From a virus, in the IMG/VR virus record IMGVR_UViG_3300025679_000009, positions 1-52,774 of that record: a DNA stretch of 52,774 nucleotides. One strand, given 5' to 3'. This document shows, piece by piece, positions 1 to 52,774 of the stretch; position 1 is the first letter of the stretch; each line of letters opens with the position of its first letter. The position numbers and the translations under genes were made by a program. The notes under the pieces were generated by a model, which saw only the letters and a list, made by a program, of their open reading frames with translations, was not told the DNA's origin and made no database searches.

Positions 1-9
1 GGGTTGTCC

Positions 10-38
10 TTGACTTGGGACAATCCCGCCTTTAACTC
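10..38 (+). promoter_or_regulatory. Possible tRNA-Asp promoter
   Basis: TTGACT at 10-15 is a good -35 match, followed about 17 bases later by a weak -10 (TAACTC, 33-38), 15 bases before the tRNA. This is host DNA outside the phage. The -10 is poor, so the call is tentative. Confidence 0.4.
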
Positions 39-52
39 CTCCCCACGCCCGC

Positions 53-129
53 GGGGGCGTAGCTCAGTTGGTTAGAGCGCTGCCCTGTCACGGCAGAGGC
101 CGCGGGTTCGAGTCCCGTCGCTCCCGCCA
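53..129 (+). tRNA. tRNA-Asp (anticodon GTC), reconstituted at attL
   Basis: A full 77-nt cloverleaf. The acceptor stem GGGGGCG (53-59) pairs with CGCTCCC, with one G-U. The anticodon stem CTGCC/GGCAG holds the loop CTGTCAC with anticodon GTC. The T-loop is TTCGAGT, the discriminator is G73 as expected for Asp, and CCA is encoded (127-129). The phage attachment core covers the anticodon stem to CCA, so the tRNA stays intact after integration. Confidence 0.97.
78..129 (+). repeat. attL core (52-bp direct repeat within tRNA-Asp)
   Basis: Identical over 52 bp to 52269-52320. Identity stops at base 77 (G here, A at 52268) and base 130 (A here, T at 52321). It runs from the anticodon stem to CCA, the usual overlap for tyrosine integrases that use tRNA genes. 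Confidence 0.95.
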
Positions 130-153
130 ATTTCTTCTTATTTTTCAGTACCA

Positions 154-498
154 TTAGATAACCCCCTCGGCTTGATTCGACTCATCGTCCCCCGAGCGAT
201 TCGACTCTTGGTTAGAAAGCTGCGCGGGCCCGTCGGTAAAACCGACCGCTCCGAAGTAATCCGGCGTCACGTGGTCGCCGAAGACCCAGCGGTCGCCTAT
301 GCGATTGCGCACGGTCACGATGTGGGTGTCCCATCCGATCCGCGCGTCGAAGCCGTAAGGCGACACCCTCACGTCCTCGTTTGAAACCGGCAGGGCAAGT
401 TCCTGGGCTAGGTGCGCGACCAGCGCCTCTCGGGACGGTAATTCGATCGCCTCGCGCATAGCGTCTGCGAGCGATCCTCTTTGTGGCCGGTACTTCAC
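154..498 (-). CDS. Hypothetical protein at the left end of the phage
   Basis: 114 residues from a GTG start; the start overlaps the integrase stop as GTGA (498-495), so it is translationally coupled as the last gene of the leftward operon. The core (residues about 25-90) holds a compact segment around YGFDARIGWDTHIVTV. The tail is hydrophilic, rich in Ser, Asn and Asp, and is encoded by the arm-site repeats. No domain is recognised; similar small proteins next to integrases in Rhizobiales prophages would be expected from the gene order, but that was not checked. Confidence 0.65.
   Translation of the reverse strand: MKYRPQRGSLADAMREAIELPSREALVAHLAQELALPVSNEDVRVSPYGFDARIGWDTHIVTVRNRIGDRWVFGDHVTPDYFGAVGFTDGPAQLSNQESNRSGDDESNQAEGVI
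174..207 (+). promoter_or_regulatory. Putative integrase arm-type sites, left end
   Basis: Two exact copies of GATTCGACTC at 174-183 and 198-207, 24 bp apart and 45-78 bp inside attL. The inverse sequence GAGTCGAATC recurs near attR at 52183-52192 and 52225-52234. Paired decamers beside both cores fit arm-type binding sites for the integrase N-terminal domain. They lie in the 3' part of the 154-498 gene, so they also have coding roles. The function is inferred. Confidence 0.6.
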
Positions 499-1778
499 TG
501 GCTGCCTCCCTCCCGCAGCTTGTCACGGCCACGCACGCGCGCGGCGTCGGCGAGGCGGATGAGCGTCGCGTCCTGGCGCATCGCCGGCATGTAGGTGTCG
601 TGCAGCTTCGCGTCCGACTCGATGTTGTTGGCCAGCTTGCGCCCAAGGGCGGCGGTCGTGACGCCGCCGAGCTCGGCCTCTTTGGCGCCGGAGCGGCGGA
701 AGTCGGCGAGCTTGCGGGTGTCGCCGGGAAACTCGGCCGCCACCACGTCGCGGAAGTCGCGCCCGAGCTTGTCCTTGCTGTAGGCCTGCGGCAGCCAGCG
801 CCGGCCGCCCTTCGGTCCAGGCGCGGCGCCTGCGGTGCGGAACATCGGGATCGTGTCGATGACCTGCGCCGGCAACAGGCTTGTGCGGTAAAGCTCGATC
901 AGGCTCTGCGCGCGCTTGGAGAGCGTGCCGATCGCCGCCTTGCCGGTCTTGGCGCGCTGCAGCTCAAAGAACGGCCCCTGGGCGTCGCCGCGCATCTGTG
1001 CGCGCGTCAGGGTGCGGACGTCGACCGGCGACAGGCTTGTGTCCCAGGCGGTCGCCATGATGCAGGCGAGGCCCTTCAGGTCCATGCGCCAGGCGCGCTT
1101 GACCAGGCGCACGGCCTCGCCTTCGCGCCAGACCGCGGTGCGCGGCGTCGGTGTCTTGCGCCGGATGCCGAGCGACGGGTCCGCCCTCGAGTCACAATAT
1201 TTGCCGCCGGCGGGCCGGTTGATCGTGCCGGCGACCTTCCACAGCGCCCGCCAGATCTTCATGACCATGTAGGCCTCGCTGACGCCGATCGTCTCGAGGA
1301 GGCCTTTGATCTCGCCGCCGTCGCCGCAATACCAGAGGTCGATGTCCTCGAGGCCGATGGTCGGCGGGTCGACGTCGCCGAACACCGGCTCGATCTGGCG
1401 CCAGCCGCGCGCCCAGTTGTCGCGCGTGCCTTTGGCTTTTCCCTTAAAGGCGCCGGTCTGCCGGTAGCGCTCGTAGGCCTCGCCCAGGCTGTTCGGCGGA
1501 AACACGCGGACGAGCTGATTGAGCTTCGGCACGCTCTCGCCGGCACCGTGCGTGGCCTTCGCGGCGTCCCATTTGGCGTTCCAGCTCTGCGCGATCGACC
1601 AGGCGCGCGGGCCGTCCTGGCCGCAGTCGACCAGCGCAAAGCCGAGCTTCGCCATCAGCGTCGGCTCGATCTTCTTTGTCGTTGGATCGCGCCGCGCCAG
1701 ACACGGCGCCCAATAGCCCCACTTCGGGCGGCCTTCATGCTGGCGAGTGACGTAGTAGCGGATTTTCACGTTACCCAC
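495..1778 (-). CDS. int: Tyrosine-recombinase-type phage integrase (divergent catalytic boxes)
   Basis: 427 residues. A GTG start at 1778 is chosen because GGGGAG lies 6 bases upstream; an alternative GTG at 1769 lacks this spacing. The N-terminal part (about 1-200) would carry arm and core binding. The C-terminal catalytic part shows a box II-like segment DFRRSGAKEAE (Arg361) and a nucleophile candidate Tyr396 in HDTYMP. In box I, TSLSPVDVRTL, the usual Arg is Ser250, and the box II His is Ala358, so this is a divergent member. It lies next to attL, is transcribed towards it and is the best candidate for integration at tRNA-Asp. It overlaps its neighbours on both sides. Confidence 0.85.
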   Translation of the reverse strand: MGNVKIRYYVTRQHEGRPKWGYWAPCLARRDPTTKKIEPTLMAKLGFALVDCGQDGPRAWSIAQSWNAKWDAAKATHGAGESVPKLNQLVRVFPPNSLGEAYERYRQTGAFKGKAKGTRDNWARGWRQIEPVFGDVDPPTIGLEDIDLWYCGDGGEIKGLLETIGVSEAYMVMKIWRALWKVAGTINRPAGGKYCDSRADPSLGIRRKTPTPRTAVWREGEAVRLVKRAWRMDLKGLACIMATAWDTSLSPVDVRTLTRAQMRGDAQGPFFELQRAKTGKAAIGTLSKRAQSLIELYRTSLLPAQVIDTIPMFRTAGAAPGPKGGRRWLPQAYSKDKLGRDFRDVVAAEFPGDTRKLADFRRSGAKEAELGGVTTAALGRKLANNIESDAKLHDTYMPAMRQDATLIRLADAARVRGRDKLREGGSQ

Positions 1779-2055
1779 CGCCGACTCCCCGTAGCCGCGC
1801 TCTAACGACGGTACGAGCGTCGCGCGCGGTCTGCGGGGTGGTCAAGAAGAGGTGTGGATAGCGGGCCTGGCGCCAGGCATCGATCGCGTCGAGGTCAAAA
1901 TTGCCGGTGGTAGGATCGGCCGACGGAAACGGCGGTTGCCGCTTCTGCAGATCGGGCAGCGCGTCCTCGAATTGCGTCAGGGACAGGCCAAGCCTGCGCG
2001 CCGCGACCGACGGCGGCACGTCGCCTCCTGGGGGCAATTTGAAGCGCATCGTCAT
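1771..2055 (-). CDS. Putative excisionase / small DNA-binding protein
   Basis: 94 residues. The ATG at 2055 forms an ATGA overlap with the upstream gene, and the 3' end overlaps the integrase start by 8 bp. Residues about 10-60 look like a winged-helix AlpA/Xis-type unit: VPPSVAARRLGLSLTQFEDA followed by LDAIDAWRQARYPHL. The position immediately upstream of int in the same operon is typical of a recombination directionality factor. It could instead be a transcriptional regulator; the excisionase role is an inference from position and fold. Confidence 0.6.
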   Translation of the reverse strand: MTMRFKLPPGGDVPPSVAARRLGLSLTQFEDALPDLQKRQPPFPSADPTTGNFDLDAIDAWRQARYPHLFLTTPQTARDARTVVRARLRGVGGG

Positions 2056-2237
2056 CGCTTCTGCTTCTTCGCTGCGTAGGTGGGGACGGCCGGCGAGTCG
2101 CGGTCCGCGTGAACAGGATGGCCCGGCGCGCCGGCCCCGCAGGTGGGGCACCATGCTGTCCCTGGCGGCGGATCGTCAGCGCTGTGCACCATGAAATGGC
2201 GCCCGCAGCTGCACGTGTGGATCAGCGACGTCGTCAT
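2052..2237 (-). CDS. Small zinc-ribbon-like protein
   Basis: 61 residues with four cysteines arranged CSCG...CPTCG (residues about 9-11 and 30-33), as in short zinc ribbons. Joined by ATGA overlaps to the genes on both sides, so it belongs to the leftward operon. The function is unknown; such proteins often bind DNA or partner proteins. Confidence 0.65.
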   Translation of the reverse strand: MTTSLIHTCSCGRHFMVHSADDPPPGTAWCPTCGAGAPGHPVHADRDSPAVPTYAAKKQKR

Positions 2238-2467
2238 GCCGCCTCACGGAAAGGCTCGCCGCAGTGAACGCAGTGAGCCTCGCTCGGGCTGGTGAACAGA
2301 AACGAGTGCGCGCATTCCAGTGTCGGCGCCGGCGCGTCCTCGTAGCTGAAGTCGCCGTCGGCGCAAGCCGTGCACAGCGGCGGATCGAGCGAAGCCCAGC
2401 TGCACGGGCCTTCGGCCGTGACGCAGGCGTTGGTCTCGGTGCAGCCGCAGCCGACACAGATCAGCAT
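2234..2467 (-). CDS. Small cysteine-rich protein
   Basis: 77 residues from ATG 2467 (preceded on its strand by AGGCAGGGCC). Cysteines occur as CVGCGCTETNAC near the N-terminus, as LCTAC in the middle, and as CVHCG near the C-terminus, suggesting two metal sites. Its stop overlaps the next start (ATGA), and it overlaps the upstream gene by 7 bp. Function unknown. Confidence 0.65.
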   Translation of the reverse strand: MLICVGCGCTETNACVTAEGPCSWASLDPPLCTACADGDFSYEDAPAPTLECAHSFLFTSPSEAHCVHCGEPFREAA

Positions 2468-2721
2468 GGCCCTGCCTCCTCGGCTGGCTCCGTGCGCAAG
2501 GCAACGCTTCCGGCCTCGGTGATCCGCGATCTGCGGATGAGGTCTCCATTGCCGGAGGCGCAACGATGCAGCGACTCGAATTGCAAAAACCCGCGCGCCT
2601 CAAGCCCTTTCATCGTCGTGTAGTCTGCACCCCAAAGGCCGCCGTACCGCCGCTTTGCGATCGCGCAGCGACTATCGTTGCAGCATGCAGATGCGAGCAT
2701 TCGGTCTTCTTCCGGGCTCAC
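2461..2721 (-). CDS. Small protein, possible winged-helix fold
   Basis: 86 residues from a GTG start coupled to the upstream gene (GTGA overlap at 2721-2718). The segment GGLWGADYTTMKGLEARGFL followed by RSRITEAGSVAL reads like helix-turn-helix plus wing (a marker of MarR-like small regulators: L-x-x-RG-x-L then ITExG). No specific family is recognised. Four cysteines lie near the N-terminus and C-terminus but are not in a clear zinc motif. Confidence 0.6.
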   Translation of the reverse strand: MSPEEDRMLASACCNDSRCAIAKRRYGGLWGADYTTMKGLEARGFLQFESLHRCASGNGDLIRRSRITEAGSVALRTEPAEEAGPC

Positions 2722-3083
2722 GGGCGAGTCTCCGCAGGTTGACGGCCGCGCATGCGCTGCGCGGCGATGATCTGGCGACGCAGATCGATGGAGAGCGCGC
2801 GCAGGTCGACGATGGTCAGCGCCTCATTGAGACGCCACGCGTCGGCGGCGGCAGACGCCACGTCGCCGGCGGCCAGGTGCGTGCGCAGGAAGCCCAGCGC
2901 CGCGGCCGCGTCGTCGATCGATGTGGCGAGCAGCCGCACAAGCTCGGGCGTGAGGTCGAGCGGCTGCCGCGCGGCGGCCTCCGGTTCCCGCCCGGCGATC
3001 GCGGGGCCTATTCGTTCGGGAGGAGGAACGGCCTCGTCGCGATCGCCGGGCGGAAGGGAAAGGGCTGCATTAGCGTGTGACAT
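2718..3083 (-). CDS. Hypothetical protein, helical C-terminal half
   Basis: 121 residues from ATG 3083, chosen because AGGAG lies at good spacing; an ATG 10 codons upstream has no clear ribosome site. The first 45 residues are Pro- and Glu-rich and disordered-looking; residues 50-115 are predicted helices with LTPELVRLLATSIDDAAAAL and LRALSIDLRRQIIAAQR. No recognised domain. Overlaps the genes on both sides. Confidence 0.6.
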   Translation of the reverse strand: MSHANAALSLPPGDRDEAVPPPERIGPAIAGREPEAAARQPLDLTPELVRLLATSIDDAAAALGFLRTHLAAGDVASAAADAWRLNEALTIVDLRALSIDLRRQIIAAQRMRGRQPAETRP

Positions 3084-3261
3084 GACGGTTCTCCTGTTGC
3101 TGGAGGCGCTCACTCACGCGGTGGTCGGGAGCGCAGCCCGCGGCATCGCGCACGCGATCGAGCGCGGCCAGGGCGAACGTGTTTCCGGCATTGAGCGCGC
3201 GCTCGATCTCGGAGCGCAGCACCAACTCGATATAGGTCCGGGGGAGTGCCTGCACGGCCAT
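3070..3261 (-). CDS. Small hypothetical protein
   Basis: 63 residues, ATG start at 3261, ending 14 bp inside the start of the next gene. Contains YIELVLRSEIERALNAGNTF, an amphipathic helical segment, then a basic tail. Two bases separate it from the upstream gene. No family recognised. Confidence 0.55.
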   Translation of the reverse strand: MAVQALPRTYIELVLRSEIERALNAGNTFALAALDRVRDAAGCAPDHRVSERLQQQENRHVTR

Positions 3262-3263
3262 GG

Positions 3264-3482
3264 TCAGCCTCGCCGGTAGTGCGGATAGAGCCGCTTGATA
3301 TCCTCGCGGCAGAACCCGTGCGCGGCGAGGACGAGCAGGATGTAGGCGTCCGGCATGTCGCGATGCAGATAGCGGCGGCAGACGCGTTCGAGGCGGCGCG
3401 CTTCGGCTGCCTCTCGGCGATACAGATCCCGCTCGCTGGTCCGCTGCGCGACGTCCGTTTGATCAATCAGAAGTCCTGACAT
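3264..3482 (-). CDS. Small hypothetical protein
   Basis: 72 residues from ATG 3482. Rich in Arg and Glu in residues 15-40 (a helix likely), then DMPDAYILLVLAAHGFCREDI. No convincing Shine-Dalgarno, so the start is uncertain; an earlier start is possible up to 3584. Same-strand spacing fits the leftward operon. Confidence 0.5.
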   Translation of the reverse strand: MSGLLIDQTDVAQRTSERDLYRREAAEARRLERVCRRYLHRDMPDAYILLVLAAHGFCREDIKRLYPHYRRG

Positions 3483-3593
3483 TGGCGGGCTCGCATTGAA
3501 AAAATGCCGGAGAGGCGGATACACCACGCGCCTCCCCGGCAAGGTCGGGAGGAAATCGAACGCCACACGCCACGAACGCAACAACCCGACGCG

Positions 3594-4013
3594 TCACTCC
3601 GCCGCCTGGCTCAGGGCGCGGCTGCGGCCGGCCAGGCCGCGCGCGACGTCGATCAGCGCGCGGCGATCGGCGTTAAGCTCGATCGCGGTGAAATGCTCCG
3701 CGAGCTCCCTGGCACCGTGCACGGTGAAAAAGGCGGCGAGGGCGTCGACGCCGCTGATCTTTGTTGTCTCGCCCGTGGCGCGCCCGGGCTGGCCCTCGAA
3801 GAAGAACGAGACGGGCACCTCCAGGACATCCGCAATCTGCTGCAGGCGACTCGAGCCGACTCGGTTGGTGCCCTTCTCGTATTTCTGCACCTGCTGGAAG
3901 GTGAGCTTGATTGCGATGCCGAGCTTCTCCTGGCTCATGCTCAGCATCATCCGGCGCATGCGGATGCGCGCGCCGACGTGCTTGTCGATCGGGTTGGGTA
4001 ATTTCTTCGCCAT
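3594..4013 (-). CDS. XRE-family helix-turn-helix transcriptional regulator
   Basis: 139 residues. Residues 9-70 form a standard Cro/CI-type HTH: IDKHVGARIRMRRMMLSMSQ, then QVQKYEKGTNRVGSSRLQQI and VPVSFFFEG. The C-terminal 65 residues are a helical region common to short alphaproteobacterial XRE regulators and include no peptidase domain. It lies in the leftward early operon, so it would be repressed with it; it may act on a second phage promoter or on host genes. The DNA-binding role is secure; the target is unknown. Confidence 0.85.
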   Translation of the reverse strand: MAKKLPNPIDKHVGARIRMRRMMLSMSQEKLGIAIKLTFQQVQKYEKGTNRVGSSRLQQIADVLEVPVSFFFEGQPGRATGETTKISGVDALAAFFTVHGARELAEHFTAIELNADRRALIDVARGLAGRSRALSQAAE

Positions 4014-4025
4014 GACGCCTACTCC

Positions 4026-4553
4026 CTACGGTTTGGCGGATGCCAGCGACGTGCGCACGATGCGGCGCGCGTGCGCGGTGAGACGACCGAGATCGATGTG
4101 GCCGCAGTCGTTGAACGAGCAGCCGTTGCGCAGCCCGTATTCCCTGGTGAGATCGCCGACGCGGTACATGACCGGGTGGGTGGTGATGTGCCGCGCCCCC
4201 TTCGCCCAATGCTGTGCGAAGTCGCAAGCGTCGCCACTGTGATGCAGGGAATTGGGGCGGTGCGACTTGGCCCACGAATAGCAGTGCACCCGGCCCTTAA
4301 AGCCGCGCGCGACGACGTCGGCGATGAACGGCACGATCTTCGGGGCGAAGCGAGCTGAGACGGTGATCGGGCCGGCGGCGCTGTCGACGGTGACGAGCTC
4401 GGCGGCATCCGCCGGCGAGGCGAGGAGGAAAGCCGCGATTGCCAGGATGGCGCCGATCGTCGCCGCGGTGGCGATCACCACGGGCACGGTGATGTCGGCA
4501 ACTTCTTTCAAAAGATACTCGGCACGCTCACTGTCGAAGCGGCGCGGGGTCAT
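4026..4553 (-). CDS. Membrane-anchored M15-like zinc peptidase (putative peptidoglycan peptidase)
   Basis: 175 residues. Residues about 20-50 form one membrane segment or signal anchor ending in ASPADAA. The C-terminal part carries SLHHSGDACDF (residues 102-112), matching the S-x-H-x-x-G-x-A-x-D zinc motif of D-Ala-D-Ala-type M15 peptidases, and GHIDLG (151-156), matching the second metal site. Six cysteines lie in the catalytic part, consistent with an extracytoplasmic location. It overlaps the HNH gene by 4 bp and sits in an early operon, far from the lysis genes, so a role in lysis is not obvious. Confidence 0.7.
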   Translation of the reverse strand: MTPRRFDSERAEYLLKEVADITVPVVIATAATIGAILAIAAFLLASPADAAELVTVDSAAGPITVSARFAPKIVPFIADVVARGFKGRVHCYSWAKSHRPNSLHHSGDACDFAQHWAKGARHITTHPVMYRVGDLTREYGLRNGCSFNDCGHIDLGRLTAHARRIVRTSLASAKP

Positions 4554-4993
4554 GATTGCTCCTGCAGGAATGGATAGCGTCGCGCCATGAACGCGGCGTG
4601 CTTCTGTGCGTGCGTCAGGCGCGGCTTCACCGCGCCCGAGACGGATTTACTGATGCGCGAGCGGCGGCCGCCGGGGAGGGAATGTGGCCCAAGGCCCGGG
4701 CCGGTGACGCCGAGATTGCGCAGCCGGATGCGCTTCACCTTGGCGACCATCGGCGTGACGCTCTTGGCGCCATCGAGGCGGTTACAGACCAGGTGCCCGA
4801 CGCCGGTGGATTTGCCGCCGAGCGCTTTCGGGGTGCCGATGTGGCTCTCGTCCCAAGCCTGTCCCGGCATCACGGGCAGGTCGCAATGCACACAGATAGG
4901 GTGGGAGCCGCGCTCCGCCTTGTGCGCCGCGAGGCATTCGCGGCTGTAGAGTTCGTCGCGCCTTTTGCTGCCGAAACGCGGTTTGTACGCCAT
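4550..4993 (-). CDS. HNH endonuclease
   Basis: 147 residues; first gene of the leftward operon. C34-x2-C37 followed by D48..H51 (WDESHIG) and GHLVCN (67-71) gives the HNH metal-finger arrangement, with the GG spacing typical of phage HNH enzymes. The C-terminal half is basic and may bind DNA. Most phage HNH genes lie near terminase and aid packaging; this one is early, so it may act in recombination or exclusion. The start is 37 bp from the nearest operator. Confidence 0.8.
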   Translation of the reverse strand: MAYKPRFGSKRRDELYSRECLAAHKAERGSHPICVHCDLPVMPGQAWDESHIGTPKALGGKSTGVGHLVCNRLDGAKSVTPMVAKVKRIRLRNLGVTGPGLGPHSLPGGRRSRISKSVSGAVKPRLTHAQKHAAFMARRYPFLQEQS

Positions 4994-5026
4994 GGCCGAA
5001 CCCTCGGGCGATTTGATTCGGTCATC

Positions 5027-5055
5027 AGCTTACAGTTGAACTGTAAGACGGTCAA
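5027..5055 (-). promoter_or_regulatory. Candidate leftward early promoter (PL)
   Basis: On the minus strand TTGACC (5055-5050) is a good -35; 17 bases on, TAAGCT (5032-5027) is a weak -10. The palindromic operator 5030-5046 fills the spacer and overlaps the -10, the same layout as at 5836-5864. It would drive the HNH-to-integrase operon and be shut off when the operator is bound. Confidence 0.5.
5030..5046. promoter_or_regulatory. Operator O1 (palindrome)
   Basis: TTACAG-TTGAA-CTGTAA, a perfect inverted repeat that extends to 9 bp per arm when flanking bases are counted. Shares the WTACAG-N5-CTGTAW form with 5061-5077 and 5844-5860. Located between the HNH gene and the switch region. Likely bound by the repressor at 5459-5779 and/or the Cro-like protein. 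Confidence 0.75.
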
Positions 5056-5060
5056 ACAAA

Positions 5061-5077
5061 ATACAGTCTAACTGTAT
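5061..5077. promoter_or_regulatory. Operator O2 (palindrome)
   Basis: ATACAG-TCTAA-CTGTAT, a perfect inverted repeat whose centre is 31 bp from that of O1, about three helical turns, so two repressor dimers could bind the same face of DNA. The two outer bases differ from O1 and O3, which may tune affinity. The rest of 5078-5259 shows no further site I can support. Confidence 0.7.
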
Positions 5078-5259
5078 AACGCCGTCCAGCGCTGGATAAG
5101 TGGATTGCAGGGCGCCTTCGTCGACTAGGAAGCGGGTCAGCAGCGCTGACGCGGTTTGTTCGGACTATCCACCGCTGAAAAGTTGCGCCTTGCCGAAAGT
5201 CTGGTTGCGGGCAGACGATGATTCCCGCCCGCTAAAGGCAAGAAACGGGGAGGGCTGCA

Positions 5260-5472
5260 ATGACGGTGCTCGATCTCGGAGAGAGGCGTGGGTCGGGGCG
5301 AACCTCGAAGGAGGAGGCGCCGCACGACCCGGACGATCAATGGCTAAGGCGGCAGGCCGCCGTCATCGTGTCACAGCTGCCGGATGATCATCGATCGGCG
5401 CTGATCGTGCTGGCCTGGGCCGCGGAAATAATCCGGTTTGTAAAGGCGGCCCCGCCCATCACGCCCGCCTAG
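5260..5472 (+). CDS. Small hypothetical protein next to the repressor
   Basis: 70 residues, ATG preceded by GGGGAGG at good spacing, so translation is likely. Residues 20-40 are acidic and polar; residues 48-65 hold a moderately hydrophobic helix (ALIVLAWAAEIIRFV). It converges with the repressor, overlapping it by 14 bp. Operators O1 and O2 lie upstream, so it may be controlled by the switch. No family recognised. Confidence 0.6.
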   Translation: MTVLDLGERRGSGRTSKEEAPHDPDDQWLRRQAAVIVSQLPDDHRSALIVLAWAAEIIRFVKAAPPITPA

Positions 5473-5779
5473 ATTGGCGGCTCTTCTCGAGGCGATCGAT
5501 CTCAATGGCGAGCGCGTGCGGCAGGCCGGCGCGCTCGCCGAAATAGATATAATCCAGGCTCGCACCGGTTCGCCGCGCGACGGCCATCGCGCCGTCGATG
5601 CCGATCCGGTTGTCGCCGGTCTCGGCGTTATTCCAGGCCGAGATCCCGATGTCGCATAGCCGGGCGAATTCGGACTGGCTCATCTCGCGATCACGTTTCT
5701 GTAATGCGCTATAGGCTCGACGGACGAGCGCCAGGCGCTCGCCGATGGCCTTAGCGGAATCGACCCGTGGGGCTGCCAT
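5459..5779 (-). CDS. XRE-family repressor, probable CI analogue
   Basis: 106 residues from ATG 5779. HTH of the Cro/CI type in residues about 34-85: MSQSEFARLCDIGISAWNNA and GIDGAMAVARRTGASLDYIY. It is divergent from the Cro-like gene with an operator-containing gap between them, the classic lambdoid layout, and is the likely lysogeny repressor. It lacks a LexA/S24 autoproteolysis domain, so induction cannot be by ordinary RecA-stimulated self-cleavage. No clear ribosome site precedes the ATG; a leaderless message or an upstream start is possible. Confidence 0.8.
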   Translation of the reverse strand: MAAPRVDSAKAIGERLALVRRAYSALQKRDREMSQSEFARLCDIGISAWNNAETGDNRIGIDGAMAVARRTGASLDYIYFGERAGLPHALAIEIDRLEKSRQSRRA

Positions 5780-5835
5780 GATGGCCGGGAGGGTTTCAAA
5801 CTCCGGACGAAGCGGCCATCGCGCAGAAAGCAAAC

Positions 5836-5864
5836 TTGACACCTTACAGCCTCGCTGTAAATCT
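5836..5864 (+). promoter_or_regulatory. Candidate rightward early promoter (PR)
   Basis: TTGACA (5836-5841) is a perfect -35, with a weak -10 in TAAATC (5858-5863, 16-base spacer). The operator 5844-5860 fills the spacer and touches the -10. It would drive the Cro-like gene and the rightward early genes. Confidence 0.6.
5844..5860. promoter_or_regulatory. Operator O3 (palindrome) in the switch
   Basis: TTACAG-CCTCG-CTGTAA, same arms as O1 with an unrelated central pentamer. It lies between the divergent repressor and Cro-like genes and overlaps PR, so one bound dimer would block rightward transcription and could also autoregulate the repressor. Confidence 0.75.
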
Positions 5865-5872
5865 TTCGCGCC

Positions 5873-6103
5873 ATGAAGATTCGGCGCCTCCAAACCGTCC
5901 CCGACGTCATCGATGCGCTCGGTCCCGATCGGGTCCGTGCGCTGACTGGCAAGCGCAGCAACAACCTCACAAACTGGAAGGCCTCCGGCTTCTTCCCGCC
6001 TGAGACCTTCCTCGTGCTGACCGACGCTCTCAGGAGCCTCGGCTGTGCGGCGCCGCCTTCGCTGTGGCGAATGATCCGGCCGGCGAAGGTGCGCGCGGCC
6101 TGA
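5873..6103 (+). CDS. Cro-like regulator
   Basis: 76 residues. Residues about 6-60 fit a short Cro-type HTH: VPDVIDALGPDRVRALTG then NNLTNWKASGFFPPETFLVL, ending with the SLWRMI tail seen in alphaproteobacterial Cro-like proteins. First gene of the rightward operon, 12 bases after operator O3 and divergent from the repressor. Likely competes with the repressor for the three operators. The start has no strong Shine-Dalgarno. The next 144 bases (6104-6247) hold no gene that I can support. Confidence 0.75.
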   Translation: MKIRRLQTVPDVIDALGPDRVRALTGKRSNNLTNWKASGFFPPETFLVLTDALRSLGCAAPPSLWRMIRPAKVRAA

Positions 6104-6247
6104 TTTGTCGGGGCTGTCAAGCGGAGAGTCGAGTCGTTTTGCGGCGCTGAACGGGGTTCTGACCCCCCTGTGAATTGGTGTGGACGCCTGTGGATTGTTC
6201 GTTGCGTGCGTCGCGTTTTGATCCCGCTCACCTCCGCGAGGCCGCGC

Positions 6248-6466
6248 ATGCTCGAGTCTACTATTGTGCACGTCGCCGCCGACGATCGCCACGAAATGGT
6301 CGCCGTGCTGTTGCCGAAGAGCTTAGTGGCGCGGCTGCGAGCCCGGTGCGATGCCGATGGCGAGCAGGTCCACGAAGTGGTGGCTGACGCGATTGATCTA
6401 CACCTCGACGCGCTCGCCGCCGGCGAAGACCTGCCGGCCGGAGCCATCGCGCGGGTGCTGTCATGA
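6248..6466 (+). CDS. Small hypothetical protein, possible ribbon-helix-helix
   Basis: 72 residues from ATG 6248. The segment MVAVLLPKSLVARLRARCDA followed by VHEVVADAIDLHLDAL reads like a strand plus two helices, as in ribbon-helix-helix DNA-binding proteins, but the match is loose. Ends in an ATGA overlap with the next gene. Confidence 0.5.
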   Translation: MLESTIVHVAADDRHEMVAVLLPKSLVARLRARCDADGEQVHEVVADAIDLHLDALAAGEDLPAGAIARVLS

Positions 6467-6618
6467 GGCCGCGCACGATCGAGAAATTCCCGCCGCCGCG
6501 GCCCTCCTTCGCCGGCAACGCGGTGCTGGTGCTGATCGCTTTCGCCATCATCGTCGCTGTTGCCGCGGTGCTGACACCGATCCTGCGCGACGCCTGCGCG
6601 TTCGGGTGCCCGCTGTGA
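6463..6618 (+). CDS. Small single-pass membrane protein
   Basis: 51 residues. ATGA overlap with the upstream gene and a GTGA overlap with the downstream GapR-like gene, so coupling on both sides supports it. Residues about 18-42 form one hydrophobic helix (AVLVLIAFAIIVAVAAVLTP); the N-terminus is basic and Pro-rich, the C-terminus short with two Cys. Function unknown. Confidence 0.6.
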   Translation: MRPRTIEKFPPPRPSFAGNAVLVLIAFAIIVAVAAVLTPILRDACAFGCPL

Positions 6619-6914
6619 GCGGGGATGATCACATCCGCCGAATGGCCGCGCGGGCGGCCGACCCGCATCAGTTTGCCAAGGATCAGCTCAAGGCGCTGGT
6701 CGAGCGCATCGAACGGCTCAATGAGGAGCGCAAGGAGCTGTCGAACGATGTGCGCGACGTTTACGCGGAAGCCAAGGCCACCGGCTACAGCACGCGCGCA
6801 CTCAAACATGTCATTCGCATCCGGGAGTACGACCGGGAGCACGGTGCCGACGCGCGGCGTTCGGAAGAGGCGATCATCGAAACCTATCTCGCTGCGCTGG
6901 GGATGGCGCCATGA
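6615..6914 (+). CDS. GapR-like nucleoid-associated protein (DUF2312 family)
   Basis: 99 residues from a GTG start coupled to the preceding stop. Residues 22-97 match the family: QLKALVERIERLNEERKELS, then NDVRDVYAEAKATGYSTRAL, IRIREYD and a final ETYLAALGM. GapR proteins of alphaproteobacteria are dimers or tetramers of long helices that wrap overtwisted DNA and assist gyrase and topoisomerase IV during replication. A phage copy in the early operon could aid phage replication or reshape host chromosome topology; that role is inferred. Family length is about 80-100 residues, so it is complete. Confidence 0.85.
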   Translation: MSGDDHIRRMAARAADPHQFAKDQLKALVERIERLNEERKELSNDVRDVYAEAKATGYSTRALKHVIRIREYDREHGADARRSEEAIIETYLAALGMAP

Positions 6915-6997
6915 GTGGCACGCACATTGCTACGCGCGGGCGCGGGCGGGACGGCTTACTCGAAACCTACATGCTGGCGCTGGGGATGCTGTCGTGA
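6911..6997 (+). CDS. 28-residue micro-ORF resembling the GapR C-terminus
   Basis: Starts in an ATGA overlap with the GapR-like gene and ends in a GTGA overlap with the next. Its C-terminal half, LLETYMLALGML, repeats the end of the upstream protein (IIETYLAALGM). It looks like a duplicated scrap of the gapR 3' end kept in frame. Whether the peptide is made or useful is unknown; the coupling suggests it is at least translated. Confidence 0.45.
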   Translation: MSGTHIATRGRGRDGLLETYMLALGMLS

Positions 6998-7215
6998 AGG
7001 CAGCCGGGCGCCAACCGTTTGCGTCGGTGCGGGCCGCGATCTGCGGCCGCCTGCAGCGGGGCCGAGGGTCGCCGCCGCAGGTCTCATCCGCTAAACGCAC
7101 CGACGTTGATCGGCCTCGCCCGGAGACGCTTTGCCTCGTCGGTGCGGGCGAGGCCGGTCGCGTACTTCTGATCCTGGTCGCGACGCGCGCCGGTCAGACG
7201 GCACAGCCTCCGTAA
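6994..7215 (+). CDS. Hypothetical basic protein (weak)
   Basis: 73 residues from a GTG overlapping the preceding stop. Basic and Gly/Arg rich, with one hydrophobic stretch (LCLVGAGEAGRVLLILVATR). No family recognised; supported mainly by the coupled start, so it may not be real. Confidence 0.35.
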   Translation: MKAAGRQPFASVRAAICGRLQRGRGSPPQVSSAKRTDVDRPRPETLCLVGAGEAGRVLLILVATRAGQTAQPP

Positions 7216-7266
7216 GGCCGCCCCAGGATGAGCTTCAGTTTCACGTGAAACGTCGGGGGTAGAGCG

Positions 7267-7935
7267 TTGACGACGCTTGATCAATCGCGCGCGTGGCCGT
7301 TCGGCGCGCTTAAACCTTTCAGCTATGACCTTGCGATGATCGACCCGCCTTGGCCTACCGAAATGCGGTCGCCGAAAGGTGAGGCCAAAAGCTTTGCGAG
7401 ACACTACGGAGCAATGAGCTTCGAACAGATTCGCGAGCTGCCGGTCGGGCAGCTGCTCAAGCGCGACGCCGTCGTCTTCCTGTGGTGCACCTGGCCGCTG
7501 CTGCTCGATGGCGGCGACGCAAAACGCCACTTCCGCGACCATAACGCCGGGCGCTCGCGCGTCGGCGAGTGTCTGCAGCGCTGGGGCCTGCGCTACGTCA
7601 CCGGTGGCTCCTGGCACAAGCAGACGGTGACCGGCAAGACGGCCTTCGGCACCGGCTACGCGGTGCGGTCGGCCTGCGAGCCGTTCCTCATCGGCAAGCT
7701 CGGGAGGCCGAATCATAGCCGCTCAGAGCGCAATCTGATCGTCGGTCTGGCGCGCGAGCACTCGCGCAAGCCGGACGAGGCCTTCGCCTGGTGCGAGCGT
7801 TACATGGGGCCACACGCCCGCCTCGTAGAGATTTTCTCGCGCGAGAACCGTCCGTACTGGGACAGCTGGGGCTTCGAGGCCGGAAAATTCGATCCGGTGG
7901 TCTCAGAGAATGCGGCGCCGGCGGTGGCGGCATGA
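7267..7935 (+). CDS. MT-A70 family DNA N6-adenine methyltransferase
   Basis: 222 residues. Motif DPPW (residues 26-29) within YDLAMIDPPWP is the adenine-methyltransferase signature; VVFLWCTWP and the later SERNLIVGLAREHSRKPDEA and LVEIFSR follow the MT-A70 order. It would transfer methyl from S-adenosylmethionine to adenine N6 in DNA. No restriction partner is near, so it is an orphan enzyme, probably protecting phage DNA from host restriction or mimicking host CcrM-type marks. Downstream gene overlaps by 4 bp (ATGA). Start follows a gap with CGGGGGT upstream. Confidence 0.88.
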   Translation: MTTLDQSRAWPFGALKPFSYDLAMIDPPWPTEMRSPKGEAKSFARHYGAMSFEQIRELPVGQLLKRDAVVFLWCTWPLLLDGGDAKRHFRDHNAGRSRVGECLQRWGLRYVTGGSWHKQTVTGKTAFGTGYAVRSACEPFLIGKLGRPNHSRSERNLIVGLAREHSRKPDEAFAWCERYMGPHARLVEIFSRENRPYWDSWGFEAGKFDPVVSENAAPAVAA

Positions 7936-8360
7936 GACGCGGGATCTGCAGCCGCGGCTTGGCCTGCGATTGCACCGGCGATCGCACAATGCTGCGCACC
8001 TTCTGTCCGGATTTCCAGCTCGAGGAGGAGCCTCCGCGCGAGGTCGAGCTGGAAGCGATCGCGCACTGGCAGCGATTGCCGGAGCCGCAGCGCATTGCGT
8101 GTCTCGCCGCGCTGCGGCTGTCGGTGCCGATGGAGGTTCGCGCGAAATGGCGCGACCAGGCGGCTCGCGGCATGCGAGTGGGCTCAGAGGATCCGCGCTT
8201 CCATTTCGGGCCGGGCATGGCCGTGCGCAACACGTTGCGCCGCGTGCTGCCCGACAACGTCCTGCCGGCGGTCCCCTATCCCGACGGGGGTGAGCACAGC
8301 AACTGGGACGATTACTATTACGGCGCTCTGGATGCGCTCGCGCGTGGCGAGGCACCATGA
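7932..8360 (+). CDS. Conserved-looking phage protein, function unknown
   Basis: 142 residues, ATGA-coupled to the methyltransferase and to the next gene. Starts with a Cys-rich stretch (CSRGLACDCTG), then helical segments and a distinctive end, NWDDYYYGALDALARG. No function can be assigned. Context places it with early DNA-metabolism genes. Confidence 0.65.
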   Translation: MRRGICSRGLACDCTGDRTMLRTFCPDFQLEEEPPREVELEAIAHWQRLPEPQRIACLAALRLSVPMEVRAKWRDQAARGMRVGSEDPRFHFGPGMAVRNTLRRVLPDNVLPAVPYPDGGEHSNWDDYYYGALDALARGEAP

Positions 8361-9295
8361 AGCCCTGGCCGCAGAAGGCGCTGAGCGCGGCCGACGAGGA
8401 GCTGCGCAAGGCGCCTCCGCGGCCGCTCAGGCCGAGCCTGAGGCGCTTTAGCTGGTCGCGGCTGCACGCGGACGTGCTGTCGAGCGACCTTTGGGGGCTC
8501 GTGGCGGAAACGGCGAAAACCAGCCGCGACCGTGTCGAGGCGTTCGTCGCGCGCCTCGATGTCTACGCGAGCGGCAACCAGCCGCGCGGCTCGGTGGAAG
8601 GCTTCCCGCTGCGGGCGCTCGCGGTGACTTGGCGCTGCGACGCCGAAGAACTCGCGCGGATCTATGCGGCGCTCGAGGATCCCGAGATCGGCTGGCTCGA
8701 TCAGGATCACGTCGTCACATTCTGGGAGCGCAACCCCGACCAGGAGGACCCAACCGCGGCCGAGCGCATGCGCCGCCACCGGGCGCGCAAGAAGAACGCG
8801 CAGCTTCAGGCGCAGCGTCGGGCCGAGAAGGAGAGTTTTCCACAGGTCGAGAGCGTTACGCGTAACACCGTAACGGTTACGACCAGATCAGATCACACAT
8901 ACATAGGCGGAAAGGCCGGGGCGACAGCGCCGCCGGGACCATCGGAAGCGCCGCAGGCTGTCCAAAGAGACAGCGGGGATAGCGGGATTTACCTCACCGC
9001 CGCCGAGTCGGCCGAGGTGTGGCTGTCCACAGACGGCTTGAAGCTGGTGATCGAACGCGGCGAGTGTCTTTCCGCGGTGGCGCAGATGCGCATCGGGCGC
9101 TGGCGTACGGCCCTTGGCGGCGATCCTATTGTGCTGCGCGAGATATTCGCGGGCCTCAGCTTGACGGGCTTCCGCAGCGGCCGGTTCCTGACGCTCGTCG
9201 ACGACGAAATCGCGCGCAGGAAGCACCTCGCGCAAGGACCGCCGCTGCCGCTCGGGCCGGCGATCGCCACCGGCAGGAGGACAGGCAATGGCTGA
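8357..9295 (+). CDS. Putative phage replication initiation protein
   Basis: 312 residues. Residues about 25-125 look like the winged-helix N-terminus of phage replisome organisers (RFSWSRLHADVLSSDLWGLV, then a helix-turn-helix-like LAVTWRCDAEELARIYAALE and VVTFWERN). A basic patch TAAERMRRHRARKKN (residues about 134-148) is typical of such proteins. The C-terminal 100 residues are a separate helical domain. Position after a methyltransferase and before small early genes fits replication. No helicase or polymerase motif is present. The origin is often inside such a gene, but no iterons were seen. Confidence 0.5.
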   Translation: MKPWPQKALSAADEELRKAPPRPLRPSLRRFSWSRLHADVLSSDLWGLVAETAKTSRDRVEAFVARLDVYASGNQPRGSVEGFPLRALAVTWRCDAEELARIYAALEDPEIGWLDQDHVVTFWERNPDQEDPTAAERMRRHRARKKNAQLQAQRRAEKESFPQVESVTRNTVTVTTRSDHTYIGGKAGATAPPGPSEAPQAVQRDSGDSGIYLTAAESAEVWLSTDGLKLVIERGECLSAVAQMRIGRWRTALGGDPIVLREIFAGLSLTGFRSGRFLTLVDDEIARRKHLAQGPPLPLGPAIATGRRTGNG

Positions 9296-9614
9296 AAGCG
9301 ACACTCAGGGCGAGCGGCCCGCGCGCGAGGCGTCCGAGGCGGTCGTGCGGCAGTTCGCTCCGCCACGCGGCGCCGTGCAAGGCCAGCTCGACCGCCTCCT
9401 GGCGGCGCAGGCGCGCATCGCCGCCGCGACGGCGCGGCTGTCCAGGGCCCGGGAAAGCATCTGCGGGGCGCGGCCGGGCGCGGCCAAGGAGGTGATGCGG
9501 GGGCCCACCACGGCAACCGATCTCCTTGGCGCCCTGGCCGCGCTGGCGGAGGGCTACGAGCGTCTGGCCGGCGATCTCGATGTGGACGCCCAGGACATTG
9601 CGGCGCTGTTCTAG
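9288..9614 (+). CDS. Hypothetical protein, helical
   Basis: 108 residues, overlapping the replication-like gene by 8 bp, with GGAGG upstream. Long Ala-rich helices (GQLDRLLAAQARIAAATARL and LLGALAALAEGYERLAGDL) suggest a coiled coil. Could be a loader or accessory partner of the upstream protein, but nothing specific supports that. Confidence 0.6.
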   Translation: MAESDTQGERPAREASEAVVRQFAPPRGAVQGQLDRLLAAQARIAAATARLSRARESICGARPGAAKEVMRGPTTATDLLGALAALAEGYERLAGDLDVDAQDIAALF

Positions 9615-9700
9615 CCGCACTTCCGCCGCCTACCGTAACCATCTGGCGGCGCACGCGGAAGATGTGTAGGTTTGCCCCGTCGCCACAGGGGGACGGAGTC

Positions 9701-10069
9701 ATGGGGCAGCGTGCTCTCGTTCGGGGAGCAGCCATCCACCTCGGCCGTGAAGAGCCGCTGCCGGTCGAGCAGCTCCTGCATTACGAGCGCGGCCCGGTCA
9801 CCTATCGCCATTTTATCCGGGAGGGGCAGTCCTGGTTCGCGGTCTACGAGGCCGCGCACGACGGCATCGGCTGGCTGGTGTTTCGCGCGACGTGCCGGCA
9901 GCTGTTCCTGCTCGAAGGTGACCACGTGCAGTGCCGATTCCGCTTCCTTGAGGACCGCGGCGAGACGGTGGTCGTCGAGCAGATGCGCGGCGGCATGGCT
10001 CGGCCGGTCGAGATCGACCGTGACCAGATCGTCTTCATCGAAGAGGCCGTCGCCTCGACCGCCGCCTGA
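9701..10069 (+). CDS. Hypothetical protein
   Basis: 122 residues from ATG 9701, chosen for the GGAG seven bases upstream instead of an ATG 13 codons earlier. A mixed alpha/beta pattern with aromatic residues (QSWFAVYEAAHDGIGWLVFR). No domain recognised. Separated by short gaps from both neighbours. Confidence 0.6.
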   Translation: MGQRALVRGAAIHLGREEPLPVEQLLHYERGPVTYRHFIREGQSWFAVYEAAHDGIGWLVFRATCRQLFLLEGDHVQCRFRFLEDRGETVVVEQMRGGMARPVEIDRDQIVFIEEAVASTAA

Positions 10070-10131
10070 GATTTTGACGTTAAGCCACTGGCAACCCTCA
10101 CCATGTCACTGCTCACCGGAGGGGTCAGTGC

Positions 10132-10527
10132 ATGCGTTCCCTCCCCGAACCTTACCGTCTGAGCTTCCTGCTGCCCGCCGGCGCCATGGCCGGGGATTGC
10201 CCGGTCATCGCGCCACCTGCAGCCGACGGCTGCGGGATATCGCTGCATAGGGCAGGCCTGGTGGTGATCTTCGGACTTAGCCGCGAGGCCGTGTTTGCCT
10301 GTGCCGGCGTGGCGCTGCGCGCGCTGTGCCGCGACATCCTGCCGGTGTCGATCGGCGCCGTGCTGATGACGCCAGGTCGCGGCTTCTGCGGCAGCGATTC
10401 CTGGTCGGTGATCGTCGGCGCCGAGGTCGCGTTTTCGCCGACGTCCCTGCCGCCCTGGATCTCGAACGCGCCCGCGCGCGCACCGCCGCCGCGGCTCATC
10501 TCGATCGACGGCGAGCGGGTGAGCTGA
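10132..10527 (+). CDS. Hypothetical protein
   Basis: 131 residues with a good ribosome site (GGAGGGG). Six cysteines; the central stretch of small and hydrophobic residues (LVVIFGLSREAVFACAGVAL) may be a buried core. No family recognised. Confidence 0.55.
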   Translation: MRSLPEPYRLSFLLPAGAMAGDCPVIAPPAADGCGISLHRAGLVVIFGLSREAVFACAGVALRALCRDILPVSIGAVLMTPGRGFCGSDSWSVIVGAEVAFSPTSLPPWISNAPARAPPPRLISIDGERVS

Positions 10528-10548
10528 AGCGACAAGCGGGACAACGTC

Positions 10549-11235
10549 ATGGGACTGCAACGGGTGCGGCAGCGAATCGACACCGAGAAGTTGCTGCAGT
10601 GGGCGTTGCGCTACGAGATCCCGAAGCGAACGATCGGCGATGTGCCGGGCTATGTGTGCCCGCTCGGGCGCCTCGTCGACATGGGCACCAACATCGACGA
10701 GACCGCCGGCGAGCCGGGCTTTCCGGCGGCGCTGGGCGAGCCGCATCCGGACGCGCTGATCGTAGAACACGCAATCCTCTCGCTCGACGACGCGGCGATC
10801 GACTGGCCGGCGACTCGCGCCACCATGGTTGGAACGCTCGGCGGTCTCTTGACCGATCACGAAATTACGCTGGCGCGGCTGACGATCGGCTGTCCTGGCC
10901 TAGTCGCGATGCACGCGCGCATGGGGACGCGGCCGCGCTGGTCGCGCGATCCGGAGCCGGAGCCGCTGATCGGCCGCAACGGCAAGCCGGTCGTTCAATT
11001 CGAGGATGATGCGGGCCACGTCGTGGAAGGCCGCCGCGGCGGTCACTACGGTGCGGCGGCACGTTGCCCGCTGCGCTGGTTTCCGGATCCGCGCGAGGCC
11101 GCGTTCGAACGCATCGAGTACTCGATCTGGTGGCAGGCGCTCGACACGCTGGCAGATCATCTGCGTCCGCTGCTGATGAGTTACGAGGCGACGCCGCCGG
11201 CGGCGCATCCGAGCCCTTGGCTTTTACAGAATTGA
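10549..11235 (+). CDS. Hypothetical protein (228 aa)
   Basis: Begins with a basic helical region (RVRQRIDTEKLLQWALRYEI) and holds a Trp-rich C-terminal part (IEYSIWWQALDTLADHLRPL). It ends 70 bases before a strong terminator, so it is probably the last gene of the first rightward transcript. No catalytic motif visible. Confidence 0.65.
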   Translation: MGLQRVRQRIDTEKLLQWALRYEIPKRTIGDVPGYVCPLGRLVDMGTNIDETAGEPGFPAALGEPHPDALIVEHAILSLDDAAIDWPATRATMVGTLGGLLTDHEITLARLTIGCPGLVAMHARMGTRPRWSRDPEPEPLIGRNGKPVVQFEDDAGHVVEGRRGGHYGAAARCPLRWFPDPREAAFERIEYSIWWQALDTLADHLRPLLMSYEATPPAAHPSPWLLQN

Positions 11236-11306
11236 TTAACCACGTCTCGTGCCGGCGCTCGACATGCGCCTGGAGCTTGACAAGGATCGGACCGTGCAGA
11301 TTTCAC

Positions 11307-11337
11307 CCCGGAGCCGGCGACGGCTGCCGGGTTTTTT
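11307..11337 (+). terminator. Rho-independent terminator
   Basis: CCCGG-A-GCCG / CGGC-TG-CCGGG stem with loop GCGA, followed by six T (11332-11337). It would end the early rightward transcript after the 10549-11235 gene; a late or antiterminated transcript could read through. Confidence 0.75.
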
Positions 11338-11356
11338 GTTGCCCGGAGGGCGTCAT

Positions 11357-11590
11357 GTGACCGCGCAACTGGCGATCGAGCTCGAGGCCTTTGCCGAACG
11401 GATCAGGCGCATTCGCGCCGTAGGTCGCAACGGCGATCTCGAACCCTTTCACCTCGACCGCTCGCAGGCGCGGCAGGATGCCGTTCAGCTGGCGGAGTGG
11501 GCGCGCACCGGCAAACGGCCGGCTTCCTACGAGCTCGCTTCCGACCGCGGCCGCGCTGACGAGTCACGCACGAGGTACAGCCAGCGATGA
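11357..11590 (+). CDS. Small hypothetical protein
   Basis: 77 residues from GTG 11357, with GGAGGG seven bases upstream. Helical (LAIELEAFAERIRRIRAVGR), basic C-terminus. Coupled by ATGA to the next gene. Function unknown. Confidence 0.6.
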   Translation: MTAQLAIELEAFAERIRRIRAVGRNGDLEPFHLDRSQARQDAVQLAEWARTGKRPASYELASDRGRADESRTRYSQR

Positions 11591-11796
11591 GCACGCGCGA
11601 AAACCTCTTTGCCTTCACAGAGCCCAGCGGCTCATATCCCGGCTTCGTCTCGGTCAACCTGCTGGCGGATGGGCGCGTCGAGCTTGTCGTGCGGACGCCG
11701 GCGACGCCAGAGCGTGGCGGCGAGACGGCGCAGATGGAGCTGCGGCCTGACCAGGCGCGCGAGCTAGCTCATTCTATCCTTTCTGGTGTCCGATAA
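11587..11796 (+). CDS. Small hypothetical protein
   Basis: 69 residues, starting inside the stop of the upstream gene. Beta-rich middle (GFVSVNLLADGRVELVVRTP) and a helical end (LRPDQARELAHSILSG), a plausible small folded domain. No function assigned. Confidence 0.6.
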   Translation: MSTRENLFAFTEPSGSYPGFVSVNLLADGRVELVVRTPATPERGGETAQMELRPDQARELAHSILSGVR

Positions 11797-11893
11797 GCGT
11801 CAGTCTCGGACGTCAGGAATCGCCTGTTTAATTAATCGCCGGAGACGTCACGTGTCGAAGTTTCCGCCCTCCCTGTAGGGAGCAAAAGTCGAC

Positions 11894-12817
11894 ATGGGCG
11901 AGCTCGTCGATCCGCTCGCCTCGGTTAGGTCCTATCTGGCAGCCGAAAAGTCTTCCAACACGCGGCGGGCCTATGCCGCTGATTTTGCTCACTTCGCCGA
12001 CTGGTGTGGAAGAGTTTTGGAGCAGGCGCTCCCGTCTAGTCCACTGATCGTGGCGCGCTACCTGGCGCACCTGGCGGACAGCGGGCTCAAGCCTTCCACG
12101 ATCGAGCGGCGCTGCGCCGCGATCCGCTACGCACACAAAGCTGCTGGACACGAACCGCCGACCGGCGCCGAAGGCGTCAAGGCAGTGCTCCGCGGGATCC
12201 GTCGATCGAAAGGCGTCAAGCCGGTGCGCAAGGCGCCGGCGGACGCCGCGGCGATCGGCGCCATGCTCGAGCGGCTGCCGGCGACGCTCGCCGGCATCCG
12301 CGATCGCGCGCTGCTGCTGATCGGATTGTCGGCCGCGCTCAGGCGCTCTGAGCTGGTTGACTTAAAAGTCAAGGACGTCGAGCGCCGGGGCGCCGGTGTC
12401 ATCCTGCACATCCGCCGATCGAAGACGGACCAGGAGGGCCGGGGTCATCAGATCCCGGTGCCGAACGGCCGCACACTCAAGCCGGTGGCTGCGCTCGATG
12501 CCTGGCTGGCTGCATCGCAAATTTGCGATGGGCCCATTTTTCGCGAGATCGATCGCCACGGCCGCGTCGGCCAGGCGGCGCTGTCAGGGCGGTCGGTGGC
12601 GCGCATCGTCAAGCGCGCCGCGCGCGCAGCGGGACTGGATGAGCGAACCTTTTCCGGACACTCGCTGCGCGCTGGTTTTGTGACGCAGGCCCTGGCCGAT
12701 GGAGTCGACCCATTAAAGGCGATGAAGATCACGCGTCACGCGGATCCGCGCAGCCTGGCGATCTACGACCGCCGCGAGGCCGAGCTCGAGGACCACGCGG
12801 GAAAGGGCTTCCTGTGA
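11894..12817 (+). CDS. Second tyrosine recombinase (XerC/D-like)
   Basis: 307 residues. SAM-like N-terminal core-binding domain (about 5-90) and a complete catalytic set: Arg150 (AALRRSEL), Lys177 (RRSKTDQ), His256-x-x-Arg259 (SGHSLRAG), His282 (TRHAD) and Tyr291 (LAIYDRR). AGGGAG precedes the ATG. It lies far from both att sites, between the early genes and terminase, so it is probably not the integrase for tRNA-Asp; it might resolve phage genome multimers or invert or recombine another site. GTGA overlap couples it to the next gene. Confidence 0.88.
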   Translation: MGELVDPLASVRSYLAAEKSSNTRRAYAADFAHFADWCGRVLEQALPSSPLIVARYLAHLADSGLKPSTIERRCAAIRYAHKAAGHEPPTGAEGVKAVLRGIRRSKGVKPVRKAPADAAAIGAMLERLPATLAGIRDRALLLIGLSAALRRSELVDLKVKDVERRGAGVILHIRRSKTDQEGRGHQIPVPNGRTLKPVAALDAWLAASQICDGPIFREIDRHGRVGQAALSGRSVARIVKRAARAAGLDERTFSGHSLRAGFVTQALADGVDPLKAMKITRHADPRSLAIYDRREAELEDHAGKGFL

Positions 12818-13008
12818 CGACGGCGCCGGCGCCAAAGGAATCGCCTCCGCCGCGGACGTCGGTCGTTCACTGCTGGGTCACGGCGCCGATTGCTGAGCTG
12901 CTCAGCAAAGAGGCTGCGCGCCGCGGCATGCATCCCGATCGCCTGGCCGCCGAGCTTCTGACCATCATTGTCGGCGACGGACTTATCTCGGCGATTGTCG
13001 AGCGCTGA
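12814..13008 (+). CDS. Small hypothetical protein
   Basis: 64 residues from a GTG overlapping the recombinase stop. Residues 22-60 look like a ribbon-helix-helix type unit (HCWVTAPIAELLSKEAARRG then DRLAAELLTIIVGDGLI). Could regulate the late genes just downstream; unproven. Confidence 0.55.
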   Translation: MTTAPAPKESPPPRTSVVHCWVTAPIAELLSKEAARRGMHPDRLAAELLTIIVGDGLISAIVER

Positions 13009-13013
13009 ACGCG

Positions 13014-13691
13014 ATGCTCAAAAACGCCAAGCATGAAGCTGTTTTGCAAGCCTATATTGCAAATCGTGAGCGCGTCGGGTGGAAAGCGTACAGCGCGATC
13101 TACACGAATTCGTCGCAACGCGCGTCGGAAGTCGGATGGAGCCGGCTGTTAACGCATGCTGAGTTCTCAGCACGGCTCGCCGAGCTCGAGAAGGCGGTCG
13201 TCGACAAGGTGATCGAGAAGACCGGCATCACAGTCGAGCGTGTGCTCGCCGAGCTGGCGCTGATCGGTTTCTCGAACATGCAGGATTTCGCCGAAGCTCT
13301 CATGGAGGGCGACGTCCGCGAGCTCGAGCGCGATCGCGCCGCGGCGGTGCAAGAGATCACCGTCGACACGTACATGGACGGCGCCGGCGACGATGCGCGC
13401 GAGGTCAAGCGCGTGCGGCTCAAGCTGCTCGATAAGCGTGCTGCGCTCGTCGACATCGGGCGTCATTTGAAGATGTTCGTCGATCGGCACGAGCTCACCG
13501 GCAAAGACGGCAAGCCAATTGAGACCGTCGACGCGAGCGAGGAAAAGCCGAGCGAGCTCGAGGTGGCGCGTCGCATCGCCTTCCTGCTCGAGCGCGCTGC
13601 GCGGCTGAAAGAGAAGCCCGCTGCCACCGCCAAGGCCGGCGCCAAGGCCAAGGCGAGCGCGAAGGCGAAGCCGAAGGCACAAACGAGGTAG
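13014..13691 (+). CDS. Terminase small subunit
   Basis: 225 residues. The N-terminus (KHEAVLQAYIANRERVGWKA, ASEVGWSRLLTHAEFSARLA) follows the terminase small-subunit (Terminase_2-like) pattern of a helix-turn-helix that recognises phage DNA. The middle is a coiled coil, and the last 30 residues are a Lys/Ala-rich tail suited to DNA contact. It recruits the large subunit at the pac or cos site. Position 1.3 kb before terL fits. Confidence 0.75.
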   Translation: MLKNAKHEAVLQAYIANRERVGWKAYSAIYTNSSQRASEVGWSRLLTHAEFSARLAELEKAVVDKVIEKTGITVERVLAELALIGFSNMQDFAEALMEGDVRELERDRAAAVQEITVDTYMDGAGDDAREVKRVRLKLLDKRAALVDIGRHLKMFVDRHELTGKDGKPIETVDASEEKPSELEVARRIAFLLERAARLKEKPAATAKAGAKAKASAKAKPKAQTR

Positions 13692-13694
13692 ATC

Positions 13695-14045
13695 ATGGCC
13701 AATGCGCTGAATTCGCTCGCGGTGGTGTGCCTGGACTCGCCTGGCTGCAATCCGCGTTCGGCGCCGAGCTACGTGTCGTCGCGCCTGCTGGCCGCGGCGA
13801 CCGCCGAGTCGATCGCGATCCCGGCCGGTTCGGCCTATGTGCGGCTCGCCGGCACGGCGGACTTCTTCTACGTGTTCGGCGCGGGCCCGGCGACCGTGCC
13901 CGGCGACGTCGACGACGGCACCGCCTGCGAACTGGCGAAGCAGCAGGGCGATGCGGAGTGGATCATCATCCCGCCCGCCGCGACCACGATGAGCGTCATC
14001 AGCTCGGGCACGCCGATCGTGACGGCGAGCTTCTACAAGACCTGA
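13695..14045 (+). CDS. Hypothetical structural protein
   Basis: 116 residues, three bases after terS. Beta-rich, small residues dominate (IAIPAGSAYVRLAGTADFFY); ends in a short strand. Size and composition suggest a head decoration or joining protein, but no homologue is recognised. Confidence 0.55.
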   Translation: MANALNSLAVVCLDSPGCNPRSAPSYVSSRLLAAATAESIAIPAGSAYVRLAGTADFFYVFGAGPATVPGDVDDGTACELAKQQGDAEWIIIPPAATTMSVISSGTPIVTASFYKT

Positions 14046-14107
14046 CCTAACGTCCGCGCCGCGCGGATCGCCGCGGCTCCCCCACATCTGATCTCGAGGA
14101 GACTGCG

Positions 14108-14464
14108 ATGGCTCTGCAAAATATTGCGGACAAGGTCCTGCTTTGGCTTCATGGCCGCCGGCTCGGCATCACCGGCGACGGCCAGACCGGCGGTCAGTCG
14201 GCGCTCGTGCTCGATGGCGTGCCAATCGCCTGCTCGCGCGCGGACATCGTTCTGACCACGCTCGGCCATAACGGCGCCGGCGCCGTTGCGGTCGCCGGCG
14301 TCCAGATCGGCGACAACGTGCTCAACGTCACGAACCTGACGACTCCCGGCGACGTCACGGCGAGCTTCGAGTCGACGGTTACCGTCGCCGGCCAGGTGCA
14401 GCAGAGCGCGGCGACGAACCTTTCGGCTGCGCAGCTGATGTTCCAGGTCCAGCCGCAGAGCTGA
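14108..14464 (+). CDS. Hypothetical structural protein
   Basis: 118 residues with AGGAG upstream. Gly/Ala/Val/Thr rich beta pattern (DNVLNVTNLTTPGDVTASFE), like a phage decoration or head fibre protein. The following gap (14465-14623) holds only a possible 31-codon frame that I do not call. Confidence 0.5.
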   Translation: MALQNIADKVLLWLHGRRLGITGDGQTGGQSALVLDGVPIACSRADIVLTTLGHNGAGAVAVAGVQIGDNVLNVTNLTTPGDVTASFESTVTVAGQVQQSAATNLSAAQLMFQVQPQS

Positions 14465-14623
14465 TCGCGCGCATCGATTAGCGCACACGGGCGTCCGCTC
14501 GAGATCAGCCGGAGAATGGCCCTCGCGCCTGAAGGTCGGGATGCAGGTAACGCGCGCTCCAGGCGTGCTCATCGCCTGTCGGCCCCGGCGGCGGCATCAA
14601 TCGTTTCAACCTGAGGAGAGAAC

Positions 14624-14986
14624 ATGAGCCTGGTAGCTAAAGTCGAGCAGCTCGTCGCCGAGACCGGCGACGGTCTGCTGAACGCGGTGAAGCATCTCGC
14701 CGAGCACCTCGAGCACATCGGCGCCGGCGGTGTCGACGTCTCGAAGCTCGAGGCCGAGATCAAGGCAACGTTCGAGGCGAAGACCGAACGACTGTTTGCG
14801 TCGCTGGAGGAGAAGGTCAACACCGGGATGGCGGCGTTGGCCAGCGGTGTCCAGGATATGCTGGCTCGGATCGCTGCGCTCGAGCACGCCGCGGCCGCGG
14901 CTCCGCCGGCGGCACAGCAGCAGCCCGCGGCGCAGCCGGCCGAGCAGTCGACCGGAGCGGCGCAATCGGGCGGCAATCCGACCTGA
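14624..14986 (+). CDS. Hypothetical coiled-coil protein
   Basis: 120 residues with GAGGAGAG upstream. Residues 1-95 are helical with heptad-like spacing (KLEAEIKATFEAKTERLFAS), then a Pro/Ala/Gln-rich tail. It ends five bases before terL; it may be a packaging accessory or structural protein. Confidence 0.55.
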   Translation: MSLVAKVEQLVAETGDGLLNAVKHLAEHLEHIGAGGVDVSKLEAEIKATFEAKTERLFASLEEKVNTGMAALASGVQDMLARIAALEHAAAAAPPAAQQQPAAQPAEQSTGAAQSGGNPT

Positions 14987-14991
14987 TCTGA

Positions 14992-16551
14992 ATGAGCGCG
15001 CTCGAGGAGTTGCTCGCGCGCGTCAAGGCACTCCCTGCGAAAGAACGCGAGGCGATCGAACGCGAAGCAATCGCGGCGACCGCCTCGCATCGCTGGGTGC
15101 CAAACGTCGGGCCGCAGACCGCGGCCTATTTCTGCGAGGCGGACGAGCTGCTCTACGGCGGCGAGGCCGGCGGCGGGAAGAGCGACCTGCTGCTAGGCCT
15201 GGCGCTCAACGAGCATCAGCGCGCCCGCGTTCTGCGCCGCATCGACGCCGACGCCGGCGATCTCGGCAATCGGCTGGTGGAGATCCTCGGCAGTAACGCC
15301 GGCTACCGATCGACGCCGCCGACGTGGCGGCAGGGACAGAAATTCGTCGAGCTGCGCGGTTGCCAGCTCGAGCGCGACAAGCAGCGCTTCAAGGGCAAGG
15401 CGCGCGACTTCATCGGCTACGACGAGCTCGCCGACTTCCTCGAGAGCCAGTTCGTCTTCATCAACACCTGGAACAGGTCGACAGACCCGAGCCAGCGCTG
15501 CCGCGTTGTGGGTGCCACCAACGGCCCGACGACGGCGGAAGGGCAATGGATCCTCCGGCGCTGGGGCCCTTGGCTCGATCCCAAGCATCCGCGGCCTGCC
15601 GAGGACGGCGAGCTGCGCTGGTTTCTGCAAATCGGTGGCCAGGACAGCGAGGTCGACGGGCCCGGCCCGCACGACGTCGGCGGCCGAATGGTGCGGGCGA
15701 CGTCGCGCACGTTCATCCGCTCGCGTCTGTCGGACAATCCCGACCTGGCGCGCACCGATTACGCGACCAAGCTTGACGGCCTGCCGGAGGAGTTGCGGCG
15801 CGTCTACCGCGACGGCGACTTCACGGTCGGCCTGAAGGACAGTGATTATCAGGTCATTCCCACGGCCTGGGTCGAAGCGGCGATGCAGCGGTGGTCTGAC
15901 AAGCCGCCGGCGCGTTTGGCGATGAGCGCGGTCGCGGTCGACGTTGCCCCCGGCGGCGGTGACAACCGCGTCATCGGCTATCGCTATGGCGGCTGGGTCG
16001 GAACGCTCGACTCGGAAAAGCAGGTCGACCGCACGGGCCGCATCACGGCCGCGAAGGTCGTCGAGGTGCGGCGTGATCGCTGTCCGGTCATCGTCGATGT
16101 CGGCGGCGGCTGGGGCGGCGACACGGTCATCGCGCTGAAGGACAACGGCATAGAGAACGTCGTCGCGTTCAACGGCGTGGTGACGTCGACGTCGAAGACG
16201 CGCGACGGCAAGCTCGGCTTCTACAATAAGCGCGCCGAGTCCTACTGGCGCCTGCGCGAGGAGCTCGATCCGTCGCAGGAGGGCGGCTCGGCGATCGCGC
16301 TGCCGCCCGATCAGGAGCTCAAGAGCGATCTGACCGCCGCGCATTGGAAGCTGACGACGCGCGGCATTCTGCTCAACGACAAGAAAGAGATCGTCGAGCT
16401 GCTCGGTCGATCGCCCGACAAAGGCGACACGGTGGCGATGCTGGTCTCTGAAGGCAACCGCGCAATGGCGCGGGCGGCGCGTGCGCAGCAGCAGGGCGGC
16501 CGGCCGCAGACGGCGAATGTCGGTTACTCGCATTTGAAGAACCGGCGATGA
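14992..16551 (+). CDS. terL: Terminase large subunit
   Basis: 519 residues. ATPase: Walker A GGEAGGGKS (56-64) and Walker B FIGYDE (140-145). C-terminal RNase H-like nuclease: Asp317 in VDVAPGGGD and Asp369 in IVDVGGGWGGD. This motor cuts concatemeric DNA and pumps it into the prohead through the portal. Length is normal for the family. The downstream gene overlaps by 4 bp. Confidence 0.93.
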   Translation: MSALEELLARVKALPAKEREAIEREAIAATASHRWVPNVGPQTAAYFCEADELLYGGEAGGGKSDLLLGLALNEHQRARVLRRIDADAGDLGNRLVEILGSNAGYRSTPPTWRQGQKFVELRGCQLERDKQRFKGKARDFIGYDELADFLESQFVFINTWNRSTDPSQRCRVVGATNGPTTAEGQWILRRWGPWLDPKHPRPAEDGELRWFLQIGGQDSEVDGPGPHDVGGRMVRATSRTFIRSRLSDNPDLARTDYATKLDGLPEELRRVYRDGDFTVGLKDSDYQVIPTAWVEAAMQRWSDKPPARLAMSAVAVDVAPGGGDNRVIGYRYGGWVGTLDSEKQVDRTGRITAAKVVEVRRDRCPVIVDVGGGWGGDTVIALKDNGIENVVAFNGVVTSTSKTRDGKLGFYNKRAESYWRLREELDPSQEGGSAIALPPDQELKSDLTAAHWKLTTRGILLNDKKEIVELLGRSPDKGDTVAMLVSEGNRAMARAARAQQQGGRPQTANVGYSHLKNRR

Positions 16552-16814
16552 GCCGCTTCCTCAACGGCGGCGAGACTGTGGTGCCTTACTCCGACCGCAA
16601 GCTCGAGACTGACGGCGAGCGCGTTCCCTGGACCCTCGAGGAGCTGGTCGAGGCGCAGTGCATGGATTGCGCCGGCGCGAGCGCGGAGACGATCGCCGAG
16701 CGGCTCGGCCGCGGCGTCGCTGACGTCGATCGCAAGCTCCACGCCGATCGTGCGCCGCCCGCGCGGCGTGAAACGACCGCCGGCCTTGGCTTTCCTAACC
16801 TGAAGAGGCGCTGA
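16548..16814 (+). CDS. Small hypothetical protein
   Basis: 88 residues, ATGA overlap with terL. The middle (TLEELVEAQCMDCAGASAET then IAERLGRGVADVDRKL) resembles a helix-turn-helix of the kind seen in GcrA-like or packaging accessory proteins. No confident family. Confidence 0.55.
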   Translation: MSRFLNGGETVVPYSDRKLETDGERVPWTLEELVEAQCMDCAGASAETIAERLGRGVADVDRKLHADRAPPARRETTAGLGFPNLKRR

Positions 16815-17272
16815 TGAGCGACGCTCCGAAAACCGGTGTCGAGGATCCGCTGCTTGCCGCGCTGGTGGCGAAGCTGCCGGCGCCGGGCAGTCCCTGGCCG
16901 CGCGGCCAGCGGGTCAACTGGATGCGCATGGTGGCGATGGCGCTCAACGAGGCCTACGGGCTCGAGGAGCCGATCGTCATCACCGACATCGACGCGCCGC
17001 GCGCGCCGCTGAACATCCGTTTGCTTCCGGATCGGCCACAGGACACCGGCTCTGCCGCCGCGGTGCAGGGCCGGCCGCGCTACGTCATTGATGCCCAGGG
17101 TTTTGCGCTCTGCGACGGCGCCGCGATCGACCCCGAGGACATGCCCGCCGGCGAAACTCTCTACGACGAGCGCGCGGCCGCGGAGCAGGGCGATCTCACC
17201 ACCGTCTACTGGAAGACCGGCGGCGTTCGCAAAGCCGAGGCCATCCCGCATTTGAAATTGAGGGCCGCCTGA
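16814..17272 (+). CDS. Hypothetical protein (152 aa)
   Basis: Overlaps the preceding stop and the following start by single bases, so it is translationally coupled. Pro-rich N-terminus, then a mixed alpha/beta region. Located between terL and portal, where accessory head genes usually lie. No domain seen. Confidence 0.6.
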   Translation: MSDAPKTGVEDPLLAALVAKLPAPGSPWPRGQRVNWMRMVAMALNEAYGLEEPIVITDIDAPRAPLNIRLLPDRPQDTGSAAAVQGRPRYVIDAQGFALCDGAAIDPEDMPAGETLYDERAAAEQGDLTTVYWKTGGVRKAEAIPHLKLRAA

Positions 17273-17523
17273 TGACGCAGATGTTCACGAAGGCGCAGCC
17301 TAACCGGGATCCAATTCCGGTTACGCCGCCGCCGCCGATGCCGGATCCGTTTAGTCCGGCCAGCGTGGAGGCGGCGCGCCAGACGGCGATCGCCGCCGCG
17401 GGCCGTTCCGGGCGCAGCGGCAGCATACTGACCACCGCCGCGAGCCGCAGCACGATCGCCGGCAGCGGTGCCTTCGGCGGCACGTCAGGCGCGTATTCCA
17501 ACCAGGTGCTCGGCGGCAAATGA
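17272..17523 (+). CDS. Small Pro/Ser-rich protein before the portal
   Basis: 83 residues; very low complexity (TPPPPMPDPFSPAS, then Gly/Ser/Ala stretches). A short disordered protein is commonly found at this place in T7-like and P22-like head clusters; role unknown. Overlaps the portal start by 4 bp. Confidence 0.6.
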   Translation: MTQMFTKAQPNRDPIPVTPPPPMPDPFSPASVEAARQTAIAAAGRSGRSGSILTTAASRSTIAGSGAFGGTSGAYSNQVLGGK

Positions 17524-19226
17524 AGTCCCGCTGCCGCGAGCTGGTCGAGATCGGCGACCGCGAATTCTCGAAGCGTTTCCCGCTGCTCACGTTGTGGCAG
17601 ACCTTCGCCGAAAACTTCTATCCGATCCGCGCCGACTTCACCCGCGTGCGCTACGTCTCGGAGGAGTTCGCCAGCTACCTGATGACGGGGCGGCCGGTGC
17701 TGGCGCATCGCGAACTCTCGAGCTCACTGAGCGCCATCCTGCGGCCGCCGGGCATGCCCTGGGCGAAGGCGCAGACTGAGGTCGATGCGGTCAACAAGGA
17801 TCGCAGCGCGGCCGCATGGCTCGCCGGCTGCGACGACGTCATGCGCGGAGTCTTCAACGACCGCCGCTCGCAGTTCAAGCGCGCGACCAAGGAAGGCGAC
17901 GCCGATTACGTTCTGACCGGGCAATGCGTGATCGAGCCGCGGATCAACGCGCTGCGCGACGGCATGCTGTTCCGCTGCTGGCACCTGCGCGATTGCGTGT
18001 GGACCGAGAGCGCCGAGCTGGTCATCGACAGCTTCCACCGCAAGTGGGCGCCGGAAGCGCGCCAGCTTCAGCGCTTCGGCGCGTCGCAAAACTGGACGAT
18101 GCCGGGCCAGCTCGACGACAAGGTGAAGAGGGATCCCGGCGGCAACGTCAACTGCCGCGCCATCGTTCTGCCGGCCGACGAGTACGACTCCTTCGGCAAG
18201 GACGAGGAAGGCTATACGCGCAAGCGCAACGCCAACTTTCCCTTCGTCAGCATCGTCATCGACGAAGAGCACGACACCATCCTCGAGGAGGTGCCGCAGC
18301 GCAAGCTCGGCTACGTCGTGCCGCGCTGGGTGACGATCGGCGGGTTCTCGCAATATGCCTATTCGCCGGCGGCGATCGTGGCGCTGCCCGACGGGCGCAT
18401 GCTCCAGCAGATGACGCTGATGCTGCTGGAGATAGGTTCGAAGATCGTCGATCCGCCAATGAAGGCCGTCGGCGACGCGATCCAGGGCGGCGTCAATCTC
18501 TACGCCGGCGCCATCAACTGGGTCGATCCGGACTATGACGAGCGCACCGGCTCGGTGCTCGAGCCGATGCAATTTCACCCCGAAGGGCTGAACTGGGGGA
18601 CGGAATACGAGGAGAAGATCGAGAAGGTCATCAACGAGGCCTTCTACCTCAACGTGCTCAACCTGCCGGAATACGACGAGAAGGAGATGACGGCGTTCGA
18701 ATACGGCGAGCGGATGAAGCAATTCATCAGACGCGCCACGCCGCTCTTCGATCCTATCCGCGAGGAGTACAACGGTGCGCTGTGCGACGACGTGTTCAAC
18801 ACGCTCTTGCACATGGGGGCGTTCGGATCGCCGCTCGACATGCCGCCGGCGCTGCGCGGCCGCGAGGTGAACTTCAAATTCCGCGATCCGCTGGTGGCGG
18901 CCGAGGAAGAGGGCACCACCAACAGCTTCAAGAACCTGGCGCAGCTGCTCGGCGCTGCGATGCAGATCGATCCGACGCTCGCCGCCGACGTCGATACCGA
19001 CACCGCCTTCCGCGATGCCGTGCCCGGCACCGGCGCGCGTCCGACATGGCTCCGTGACAAGGACCAGGCGAATCAAATCAAGACGCAACAGCGCCAGCAG
19101 CAGCAGCAGGACGCCGCGGCCGCGCGTCTCGGCGCCGTCGCCGACAACGGCAGCAAGATGGCCAACGCGGTTGAGAACGTCGGTAACGCCGCGACCGCGT
19201 TGCAGAAATCCGGCCTGACCTCGTGA
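17520..19226 (+). CDS. Portal / head-to-tail connector (T7 gp8 type)
   Basis: 568 residues, matching T7 gp8 in size and layout. N-terminus with LWQTFAENFYPIRADFTRVR, central VPRWVTIGGFSQYAYSPAAI, MTLMLLEIGSKIVDPPMKAV and DPLVAAEEEGTTNSFKNLAQ are head-tail connector features; the C-terminus is Gln-rich. It forms the dodecameric ring used for DNA entry and tail attachment. Between terL and scaffold, as expected. Confidence 0.88.
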   Translation: MKSRCRELVEIGDREFSKRFPLLTLWQTFAENFYPIRADFTRVRYVSEEFASYLMTGRPVLAHRELSSSLSAILRPPGMPWAKAQTEVDAVNKDRSAAAWLAGCDDVMRGVFNDRRSQFKRATKEGDADYVLTGQCVIEPRINALRDGMLFRCWHLRDCVWTESAELVIDSFHRKWAPEARQLQRFGASQNWTMPGQLDDKVKRDPGGNVNCRAIVLPADEYDSFGKDEEGYTRKRNANFPFVSIVIDEEHDTILEEVPQRKLGYVVPRWVTIGGFSQYAYSPAAIVALPDGRMLQQMTLMLLEIGSKIVDPPMKAVGDAIQGGVNLYAGAINWVDPDYDERTGSVLEPMQFHPEGLNWGTEYEEKIEKVINEAFYLNVLNLPEYDEKEMTAFEYGERMKQFIRRATPLFDPIREEYNGALCDDVFNTLLHMGAFGSPLDMPPALRGREVNFKFRDPLVAAEEEGTTNSFKNLAQLLGAAMQIDPTLAADVDTDTAFRDAVPGTGARPTWLRDKDQANQIKTQQRQQQQQDAAAARLGAVADNGSKMANAVENVGNAATALQKSGLTS

Positions 19227-19591
19227 GGCCCGGTATTCGCGGTCCGCGCAGGCCCGCCACGCCGCCGCCGCGCAAGGCGAAGTCGCCCGAGTCGAAACTG
19301 CGGATGCCGTGGCAGATGCCGGATGGACCGCTGGCGATCGAGGATGCGGACATTTTCGCGCTGCAGGCGCTGCAGCAGGGCAAGGCAAACGCCGGGCAAC
19401 AGCAGCGCGTGCTGGCGTTGCTGCTCGACAAGCTCTGCGAGGAAAGCCGGATGAGTTTCTACCCGGGCGGTGATGACGGCCGCCGGGCATCGGATTTTGC
19501 CGAAGGCAAGCGCTGGCTGGCGCTGCAGATCAAGCGGCTGCTGCGCATGCGGCCGGACCATCGCGACCAATCTCCGCCGAGCGGCGAATAG
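19223..19591 (+). CDS. Hypothetical protein between portal and scaffold
   Basis: 122 residues from a GTG overlapping the portal stop. N-terminal 30 residues basic and Pro-rich; then helices (IFALQALQQGKANAGQQQRV). Not recognised; the position suggests an assembly role. Confidence 0.55.
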   Translation: MRPGIRGPRRPATPPPRKAKSPESKLRMPWQMPDGPLAIEDADIFALQALQQGKANAGQQQRVLALLLDKLCEESRMSFYPGGDDGRRASDFAEGKRWLALQIKRLLRMRPDHRDQSPPSGE

Positions 19592-19625
19592 CCGGCGGCG
19601 AGCTGACCAACCTGGGAGAACATCG

Positions 19626-20702
19626 ATGAGCTGGCGTCTTGGCACGACACCCTTCGCCGAAATGATTATGCGCGCGCCCGATGACGGCGCCGGCGCCGCC
19701 CCGGCACCTGCGGCCGCAGTTGCTGCACCGGCCGCTGCTCCCGCGGCTGCAGCCGCTGCTCCCGCTGCGGGTGCACCGGCGGCGGCCGCGGCTGCCGCCG
19801 AGCCCGCCAAGGCTGGCGCGGGCACGATCGCGGCGGGTGCAGATGCGCCGGCGATCACGGCGGCGGCGAAGTGGCCGGACAACTGGCGCGAGGAGCTCGC
19901 CGGCGGCGACCAGGCCAAGCTGAACATCCTCAAGCGTTACGACTCGCCGTCGGCCTTCGCCGCGTCGGGCTTCGAGCTGCGCGGCAAGATGGACCGCGGT
20001 GAGCTCAAGGCTCCCGCCGCGCCGCTGCCGGCGAATGCGACGGACGAGCAGAAAGCGGCCTGGCGCGAAGCACAGGGGTTGCCGAAAGACGCGGCCGGCT
20101 ATCTCGCCGCGGTGAAGCTGAGCGACGGCCTCGTGATGGGCGAGAGCGACAAGCCGCTGGTCGAGGGCTTTATCAAGGACGTCGCTATCGAGACCGGGCT
20201 TTCCTCGGATGCCGCCAATCGCGCCGTCGACTGGTTCTTCAAGCAGCAGGAGACCGTGAAGCAACAGCAGCTGCAGCAGGACGGCCAATTCAAGCAGACC
20301 GCGCTCGTGGAGCTCGGCCAGGAGTGGGGAAAGGATTTCACCGCGAACAATAACGCGGTGACCGGCCTCATCAATACCTTGCCGGAGGCAATCCGCGATC
20401 GCCTGCTGACGGCGCGCACGCCGGAAGGTCGGACGCTCGGCGATGATCCAAACTTCAACCGCGCGATGCTGATGCTCGCGAAGCAGATCAATCCGGCGGC
20501 CGCGGTGCTGCCGGCGGCCGCGGGCGGCGGTCTCACCGGCGTCGAGACGCGCGTCGCGGAGATCGAGACGAAATACATGCGCGCGCCGCAGGGCACGCCC
20601 GAGTGGAACCAATATTGGAAGAGCGAGGCGATGCAGAACGAGTATCGCGAGCTGCTCGGTGCGCGGGAGACGATGGCGAACCGCGCCAAGTCCGCGGCCT
20701 AA
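19626..20702 (+). CDS. Scaffolding protein
   Basis: 358 residues from ATG 19626 with GGGAGAA upstream. Residues about 20-85 are a long Ala/Pro-rich linker; the rest is helical and rich in Gln and Lys (QQETVKQQQLQQDGQFKQTA), ending in a helical capsid-binding-like tail. Located between portal and major capsid, as is T7 gp9. It would guide prohead assembly and then leave. Confidence 0.78.
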   Translation: MSWRLGTTPFAEMIMRAPDDGAGAAPAPAAAVAAPAAAPAAAAAAPAAGAPAAAAAAAEPAKAGAGTIAAGADAPAITAAAKWPDNWREELAGGDQAKLNILKRYDSPSAFAASGFELRGKMDRGELKAPAAPLPANATDEQKAAWREAQGLPKDAAGYLAAVKLSDGLVMGESDKPLVEGFIKDVAIETGLSSDAANRAVDWFFKQQETVKQQQLQQDGQFKQTALVELGQEWGKDFTANNNAVTGLINTLPEAIRDRLLTARTPEGRTLGDDPNFNRAMLMLAKQINPAAAVLPAAAGGGLTGVETRVAEIETKYMRAPQGTPEWNQYWKSEAMQNEYRELLGARETMANRAKSAA

Positions 20703-20705
20703 CGC

Positions 20706-21185
20706 ATGCGCGTCATCAAGGCGTTTCCGCCGATCTACGCCGAGATCCTCGCGGCGTTTCCGGACGCCGCGCACCGCAAGCCGATCTTTGCCTGGGGTGA
20801 CGTCATCTACAATCCGCACGGCATCGAGGTGACGTGTGAGCTGCAGGTGCACGAGAAGGTGCACGGCAATCGGCAGCTCGGGACGGCTGTGAACGGCACG
20901 GCGCGCGGCGATGATGCCATCCGCGTCTGGTGGTACCGCTACATCACCCGGCCTGATTTTCGGCTGATGGAGGAGCTGCTCGCGCACGCGGCCGAGTATC
21001 GCGCCTGGTGCGAGAGCGCGAAGATCACGCGCAACCAGCGCCGGCTGGTGCTGCGCTCGCTGGCGCAGCGCTGCGCCTCGCCGCTTTACGGCTCGCTGAT
21101 CTCGGTCGCCGACGCGAAGATCGCGATCGCCGAGCCCGGCAAGCCCTTTAGGACGCGCATCGTCGGATTGACGAGCGCGGCCTAA
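20706..21185 (+). CDS. Hypothetical protein with HExxH-like motif
   Basis: 159 residues, three bases after scaffold. Contains HEKVHGNRQ (near residue 49), an HExxH zinc-peptidase-type signature, after FAWGDVIYNPHG. The motif could mark a small metalloprotease, for example for prohead maturation, but no third ligand is obvious. The end has SLISVADAKIAIAEPG. Confidence 0.6.
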   Translation: MRVIKAFPPIYAEILAAFPDAAHRKPIFAWGDVIYNPHGIEVTCELQVHEKVHGNRQLGTAVNGTARGDDAIRVWWYRYITRPDFRLMEELLAHAAEYRAWCESAKITRNQRRLVLRSLAQRCASPLYGSLISVADAKIAIAEPGKPFRTRIVGLTSAA

Positions 21186-21365
21186 CCCAATTCGCGTTCA
21201 CCGGACACCCCGCCCCACGCGGCTCCGGCTGAGCGAATACACCCGCCAATGTGAAGCCCCGAACGAATGCCGATGGCCCGCGCGTCACAGCGCGGCACCC
21301 CGGAGGCCTGCGCGCGGACACCCCGAACTGAGGCTCGACCATGATGCTCATCGGAGTATTGGACC
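21186..21365. other. Non-coding gap upstream of the capsid gene with repeated CGGACACCCCG
   Basis: 180 bases without a gene. It holds two exact 11-bp copies, CGGACACCCCG at 21202-21212 and 21315-21325, and a related GGCACCCCGG between them. Might be a leader or processing region for the strongly expressed capsid message; no sigma-70-like promoter stands out. Confidence 0.4.
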
Positions 21366-22199
21366 ATGGCCGACTCGGCCTTCCAAATCCAATACCGCCA
21401 GGAGTTCATCGCACAGTTCGAGCAGGGCATGAGCTTGCTCCGCACGACGGCGACGACTGAGGCGGTAATCAAAGGCAATCAGGCGCAATTCCTGGTCGCC
21501 GGCTCGGGCGGCGCGACCGCCGTCACCCGCGGCCTCAACGGCAACATCCCGCCGCGCGTCGATTCGCTCGCCACGGTCCCCACGACCTTGGTCGAGTGGC
21601 ACGACAAGCCCCAGCGCACCGAGTTCAACATCTTCGCGTCGCAAGGCGACGGCCGCCGCATCATGCAGATGTCGACGGTCAAGGTGATGAACCGGAAGAT
21701 CGACCAGGACCTGATCAGTGCCCTGTCGACCGGCAGCAACAATCTGGGCTCCGCCCAGACCTTCACGCTGGCTCTCGCGATGCGCGCGATGGCCAAGCTC
21801 GATCTGAACGACGTCGACACGACCGAAGAGGACAATCTCTTCTTCGCCGTGACTCCCGCTGCGTGGGCCTATCTCATGCAGGTCAAGGAGTTCAACGACG
21901 CCGATCTCGTCGAGGTCAAGCCGCTCTCCGGGCCGGCGCGCCGCTTCCGCCGCTGGGCCGGCTTCAACTGGGTGAAGCATCCACATCTTCCCGGCGTGGG
22001 CACGAGCAGCGAGAGCTGCTTCGCCTATCACCGCTCGGCCCTCGGCCACGCGGTCAACTCCGGCGAGATGGATGTCCGCGCGGGCTACAACGAAGAGAAC
22101 GCCTACTACTGGGCGCGCTCCTCGATCTTCATGGGCTCCTCGGTGCTCCAGAACGCCGGCATCGTCGTGGTCACCCACGACGGCTCGAAGTACACGTAA
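21366..22199 (+). CDS. Major capsid protein
   Basis: 277 residues with TTGGACC just before the ATG. N-terminal helix (FQIQYRQEFIAQFEQGMSLL), then a beta-rich HK97-like layout with conserved features such as MNRKIDQDLISAL, FFAVTPAAWAYLMQV and DVRAGYNEENAYYWAR. Next to scaffold and with a leader and a terminator close by, as for the major head protein. It is shorter than T7 gp10A (345). Confidence 0.82.
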   Translation: MADSAFQIQYRQEFIAQFEQGMSLLRTTATTEAVIKGNQAQFLVAGSGGATAVTRGLNGNIPPRVDSLATVPTTLVEWHDKPQRTEFNIFASQGDGRRIMQMSTVKVMNRKIDQDLISALSTGSNNLGSAQTFTLALAMRAMAKLDLNDVDTTEEDNLFFAVTPAAWAYLMQVKEFNDADLVEVKPLSGPARRFRRWAGFNWVKHPHLPGVGTSSESCFAYHRSALGHAVNSGEMDVRAGYNEENAYYWARSSIFMGSSVLQNAGIVVVTHDGSKYT

Positions 22200-22272
22200 C
22201 CAGCAGCTAGGCCTCGCGCTGCGCTTCATCGCGCCGCGCGCGGCTTAGTGCGCTCAACAGAGGGTCACAACA

Positions 22273-22533
22273 GTGGCTTACACTCCCGACACCCTGAGCC
22301 TGGTCGTGGCCGGCATCGAAGGCCGCGCGCCGAACGCGTGGACCTATTCGTCCGCCGACGGCGACGCGACCATCGTAGGCGCCAGCTACTTCTCGGACGG
22401 CGCCAGCAAGGGAATGAAGGTCGGCGATCTCGTCGACGCCATCAATCCCACCGGCCCAAAATACAAGAAGTACCAGGTGGCGAGCCTGTCCGGCGCAGCC
22501 GCAACCGTCGCCGCGCCGACCACGATCACCTGA
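22273..22533 (+). CDS. Small head protein (possible decoration protein)
   Basis: 86 residues from GTG 22273. Beta-rich (DTLSLVVAGIEGRAPNAWTY), with ATIVGASYFSDGASKGMKVG. Sits between capsid and a strong terminator, so it would be made at a level like the capsid; this suggests a head decoration role. Confidence 0.6.
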   Translation: MAYTPDTLSLVVAGIEGRAPNAWTYSSADGDATIVGASYFSDGASKGMKVGDLVDAINPTGPKYKKYQVASLSGAAATVAAPTTIT

Positions 22534-22556
22534 TCGCGCGCCGGACTGGCACAGAG

Positions 22557-22584
22557 AGCCCGGCGTTTCGGCGCCGGGCTTTTT
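22557..22584 (+). terminator. Rho-independent terminator after the capsid genes
   Basis: A 9-bp stem (AGCCCGGCG / CGCCGGGCT), 6-base loop, then five T. It would trim the head transcript after the capsid and small head protein and lower tail-gene expression. Confidence 0.85.
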
Positions 22585-22606
22585 AATTCCTTCAAGGGGA
22601 TCCCGC

Positions 22607-22837
22607 ATGGCCCTGTTCAAGCCGCGCAGCGCGGTCCAGCGCACGATCGCCGAGCACCTGCGGGATCACATGCGCGGGATCAACGAGCTTTTCCCTGCCG
22701 GCGCAAAGTTGACGCTGATCATCCGGACCGAGGCGCTCGAGCAGCCGCTGATCCTGTCGAATGACGATCAAGCCGAGGCTGTCAAAGCGATGCACGAGAT
22801 GATGCCCGGCAAAGGCGGCATTCTGCTGCACTCCTGA
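22607..22837 (+). CDS. Small hypothetical protein
   Basis: 76 residues with AAGGGG upstream. Helical start (VQRTIAEHLRDHMRGINELF), then beta (LTLIIRTEALEQPLILSNDD). No family recognised; lies in the head-to-tail joining interval. Confidence 0.6.
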   Translation: MALFKPRSAVQRTIAEHLRDHMRGINELFPAGAKLTLIIRTEALEQPLILSNDDQAEAVKAMHEMMPGKGGILLHS

Positions 22838-22862
22838 AACTGCAACCGAGAGGTGCTCTGCG

Positions 22863-23369
22863 ATGGCTAAAGCTGCAACCCTGGAGAAGGTAGACACTGC
22901 CGCGTCGGCCGTGTCGGATCTTCCGCGCGCCCTGTCCGAGAGTCGCCTGAAGCTCGTCGGTGCGAGCGCTGCCGATATCCAAAACCATTTTGCGGCGGTA
23001 ACGCCGCAGGGCACGCCGTTCGAGCATGTGCTCGAGCCGGAGTTCTGGGCGCACTGTGCCTACAAGCTGCGGGCCGGCGACGAGATCACGGTCCACACCG
23101 ACGACATGACCTATCTCGGCCGTCTGTACGTCCGCGCCGTGTCGGCGCCGGCGCGCGATCGGCCGAACAACCGGGCGACGGTGGGCAAGCTCGAATTCCA
23201 CGAATTCGGCGCCGCGCCCAAGGATCTGCGCGGCAAGAACCACGAGGTTCGCTTCATGGGGCCGCACCTGAAGTGGTGCGTCGGGTCGCTCACCGACGCG
23301 CGCATCCTCAAGGACGGCTGTGGCACGTCCGAAGAGGCGGCGCAGTGGATGCGCACCCAGGTCGGCTGA
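22863..23369 (+). CDS. Hypothetical virion or assembly protein
   Basis: 168 residues. The C-terminal part has a strand-rich sequence including AYKLRAGDEITVHTDDMTYL and NHEVRFMGPHLKWCVG, suggestive of a small beta-barrel. Its place between capsid and tail tubular A suggests a head-completion or joining role; not recognised. Confidence 0.6.
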   Translation: MAKAATLEKVDTAASAVSDLPRALSESRLKLVGASAADIQNHFAAVTPQGTPFEHVLEPEFWAHCAYKLRAGDEITVHTDDMTYLGRLYVRAVSAPARDRPNNRATVGKLEFHEFGAAPKDLRGKNHEVRFMGPHLKWCVGSLTDARILKDGCGTSEEAAQWMRTQVG

Positions 23370-23392
23370 GACAGCCTGTAACCGATTGAGCC

Positions 23393-23416
23393 AGGGCCGC
23401 CGGTGGGCGGCCCTTT
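23393..23416 (+). terminator. Hairpin, possible weak terminator
   Basis: A 9-bp stem AGGGCCGCC / GGCGGCCCT with loop GGTG, followed by only TTTG. It may be a weak terminator or an RNA-processing or stability element before the tail genes. Confidence 0.45.
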
Positions 23417-23437
23417 GCATGTCTGACGGGAGGATCG

Positions 23438-24073
23438 ATGGCCAACAAGCTCGGCGTCTACAACAAGGCGCTGGTCCACATCGAGGAGCGCACGCTTGCC
23501 TCCTTGGCAGAGCAGCGCGAGCCGCGGCGGGTCTTCGACGCACTGTGGGACGACGTCGTCGCTTACTGTCTGAGCCAGGGGCTGTTTCGTTTCGCCAAGC
23601 GCGTCGTTCTGATCGAGGCGTCCGACAGCATCGTTCCCTCGTTCGGCTACACCTGCGCTTTCACAATTCCGGACGATTGGGTCCGCACCGTTGTGATCTC
23701 GGCCGCGCCGCAGCTCGACCCGCCGCTGCTGCAATACTCGGAAGAGACCGGCTACTGGTTTGCCAACGCGACGCCGCTCTACGTCTCGTACATTTCGAAT
23801 GACGCAAAGGTCGGGCTCGACCTGTCGAACTGGCCGGCGACCTTCACCGAATATGTCGCCTATCGGCTGGCTGCACAGAGCGCGCGGCGCCTGACCGGCA
23901 AGAAGGATCTGGCCGACGATCTCGACGCCAAGGAGATCAAGGCCAAGCGCAACACCAAGGGCATCGACGCCATGAACGATCCGCCGGGGTTGCCGCCGGT
24001 GCCGTACCTGGTGCGCTCGCGCCGCGGCGTCTTCGGCCCCGGCGGTCTGCGGTTCGGATCCGGCGAGGGCTGA
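23438..24073 (+). CDS. Tail tubular protein A (T7 gp11-like)
   Basis: 211 residues, near T7 gp11 (196). Starts NKLGVYNKALVHIEERTLAS with VFDALWDDVVAYCLSQGLF, the standard head of the family, then FGYTCAFTIPDDWVRTV and FTEYVAYRLAAQSARRL. It forms the gatekeeper ring joining portal and nozzle. The next gene starts three bases later. Confidence 0.85.
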   Translation: MANKLGVYNKALVHIEERTLASLAEQREPRRVFDALWDDVVAYCLSQGLFRFAKRVVLIEASDSIVPSFGYTCAFTIPDDWVRTVVISAAPQLDPPLLQYSEETGYWFANATPLYVSYISNDAKVGLDLSNWPATFTEYVAYRLAAQSARRLTGKKDLADDLDAKEIKAKRNTKGIDAMNDPPGLPPVPYLVRSRRGVFGPGGLRFGSGEG

Positions 24074-24076
24074 TCG

Positions 24077-27000
24077 GTGCCCACCGGCAATTTTCCACTC
24101 TTCGCCATGAACCAGGGCGAGGTGTCGAAGATCGCGCTTGTCCGCGTCGACCAGGCCAAGATGCGGCTGGCGGCGGCGTGTCAGGTAAACTGGCTTCCCT
24201 TCGTGCTCGGCCCGATGATGCTGCGGCCCGGCCTGGAGTTCGTCGGCGAAGTCCTTAGCGATCTTCCGGCCAAGCTCGTCCGGTTTGTTTTCGCCAAGAA
24301 CGACACGGCGCTGATCGAGCTGACGAACGGCGTCATGCGCGCCTGGATCAATGACGTGCTGGTCGAGCGCGTCGCGGTCGCGACGGCGATCAGCGATCCC
24401 AGTTTTGCCGGCGGCGGCTCCTGGAGCACCGCGGACACGACGGCCGGCTGCACCGTGTCGATCGGCGCCGGCGTTGCGACCTTGACCTGCGGCGCGCGTG
24501 GTGGCCTCGCGCGGTTCAAGCAGACCATTGCCGTCGCCAGCGGCGACCATGGCAAAGAGCATGGGATCCGCGTTGTCGTCACGAACGGTCCGGTCACTTT
24601 GCGCGCCGGTTCGTCGGACGGCCTGGCGGACTACATCGCGGCGACCAAAATCGACACCGGCACACACTCCCTGGTCTGCACGCCCGCCGGCTCCGTCTTT
24701 TTGCAGATCGAGTCGACCGACGTCCGCGCAAAGACACTGACGTCGGTGTCGATCGAGGACGCCGGCGTCCTCGAGCTGCCGACGCCGTGGGGCACGGGCG
24801 ACCTGCCGAACGTCCGGTACGATCAGTCCGGTGACATCGTGTTCACCGCCGCCTACGGCCTGCAGCAATACAAGATCGAGCGCAGAGGATCGCGCCCGGG
24901 TGCCCGCGGCTGGTCGGTCGTGCTGTACCGGTCCGACGACGGTCCGTTTCAGCAATCGGCTTCCGTCAAGGCGACCTTCGCGCCTTCGGTCTACGACGGC
25001 AACGGCACACTGTCGTCCGATCAGCCGTATTTCACGCCGCAGCATGTTGGCTGTCTCTTCCGGCTGTTCACGGATGGTCAGAACCGGCAGGTAACGCTCG
25101 GCGCGCGCGACGCCTTCTCCGACGCGGTGCGCGTCGTGGGCGTCGGCACGGCCTCGCGGAACTACAATTGGACCGTCTCTGGCACTTACGTCGGCATTCT
25201 CACCTTCCAGCGATCGTTCGACGGGGCCGATTTGGGCTTCGTCGACATCCAGACCCAGGCGAGCGGCTTCACCGGCACGGTATCGTCGAGCACCGGGGGC
25301 ACCGGTGGTACGCCCAATCTCGACAATGCCATCTGTTGGGAACGCATCGGTTTCAAGCCGGGGACGCCGGTGGCCGGCGCGGCCACGATCGGTGCCGGCG
25401 GAAGCAGCTACATCGTCGGCAACACCCTGACGCTCGTCGGCGGCAGCGGCACCCCGGCGACCTATCGTGTCGCCAGCGTCGATGGTGGCGGTGGCGTCAC
25501 AGCGGTCACGCTGCTGACGCCCGGTCTCTATACGGCGCTGCCGAGCAATCCAGCGGCGACGACGGGCGGAGCCGGCACCGGTTGCACGCTCAACGTCACG
25601 GCGGCCAGCACCGATTATACGAGCGGCAGCGCCTCGGTCGTGTCGACCTATGCCGGCGGCGGCGGCTTCGGCATCTGCCGCGTGACCGGCTATAACGATC
25701 CGAAGTCCGTCAACATCGACGTGCTACAGCCCTTTGCGTCGCTGCAGGGCACACAGGACTGGGTCGAAGCGGATTGGTCCTCGATCGCCGGCTGGCCGAC
25801 CACCGTCAGCTTTCACGAGGGCAGGCTCGGCTGGGCGGGTCGCGACGAGATCTGGCTGTCGCATTCCGACAGCTATACGGGCTTCGCCGATATCGATAGC
25901 GACGGGAACGCCATCGGCGACGCCGGCGCGATCAACGAGGCGATGGGATCGGGTGCCGCCGGCACGATCTCGTGGCTGTTGTCGCTGACGCGTCTGCAGA
26001 TCGGGCGTGAGCAGTCGATCGGCTCGGCGCGCAGCTCCAACTTCGACCAGCCGCTGACGCCGACGGACGTCGTGATCCGCGATTCCTCGGACCAGGGGGC
26101 GGCGCGGCTGGCGGCGTTCAAGAGTGGCAAGCGCGGCATCTTCGTCGGGCAGAACAATCGCGTCTACGAGCTCGCCTTCACCGCGCAGGAGATGGATTAC
26201 GACGAGCGCGATCTGACGCGGCTCAACCTCGATATCGTCAAGCCCGGCTTCGTGGATGGGGACAAGGCCACGCATCCGGACAAGCAGATCGTGCTGCCGC
26301 GCACGGACGGTCAGGCGGCGGTGCTGCTCTATGACGTCAAGGACGAGGTCGAAGCCTGGTGGCGCATCCAGACGCTCGGCATCATCGAGAATTACTGCGT
26401 GCTGCCGGGCGACGGCATCGAGGACGCGCAGTATTTCGTCGTCAGGCGCGCCATCAACGGCGTGACGCGCCGCTTCATCGAGAAGATGGCGACGCGCGAC
26501 GCATGCGTCGGCGGCGCGATCAACCAGCAGCTCGACTGCCATCTCGTGTATCGGGGAGCGGCGGTGAACACGGTGCAGCTGGCCTGGCTGCCGAATACGC
26601 TGGTTTCGGTGTGGGCGGACGGCGCCGCGATCGGAACGCAGACGACCGACGGATCCGGCAATTGCGCGATGCCGGACGGCAAGACGCATTCGAACATCGT
26701 GGTTGGCCTCGCGGGAGCCGTCGTTCGCGGTTTTCTCGGGCCGTCGCTTCCCGACAACACCGCTCCGGACCAGGTCTTCACGCAAAACTCGGCGACATTG
26801 ACGGTCGGCGCTCAGTTCGACGGCTATCCGGCGGAGGTTTTTGCCGACATCGGCGGCACCGGCCGGCCAAAGCATGTCGGCACGCTGATGGTGAGCGGCG
26901 GCCAGATCACGCTGCCAAACCTGCAGGTGGCGTCCAGCATCGTTGCCTGCCTCGGCTACGTCGCGCCGTTCATGTCGGCGAAGCTTGCTTATGCGGCGGC

Positions 27001-27292
27001 GCTGGGCACGGCACTGACGCAGAAGAAGCGGATCCCGCATTGCGGGTTGATCATGTTCGATACCGACGCTCAAGGCGTCAGGTTCGGCCAGCGCTTCGAT
27101 GTGATGGACGCCATGCCGCAGAAGGAAGCCGAGCAGCTGACGCCGGCCGGGACGATCTGGTCGGAATACGACGAGGCGGCGATCTCGGTCCCGGGTGAAT
27201 GGGACACCGACGCGCGGCTTTGCCTGCTCGCGCAGGCACCGCGGCCGTGCACGATCGGCGGTGTCGTCGTCGGCGTGGACACGAGCGGGTGA
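24077..27292 (+). CDS. Tail tubular protein B / nozzle (T7 gp12-like)
   Basis: 1071 residues from GTG. The start (FPLFAMNQGEVSKIALVRVD, then LRPGLEFVGEV) and the WPTTVSFHEGRLGWAGRDEI segment, followed by EQSIGS and later AVLLYDVKDEVEAWWRIQTL, match phage nozzle proteins. It is longer than T7 gp12 (794), with an extra Gly/Thr/Ser-rich region around residues 395-525 that is beta-rich. It forms the tail tube tip and binds fibres. Coupled to the following gene by GTGA. Confidence 0.85.
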   Translation: MPTGNFPLFAMNQGEVSKIALVRVDQAKMRLAAACQVNWLPFVLGPMMLRPGLEFVGEVLSDLPAKLVRFVFAKNDTALIELTNGVMRAWINDVLVERVAVATAISDPSFAGGGSWSTADTTAGCTVSIGAGVATLTCGARGGLARFKQTIAVASGDHGKEHGIRVVVTNGPVTLRAGSSDGLADYIAATKIDTGTHSLVCTPAGSVFLQIESTDVRAKTLTSVSIEDAGVLELPTPWGTGDLPNVRYDQSGDIVFTAAYGLQQYKIERRGSRPGARGWSVVLYRSDDGPFQQSASVKATFAPSVYDGNGTLSSDQPYFTPQHVGCLFRLFTDGQNRQVTLGARDAFSDAVRVVGVGTASRNYNWTVSGTYVGILTFQRSFDGADLGFVDIQTQASGFTGTVSSSTGGTGGTPNLDNAICWERIGFKPGTPVAGAATIGAGGSSYIVGNTLTLVGGSGTPATYRVASVDGGGGVTAVTLLTPGLYTALPSNPAATTGGAGTGCTLNVTAASTDYTSGSASVVSTYAGGGGFGICRVTGYNDPKSVNIDVLQPFASLQGTQDWVEADWSSIAGWPTTVSFHEGRLGWAGRDEIWLSHSDSYTGFADIDSDGNAIGDAGAINEAMGSGAAGTISWLLSLTRLQIGREQSIGSARSSNFDQPLTPTDVVIRDSSDQGAARLAAFKSGKRGIFVGQNNRVYELAFTAQEMDYDERDLTRLNLDIVKPGFVDGDKATHPDKQIVLPRTDGQAAVLLYDVKDEVEAWWRIQTLGIIENYCVLPGDGIEDAQYFVVRRAINGVTRRFIEKMATRDACVGGAINQQLDCHLVYRGAAVNTVQLAWLPNTLVSVWADGAAIGTQTTDGSGNCAMPDGKTHSNIVVGLAGAVVRGFLGPSLPDNTAPDQVFTQNSATLTVGAQFDGYPAEVFADIGGTGRPKHVGTLMVSGGQITLPNLQVASSIVACLGYVAPFMSAKLAYAAALGTALTQKKRIPHCGLIMFDTDAQGVRFGQRFDVMDAMPQKEAEQLTPAGTIWSEYDEAAISVPGEWDTDARLCLLAQAPRPCTIGGVVVGVDTSG

Positions 27293-27648
27293 GGGTGCGG
27301 CTGCGGCCGAGCGAGCCGGCTGACTTCATCGCGCTGCTCGGGCAGCTGCCAGCCCACCGGACCCGCGGCATCACGGCGCTCGCCGGCGACGAAGTGCTTG
27401 GCATCGGCGGCCTCATCATGGCGCCGGACGGAAGCGTGTGGGCGTCGTGCTTCATCAGCGACGCCGGTCGCGCGTTCCCGCGCGCCGTTCATCGCGCCGG
27501 GCTGGCACTGATCGATCTCGCGCGCGAGATGCGCCTGCCTCGGGTGTTTGCGAGCGCGGAGGATCGGCCGGGCGCCGATCGCTGGCTGCTCGCGCTCGGG
27601 TTTTGTCGCCTTCCTGAAGAGTCGCTGTTCGTGTGGGAGCCGTCCTGA
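27289..27648 (+). CDS. GNAT-like phage protein (T7 gp13 position)
   Basis: 119 residues from a GTG overlapping the stop of the nozzle gene. The layout RLRPSEPADFIALLGQLP, ITALAGDEVLGIGGLIMAPD, then RVFASAEDRPGADRWLLALGF matches a short GNAT acyltransferase fold. Many T7-like phages have a GNAT-like protein at this site (gp13), needed for virion assembly. Acyl-CoA binding is not certain. Confidence 0.65.
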   Translation: MRVRLRPSEPADFIALLGQLPAHRTRGITALAGDEVLGIGGLIMAPDGSVWASCFISDAGRAFPRAVHRAGLALIDLAREMRLPRVFASAEDRPGADRWLLALGFCRLPEESLFVWEPS

Positions 27649-28254
27649 ATGTGGAATGACCGGTTCTCCGCCACACACTGGTGGGAGCGCGCCTGCTTCG
27701 ATCCGGGAACGCTGATGGCCGGCACTATGGCCATGACGGCGGCCGGCACGGCCATGTCTGCATCCTCGACGATCGCCGGGGGCAACGCCGCGGCGGAAGC
27801 CGGCAAGATGCAGCAGAACGCGCTGAACTTTCAGGCGGCGCAGCTGCGCGAGAACGAAGGCGGCGAGATCGGCGCCGCGCAGCGCGAGATGCTCGATACC
27901 CAGCTCAAGACGAAGCAGCTGGAATCGACGGTCGAGGCCCGTTCGGCCGCGGGCGGCGTCAATGCGGCGGTCGGCTCGCCGCTCGCGGCCGAGAAGCAGA
28001 TCGCTTCGCGCGGCACTTATCAATCGCTGATGGATCTGTTTAACGGCCAGAATCGCGCCACCGGCGACGAGAACGAGGCCAAGGGCGCGACCTATTCCGG
28101 CGTGATCGCGGACGAAGCCGGGACGATGCAGCAGCGCGCCTCGAACCTCAACGCCATGGCGACGATCGCCGGCGGCGGCGCCAGCATGATGCGCAGCTAC
28201 GGCGCCTTCGCCTATCCCAACCAGTTCGGACGTCCGGGTGTCGGCTATGGCTAA
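27649..28254 (+). CDS. Internal virion protein (T7 gp14-like)
   Basis: 201 residues, same length as T7 gp14 (196). A hydrophobic stretch at residues 22-50 (AGTMAMTAAGTAMSASSTIA) is the membrane-inserting segment expected; the rest is a Gln-rich coiled coil (MLDTQLKTKQLESTVEARSA). This class is ejected into the outer membrane on infection. Its end overlaps the next gene. Confidence 0.72.
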   Translation: MWNDRFSATHWWERACFDPGTLMAGTMAMTAAGTAMSASSTIAGGNAAAEAGKMQQNALNFQAAQLRENEGGEIGAAQREMLDTQLKTKQLESTVEARSAAGGVNAAVGSPLAAEKQIASRGTYQSLMDLFNGQNRATGDENEAKGATYSGVIADEAGTMQQRASNLNAMATIAGGGASMMRSYGAFAYPNQFGRPGVGYG

Positions 28255-30850
28255 GCTTCCGGACTGGTCCGATCTCGGCGCGACACCGAGCGTCACTGGC
28301 GCGCGGCCGATCGGCAGCGTCGACGTCAGCCCCTTTGCGCGCGGGGCTGAGGCCGAAGCCCAGGCGGGCGTCAACCTCGGCAAGGCCGTCGCCGATGTCG
28401 GCGCCGCCGGCAGCGACGTCATCCTCGACCAGGCGCGCTATCAATATGCGACCGCGAACGCCGATTTCCTATCGAAGAGCATTGATCTGAAGTCCTCGCT
28501 TGCGAACGACACCGATTATTCGACGCTCGAGCAGCGCTACACCGACGGCATCAATCAGATCCGCGACCAAGCGGCCTCGAACATCGCCCTGCCGGGCATG
28601 CGAACGCGCTTCGTTGACCTGGCGCAGCCGGAGATAGAACGCGGTGTCGCCGGCGTCCGCCAGCAGGCCTACAAGCTCGAAGGAGATGCCAATGTCGCCG
28701 ACGTGCAGCAGCAGGGCTCGACGTTCATCAACCAGGGTACGGCGGCGCCCGGCGACTCGCAGCTGCAAGACAAGCTCATCGGTGCCTACGGCGCCCGCGT
28801 CGACGGCCTGGCCGGGCGCGGCTGGATCTCGCAGGAAGCCGCGCTCAAGATGAAACAGGACTGGGCGCATCAGTACGCTCTCGCCGACGGCGTGGCGCGT
28901 GCGGATACGGATCCGCAGGGCGTCATCAACGATCTCCGCGCGGCGCCGGGTTCGGCCGACCAGATCGACAACCGCATTGTCCAGATTGAAAGCAATGGCA
29001 ATCCGCTGGCGCGGTCGAAGACGTCGAGCGCCTACGGCCTCGGCCAGTTCGAGCCGGGCACCTGGCTGCCGCTGATCCGACAGGCGCATCCCGAGCTCGC
29101 CGACAAATCGGATGCCGACTTGCTGGCGCTTCGCGCCGATCGCGGCCTCAACATGGAAATGCTGGGGCTCAATCGTCAACAGAACACCGATTATCTGCAG
29201 AAGAATGGCGTCGATGCTTCGCCCGGCAACATCTACCTCGCGCACTTCCTTGGACCGGCTGGCGCGGCCGCGGTGGCGAAGGCCTCGCCGACGGCGCCGG
29301 TGGGCGATGTGCTCGCGTCCGCCGTCGGCAAGGATAAGGCCGCGAAGATGATCGCGGCAAATGGGACGATCCTGAACGGGCAGACCGCCGGTGGCGTCGC
29401 GCAATGGGCGAGCGACAAGATGGGCGGCGTCGGGCCCGGCGGCGGCCACATCTACGACATTCTGCGTCCGGACCAGCGAGCGATGCTGCTCGATCATGCG
29501 CAGACGTCCCTGCAGCGTCAGACCGTCAGTGACTTTTCAGACTTTCAGGGCCGCGTGAAAGATAGCGAGGCGGAAGCCGCGCGCACCGGCAACGTCACCA
29601 ATCCGATCGGCCCGGAAGAATTCATTGCGCGGGCAGGGCCGGCGGCCGGTCCGCAGGCCTATCAGCAGTACCAGGCGAACATCCAGCTTGGCCGGGACGT
29701 CTCGCGGGTGGCCAAGCTCGATCCGCAGGAGCAAGCCCAGCTCATCCAGAGCTACGAGCCGAAGGCGGGCGATCCCGGTTACGCCGACGGGGTGCAGCGG
29801 CAAAACATCCTGACGAAGGCGATCGCGCAGTCGGAAGCCGAGAAGCAGAAGGATCCCGCGCAGTTTGCGATCAACCGTCTGGCGGCGAGCGGTCCGGCCT
29901 ACGACGCGCTGCAGAAAGCGCAGCCGGCCGACAGGACGGCCGCGGCGCGCAACTATGCCTCGACGACACTCATGGAGCAGGACCGCGTCGGCCTGCCGCC
30001 GGAGCAACAGCACATTCTGCCGAAGGCCTACGCCGACGGCGTCAACAAGGCGATCGACAAGGCATCCTCTGCGACGGATCCGGAGTCGCGCGTCGGGCTT
30101 ATCAACGTGGTGCGTCAAGAGGCGTCGACCTGGGGTGAGTACTGGCCGCAGGTGATGCGCGAGCTCGCGCCCGGCGTGCAGCCGGTGGTGCGCGCGATCG
30201 CCGCCGGCGCCGACGATACGGCAATGACGCGGATCCTTCGGCTCGATCCGAAGGACAACATGAAGAGCCTGCTGAGCGATCAGCCCGACACAAAGGTTTC
30301 TGCCGCTGCCGCTGCGGTCGACACGGCGGTGGCGCCGCTGCGCGCAACGCTATTGCCGAGCCAGCGCGACGGCAAGAACAGCGACTTCGAGGCCTATTCC
30401 GGTCTCGCGGGCAAACTGGCCGCGCTCTATGTGCGGGACGGCGAAGATCCGACGTCGGCGGCGACAAAGGCCTTCAACGCGCTCATCGGCAACCGCTACG
30501 ATTTCCGCGATACCTATCGCATCCCGAAGAGCGCAGGCGTGCTGCCAGACGACGTCCAGGCCGGCGCGCAGATCGCGCGCGGCCAGCTCGATCAGCTTGG
30601 CGCGCAGCCGGCGGTGAACGACATTGGCGTTTCCGATGTTAGGGCTGACTCATTCTCTAAATTCGGGCGCGACGGCAAATGGGTGACGTCGCCGAATAAC
30701 GACGGCCTCAATCTTGCCTACGGTGACAAGTTCGTGCGGCGCACCGACGGCAAGCCGCTGATGCTGAGCTGGTCGCAGCTCGGCGATATGGCGAAGGCAA
30801 ACAAGGCAAACCGGACTGATGTGGACGAGTCGGCGATGTTCACACCGTGA
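28247..30850 (+). CDS. Internal virion protein with lytic transglycosylase domain
   Basis: 867 residues from ATG 28247 (a GTG at 28238 adds three). Helical N-terminus (1-230) and an SLT domain at about 240-400: Glu248 in IVQIESNGNP is the expected catalytic acid, and AYGLGQFEPGTW gives the GLxQ motif. The remainder is long helical segments. It plays the part of T7 gp16/gp15: ejected with DNA, it cuts peptidoglycan so the channel can cross the periplasm. Coupled to the next gene through GTGA. Confidence 0.82.
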   Translation: MAKLPDWSDLGATPSVTGARPIGSVDVSPFARGAEAEAQAGVNLGKAVADVGAAGSDVILDQARYQYATANADFLSKSIDLKSSLANDTDYSTLEQRYTDGINQIRDQAASNIALPGMRTRFVDLAQPEIERGVAGVRQQAYKLEGDANVADVQQQGSTFINQGTAAPGDSQLQDKLIGAYGARVDGLAGRGWISQEAALKMKQDWAHQYALADGVARADTDPQGVINDLRAAPGSADQIDNRIVQIESNGNPLARSKTSSAYGLGQFEPGTWLPLIRQAHPELADKSDADLLALRADRGLNMEMLGLNRQQNTDYLQKNGVDASPGNIYLAHFLGPAGAAAVAKASPTAPVGDVLASAVGKDKAAKMIAANGTILNGQTAGGVAQWASDKMGGVGPGGGHIYDILRPDQRAMLLDHAQTSLQRQTVSDFSDFQGRVKDSEAEAARTGNVTNPIGPEEFIARAGPAAGPQAYQQYQANIQLGRDVSRVAKLDPQEQAQLIQSYEPKAGDPGYADGVQRQNILTKAIAQSEAEKQKDPAQFAINRLAASGPAYDALQKAQPADRTAAARNYASTTLMEQDRVGLPPEQQHILPKAYADGVNKAIDKASSATDPESRVGLINVVRQEASTWGEYWPQVMRELAPGVQPVVRAIAAGADDTAMTRILRLDPKDNMKSLLSDQPDTKVSAAAAAVDTAVAPLRATLLPSQRDGKNSDFEAYSGLAGKLAALYVRDGEDPTSAATKAFNALIGNRYDFRDTYRIPKSAGVLPDDVQAGAQIARGQLDQLGAQPAVNDIGVSDVRADSFSKFGRDGKWVTSPNNDGLNLAYGDKFVRRTDGKPLMLSWSQLGDMAKANKANRTDVDESAMFTP

Positions 30851-33645
30851 CATTCACCGACACGTTTGCCTCTCCCGATGAGACGGTGCCGATCCGCTCG
30901 TCGGATTTGCAGTCGTCGCTCGGCGAGAGCCTCGGTGCGCAGGCGGCGGAAGCGCTCGATCCGCAATCCGATATTTCCGCGGTCCAGCTTTGGCGCAGCG
31001 CGAAGTTGGCGATCGCCGCCGGCGACATGCTGCCGGGCCTCAACGCTCCCGACACTCCGCTGCCGGAGGACATCGCCAACTTCGATCAGGCGAAGGCGGA
31101 GATCCCGGATGTCCCGATCGCGGACGCCAAGGCGCAGGTCAAGCAGGCCGGCCTCGAGGGTTCGCTGCCGCTTCCGGACCAGCCGTCGATCAAGCAGCCG
31201 GTGCTGGATCTGATGATCCAGGAGGCGCAGGAGCACCGCGATCGCGATCTCGCCATCGCCCGCGGGCCGCAGGGGTTCTTTCCCGGCGCGCTCGGCTTCG
31301 CGACGTCGATCGTCGCCGGGATGATTGACCCGGTCAACATGGCCGCGTTCTCGATTCCCGTGCTCGGCGAGGCGCGCTGGGGCAAGCTGCTGGCCAACGC
31401 CGGCGACAGCCTCTTTGCCCGCGCTGGTGTGCGTGCGGCGCAGGGCGCTGCGCAGGGTGCGGTCGGCACGGCGGCGCTGCAGCCGCTCGATTACCTGATG
31501 CACACAGCCGACGGCCGCGATTACACGATGGCAGACGCGCTGCGCTCGGTGGTGATGGGCGCCGGCATGGGCGCGGCTTTTCACGCCGGCTTCGGCGCGG
31601 TCGGCGACGTGCGCGCCCGCATGGCCGGCGCGCCGCTGCCCGGGTCGCCGGAAGCCACTCTGACGCGAGCGCTACAACCGCAAACTGAAACCGCATTAGA
31701 AGGTCAGGGAGAGGCCCACGGCGACGGTGAAGTGCCTGGCATCGGTGCGAGCGCTGCCAGCGAGCCGGCGCCCGGTTCGGCGGAGGGTGCTGCACCGGCC
31801 GAGAGCGATCTTGGCTCGTTGCCGGCGGGTCATCCGGCGTACGTCCTGGCCGATCTGCCGGAGGCGGCTCGAGAAGACGTCGTCCGCGCCTCGATCGCCG
31901 ACCTGACGGCGGGGCGGCCGGGCCGCGCCGGCGAGATGCTCCAGGAGGCAGCCAAGGTCGATCCGCGGATCCGGGAGACGATCGATGCCTGGCACGGCTC
32001 GCCGCACGACTTTGACGCTTTCGATATCGGGCGCATCGGCGATGGGGAAGGCGCGCAGTCGTTCGGCCATGGCCTGTACTTTGCCGAGAACGAGGGGGTG
32101 GCGCGACGATATCGGGTCACCACCTCGGATGCGTCCTTCATTCGGAAGGTCCAGGAGATCTACGACGAGTCGTCGTCGCCGGGTGAGGCGGCGGACGCCA
32201 TCCATGAAAGCAGCGCCTTCAACCCCGGCGAGAAGCGGCTGCTTGCGACACTGAAGGATGACGACTGGCTCGGCTTCGACTATCCGCACCAAGCCGTCTC
32301 GGCTGCTCTGCGAAGCCCGCGCAATTTTGACCTTTCGCCTGAAACGCAGCGCGCGCTGGCCGATCTCGGCCGCGTGTATCGCGTGAAAATCAAGGCGGCC
32401 CACGAGCAGATGCTCGATTGGGACAAGCCGCTCGCCGATCAAAGTGCCGAAGTGCAGCATGCCGTCGGCCAGCTGCTTCCCGAAGGGAAGACAAAATGGG
32501 GATTTGCGCCGCGCACGGGCGAAGATTTTGCGCGTGCCATGCCACATCATCTTGGCGAGCCCGGGCCGACCAACAAGATGGCCAATCGTGCCAATGCGTC
32601 GCGCGCGATGCGAGAGGCAGGCATCCTCGGCATCAGATATCTCGATCAGGGCTCGCGCGGCCGCGGCGAAGGGAGCCACAACTTCGTCCTCTTCTCCGAC
32701 AAGGACGTCGAGATCACGCACAAGAACGGCGTGCCGGTCTCGCGCGCCGAGGCGAAAGAAATCAAGGCAGAGAAGCGCGCTGCAAAGCCGCAGTCGCTGC
32801 TGGAATTCCTGCGGGCCAAGGGCGGCGTCAGTAAGGACGATCCGCTCGCCGCCGATCTGTTGCAGTCCTTTGGTGGGGAGAACCCGAACATCCGCGGCAA
32901 GGGCAAGCTCGTTCGGCCGGACGGTCTCGGTCTCGACCGCCTGCGCGAGGCTGCCGTCGAGGCGGGCTACCTGCACGATCATGGCGACGAGACCGGCGGC
33001 GCTTCTCAGAGCACCATCCAGGATCTGCTCGACTCGGTCGACCGAGAGGCGAGGGGCGAGAAGCAGTTTCCGCGCGGCGACGAGCTCGCCGGCGCTGACG
33101 CGAACGCCGCGCACCTGGCGGAGCGTAGCGAGGCAGAGCGCGAGATCTACTTCCATCGGGCGCGCGAGGACATCACGCGCATGATGGACGAGCAGGGAGT
33201 CACGGCCATCCGGCCGCAGATCACGAACTTTGCCCTGCGCCTGCTCGAGCGCGGCAAGGCACGCGACGCAGAGGACGCCTTTCATCAGTCGCTCGACAAC
33301 TTCGACCTGGTCGGCAATCGCCCCCAGGTTGGCGATGCGGACATGGCCGACTGGCAGCAATTCGGGGACGTGCGGCCGGGCTACGAGGATCCGCATCTCG
33401 TCGCCGAGTCGAAGGATGCTGCGGCGACGGCGGAGCCCGCCTCCATCGATCCGGTCAAGGCGCCCACAGCCGCGGAACAAGCCGCGCGTGAGGCCGAGCA
33501 GCTACTCGCCGACATGAAGCCGCAGCTTTCCGACGAGGAATGGCACTCGCTCGAGAGCACGCTCAAGGACATCGGAGACGATAAGGAGATGCAGGAGAAG
33601 ATAGTGCGGGAAGGCGCGGCGTGTCTCGCCGCGGCTGCAGCCTAA
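30847..33645 (+). CDS. Polyvalent internal virion protein with ADP-ribosyltransferase-like domain
   Basis: 932 residues from GTG. Residues about 135-165 are hydrophobic (MIDPVNMAAFSIPV and following). At about 376-425, DAWHGSPHDFDAFD, then FGHGLYFAENEGVARRY, matches the ART-PolyVal domain of phage polyvalent proteins (H of WHGS; G-x-YF). Further motifs follow to residue 600 (LGIRYLDQGSRG, HNFVLFSD). It is packaged and ejected, so it might modify a host target early. Target and activity are unproven. Confidence 0.75.
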   Translation: MTFTDTFASPDETVPIRSSDLQSSLGESLGAQAAEALDPQSDISAVQLWRSAKLAIAAGDMLPGLNAPDTPLPEDIANFDQAKAEIPDVPIADAKAQVKQAGLEGSLPLPDQPSIKQPVLDLMIQEAQEHRDRDLAIARGPQGFFPGALGFATSIVAGMIDPVNMAAFSIPVLGEARWGKLLANAGDSLFARAGVRAAQGAAQGAVGTAALQPLDYLMHTADGRDYTMADALRSVVMGAGMGAAFHAGFGAVGDVRARMAGAPLPGSPEATLTRALQPQTETALEGQGEAHGDGEVPGIGASAASEPAPGSAEGAAPAESDLGSLPAGHPAYVLADLPEAAREDVVRASIADLTAGRPGRAGEMLQEAAKVDPRIRETIDAWHGSPHDFDAFDIGRIGDGEGAQSFGHGLYFAENEGVARRYRVTTSDASFIRKVQEIYDESSSPGEAADAIHESSAFNPGEKRLLATLKDDDWLGFDYPHQAVSAALRSPRNFDLSPETQRALADLGRVYRVKIKAAHEQMLDWDKPLADQSAEVQHAVGQLLPEGKTKWGFAPRTGEDFARAMPHHLGEPGPTNKMANRANASRAMREAGILGIRYLDQGSRGRGEGSHNFVLFSDKDVEITHKNGVPVSRAEAKEIKAEKRAAKPQSLLEFLRAKGGVSKDDPLAADLLQSFGGENPNIRGKGKLVRPDGLGLDRLREAAVEAGYLHDHGDETGGASQSTIQDLLDSVDREARGEKQFPRGDELAGADANAAHLAERSEAEREIYFHRAREDITRMMDEQGVTAIRPQITNFALRLLERGKARDAEDAFHQSLDNFDLVGNRPQVGDADMADWQQFGDVRPGYEDPHLVAESKDAAATAEPASIDPVKAPTAAEQAAREAEQLLADMKPQLSDEEWHSLESTLKDIGDDKEMQEKIVREGAACLAAAAA

Positions 33646-36402
33646 ATGCCGTCACGTCAGGATTGCATCGACGACATCGCCAAGCGCACCGGGCGATCGC
33701 GCAAGGGCGTCGAGGACATTCTCGACGACATCCTCGATCGCGCCGACGGCTACGAGCACGATGGGTTTTCGGCAGACGAGAGCTACCAGAAGGCCCGCGA
33801 CGAGAAGATCAAGGAAGTCTTCGAACGCGCCGCGCTCGAGACCCGTGGTGCCATCATGGATGCGCGCAAGCGCATCGCGCGCCAGCGCTACTATGCGGCG
33901 ACCGCGAAGGCGATCGAAAACTTGCCGATCAACACGTTGTTCCGCGATCCGGAGAAGGTGCGCGCGACGCTGAAGCGGCAAGTCGCGCGCCTTTCGCTCG
34001 AGGCGAAGCTCGTCGGCATCAACCTGCCGCTCTTCAAAGGCCGCAGCTCTGTCGATGCACAATACGTGGCGCTGCGGCGCCTGTGGGTCGGCGGCCTGGC
34101 GCGCGACCTTGAGGCGAACGGGCTGCTCAAGGTGTTTGCCTCGCGCACGATCGAGGACAAGTGGACCGAGGAGCTGTTCGAGCTCAACCGCGGCGGCCAG
34201 GGCAATCCGGGGCTGACGAAAGACGCGCAGGCGCTCTCGATCGCTAAGACGATCCAAAAGTGGCAGCGCATGTCGATGGCGGCACTCAACCGGGAAGGGG
34301 CCTGGGTTAGGTCCTATTCGGGCTACATTACGCGGTCCTCGCACGATGCGGACGCGATCCGCGCCGCCGGCCCGGAGAAGTGGGTCGCCGACACGATGCC
34401 GCGGCTCGACCTGCGGCGCACCTTCGGGACCGCCGACAAGCAGCACGCGCAGGACATGCTGCGGCAAATGTGGACGCCGCTGAAGAACGGCGACCATTTC
34501 GATTACGGCAAGCCGATCGACGAGCCGCTGCACCCGAACGTCGGGCGCATGGCCTCGGCCACGCGCGAGCTGCACTTCAAGAGCGGCAAGGACTGGCGCG
34601 CCTATAACGAGCAGTACGGCGTTGGCAATCCGACGCACACAGTGGTGCAGGCGCTGTCGATCGGCGCGCGCCGCACGGCGCTGATGAAGGAATTCGGCAC
34701 GCGGCCCAAGGAAGCCTTCGATGAAGACGTGAATTTCATCAAGGCCTCGCTGCAGCAGGAAACCCAGGCGCAGACCTCGCGGCTCTCGGCGCTCGAGCAG
34801 ACGCTGGCCTCGCCGAACGCCGATCCGAAGGCGATCGCCAAGATCGAAGCTGACATGGCGAGCCTGCGCGAGCAGATCGCCAAGGCCTCCGGCAAGTCGG
34901 AGGATTTCCAGAAATGGGAGCCGGCGCTGCGCAACCGGTTTGCGCAGATCGACGGCTCCTCGCAGCGGCCGGTTAACCGCACGCTCGCCAACATCGCCTC
35001 GAACTGGATGGCGATCCAGCGCATGGCCAAGCTCGGCCGCGTGGCGTTCACGCACTTTGCCTCGCTGCCGACGAAGGCGGCGGAGGCGCGCTACTGGGGC
35101 ATCCCGGCGGGCGAGCGCTTCGGCTCGCTGTTTCGCGGCCTGACGCAAGGGGCGGAGGGCTCGGCCAAGCGTGAGGCACTCGACGCCACTTTGGTAGGCT
35201 TTGAGCACCGCCTCGGCCACATGATGGCGATGTACGACGTCGCGGATGCGCCGGCCGGCGCGCTGGCCAAGATGGAGTCGATCTTCTTCAAGCTGACCGG
35301 CGTGTCGTCGGTCGTCGATAACCAGCGCGGCGATGCGGAGGCGATGTTTGCCTCGCACCTCGGTGCCAAGCGCGGCACGGCCTTCGCCGACATCGGCCCG
35401 AAGGAGCAGCGCGTGCTGCGCGGCTTCGGTCTGGGCGAGGCCGAATGGAAGGCGTTGCACGGCGTCGACTGGTCGACGTTCGGCGACCGCACCTATCTGA
35501 CACCCTCGGACGCGCTCAAGCTCTCCGACGACCAGGTGCGCGCCTACATGAAGGACGCGCAGGGCGGCGCGCTCGGCCGGCAGGCGCCGAACGCCGACGA
35601 TATCGACAAGGCGCGGCAGGATCTCGCGCTGCAGCTCGCGACCGCCTACACCGACCGGGCCGGCTTTGCGATCCCGATGCCGTCGGCGCGCATTCGCGCG
35701 ATGATGTTCGGCAAGAATTTCGAGCCGGGCACGGGACTAAACACCGCGCTTAAGCTGATCTATCAATTCAAGCTGTGGCCGGCGGACATGATCGTGCGGG
35801 CCTGGGGCCGCGAGATCTACGGCACGATCGGCGATGGCCGCATGGACAAGGTGGCCGGCCTGGTCGAGTTCGCCGTCGGCTCGATCGTCTTCGGGGTTGC
35901 CTCGGAGGCGGTGCGCGAGGCGATCCAGGGCAAAAACCCGCTCGCCGAGCTCGAGCACTCGCCCTTCGGCACCATCGTCAAAGGCGGCCAGCGGTCAGGG
36001 TTTGGTTCGCTCGTTGGTGACTTCCTGCTCGGCGAGTTCGATCGCCACGGGTTTTCGGCTGTTGGGTCTCTTGCCGGGCCGACCTTCAGCCAGATCGACA
36101 TCCTGATGGATCTGCTGCACGCCGGCGGCCGCACCAAGGATGGCACCTTCGGCGCGACGGCGATGCGCGAGCGCGCCGCGGACGCAATTCGCCTGGTGCA
36201 CGACAACACGCCGTACATGAGCCTGTGGTCGCTGGGCTTAGGCCTCGACACGCTGATCTGGCACCGCCTGCAGGAATGGATCAATCCTGGCTACCTGGCG
36301 CGCACCGAGCAGCGCCAGAAGCAGCAAGAGGGTGCCCACTTCATCGTGTCGCCGGCGAAAACGGACCAGTGGATCACCGGTCGGTCGGCAAGCCCGTTCT
36401 AG
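33646..36402 (+). CDS. Large internal virion protein
   Basis: 918 residues starting right after the stop of the previous gene. Mostly helical, with a coiled coil at about 360-420 (TSRLSALEQTLASPNADPKA and following) and a C-terminal hydrophobic stretch (AGLVEFAVGSIVFGVASEAV). It is the last large gene of the ejection group, the place of T7 gp16. No catalytic motif found. Its last 40 residues resemble the small gene that follows. Confidence 0.7.
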   Translation: MPSRQDCIDDIAKRTGRSRKGVEDILDDILDRADGYEHDGFSADESYQKARDEKIKEVFERAALETRGAIMDARKRIARQRYYAATAKAIENLPINTLFRDPEKVRATLKRQVARLSLEAKLVGINLPLFKGRSSVDAQYVALRRLWVGGLARDLEANGLLKVFASRTIEDKWTEELFELNRGGQGNPGLTKDAQALSIAKTIQKWQRMSMAALNREGAWVRSYSGYITRSSHDADAIRAAGPEKWVADTMPRLDLRRTFGTADKQHAQDMLRQMWTPLKNGDHFDYGKPIDEPLHPNVGRMASATRELHFKSGKDWRAYNEQYGVGNPTHTVVQALSIGARRTALMKEFGTRPKEAFDEDVNFIKASLQQETQAQTSRLSALEQTLASPNADPKAIAKIEADMASLREQIAKASGKSEDFQKWEPALRNRFAQIDGSSQRPVNRTLANIASNWMAIQRMAKLGRVAFTHFASLPTKAAEARYWGIPAGERFGSLFRGLTQGAEGSAKREALDATLVGFEHRLGHMMAMYDVADAPAGALAKMESIFFKLTGVSSVVDNQRGDAEAMFASHLGAKRGTAFADIGPKEQRVLRGFGLGEAEWKALHGVDWSTFGDRTYLTPSDALKLSDDQVRAYMKDAQGGALGRQAPNADDIDKARQDLALQLATAYTDRAGFAIPMPSARIRAMMFGKNFEPGTGLNTALKLIYQFKLWPADMIVRAWGREIYGTIGDGRMDKVAGLVEFAVGSIVFGVASEAVREAIQGKNPLAELEHSPFGTIVKGGQRSGFGSLVGDFLLGEFDRHGFSAVGSLAGPTFSQIDILMDLLHAGGRTKDGTFGATAMRERAADAIRLVHDNTPYMSLWSLGLGLDTLIWHRLQEWINPGYLARTEQRQKQQEGAHFIVSPAKTDQWITGRSASPF

Positions 36403-36414
36403 CGGACAGCCGGC

Positions 36415-36675
36415 ATGACCGTCACCGATCGTCGTGGCACCGTCATTTCGGCGAGCGACCCGGAGAACATGCCCTTCGCCAACGCCATCTATACCAAGAT
36501 GGCGATCGACTACCTGATCTACTACGAGACGCTGGAATGGCTGTCGCCCGGCTATCTCGAGCGCATGACGCGCACGATGAAAGACAAGCAGGGCATCGAG
36601 TTCGCGCTCAAGCCGCAAATCGTGCACCGGCAGGGCCTGCCGGCCGCGCTCGGCCGGGCGCTGGGCGGGCGCTGA
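36415..36675 (+). CDS. Small protein resembling the C-terminus of the upstream internal protein
   Basis: 86 residues. IDYLIYYETLEWLSPGYLER followed by MTRTMKDKQGIEFALKP aligns with the end of the upstream 918-residue protein (LIWHRLQEWINPGYLARTEQ). It seems a partial duplication kept as its own gene. Start without a strong ribosome site; 12 bases after the upstream stop. Confidence 0.6.
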   Translation: MTVTDRRGTVISASDPENMPFANAIYTKMAIDYLIYYETLEWLSPGYLERMTRTMKDKQGIEFALKPQIVHRQGLPAALGRALGGR

Positions 36676-36712
36676 GCACCGCGAACTAGCAAACGGTTTC
36701 AAAAGCTGCAGC

Positions 36713-36743
36713 GCGGCCGTCCTCGGGGCGGCCGCTTTCGTTT
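36713..36743 (+). terminator. Probable rho-independent terminator before the fibre genes
   Basis: A 7-bp stem GCGGCCG / CGGCCGC with a 9-base loop, then TTTCGTTT. It separates the internal-protein genes from the tail fibre. Confidence 0.55.
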
Positions 36744-36754
36744 GGAGCGACCAC

Positions 36755-38182
36755 ATGACCAGCACGCTTGTCGATCGTCTCGCCGGCGTTTCCGAGGGGC
36801 TTGCCGTCAAGGCACCTTGCGCCTGCGCCACCACGGCGAACATCACGCTCGCCGGCGAGCAGACGATCGACGGGGTGGCCGTCGCCGAGACCAGCCCGCC
36901 GACGCGCGTGCTGGTCAAGGATCAGGACAGCGCGCTGCAGAATGGCATCTACAAGGTCTCGACCGGCAACTGGTCACGCGCGGAGGACTTCGACGGCACG
37001 CGTGACGTGGTGAGGGGCACGCGCGTGCCGGTGAATTCCGGGGGCACCGTCAACGGCGAGACCGAGTGGGAGGTGACGTCGGCCGATAATCCGATCACCT
37101 TCGGCGTCAGCAATATCACCTTCGCGCAGCCCTCTTGGTCGCTGGCGGTCTCGGCGGCGGCGAGCGCGGCGACCGCGATTGCTTATGCCGCCAAGTCCGA
37201 CGGTTACGCAGCCGGCACCGACAATTCGGCGAAGGCCTGGGCGATCGGGGGCACCGGCAGCGGCCAGCCTGCCGCCGGCGATGCCAAGAGCTGGGCCCAG
37301 CTCGCCGGTGCCTATGTCACCGGCGCAAGCCTGTCGGCCTACGAATGGGCCGTTGGCACGTTCAAACGCGGCGTCGCTGGCTTCGGTTCGGCCAAGGATT
37401 GGGCGATCTACACCGGGGGCACGGTCGACGACACCGAGTACAGCGCCAAGAAATATGCCACCGACGCAGCCGCCTCCGAGACGAACGCGGCGGCTTCTTA
37501 CGCAGCCTCGCTCGTTCAAGGCGTCGTCACCGACACCGGTACCGCGCGCACGCTTTCGGCCGCCGACGCCGGCAAACTCATCGTCTTCACCAGCAACTCG
37601 GCGGTCACCGTCACCGCGCCGAACGACCTGAGCGTCGGCTTCCAATGCCTGCTGGAGCAGGGCGGGCTCGGCCAGGTGACCGTCGCGGCGGCATCGGGCG
37701 CGAGCCTGCACGGCGACATTCCCGGCGCCGAATCGACCGCCATCCGCTACGGCGTCATCGGCCTTACGGTCGAAACCAATGGCAGCGGCACGGCGGCGGA
37801 TTACCTGGTGCTCGGCCGCGCGCCGACCGCCGAAGAGCTGGCGGCGGCGATTGCCGCCATCGCCTCGCTCACCATCGATGATGTCACCGGCTCCGCCTAC
37901 ACGCTGCTGTTGGCCGATCTCGGCCGGATGAAGATGTTCACCAACGCATCCGGCTGCACGGTGATCTGCCCCGCGGACCTCCCGGCCGGCTTCAACTGCG
38001 TGATCGCGCAAGACGTGGGCGCCGGCCAAGTAACGCTGTCGGCGGCCAGCGGGGCGGCGCTTAAGAATCGCTACAGCGAAACCAAGACGCAAGGCGAGAT
38101 CGCCGCCATCGCGGTCTTTGTGCGCAGCAATTCCGACGGGGCCTCCGCCGTGTACTGGCTGCGCGGGGAGACCGGCACATGA
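36755..38182 (+). CDS. Tail fibre protein
   Basis: 475 residues with GGAG upstream. The first 125 residues (GEQTIDGVAVAETSPPTRVL and VKDQDSALQNGIYKV) form a beta-rich attachment-like head domain common to phage fibres. An Ala-rich middle (140-245) is followed by two related beta domains of about 60 residues, at about 265-325 and 375-435, sharing AxxGKL/LGRM..FTN..., GFxC and GQVT(V/L)(A/S)AASGA. It probably links the tail to the spike. The 3' end overlaps the next gene by 4 bp. Confidence 0.7.
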   Translation: MTSTLVDRLAGVSEGLAVKAPCACATTANITLAGEQTIDGVAVAETSPPTRVLVKDQDSALQNGIYKVSTGNWSRAEDFDGTRDVVRGTRVPVNSGGTVNGETEWEVTSADNPITFGVSNITFAQPSWSLAVSAAASAATAIAYAAKSDGYAAGTDNSAKAWAIGGTGSGQPAAGDAKSWAQLAGAYVTGASLSAYEWAVGTFKRGVAGFGSAKDWAIYTGGTVDDTEYSAKKYATDAAASETNAAASYAASLVQGVVTDTGTARTLSAADAGKLIVFTSNSAVTVTAPNDLSVGFQCLLEQGGLGQVTVAAASGASLHGDIPGAESTAIRYGVIGLTVETNGSGTAADYLVLGRAPTAEELAAAIAAIASLTIDDVTGSAYTLLLADLGRMKMFTNASGCTVICPADLPAGFNCVIAQDVGAGQVTLSAASGAALKNRYSETKTQGEIAAIAVFVRSNSDGASAVYWLRGETGT

Positions 38183-40920
38183 GGGCCTTCCGCGCGGGGC
38201 GGACGCTGCTGGCGACCGCCAGCCTCGCCGCCCTCCTGGTCGCGGCGCCGGCCGCGGTCGCGGCCGACAAGCCGCGCTTTGTCTGCGAGGCGGTGGCTGC
38301 GGCCACCAAGGCACCGTCGTTTGGCGCGGTCATCCTGCCGCTCGCTTTCCGCAACGCGGTGTTCGCGCGCACCAACGAGCGCGCCGGCCTGGCGATGATC
38401 CGCGGCGAAAGCGAAGCCCTCGGCATCGACTTCAGCTTCCCGACCGACGCCCGCCGCGTCGCGGTGAGGACCGGCGGCGTCACCACCGAATATGGCCTCG
38501 ACGCCTTCTTTACCAATGACTCCACCTCGCCGAAGACGGTGACCGACGCCACCGGCTTGCCGGTGTGGGCACCGCACAATCTAGTCACCAATTCGGAAAG
38601 CGGTGCGACGCAGAACGTCGCCGCCCTTGTCGTCGGGCAGGATTACATCGTCGACGTCACCGGGAGCGGCTCGGTCGCACTCACGCTTGCCGGCACCGGC
38701 ACGGCGACGGCCGGGAGCCCGGTGCATTTCACCGCCACCGGAACGACGCTGACACTGACCGTCACCGGCACCATCGCCACCATGCAGTGCAACCGCGGCG
38801 CGGTCGTGCTGCCCTATCTCAAGACCACGGGAGCCAAACGCTACGGCGTGGCAATCGAGGTCGATGCCGTCACCGGCGAGCGCTATCTGGTCGTTGAGAC
38901 CAGCGCGAGCAGCTACACCAACCTGCTGCTGAACACGAACACGCTGGCGACGCAGGACGTCACCGTCACCGCGCAATCTTATACGCTGTCGTTCTGGGGC
39001 ACCGGCACGGTCACACTCTCCGGCACCTCGACCGCCGGGCCCCTGGTCGGCACCGCCGCCGACCGGCGGGTGACGCTGACCTTCACGCCGACGGCGGGCA
39101 CGCTGACGCTGACCGTGAGTGGCAGCGTCACCTTCGCACAGTTGGAGGTCGGGCCAGAGGCGACGAGCTATTTCCCGAGCTACGCCAGCGCGGCGACGCG
39201 GGTCGCCGACACCATATATGTCACCGTCCCGTTCGCGATCACAACCACCACCACGCTGTGCATGGACTACCGTGGGACGAAAAACGATACTTCCGGCTAT
39301 GTTAACTTCGGCCTCAGCAACGGCGGCACCTCGACCGAGGGCCTTTACTTCCGCGCCGATTCGGCGGCACAGGCGCGGCACTCCAGCACCAGCGCCGGTA
39401 TCGTGACCGATCTGGCTATCGTGCCGCCCTCGGCGGCGCGCACCAAGATCGCGATCAGCGCCGGCGGCGGCAATTTGATTGCGGCCCGCGATGGGTCGGC
39501 GGCCGCGACGACGCTCACCGCCCAACCGGCGGTCACCAAGCTCTATCTCGGCTATCTGCCGGGCATTCAAAGCACCACGCGGCCGCTGCGGCTTTACGGC
39601 TGCTTGGTGCTGTCGCGCGCAATGACGCGGGCGCAGGCCATCGCATGGACGTCGCAGATTTATCCCTATGACGACGCGCTGGTGAGCGACGGCGCGACCT
39701 ACCCGAGTTACGGGCAGACCGCCTCTCCCTCATCGATCTACGTCGCCAGCACGGACACCACCTGGGTCGCCTACGAGGCCTACACCGGCGGCCAGCGCGT
39801 CACGCGCGTCTTCACCATCAATCACACGACCGGCGTCTGGACCGATCCGGTCACGGTCGGCGTCTCCGGCCTCAGCGGCGACGATCACGGCGCGCCGACG
39901 TTGATGCGCCACAGCGACGGCAAAGTGCATGTCTTTTTCGGTGGCCATATAAGCGCACTTAAGCATTCAATGACGACGACCGCCGACGATCCGAGTGCGT
40001 GGACCACTCTTGCCAGCATATGCTCCACCGGCTCCTATCCGCGCCCGGTCATGGTTGGTTCGATCATGTACGTTCTCATTAGAGGCAACGGAAGTGCGGC
40101 CGCGACTCAATATTTGAGCTATTGCACCATCGCCACTGACGGGACGGCTTCGGCCTTTACGGTGCTTTCCGACTTCGGAACAGGAACGCGCTGGTATGCT
40201 GGCGCGGCGCTGCCGGAGGAATCGACCGGCAATATCTATATCGTCGGCACGCAAGGGCAGGCGGCGACGGTGCCTTTGACCGGCACTTATGTTCTGGTCT
40301 GGAACCCCGGCGCCGGCACCATTAAAAATATCGACGGCTCGACAACGGTTGCGTCCGGCTCATGGCCGGTGGGCCTTGCGTCGCTCGACGCCAATTTCAA
40401 CATCCATCCGACGATTGCCGGCAACGAAGGCGGTGTGCCGAATGCCTGTCTGGACGCCACCGGCAATCTGCACGTCATCTTTGCCGACGGGGCAAATGGT
40501 GGGACGCCAGGCGCGATCGGGAGCTATTCTGTTTATCATACGGCGTGGGACGGATCGGCTTGGTCGGCCGATTTCCAGCTCGGCACGGCCTGGCGGTCCT
40601 ACAACGATGTCTGCCTGACGCCGAATGCCGGCGGCGGGGTCAATGCCTTCTGGACCCAGCGCGGCGAGGCTACCTTCCGCAATTGGGGCGGTGACCTGTG
40701 GAGCGCGAGCCGCGACAGCGGCGGCACCTGGGCGGCTTCCGCGGTGCTGCGCGAAGAAGCGTTTTTCGCCCTCAACGCGCCGTCAATGGTGGTCAACGGG
40801 CACGCCAATCTGCGCATGATCTGCACCGAGGTACTGCAGCAATCCGCCGACATCAGCGCCGGCATCGGCACGCTAAGGATGTTCGGCTACGGCGACGCCG
40901 GGTTCCTCAGCGCGGCGTGA
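38179..40920 (+). CDS. Tail spike / receptor-binding protein with BNR-type propeller
   Basis: 913 residues; the ATG is inside the stop of the fibre gene. Residues 1-30 look like a cleavable signal peptide (LLATASLAALLVAAPAAVAA), which is odd for a virion protein. Residues 130-500 hold two carbohydrate-binding-like beta modules (GQDYIVDVTGSGSVALTLAG and TLSFWGTGTVTLSGTSTAG). The C-terminal 400 residues resemble BNR_4-type sialidase propellers. Likely binds or cleaves surface polysaccharide. Converges with, and overlaps, the acyltransferase gene by 34 bp. Confidence 0.7.
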   Translation: MRAFRAGRTLLATASLAALLVAAPAAVAADKPRFVCEAVAAATKAPSFGAVILPLAFRNAVFARTNERAGLAMIRGESEALGIDFSFPTDARRVAVRTGGVTTEYGLDAFFTNDSTSPKTVTDATGLPVWAPHNLVTNSESGATQNVAALVVGQDYIVDVTGSGSVALTLAGTGTATAGSPVHFTATGTTLTLTVTGTIATMQCNRGAVVLPYLKTTGAKRYGVAIEVDAVTGERYLVVETSASSYTNLLLNTNTLATQDVTVTAQSYTLSFWGTGTVTLSGTSTAGPLVGTAADRRVTLTFTPTAGTLTLTVSGSVTFAQLEVGPEATSYFPSYASAATRVADTIYVTVPFAITTTTTLCMDYRGTKNDTSGYVNFGLSNGGTSTEGLYFRADSAAQARHSSTSAGIVTDLAIVPPSAARTKIAISAGGGNLIAARDGSAAATTLTAQPAVTKLYLGYLPGIQSTTRPLRLYGCLVLSRAMTRAQAIAWTSQIYPYDDALVSDGATYPSYGQTASPSSIYVASTDTTWVAYEAYTGGQRVTRVFTINHTTGVWTDPVTVGVSGLSGDDHGAPTLMRHSDGKVHVFFGGHISALKHSMTTTADDPSAWTTLASICSTGSYPRPVMVGSIMYVLIRGNGSAAATQYLSYCTIATDGTASAFTVLSDFGTGTRWYAGAALPEESTGNIYIVGTQGQAATVPLTGTYVLVWNPGAGTIKNIDGSTTVASGSWPVGLASLDANFNIHPTIAGNEGGVPNACLDATGNLHVIFADGANGGTPGAIGSYSVYHTAWDGSAWSADFQLGTAWRSYNDVCLTPNAGGGVNAFWTQRGEATFRNWGGDLWSASRDSGGTWAASAVLREEAFFALNAPSMVVNGHANLRMICTEVLQQSADISAGIGTLRMFGYGDAGFLSAA

Positions 40921-41984
40921 TGGCGAAAACCATGTCGCCGAATCGTGCGCGACAGCCATGACCGCAGTGGTCGATCGTAGGCTTCTGTCAAGACCCAGGA
41001 GAGCGCAAGGACGGTGACAATCGTCAGTGGCGTCGAAAGCAGCGACGGGTGTGCAGTCACCGGACGCCAATTGAGCCAACGTAAAAAACGCGGATCGAGC
41101 ACCGTCATGGCTGCGAGCGCCATCACTGGAAAATGTAATGCGTACACTGCGTAGGACAGATCGCCGAGTTTGGTAAAGCTTGCGCGCGCCCAGGGTTGCG
41201 GTTCGCAGTTTGCGCCAATCCAGATCAGTGCGGGAAAGAGTACCAGCGTAGCGACAAGATCGAAGACAACGCGCGGCAGCGGCGTAGCGAATAGCACGAG
41301 CAAAATCAGCAGCACCACCAGCGGGGGGGTGCGAACTGCCGCCTTTGCGCGCCACAGGCGGTAGGTGGCCGCACCGGCAAAGAATGACCAGCCGGCGCGG
41401 CCGAAACCACCAATGATGGAAGAGTCCCAATAGCTGCCGCCATTGGCATGTCTGAACAGGATCACGGTGGTTAGTAGTAGTGCTGCTGCGATGGCAAGAA
41501 CGAGCGCCAGTGCACGATTGCTGAGAAGCGGCAGCAAGGCAAACCAGCAGATATTTGCCAGCAATTCGAAGAACAGTGACCAGGAAGGTGCGTTGAAGGG
41601 GTAAAGGTCGAGGTGGAGCACGGTCGCGGCGCCGAAGGGGCTCGGCAAAAATACGACATTCAGAGCCATCGATGCGAGTGATCTGCCATCCACACCGCTG
41701 ACTACGGCAAGTGCGGTGCCGAGAACCATGCCGGCCAGATAGAGCGGGTAAAGCCGGATCAGGCGCGCCGTAATGAATTGCGCAAATGATAGCGTTCCGT
41801 CGCCATAGGCGTGCGCCAGCACAAAGCCGCTGAGAACGAAGAACAGATCGACGGCAAGGTAGCCGCCCGGCAACAGCGTCGCCGGCACGCCACCCATATG
41901 GATCATGAGCACGGTACCGGCTGCTACGCCGCGCATGGCGTCGAGCGTGAGAAAACGGCCCGTTAGAGGCATTGCTGTTGGCAT
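40887..41984 (-). CDS. Acyltransferase 3 family membrane protein (O-antigen acetylase type)
   Basis: 365 residues, with about 9-10 hydrophobic helices. Motifs of the family: FLTLDAMRGVAAGTVLMIHM (with R-G and H), GYLAVDLFFVLSGFVLAHAY, FITARLIRLYPLY, and APSWSLFFELLANICWF. Such enzymes transfer acetyl or other acyl groups to O-antigen or exopolysaccharide. As an opposite-strand gene right after the spike, it is a likely lysogenic-conversion gene that alters the phage receptor and blocks superinfection. Its base composition looks richer in A+T than its neighbours, suggesting transfer. Confidence 0.88.
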   Translation of the reverse strand: MPTAMPLTGRFLTLDAMRGVAAGTVLMIHMGGVPATLLPGGYLAVDLFFVLSGFVLAHAYGDGTLSFAQFITARLIRLYPLYLAGMVLGTALAVVSGVDGRSLASMALNVVFLPSPFGAATVLHLDLYPFNAPSWSLFFELLANICWFALLPLLSNRALALVLAIAAALLLTTVILFRHANGGSYWDSSIIGGFGRAGWSFFAGAATYRLWRAKAAVRTPPLVVLLILLVLFATPLPRVVFDLVATLVLFPALIWIGANCEPQPWARASFTKLGDLSYAVYALHFPVMALAAMTVLDPRFLRWLNWRPVTAHPSLLSTPLTIVTVLALSWVLTEAYDRPLRSWLSRTIRRHGFRHHAALRNPASP

Positions 41985-42033
41985 TCCCCATCCTACCGCC
42001 CTCGGGATCGGGCGGCAACGGCGATAAAAATAA

Positions 42034-42210
42034 GGAATCCAGCAGCTCGCGACCTACGCCTTTCCCGACGCCGGCTGGGGTTTCTATACGCTGAGCGTTG
42101 CCGCCTGCATCGCCTGGGCGGCGCTCTCGTTCGAGCTGGCCGAGCGGCCGCTGATCCGGATTGGGCGGGGCATCGGCCAGCTTGGACGAGCCGCCCGGCA
42201 GCAAATCTAG
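42034..42210 (+). pseudogene. Remnant of a different acyltransferase (C-terminal stump)
   Basis: An open frame without a start, ending TAG at 42208-42210. It encodes AFPDAGWGFYTLSVAACIAW then SFELAERPLIRIGR, the last membrane helix and E-RP-L tail typical of plus-strand acyltransferase 3 proteins. It sits directly behind the start of the full minus-strand acyltransferase and before the lysis genes, so it looks like the rest of a gene replaced by the present one. Confidence 0.7.
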
Positions 42211-42237
42211 GCTCCGCTTTTCACCCGAGGAGACGTC

Positions 42238-42567
42238 ATGGACTTTCGCTCTTTGTGGGCGCGCATCGCCACGCATTTCGCGCCGTTCTTCGACCGGCGC
42301 GCCTGGACGATCATCGCCATCTGCGCGGCCGTCGTGTGGGCGATCGACCCCGTCATGCTCAAGACGGTGGTCACCTGGGTGGTGCAGGCCGGCGTGTTCT
42401 GCGGGCTGGCGGTGATCGCCAGCCGCTATCTGTTTCCGCAGATCGACCTCGCCGAGCACGTCGCGGCCGCGCGCGCCGGCAATGTCGGCTCCGGCTTGGT
42501 GGTGCTCACGGTCGGGCTGGTGATGGCGTCGCTGTTCGTGATGATGGGCGTGTTCGGCCGCGCATGA
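42238..42567 (+). CDS. Holin-like small membrane protein
   Basis: 109 residues with GAGGAG upstream. Three hydrophobic segments: about 22-37 (AWTIIAICAAVVWAI), 40-62 (MLKTVVTWVVQAGVFCGLAV), and 83-104 (SGLVVLTVGLVMASLFVMMG). Lies immediately before endolysin and spanins, coupled by ATGA, so it probably makes the membrane holes or lets the lysis enzyme act. Length and topology suit a class I holin. Confidence 0.65.
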   Translation: MDFRSLWARIATHFAPFFDRRAWTIIAICAAVVWAIDPVMLKTVVTWVVQAGVFCGLAVIASRYLFPQIDLAEHVAAARAGNVGSGLVVLTVGLVMASLFVMMGVFGRA

Positions 42568-43475
42568 GGGGGATTGCGCTCATCCTGCTGCTGGCGCTTG
42601 GTGCCTGCCAGCCGAAGCCGGCGGTGCCGTCCGTCAAGGAAATCGGGCGTTTTGCAAACCCAGAGTGGCGTTCCGTCAACCGAACAGCGCATTTTGTCAA
42701 CCCGCGGCGCGCGGCGGCTGCGAGGATCCCGCTGCCGCGGGCGCGGCCGCGGATTGCGGCTGCGCCGGTCATGTCAGTTTCTGCGCCCGCCAAGGTGGTC
42801 GAAAAAATCGACACGCGGAAGCTCGCTAGACGGGTGCCCTTCGTTCCCGCCGGCGCCGCCAGATACGCGCCGCTGCTGGTGGCCCAGCAGCGCAGCGCCT
42901 GGCCGGCGGCGCCCGAGCCCTGGACGCTGGCCGGCCTGGTCGAGCAGGAGTCGTGCGTCTCGCTGCGCTCGAGGCGCTGCTGGAACCCGCGCGCCGAGCT
43001 GAAGACCTATCGCGAATACGGCTTCGGCTTCGGCCAGATCACGGTAGACTACAACAAAGACGGCTCCGAGCGCTTCAACAAGTTCAAGGAGCTCAAAAAC
43101 CAATACGCATCGTTGCGCGGCTGGCGCTGGGGCGCGCGCTACGATCCCGGCTACCAGCTCACGGCGGTCGTCGAGATGACGCACGGGCTGTGGCGGCGAG
43201 TGCCGGCGGCGCACGACACCGACGCGCATTGGGCCTTTGCGCTGTCGAGCTACAACGGCGGCCTCGGCAGCCTGCTGCGGGACCGCCGCCTGTGCGCCAA
43301 CTCAGCGGCTTGCGACGCGACGCGCTGGTTCGGCAATATCGAGACGCACTCGCTCAAATTGCGCGCGCCGCGCCCGGCCTATGGCGGGCAGAGCTGGTTT
43401 TCGATCAACCGCGGCTACGTGCGCAACGTGCTGACGGTGCGGCGCGCAAAATACGCACAGTTCTGGGGGGAATGA
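42564..43475 (+). CDS. Endolysin: lytic transglycosylase-like, with a lipobox
   Basis: 303 residues. N-terminal LILLLALGAC ends in a lipobox-like Cys15, so it may be a lipoprotein or signal-anchored enzyme. The catalytic part (about 115-290) has Glu129 in VEQESCVSL, GFGFGQIT, and SSYNGGLGSLLRDRR, typical of phage transglycosylases that cleave glycan strands. The first 100 residues after the signal are a basic Pro/Arg linker. Its stop overlaps the Rz start. The lipobox is unusual for endolysins. Confidence 0.8.
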   Translation: MRGIALILLLALGACQPKPAVPSVKEIGRFANPEWRSVNRTAHFVNPRRAAAARIPLPRARPRIAAAPVMSVSAPAKVVEKIDTRKLARRVPFVPAGAARYAPLLVAQQRSAWPAAPEPWTLAGLVEQESCVSLRSRRCWNPRAELKTYREYGFGFGQITVDYNKDGSERFNKFKELKNQYASLRGWRWGARYDPGYQLTAVVEMTHGLWRRVPAAHDTDAHWAFALSSYNGGLGSLLRDRRLCANSAACDATRWFGNIETHSLKLRAPRPAYGGQSWFSINRGYVRNVLTVRRAKYAQFWGE

Positions 43476-43987
43476 TGCTCGGTTTCCTCTGGCACGCGGT
43501 GACGGCCTGGGCCGGCATCGCGCTCGATTACGACTGGGCGGTGCTGATGATCGCCGCGGGCTTCTACCTCGCCGAATTCTTCGACCTGGCGGCAGCCAAT
43601 CCGTTGGCGTGGCTGCTGCGGCCGCTGCGCTATTTCGGCTACGCGCTGATCATGGCCGGCGCGGCCTACGGCTACGGCACCTGGCGCGAGGCACACGCGG
43701 TGAGCGACTGCATCTCGGCCGAACGGCTTTCCGCTGTGCAGAGCGAGCGCAACTCGCTGCAGCAGCAGGTCGATGGCTGGAAGAAGACGGCGGCTCTCAA
43801 CCAGGCGGCCGCGGAGCGGGCGAGCAAGGACAAGGAGAGGGCGGATGGGCTGCTGGCAAAATGGAAAGCGCAGGTCGGCAGGCTGTCGCAGGCGCGGCGC
43901 GCTGCTCGCGCTGCTACTGCCGACGATGACCGCCGGCTGTGCGAGCTTCTGCAAAATCGCGCCCCCGGCTGCCAGCTACGCCGCTAA
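43472..43987 (+). CDS. Rz-like inner-membrane spanin subunit
   Basis: 171 residues; the ATG overlaps the endolysin stop, with GGGGGGAA upstream. Hydrophobic N-terminus with possibly two segments (VLMIAAGFYLAEFFDL and YALIMAGAAYGYGTWR), then a coiled coil (AVQSERNSLQQQVDGWKKTA and following). This is the i-spanin layout. Its 3' third contains the Rz1 gene in another frame, the usual nested arrangement. Confidence 0.72.
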   Translation: MMLGFLWHAVTAWAGIALDYDWAVLMIAAGFYLAEFFDLAAANPLAWLLRPLRYFGYALIMAGAAYGYGTWREAHAVSDCISAERLSAVQSERNSLQQQVDGWKKTAALNQAAAERASKDKERADGLLAKWKAQVGRLSQARRAARAATADDDRRLCELLQNRAPGCQLRR

Positions 43988-44153
43988 CTGCAGGCAGCCG
44001 GAGCTCGCGTATCCGGCCGTGGTGAGACAGCAGGACCTCGGCGAGCGCTCGGGCGAGTGGGCGGCGGCGGCCAAGGTCGGCCACGATCGCATCGAGGCCG
44101 AAAACGGGTGCGTCGACGCGGTGGCGACGATGAGCGGGCAAGGGGAGAAGTGA
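43845..44153 (+). CDS. Rz1-like outer-membrane lipoprotein spanin, nested in Rz
   Basis: 102 residues from ATG 43845 with AGGAGAGG upstream, in the +1 frame relative to Rz, starting within it and running 166 bp past its end. Signal ALLALLLPTMTAGC ends in a lipobox Cys at about residue 32; the mature part has Cys and Pro-rich spots. With Rz it would span the periplasm and fuse the membranes in the last step of lysis. Confidence 0.75.
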   Translation: MGCWQNGKRRSAGCRRRGALLALLLPTMTAGCASFCKIAPPAASYAANCRQPELAYPAVVRQQDLGERSGEWAAAAKVGHDRIEAENGCVDAVATMSGQGEK

Positions 44154-44154
44154 C

Positions 44155-44445
44155 GTGTCGGAGATGAAGATCGGCCACGACAGCAAGGTCGGATCGTTAC
44201 TGCAGTCCTACTGGCCGGTGATGGTGGGCGGCGTCATGGTGGCCGTGGCCTGGGGTGCGAACACCGCGCAGATCGGCACCATAGCCGACGGCAACAAGGC
44301 CATCATCGCCAAGCTCGACAAGCTCTCCGATCAGCAGTCGATGTTTCAGGCGACGGTGGCCGCGGCGAAGGCGACCGAGGACTCGCTTGGCGGCTCGGTC
44401 GACGATCTGCGCAATCGCGTGGGTGCGCTCGAGGCGCGCCGCTAG
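44155..44445 (+). CDS. Small membrane protein at the end of the lysis cassette
   Basis: 96 residues from a GTG two bases after the Rz1 stop. One membrane helix at residues 18-36 (YWPVMVGGVMVAVAWGANT), then a coiled-coil tail ending DDLRNRVGALEARR. It could be a second holin or an antiholin, but that is not established. Its TAG stop shares CTAG with the stop of the convergent gene. Confidence 0.65.
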   Translation: MSEMKIGHDSKVGSLLQSYWPVMVGGVMVAVAWGANTAQIGTIADGNKAIIAKLDKLSDQQSMFQATVAAAKATEDSLGGSVDDLRNRVGALEARR

Positions 44446-44768
44446 ACATCAGCTTCGGCGGCCTCGGCCGCCGTCCGTGGTCCGGCCCTATCGGACATCT
44501 TGATGCCTCCCTGACTTGACGCCGCCGCTGGTCCCTCGGGGCCGGCGGCGGCCTTTTTCGCTTCGGGGAACGCGAGCTCGAGCTGCGGCGCGGCTTCCAC
44601 CGGCGCGAGGTGCGCGCACGGGATCTCGACAATGCCTTTGCAGCCGGCGACGCGCACGTGCACTACGGTCTGCAGCGGGTGCAGCTGCTCGAGCGGGCAG
44701 ACGGTGCAGGCCTGCTTGCCGCGGTGGGCGCCGCGCAGGATCCGGACGGGCGTCCGGAAGTTCGTCAG
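44442..44768 (-). CDS. Small protein with Cys-x2-Cys, possible CTG start
   Basis: 108 residues if it starts at CTG 44768, which would form a CTGA overlap with the upstream stop, matching the ATGA, GTGA and TTGA overlaps used throughout this operon. The first in-frame conventional start is GTG 44663 (73 residues), but it leaves out RTPVRILRGAHRGKQACTVC, which reads like real protein. Two cysteines (C-x2-C) lie near residue 20 and others at about 43 and 51. The function is unknown; the gene ends the right-hand operon. Confidence 0.5.
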   Translation of the reverse strand: MTNFRTPVRILRGAHRGKQACTVCPLEQLHPLQTVVHVRVAGCKGIVEIPCAHLAPVEAAPQLELAFPEAKKAAAGPEGPAAASSQGGIKMSDRAGPRTAAEAAEADV

Positions 44769-45157
44769 CTCGAGGCGCCGGCCGCCAGTCGGTCGCGGAG
44801 CGCAAAACCCATCAGCGGCCAGATCTGGCGGACGGCATCCTCGTACGCCAGCTTACGGCCGAGCTCGGCGTTGAAATTTTCTGGGGCGGCCGGAGCGCTC
44901 TTGCCGATGATGGTGAAGCCGTTCTTCATCACGAGGAGGCAGATCGAGAAGCACTTGAGGGATTCTACCACCTTGCGTGTTGGCGGCGAGCCATCTCGGC
45001 CATCGCCGGTGCTCCAGGCTCCCAGCGCGGTGAAGACGTGCTTGGGAGATAGGTCAAAGCGGGCCGCGATCGCCTCCTCGATGTCACTGAGCTTGACGCG
45101 CGGTGCGATGGCAACGGTCGCCGCTGCCGCATCGGATGCCTGGAGGCTCGACGTCAT
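44765..45157 (-). CDS. N4 gp49 / Sf6 gp66 family protein
   Basis: 130 residues from ATG 45157 with GAGGAA upstream. VKLSDIEEAIAARF, then CFSICLLVMKNGFTIIGKSA and PENFNAELGRKLAYEDAVRQ ... IWPLMGFALRDRL match the phage gp49/gp66 family (PF13876) along its full length. The family is common in early regions of podoviruses and temperate phages; its function is unknown. It follows the coiled-coil gene by 11 bases. Confidence 0.85.
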   Translation of the reverse strand: MTSSLQASDAAAATVAIAPRVKLSDIEEAIAARFDLSPKHVFTALGAWSTGDGRDGSPPTRKVVESLKCFSICLLVMKNGFTIIGKSAPAAPENFNAELGRKLAYEDAVRQIWPLMGFALRDRLAAGASS

Positions 45158-45168
45158 GGTGGCGTTCC

Positions 45169-45579
45169 TCAGTAGGTGACCCAGTGGCGAGGCCGCTTCG
45201 GCTCGCGGCCGCACGACGCGTCATGGTAGGCGGCGCCGAAGGTGTCCTGACAGCGGTTTGAGGCTATCGGACCGACGATGTGCGGCTGCTCGCGGTGCTT
45301 GCGCTTCGGCACGAGCTGCTGCTCGCCGCCCGGCTCGCCGACGGCGATGAGTTCCTCGCGCGTGTGATCGTCCTCCATCACGCGGTCGAGGTAGCCCCGC
45401 ATGCGGCTGTTCTCGCTCTCGGCCGCGGCGAGGCGCTCTTTGACCTCGTCCAGGTTGGCGCGCAACGCTCCGGCGCGATCGTCGGCACGCTTGCACTCCC
45501 TGCGGGAGGCTTCGAGATCGGACCGGAGTGCCGCGACCTCGGCTTCGAGCTGCTCGCGCGATTTGTGGGGCGGTTTCAA
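45169..45579 (-). CDS. Coiled-coil protein with basic tail
   Basis: 136 residues from TTG 45579, forming a TTGA overlap with the upstream stop; no ATG is available in this frame nearby. Residues 8-75 are a coiled coil (REQLEAEVAALRSDLEASRR and following); the rest is basic with two Cys. Function unknown. Confidence 0.6.
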   Translation of the reverse strand: MKPPHKSREQLEAEVAALRSDLEASRRECKRADDRAGALRANLDEVKERLAAAESENSRMRGYLDRVMEDDHTREELIAVGEPGGEQQLVPKRKHREQPHIVGPIASNRCQDTFGAAYHDASCGREPKRPRHWVTY

Positions 45580-45881
45580 GCGCCGGCCCCGAGCTTCTGC
45601 TCGAGCTGCTCGGTCTTCGCCGCCTGGCCCTTCTGGTAGGGCATCCACTCGGCGCAGCGCTTGCCTGGCTCGCGCGCCTGATCGGCCGCGAGCATCGTGA
45701 CGTTGCCCTCGGCGAAGACATGCCCGTCGCTGTCGGAGACCGTGAGATTGACGAGCGTCGGATCGAAGACATGGGCGATGGTTGCGGCGAGCGGCTTGCC
45801 CGTGTCGTGGTGCGCGCCGGCGAAGTGCTGGTCCGGCCAAAACAGGACGACTCGGCCGACGGTGGGCTCGATCGATGCCAT
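45576..45881 (-). CDS. Conserved-type phage protein with EWMPYQ motif
   Basis: 101 residues. Starts in a TGATG overlap with the upstream gene. PTVGRVVLFWP, LAATIAHVFDPTLVNLTVSD and CAEWMPYQKGQAAK form a pattern familiar from small phage proteins of unknown function. Probably a small beta-barrel. Confidence 0.7.
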   Translation of the reverse strand: MASIEPTVGRVVLFWPDQHFAGAHHDTGKPLAATIAHVFDPTLVNLTVSDSDGHVFAEGNVTMLAADQAREPGKRCAEWMPYQKGQAAKTEQLEQKLGAGA

Positions 45882-46261
45882 CAGAGCACCTTCACCGTCA
45901 CGCGGCCGCCGGAGGCCTTGCCCCACTGCGGCTCGATCTTGATCAGTCCCGAGCTGACGAGCTTCTTTCGCTCCGCCGGCTTCAGCACTTGCCAGGCTTC
46001 GGTGACAACCTGGGGTACGTCGCCCTTAAATTCGGCCGCGTGCGGGGGTGCGACGGCGATAAAGCCGCGCGCGCCGAAGTCCTCCTTGAAGCTCTCGCCG
46101 CTGTCCATCGCGGACAGCTTCAGGTCGGCATCGAGCTTCGCGATCTCGGCGTAGTCCTTACCGAGCCGGATCTCGATATCGAGCCGCTTCTCCGCCGTGG
46201 CGCGCCGCGCCTTCAGGATCTTCGGGTCGGGTTTGGCCTTACGGCTGGTGGCGGTGGCCAT
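45881..46261 (-). CDS. Hypothetical protein
   Basis: 126 residues with GGGAG upstream. Basic N-terminus (SRKAKPDPKILKARRATAEK), then helical, ending KASGGRVTVKV. A 7-bp inverted repeat (CTCCCGG ... CCGGGAG, 46268-46288) lies just upstream in the 61-base gap and may pair in the leader. No family recognised. Confidence 0.6.
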   Translation of the reverse strand: MATATSRKAKPDPKILKARRATAEKRLDIEIRLGKDYAEIAKLDADLKLSAMDSGESFKEDFGARGFIAVAPPHAAEFKGDVPQVVTEAWQVLKPAERKKLVSSGLIKIEPQWGKASGGRVTVKVL

Positions 46262-46322
46262 GCGGTGCTCCCGGTTCGGCGCCGGGAGAATTGCAGTACA
46301 GGGTTAAAAGTTCCTGACAGTC

Positions 46323-46592
46323 CTATGATGTCGCTGGTTTTTCGGCTCCACCGCGGGTCATCAGGTCCGGCAGATCGGGGAAATGTAGGCCGCACGGCGC
46401 CCGCATGTTGCCGTAGCGGGTGCAGCCGGCCTCGGCGGCCAGGTGCTTGCGCAGGTCGGGAAGGGCGATCTCCGGCCCGTACGCGGCCACCAGGCGCGCC
46501 TTGCTGACCTTGGCGCGGCGGCCGCAGGCATCGCACGCGACGTCGAGCTGCTCGGCCGGATACTCTGCGAGGGTGTAGGAGCCGTTGGGCAT
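46323..46592 (-). CDS. Small zinc-finger-like protein
   Basis: 89 residues with AGGG upstream. C-x2-C in VACDACGRRAKVSKARLVAA, and CTRYGNMRAPCG further on, suggests one zinc site. Six bases after the preceding stop. Likely nucleic-acid binding; unproven. Confidence 0.62.
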   Translation of the reverse strand: MPNGSYTLAEYPAEQLDVACDACGRRAKVSKARLVAAYGPEIALPDLRKHLAAEAGCTRYGNMRAPCGLHFPDLPDLMTRGGAEKPATS

Positions 46593-46598
46593 CGAGCC

Positions 46599-46802
46599 CT
46601 AATAGCTCATCCGCTGCTTGATGGTCAGCTCGTTCTCCTGCAGCCATTGCAGGGACTTCTTCGCCGCCTCGAGGCGCGCGACCTGGTAGTCCGCGATCGA
46701 CTGCCGCAGTTTTCCGCTCGAGACCAGGCGCTGGTAGACGCTCTGCCGCTGCTCGAGCTCGCGGTCGATCTCCTCAATTTGTTGGGCGAGCGAGATCTTC
46801 AT
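46599..46802 (-). CDS. Small coiled-coil protein
   Basis: 67 residues, ATGA overlap with the ASCH-like gene. Charged helix throughout (LAQQIEEIDRELEQRQSVYQ, then ADYQVARLEAAKKSLQWLQ). Could oligomerise or act as an adaptor; function unknown. Confidence 0.65.
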   Translation of the reverse strand: MKISLAQQIEEIDRELEQRQSVYQRLVSSGKLRQSIADYQVARLEAAKKSLQWLQENELTIKQRMSY

Positions 46803-47404
46803 TCTGGCAATCTGGGTTTGCCGGCGATCGGGACCATCTTGCCCGGGTAGGTGCCCGCCTCGAGGCATAGCACTCCGCCTGCGACATTGGCTGGAGCGCT
46901 TGCCTCGCCATCGTCCACGACGGCGACAACGATCGCTGTCTTCTGCGGCCAGTGCCAGAAGCCCTGGAAGCCGCGCGCGGGCACCGGCGCGTCGAAGGGC
47001 TGCAGATCGGTGAGGGGCCACGCCCAGTTGAAGTCGCCGCGATCGCTGTCGTGCGGCAGACCGGCGAAGATCGTGCCGGCATTACGTGGCTTGCCGAGCA
47101 CCGCGGTGCCGAGGCCGGCGGCGAGCGGCAGGCCTCGATACTTGTGCGCCGCGCGCACGCGCTCGAGCAGCTGCCGGGCGACGTCGACGACGAGGCCGGT
47201 CATGTCGTCGTCGGCGCCGAGCCGGCGCAGCAGGTCCTCGACCTCGGCCGGCTTGATTGGCCGCGCGCCGGCGTGGATCACGACACGCTCGCCGATCGCC
47301 GGCGCGTTGGCGTACTGCAGGAAGCTCTTCGGCCTGAACTCGAAGGGCTTGGCGCCGACCATGATCAGCGACGCCCACGGCTGCCAGATGGTGATCGCCT
47401 TCAT
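46799..47404 (-). CDS. ASCH-domain-like protein
   Basis: 201 residues, ATGA overlap with the ATPase gene. The start, AITIWQPWASLIMVGAKPFE, with a following FRPKS, fits the N-terminus of ASCH/PUA-like domains, which bind RNA and in one branch hydrolyse N4-acetylcytidine. RVVIHAGARPIKP continues the fold. A 60-residue insert follows before GNWAWPL-like strands (DFNWAWPLTDLQPFDAP). It might act on modified nucleosides or RNA; not proven. Confidence 0.7.
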   Translation of the reverse strand: MKAITIWQPWASLIMVGAKPFEFRPKSFLQYANAPAIGERVVIHAGARPIKPAEVEDLLRRLGADDDMTGLVVDVARQLLERVRAAHKYRGLPLAAGLGTAVLGKPRNAGTIFAGLPHDSDRGDFNWAWPLTDLQPFDAPVPARGFQGFWHWPQKTAIVVAVVDDGEASAPANVAGGVLCLEAGTYPGKMVPIAGKPRLPE

Positions 47405-49203
47405 GCTGCCAGCCTCTCGCTCTCCACGATCCAGTCCTGCAGCTGCACGAGGCCCTTCGAGGGATAGTCGACCAGGTCCATGCCCTTCAGTTCGGAGAGG
47501 CGGTCTTTGATGTTGCTGCCGTCCGGAGCCCAATTTAGGTGTTGCGCGAGGACGGCGCGCTCAACGGGACCGCGCGGGAAGGCGAGCAGCGCGTCGAACA
47601 GTGTGGTCTGCGGTCCCGTGAGCACCGCGCGGATCCCGTCAATGACGGAGCCGCTCATGTCGGGATCCGGCGCGATCGCCGCGCCCTCGTCGGTGAAGCT
47701 CACAAAGCCCTCGCGCGGATAAAACACGAGGCCTTTGCCCTTCAGCTCGGACAAGCGGTCCTTCAGGTTGCTGCCGGTCGGCTTCCAGCGGCAGATGGCC
47801 GCGACCTGCCGGCGGTTGGGTTGGTCGTTGCCCATGTTCTTCCACCAAGCCAGCGCGCGCAGGAGCGCGATCTGCGGGTTCGTCAGGACGCCGGTGATCT
47901 CGTCGGCGACGGCGATCGGGGTAGCCGGCTTGGCATAGGACGGTGTTTGGGGCACGACGCTTGGCATGGAGCGGGGCACAACAGCGGCCGGCGCCGGCTG
48001 ATACTCGATCGCGTCCTGCAGCTTCGGACGGGCCCGGGCGGATTGCTCCGCTGCGGTGAAAAACGCATCGAGCGGCCGCAGCTTCTCGCGCAGGTCCTTG
48101 AAGAACTGCAGCTGCGCGTCCTTGATCTGCTTCTCGGCCGCGGCCGAGAGCTTCTTGCGCGCCTGCTCGAAGCCGCGCTTCTCCGCTGCCTCGAGTGCGG
48201 GCTTGTCGGCGACCGGCTTGGCGGGGGCCTTGGCTGCCGCCGATTGCACCTGGCGCTCGAGCTTCGCCCGCTCTGCCTTTAGCCCGGCGATCTCGGCCCG
48301 CAATTTCTTCGGATCGTTTGCCTTCGCTTCCTCTTCGATCGCCGCGAGCTGGCCTTTGAGCGCACCGACGTCGACGGGTTTGAGCGCCGCCGTGCGCTTC
48401 TGCTTCTCGCCGCGCTTCGGTGTGCGCGAGGAATCGAACGTTTCCTTTTGCGGAAACTTCGCGGTGCCGAGCACGCCGCGGCCGGGCAGCCACACGACGC
48501 CCTGGCCGACTTCCATCGCCGGCAGGGCGTCCTTGATCTCGCGGCCCTGCGCCTTGTCCGCCTGGCCCTCGATCCAGCTGTCGAGCGCGTCGCGATCCTG
48601 CGATGACGTGAGTTTGAACGCGATCAGGCCGTCGACCTGGCTGAGCACGTTTTTGTTGAGCACGGCCGGGCGCTGCGAGATCAGCCACGGGATGAAGCCT
48701 TTGACGCGGCCGCGGCGGACGATGTTCTCCATGTGGCCGAGCAGCGTTTCGTCGCCGCCGGCGGGCTTCTGCGGCGCGAACAGATCGGCCTCGTCGACGA
48801 TCAGATGGAACGGCTCGCCGGTGGCCTTGCGATAGAGCGTGTCGAGGAAGGCCGTCATGAAGCGGCGCTCGGCGGATTTGGAGCCGAGCTCGCGCAGGTC
48901 GATGATGCAGCTCTCCGCCATCGTCGCCGCCGTCTCGCCGATCAGTGCGCCGGCGTGCTCGGTCAACGGCAAGTCGCCGCGCGGGCCGCCGAAGATGACG
49001 ACGTTGAACGGCGAGGCGTGCTTGCCGTCGGCGGTGAGGCGCAGGCCCCACCACACCCCAAGCGGATCGACGATGACGACGCGCGCCTTCTTGCTCAGGA
49101 GGCGCTCGACCGCGACGCCGGCGTTGTAGGTCTTGCCGCTTCCTGAGGTGCCTAGGAAGCCGAGACGATCGTCCAGCGCTGCACTCGGGATGGGGTGGCT
49201 CAC
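47401..49203 (-). CDS. HerA/FtsK-like P-loop ATPase with duplicated C-terminal winged helices
   Basis: 600 residues from a GTG that overlaps the upstream stop (GTGA). Walker A GTSGSGKT (18-25), Walker B LIVDEAD (134-140) and SQRP (176-179) place it in the HerA/DUF87 group, hexameric DNA-pumping ATPases. Residues about 285-400 are a long coiled coil. Two related winged-helix-like repeats follow at about 440-520 and 527-595, sharing GSN-x-KDRLSELKG and YP-x-x-G. It is in one operon with the repeat protein and an ASCH-like protein. No nuclease partner (NurA, Sir2) is seen beside it. Confidence 0.82.
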   Translation of the reverse strand: MSHPIPSAALDDRLGFLGTSGSGKTYNAGVAVERLLSKKARVVIVDPLGVWWGLRLTADGKHASPFNVVIFGGPRGDLPLTEHAGALIGETAATMAESCIIDLRELGSKSAERRFMTAFLDTLYRKATGEPFHLIVDEADLFAPQKPAGGDETLLGHMENIVRRGRVKGFIPWLISQRPAVLNKNVLSQVDGLIAFKLTSSQDRDALDSWIEGQADKAQGREIKDALPAMEVGQGVVWLPGRGVLGTAKFPQKETFDSSRTPKRGEKQKRTAALKPVDVGALKGQLAAIEEEAKANDPKKLRAEIAGLKAERAKLERQVQSAAAKAPAKPVADKPALEAAEKRGFEQARKKLSAAAEKQIKDAQLQFFKDLREKLRPLDAFFTAAEQSARARPKLQDAIEYQPAPAAVVPRSMPSVVPQTPSYAKPATPIAVADEITGVLTNPQIALLRALAWWKNMGNDQPNRRQVAAICRWKPTGSNLKDRLSELKGKGLVFYPREGFVSFTDEGAAIAPDPDMSGSVIDGIRAVLTGPQTTLFDALLAFPRGPVERAVLAQHLNWAPDGSNIKDRLSELKGMDLVDYPSKGLVQLQDWIVESERLAA

Positions 49204-50873
49204 GTGCGCACCGCCTCGCGATAATGTTTGGGACTGATGCCGTAGCTCGCTGCGATCACCTCCGCCGGCGTGTCGCCGCGCATGGCCCCGAGGTGGAATT
49301 TCCGCCTGGTGCCGTCCGGCTCGAGCGATCCGTTGAGCACTTCGACGACTCGTAGGCGATCGCCGGCGACGTCGAGATCGAGCAGTCGCCGCGGCTGGCC
49401 GTGTAGCTCGTCGGCGGCGATCACCTTCGCGTGCCGCTCGGCGAGATATCGTTCGAAGCCGAAGACCTCGAGCATCATGCGGCGAAGTTCGGCATTGCGC
49501 TCCCCCTCGATCGCGGAGGGCGTCAGCCTTGCGCGCTCGCGGATGATCCATTCGTGCGAGCGCGGGATCTGCATTCCGTGCCAGAAATACAGGTCCCAGC
49601 CGTCGCTATAGGCGATCGCGGGGCCGCTCTCGGCGTGCAGACGTCCCGCGGCGTTGCGCTTCAGCAGTCGCGGTCGGTCAGACACCATCGCGTAGTCGGT
49701 GTTGAGCATGTACGGGCCGCCCTGGCTGTGGGCGACCTCGTAGGCCGCGAGTTCGTCGGCAAGGTCGATCTCGAGGCCGCAGACGTCGCGGAAGAACGTC
49801 GTCCAGGATGCCCACCAACACCACAGATTGCCGCCCGAGTCGCCGGCATAGGCCGCGCACCGCAGGAGGAAGAGCGCGTCCTGATCGACCGCGCTGCGAA
49901 CCGCGCTGCGAACCGCGCTGCCAACCGCGCTGTCGACCGCGCTGCGAACCGCGCTGCGAACCGCGCTGCGAACCGCGCTGCGAACCGCGCTGCCAACCGC
50001 GCTGCCAACCGCGCTGCCAACCGCGCTGCGAACCGCGCTGCGAACCGCGCTGCCAACCGCGCTGCGAACCGCGCTGCCAACCGCGCTGTCGACCGCGCTG
50101 CCAACCGCGCTGCCAACCGCGCTGCGAACCGCGCTGCCAACCGCGCTGTCGACCGCGCTGCCAACCGCGCTGCCAACCGCGCTGTCGACCGCGCTGCGAA
50201 CCGCGCTGTCGACCGCGCTGCCAACCGCGCTGTCGACCGCGCTGCCAACCGCGCTGTCGACCGCGCTGCGAACCGCGCTGTCGACCGCGCTGCGAACCGC
50301 GCTGCGAACCGCGCTGTCGACCGCGCTGCGAACCGCGCTGCCAACCGCGCTGTCGACCGCGCTGCGAACCGCGCTGTCGACCGCGCTGTCGACCGCGCTG
50401 TCGACCGCGCTGCCAACCGCGCTGTCGACCGCGCTGTCGACCGCGCTGCCAACCGCGCTGTCGACCGCGCTGCCAACCGCGCTGCGAACCGCGCTGTCGA
50501 CCGCGCTGCGAACCGCGCTGTCGACCGCGCTGCCAACCGCGCTGTCGACCGCGCTGTCGACCGCGCTGTCGACCGCGCTGCGAACCGCGCTGCCAACCGC
50601 GCTGCGAGCAGGGAAGCCGTGCCGCAGCGCGTGGATGGCGCCACCGGCGACGCCGAATGCGATGCGTAGCGTGAACGGCGACGGCACGAAGATCACTGCC
50701 TTTGGTGGCCGCAGATTGGCCCGCTGATACATGATGCGGATCGCAGCATCGACCTCCTTCCGTTCTTTTGCCGACATCGGATCGGTCGAGAGACCGATCC
50801 TGATCCATTTGTCGCGCCACTCGGGCATGCGCGCGGCGTGTGCCGGCGTGAGGCTGTCAATCCGTTTCACCAT
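49200..50873 (-). CDS. DUF6745-type protein with an internal (SAVx)60 repeat
   Basis: 557 residues with AGGAG before the ATG. N-terminal part (1-89): MPEWRDKWIRIGLSTDPMSA and VIFVPSPFTLRIAF. Residues about 90-330 are 60 tandem tetrapeptides Ser-Ala-Val-(Asp, Arg or Gly). C-terminal part: LWCWWASWTTFFRDV, GRLHAESGPAIAYSDGWDLY, FWHGMQIP and AELRRMMLEVFGFERYL, which look like the DUF6745 family. Without the repeat it would be about 317 residues. The function is unknown; copy-number changes in the repeat would keep the frame. Coupled to the ATPase by GTGA. Confidence 0.8.
   Translation of the reverse strand: MVKRIDSLTPAHAARMPEWRDKWIRIGLSTDPMSAKERKEVDAAIRIMYQRANLRPPKAVIFVPSPFTLRIAFGVAGGAIHALRHGFPARSAVGSAVRSAVDSAVDSAVDSAVGSAVDSAVRSAVDSAVRSAVGSAVDSAVGSAVDSAVDSAVGSAVDSAVDSAVDSAVRSAVDSAVGSAVRSAVDSAVRSAVRSAVDSAVRSAVDSAVGSAVDSAVGSAVDSAVRSAVDSAVGSAVGSAVDSAVGSAVRSAVGSAVGSAVDSAVGSAVRSAVGSAVRSAVRSAVGSAVGSAVGSAVRSAVRSAVRSAVRSAVDSAVGSAVRSAVRSAVDQDALFLLRCAAYAGDSGGNLWCWWASWTTFFRDVCGLEIDLADELAAYEVAHSQGGPYMLNTDYAMVSDRPRLLKRNAAGRLHAESGPAIAYSDGWDLYFWHGMQIPRSHEWIIRERARLTPSAIEGERNAELRRMMLEVFGFERYLAERHAKVIAADELHGQPRRLLDLDVAGDRLRVVEVLNGSLEPDGTRRKFHLGAMRGDTPAEVIAASYGISPKHYREAVRT
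49885..50604 (-). repeat. Tandem array of sixty 12-bp units, three variants
   Basis: Sixty exact 12-bp units (720 bp) with no other bases. On the plus strand each is a variable trinucleotide plus ACCGCGCTG: TCG (22 units), CGA (19), or CCA (19). Read on the minus strand these give Ser-Ala-Val followed by Asp, Arg or Gly. The conserved nine bases have no substitutions in any unit. Asp units are enriched in the N-terminal half of the protein (15 of 30 against 7 of 30). As the unit is a multiple of three without stop codons, all six frames are open here. Confidence 0.97.
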
Positions 50874-50904
50874 GGCTCCTGTCCCTCTGTTCTTGTGGTG
50901 GTGA

Positions 50905-51405
50905 TCAGTCGGCGACGACGCGTTCTTCGGCGCCGGCGCTCTCGATCTGTCGGCCGATGAGATAATTGCCCGGCGGTACGCGGATGCTGTTGTGCTCCTG
51001 GTGCGCGATCGTCATTGGACCGTCCTCGACGACGAGGCAGCCAACGACAAGATCGGCGCGCGTCAGAAGCCCGCGGCTCTGCATCTGAGCCGCGACGTTT
51101 GGATCGCGATAGAGCCGCGCGTGACCGATGCTGGCCTTGGCGCCGCCAAGCTTCTTGCGCAGCGACGTATCGCGAACCTGCAGCACCGGATCGGCCTGCA
51201 CATCGGTCTTGCGGAAGCGCCGCTCGCGCGGCAGCGCGATGTGGTGGTGATGGCCAGTCAGCTCGCCTTCCTGCAGGATGAGTTTGTTGTCGACCGGTTG
51301 GATCTCGTCGGTGGTAGACACCTTGATGCCGGCAGGGATAGGGACGATCGAGACGTCACCTTGGAACGCCTGGCCCTTGGTGGGATCGAAATCATGAACG
51401 CGCAT
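50905..51405 (-). CDS. Conserved-type hypothetical protein with His-rich motif
   Basis: 166 residues with GAGGAG upstream. Start FQGDVSIVPIPAGIKVS, then KLILQEGELTGHHHHIAL, which is a run of four His after an E-L-T-G turn, and SIRVPPGNYLIGRQIE at the end. The strand pattern suggests a small beta-barrel. The gene lies just before the DUF6745-type gene and may work with it. Confidence 0.68.
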   Translation of the reverse strand: MRVHDFDPTKGQAFQGDVSIVPIPAGIKVSTTDEIQPVDNKLILQEGELTGHHHHIALPRERRFRKTDVQADPVLQVRDTSLRKKLGGAKASIGHARLYRDPNVAAQMQSRGLLTRADLVVGCLVVEDGPMTIAHQEHNSIRVPPGNYLIGRQIESAGAEERVVAD

Positions 51406-51420
51406 TGTCGGTCTCCTCGT

Positions 51421-51750
51421 TCAATTCTCGGGGGGGGGGGTATACTCGCCTTCACGCAACCTACGGTTAATTCGATCTTCGGTGGCTTGGCGCTCCGCGC
51501 GCCGCAACATCAGCGACTCGGCCCGCAGCGCACCCTCCCGCGTAAGCGAGTAGAAGGGGCCTTCGGGTCGGCCGCGCTGGATGTTTTGCCGGTGCCAGAT
51601 GTTCAGCAGGCCGAGGCGGCAGAGGCCGCCTGCGAGTTCGCGCACGCCGGAGAGCAAAGTGACCGGCATTGATGCACCGCCGCAACGGAGCAGGTGAACG
51701 ACAATGTCGATTTCTTGCCGCGTGAGCGGCCGGTCGGTCGTGCGCGTCAC
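51421..51750 (-). CDS. Putative winged-helix regulator, first gene of the right-hand operon
   Basis: 109 residues from GTG with GGGAG upstream. LTRQEIDIVVHLLRCGGASM, then VRELAGGLCRLGLL and GPFYSLTREGALRAESL give a winged-helix pattern. The C-terminal Pro codons come from an 11-G tract (51430-51440) that could slip in replication or reading. As the first gene it could regulate the operon. Confidence 0.62.
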   Translation of the reverse strand: MTRTTDRPLTRQEIDIVVHLLRCGGASMPVTLLSGVRELAGGLCRLGLLNIWHRQNIQRGRPEGPFYSLTREGALRAESLMLRRAERQATEDRINRRLREGEYTPPPEN

Positions 51751-51883
51751 GCGGCACTCCCGATGTCAGAATCACACCTCGCTTTTACCCGGGACTTGCC
51801 CCGGTTGCGCCGGGGTTTGTCAGAATCGCAGGTAGCAATATCAATGGGTTGATGCAGGTTCGAATCCTGCTGCCCGGACGCCT
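51751..51883. promoter_or_regulatory. Leader and promoter region of the right-hand operon
   Basis: 133 bases without a gene. TGTCAGAATC occurs twice as a direct repeat (51764-51773 and 51818-51827; GATTCTGACA on the operon strand), 54 bp apart. Between them lies a hairpin CCCCGG-TTGCG-CCGGGG followed by TTT (51799-51818). A tRNA-like T-arm hairpin (51854-51870) lies at the far end without a complete tRNA. A regulator may bind the repeats; no clear promoter is seen. Confidence 0.45.
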
Positions 51884-52321
51884 TCATCCGGTGCCTCCTT
51901 GCACTGCTCGCGCGATTGCTGAGAGCGTCGCGCGTCGATCGAGACGCCCCGGATGATCCGCTCGAACCGCGGCGTAGATCGTCACGGTGAGCGCACCGAC
52001 GGCGACCTCGAAAGCGGCGCCCCCGCGTACGCGCACTCCCAGGCGTTTCACTGCCGCCAGGAACGCGTCATGCGTCAGGTCGCGTTTGGCGCGCAGCCGA
52101 TGCTCGGGCGCTGGCAGGGCGAACAGCGTCAGCTGACGCGGCGATCGACGACGGCCTTGCGCTCGAGATCGTTTCGACTCCAGAGTCGAATCCCGGGCCT
52201 TAGTGCCGTTCTGGTCCGTGCGAGGAGTCGAATCGTTGCTAGAAAAACCTTGCGAAGACCCCCGATGACGCTGCCCTGTCACGGCAGAGGCCGCGGGTTC
52301 GAGTCCCGTCGCTCCCGCCAT
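51884..52321 (-). CDS. Hypothetical protein at the right end, start uncertain
   Basis: The open frame gives 145 residues if it starts at ATG 52321, which lies across attR, with the last base from the host. The first 20 residues or so would just be the back-translation of the tRNA repeat, so a real start further in is likely, yet no ATG, GTG or TTG follows before the conserved-looking part (RQLTLFALPAPEHRLRAKRD and following: THDAFLAAVKRLGVRVRGGA). Function unknown. Confidence 0.45.
   Translation of the reverse strand: MAGATGLEPAASAVTGQRHRGSSQGFSSNDSTPRTDQNGTKARDSTLESKRSRAQGRRRSPRQLTLFALPAPEHRLRAKRDLTHDAFLAAVKRLGVRVRGGAAFEVAVGALTVTIYAAVRADHPGRLDRRATLSAIARAVQGGTG
52171..52234 (-). promoter_or_regulatory. 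Putative integrase arm-type sites, right end
   Basis: GAGTCGAATC at 52183-52192 and 52225-52234, the inverse of the two left-end decamers, plus a near copy GTTTCGACTC at 52171-52180. The near copy and the 52183 site form an inverted repeat around a 2-base centre. They lie 35-100 bp inside attR. The function is inferred from symmetry with the left end. Confidence 0.6.
52269..52320 (+). repeat. attR core (3' fragment of tRNA-Asp)
   Basis: Exact 52-bp copy of 78-129, comprising the anticodon stem to CCA. It lacks the tRNA 5' half, so it is not a working tRNA and marks the phage right end. Confidence 0.95.
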
Positions 52322-52382
52322 TCTTTCAATGACTTAGTCCCGTATTCGGGTGCCGTATTCGCACCCTCCGAGGGGCGTCACA

Positions 52383-52774
52383 ATGACAATTCCGGATGCG
52401 GTTTCGGGCGTTGAAGCCCTGTTCTTCGACGTGTTCGGAACCCTGCTCGATTGGCGGACGTCGATCGCCCGTGAGGCGGAAAAAGTCCTCAGCCCCCTTG
52501 GCCACAAGCTCGACTGGATCGCCTTTGCCGATGCCTGGCGGGGCGAATACCAGCCCGGCATGGAGGAGGTGCGCTCCGGCCGCATCCCGTTCTCCAAGCT
52601 CGACGTGCTGCACAGGCGCAATCTCGAACGCTGCCTGCCACGCTTCGGCGTCAGTGACCTCGGCGAAGCGACGATGCAGAACCTCAACAATGCCTGGCAC
52701 CGGCTCGACGCTTGGCCGGACGTGCCGGCGGCGCTGGCGCGGCTCAAGCGCAAATACATCATCGCGCCGTGCTC
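52383..52774 (+). CDS. Haloacid dehalogenase type II (HAD superfamily), partial, host gene
   Basis: The first 130 residues are present and the window ends mid-gene. ALFFDVFGTLLDWRTSIARE holds the HAD motif I nucleophile (Asp at about residue 16) and the FGT-L-DWR pattern of (S)-2-haloacid dehalogenases, and LDAWPDVPAALARLKRKYI follows. It would hydrolyse 2-haloacids or related substrates. This is the chromosome beyond attR. Confidence 0.85.
   Translation, partial: MTIPDAVSGVEALFFDVFGTLLDWRTSIAREAEKVLSPLGHKLDWIAFADAWRGEYQPGMEEVRSGRIPFSKLDVLHRRNLERCLPRFGVSDLGEATMQNLNNAWHRLDAWPDVPAALARLKRKYIIAPC

Follow-up and report, generated by a model that had tools for sequence, protein, structure and literature searches.

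The closest described systems pair a tail spike gene with a gene for a surface-modifying enzyme. Shigella phage Sf6, a temperate short-tailed phage, carries its tail spike gene (gene 14) on one strand and, convergent with it, the acyltransferase-3 (AT3) type gene oac (gene 15), and O-acetylation by Sf6 gives superinfection immunity (PMC9558356). Enterobacteria phage Sf101 has a tail protein gene (gp15) with a convergent gene for the O-acetyltransferase OacB (gp16) at the equivalent site, and OacB is functional (PMC4159516). In phage CUS-3, the endosialidase tailspike gene adjoins neuO, which encodes a hexapeptide-type acetyltransferase, lies on the same strand as the spike and is phase-variable, while SGNH esterase domains serve in the receptor-binding proteins of Klebsiella prophages (PMC13123978). 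The locus described here belongs to IMG/VR record IMGVR_UViG_3300025679_000009, a stretch of 52,774 nucleotides hereafter called the window, from what is likewise a temperate short-tailed phage. Its layout, with a probable spike gene on one strand and a convergent AT3 gene, is that of Sf6 and Sf101, but oac is situated between spike and integrase and oacB before the integrase, whereas the AT3 gene of the window is placed between the spike and the holin gene, before the lysis genes; moreover, Sf101 belongs to another phage lineage, and no AT3 stump of the sort described below is annotated in Sf6.

The window spans a complete integrated prophage, flanked on either side by a short piece of bacterial DNA. 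A 52-bp att repeat located in tRNA-Asp is present in two identical copies, attL (78-129, plus strand), which constitutes the 3' part of the tRNA-Asp gene (53-129), and attR (52269-52320, plus strand), which is followed by a bacterial haloacid dehalogenase (HAD) type II gene; these repeats bear out the prophage context suggested for the acyltransferase site in an earlier, sequence-only reading. An integrase-family gene is present. Two candidate recombinases are encoded: one, of 427 aa and with no match in Pfam or NCBIfam, by a gene next to attL (495-1778), the other, a tyrosine recombinase (PF00589), by a gene further in (11894-12817). The early region also contains a gene for an MT-A70 adenine methyltransferase (7267-7935; PF05063, E 9.7e-29), and ARAGORN places a second tRNA gene, tRNA-Phe (51789-51879), within the prophage close to the right end. 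The late genes are on the plus strand in the order terminase, portal, capsid, tail, internal virion proteins, fibre, BNR protein, holin and endolysin.

The tail fibre gene (36755-38182, plus strand) has an N-terminal part that is conserved in relatives and a C-terminal part that is not. It is followed by a gene (38179-40920, plus strand) whose product contains BNR repeats and is probably the receptor-binding tail spike. Within the phage collection, this protein resembles only Rhizobium phage proteins (16 records), resemblances that hint at a host of the rhizobial type, and it bears a weak resemblance to PL25 ulvan lyase. Its N-terminus (38179-38290) looks like a secretion signal, which is odd for a virion protein; signal-like starts are also present in a fibre gene of contig L007 (13443-15320) and an SGNH gene of contig L108 (17539-18849). 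The location of the acyltransferase site beside the receptor-binding genes, emphasised in the sequence-only reading, is confirmed as far as adjacency is concerned, while the identity of the BNR protein as the spike is only probable, given this N-terminus. The lysis genes, coding for the holin (42238-42567, plus strand; phrog_8226) and the endolysin (42567-43475, plus strand; phrog_669), the latter transglycosylase-like by the names of its relatives only, complete the neighbourhood.

The gene at 40887-41984 (minus strand) encodes a 365-aa AT3 membrane acyltransferase and begins with ATG. The product matches PF01757 over residues 14-333 (E 2.5e-27; 96.2 bits, with a curated cut-off of 31) and the PHROG 3333 O-acetyltransferase family (E 1.4e-31), and it contains the R-X10-H (R18..H29), RxxR (R74-R77) and WSLxxE (W135-E140) motifs, so that the gene can be regarded as intact, as had been claimed. 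The essential AT3 motifs were defined as R/K-X10-H within TM1 together with an RxxR motif of the first cytoplasmic loop (PMC9558356); R18-H29 and R74-R77 agree with this definition. Hydropathy analysis gave nine peaks, compared with about ten transmembrane helices in the family. Sf6 Oac and the AT3 product align at the key positions but are only 25% identical, and the activity of the latter is predicted; no solved structure matched the AT3 product by sequence. The last 34 bp of the gene, which ends at 40887, overlap the 3' end of the convergent BNR spike gene, which ends at 40920. With a GC content of 0.598 and GC3 of 0.67, against GC3 of 0.80-0.93 in the phage genes measured, the AT3 gene is compositionally foreign to the phage. 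An AT-rich stretch (42022-42036) at the junction of the AT3 leader and the stump may include the AT3 promoter region; a promoter scan before the gene found no sigma-70 consensus, and a terminator scan likewise gave nothing usable.

Beyond this junction, the plus strand carries a frame of 58 open codons (42034-42210), with stops ahead of it at 42025 and 42031 and a distance of 27 bp between its end and the ATG of the holin gene. Pfam and PHROGs searches did not recognise its product, which corresponds to the last transmembrane helix of an AT3 protein according to a C-terminal profile built from 39 AT3 loci in genomes belonging to the same class as a Rhodospirillaceae MAG. The score against this profile is 21.8 bits (E 6.7e-5), compared with 10.2 for the best of 3000 shuffles of the stump and 9.1 for the best unrelated one among the C-terminal tails of 5090 other ORFs; comparable scores were obtained by true AT3 genes only, and the few poor rows of the profile would be expected to lower the score, not to raise it. 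In a six-frame scan of the whole window, two AT3 segments stand out, namely the gene at 40887-41984 and the stump. An origin of the stump by inverted duplication from the AT3 3' end was ruled out, as no inverted copy was found, and the stump thus derives from a different gene. The sequence-only reading of the frame as the C-terminal stump of a different acyltransferase therefore stands on the C-terminal profile and on the lack of a start codon: neither ATG nor GTG nor TTG occurs in any of the 58 codons. The single transmembrane helix, the coding-like GC3 (0.83 in its own frame) and the position just ahead of the holin gene would also suit a lysis-cassette gene for a small membrane protein, e.g., an antiholin-like one, whose translation relies on coupling or on a non-standard start, but such a protein is very improbable in view of the absence of usual start codons, the specific similarity to AT3 C-termini and the lack of the stump before the holin in L013, L014 and L022 (contigs discussed below). 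A search for related phages in which the stump forms an independent gene with a start codon gave none. The earlier presence of a plus-strand AT3 gene at this site is well supported, judging by the stump, whose phage-like GC3 suggests that it is the older resident and the present AT3 gene the newcomer.

Relatives were found via the internal virion protein and the endolysin. IMG/VR 3300028558_000035 (contigs L008, L014 and L106) is 78% identical to the window over 30002-36461 and 81% over 42864-44447, and hardly aligns between these regions; IMG/VR 3300037424_001203 (L013 and L107) aligns in the N-terminal part of the fibre gene as far as 37103, and the alignment resumes at 42278, within the holin gene. 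This alignment gap places the C-terminus of the fibre, the BNR protein, the AT3 gene and the stump in one variable stretch (37104-42277) without DNA homology to L107, flanked by the conserved fibre N-terminus and the holin. Each of the two relatives has a minus-strand gene directly ahead of the holin gene and adjoining the last fibre gene, but the product of this gene is a hexapeptide acetyltransferase in L008 (PF00132, E 1.4e-16), resembling the CUS-3 enzyme, the fold of which is unlike that of the AT3 protein, and an SGNH/GDSL esterase in L013 (PF13472, E 2.7e-13). The latter recalls the link between SGNH esterase chemistry and receptor-binding genes in Klebsiella prophages, where, however, the SGNH domain is within the tail fibre and not encoded by a separate minus-strand gene. 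Contig L002 contains a minus-strand methyltransferase-like gene between two fibre genes, and L022, which is siphophage-like and has a related holin-endolysin pair, contains a minus-strand AT3 gene (1131-2159) among tail genes; this AT3 gene overlaps the end of the upstream plus-strand gene. Both flanks of the window are syntenic with L106 and L107, and the overlap of the AT3 gene with the spike end is just what is seen in other contigs where cargo genes meet the ends of fibre genes, so a chimera of metagenome assembly at the junction of AT3 gene and stump, which might be suspected from the metagenomic origin of the record and the sharp change in composition there, appears very unlikely.

Since related phages keep other sugar-ester enzymes at this position, it appears, as far as can be judged by sequence comparison, to be a place where genes for host-surface modification are swapped. 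The gene swap proposed in the sequence-only reading thus finds partial agreement with the data: an intact AT3 gene, a remnant of another AT3 gene and a swap-prone site are all present, but a direct replacement is not borne out, as a full plus-strand gene was not found in relatives, and O-antigen acylation with a change of serotype would be a prediction. Scans of viral contigs and of phages with the stump revealed no full plus-strand AT3 gene, and a stump scan of 385 genomes of one class gave no full gene either, both weak hits being in unrelated sequence. AT3 searches of the relatives found none with a full plus-strand AT3 gene at the site, a scan of viral contigs with the AT3 protein gave no match, other relatives found via the internal virion protein had no AT3 gene, and a class-level search with the latter protein yielded distant prophages only. 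A one-step, gene-for-gene replacement of the plus-strand AT3 gene by the present one would be one way to account for the arrangement; most likely, the stump was left over from an earlier cassette.

Taken together, the data favour the AT3 gene as a probable lysogenic-conversion (moron) gene of the prophage, masking the receptor of the spike, with the stump as the residue of a previous cassette. This reading is based on the layout of Sf6 and Sf101, the superinfection block in Sf6 and the SGNH esterases in receptor-binding proteins, and by this analogy the enzyme may change the receptor used by the adjoining spike. The leader of the AT3 gene would drive its expression in the lysogen, and the product would carry acyl groups through the inner membrane to a polysaccharide of the cell surface; the lysogen would then mask the receptor used by the spike and keep superinfecting phages out, in the manner of Oac in Sf6. 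The AT3 gene would be exchanged together with the spike, and recombination of the present segment into the site would have removed the earlier plus-strand AT3 gene of the previous cassette except for its final 58 codons.

Peptidoglycan that is O-acetylated is resistant to lytic transglycosylases, and an AT3 enzyme acylating peptidoglycan or another envelope glycan could work with the lysis genes and shield the lysogen from lysins, leaving the receptor unaltered. The AT3 gene directly precedes the holin and endolysin genes, the relatives have enzymes here that attach or cleave acyl esters, and relatives of the endolysin are annotated as transglycosylases, to which is added a weak match to the MltF profile (E 0.27). 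Nevertheless, such a role seems unlikely: the cargo genes are on the strand opposite to the lysis operon, O-antigen is the target of the best characterised relatives (Sf6 Oac and Sf101 OacB), and the assignment of the endolysin as a transglycosylase is weak.

As to the lysogenic-conversion reading, this kind of arrangement is already known from Sf6-like phages; what is new is the phage lineage, the AT3 remnant and the repeated occurrence, at a single site, of acyl-ester enzymes unrelated to each other, and the pairing of spike and surface modifier is seen outside enterobacterial P22-like phages. The occurrence of unrelated folds with related chemistry at one site, along with a fossil remnant, suggests repeated turnover, so that receptor change in the lysogen and receptor use by the spike could be studied as one exchangeable unit. 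The recurrence of acyl-ester enzymes is suggestive only, because the phages sharing the site, with the holin-lysin pair and the fibre layout, are few (n=3). A broader, tentative proposal is that the site between the receptor-binding genes and the holin might be a dedicated cargo position for enzymes adding (AT3, hexapeptide) or removing (SGNH) acyl esters of envelope glycans, exchanged repeatedly with the spike, the stump then being a direct fossil of one turnover. Upstream of the variable stretch, an 86-aa ORF (36415-36675) encodes another version of the C-terminal end of the internal virion protein whose gene comes just before (phrog_684, E 1.7e-11), which indicates a partial duplication, and L013 contains a piece similar to this ORF (78% match).
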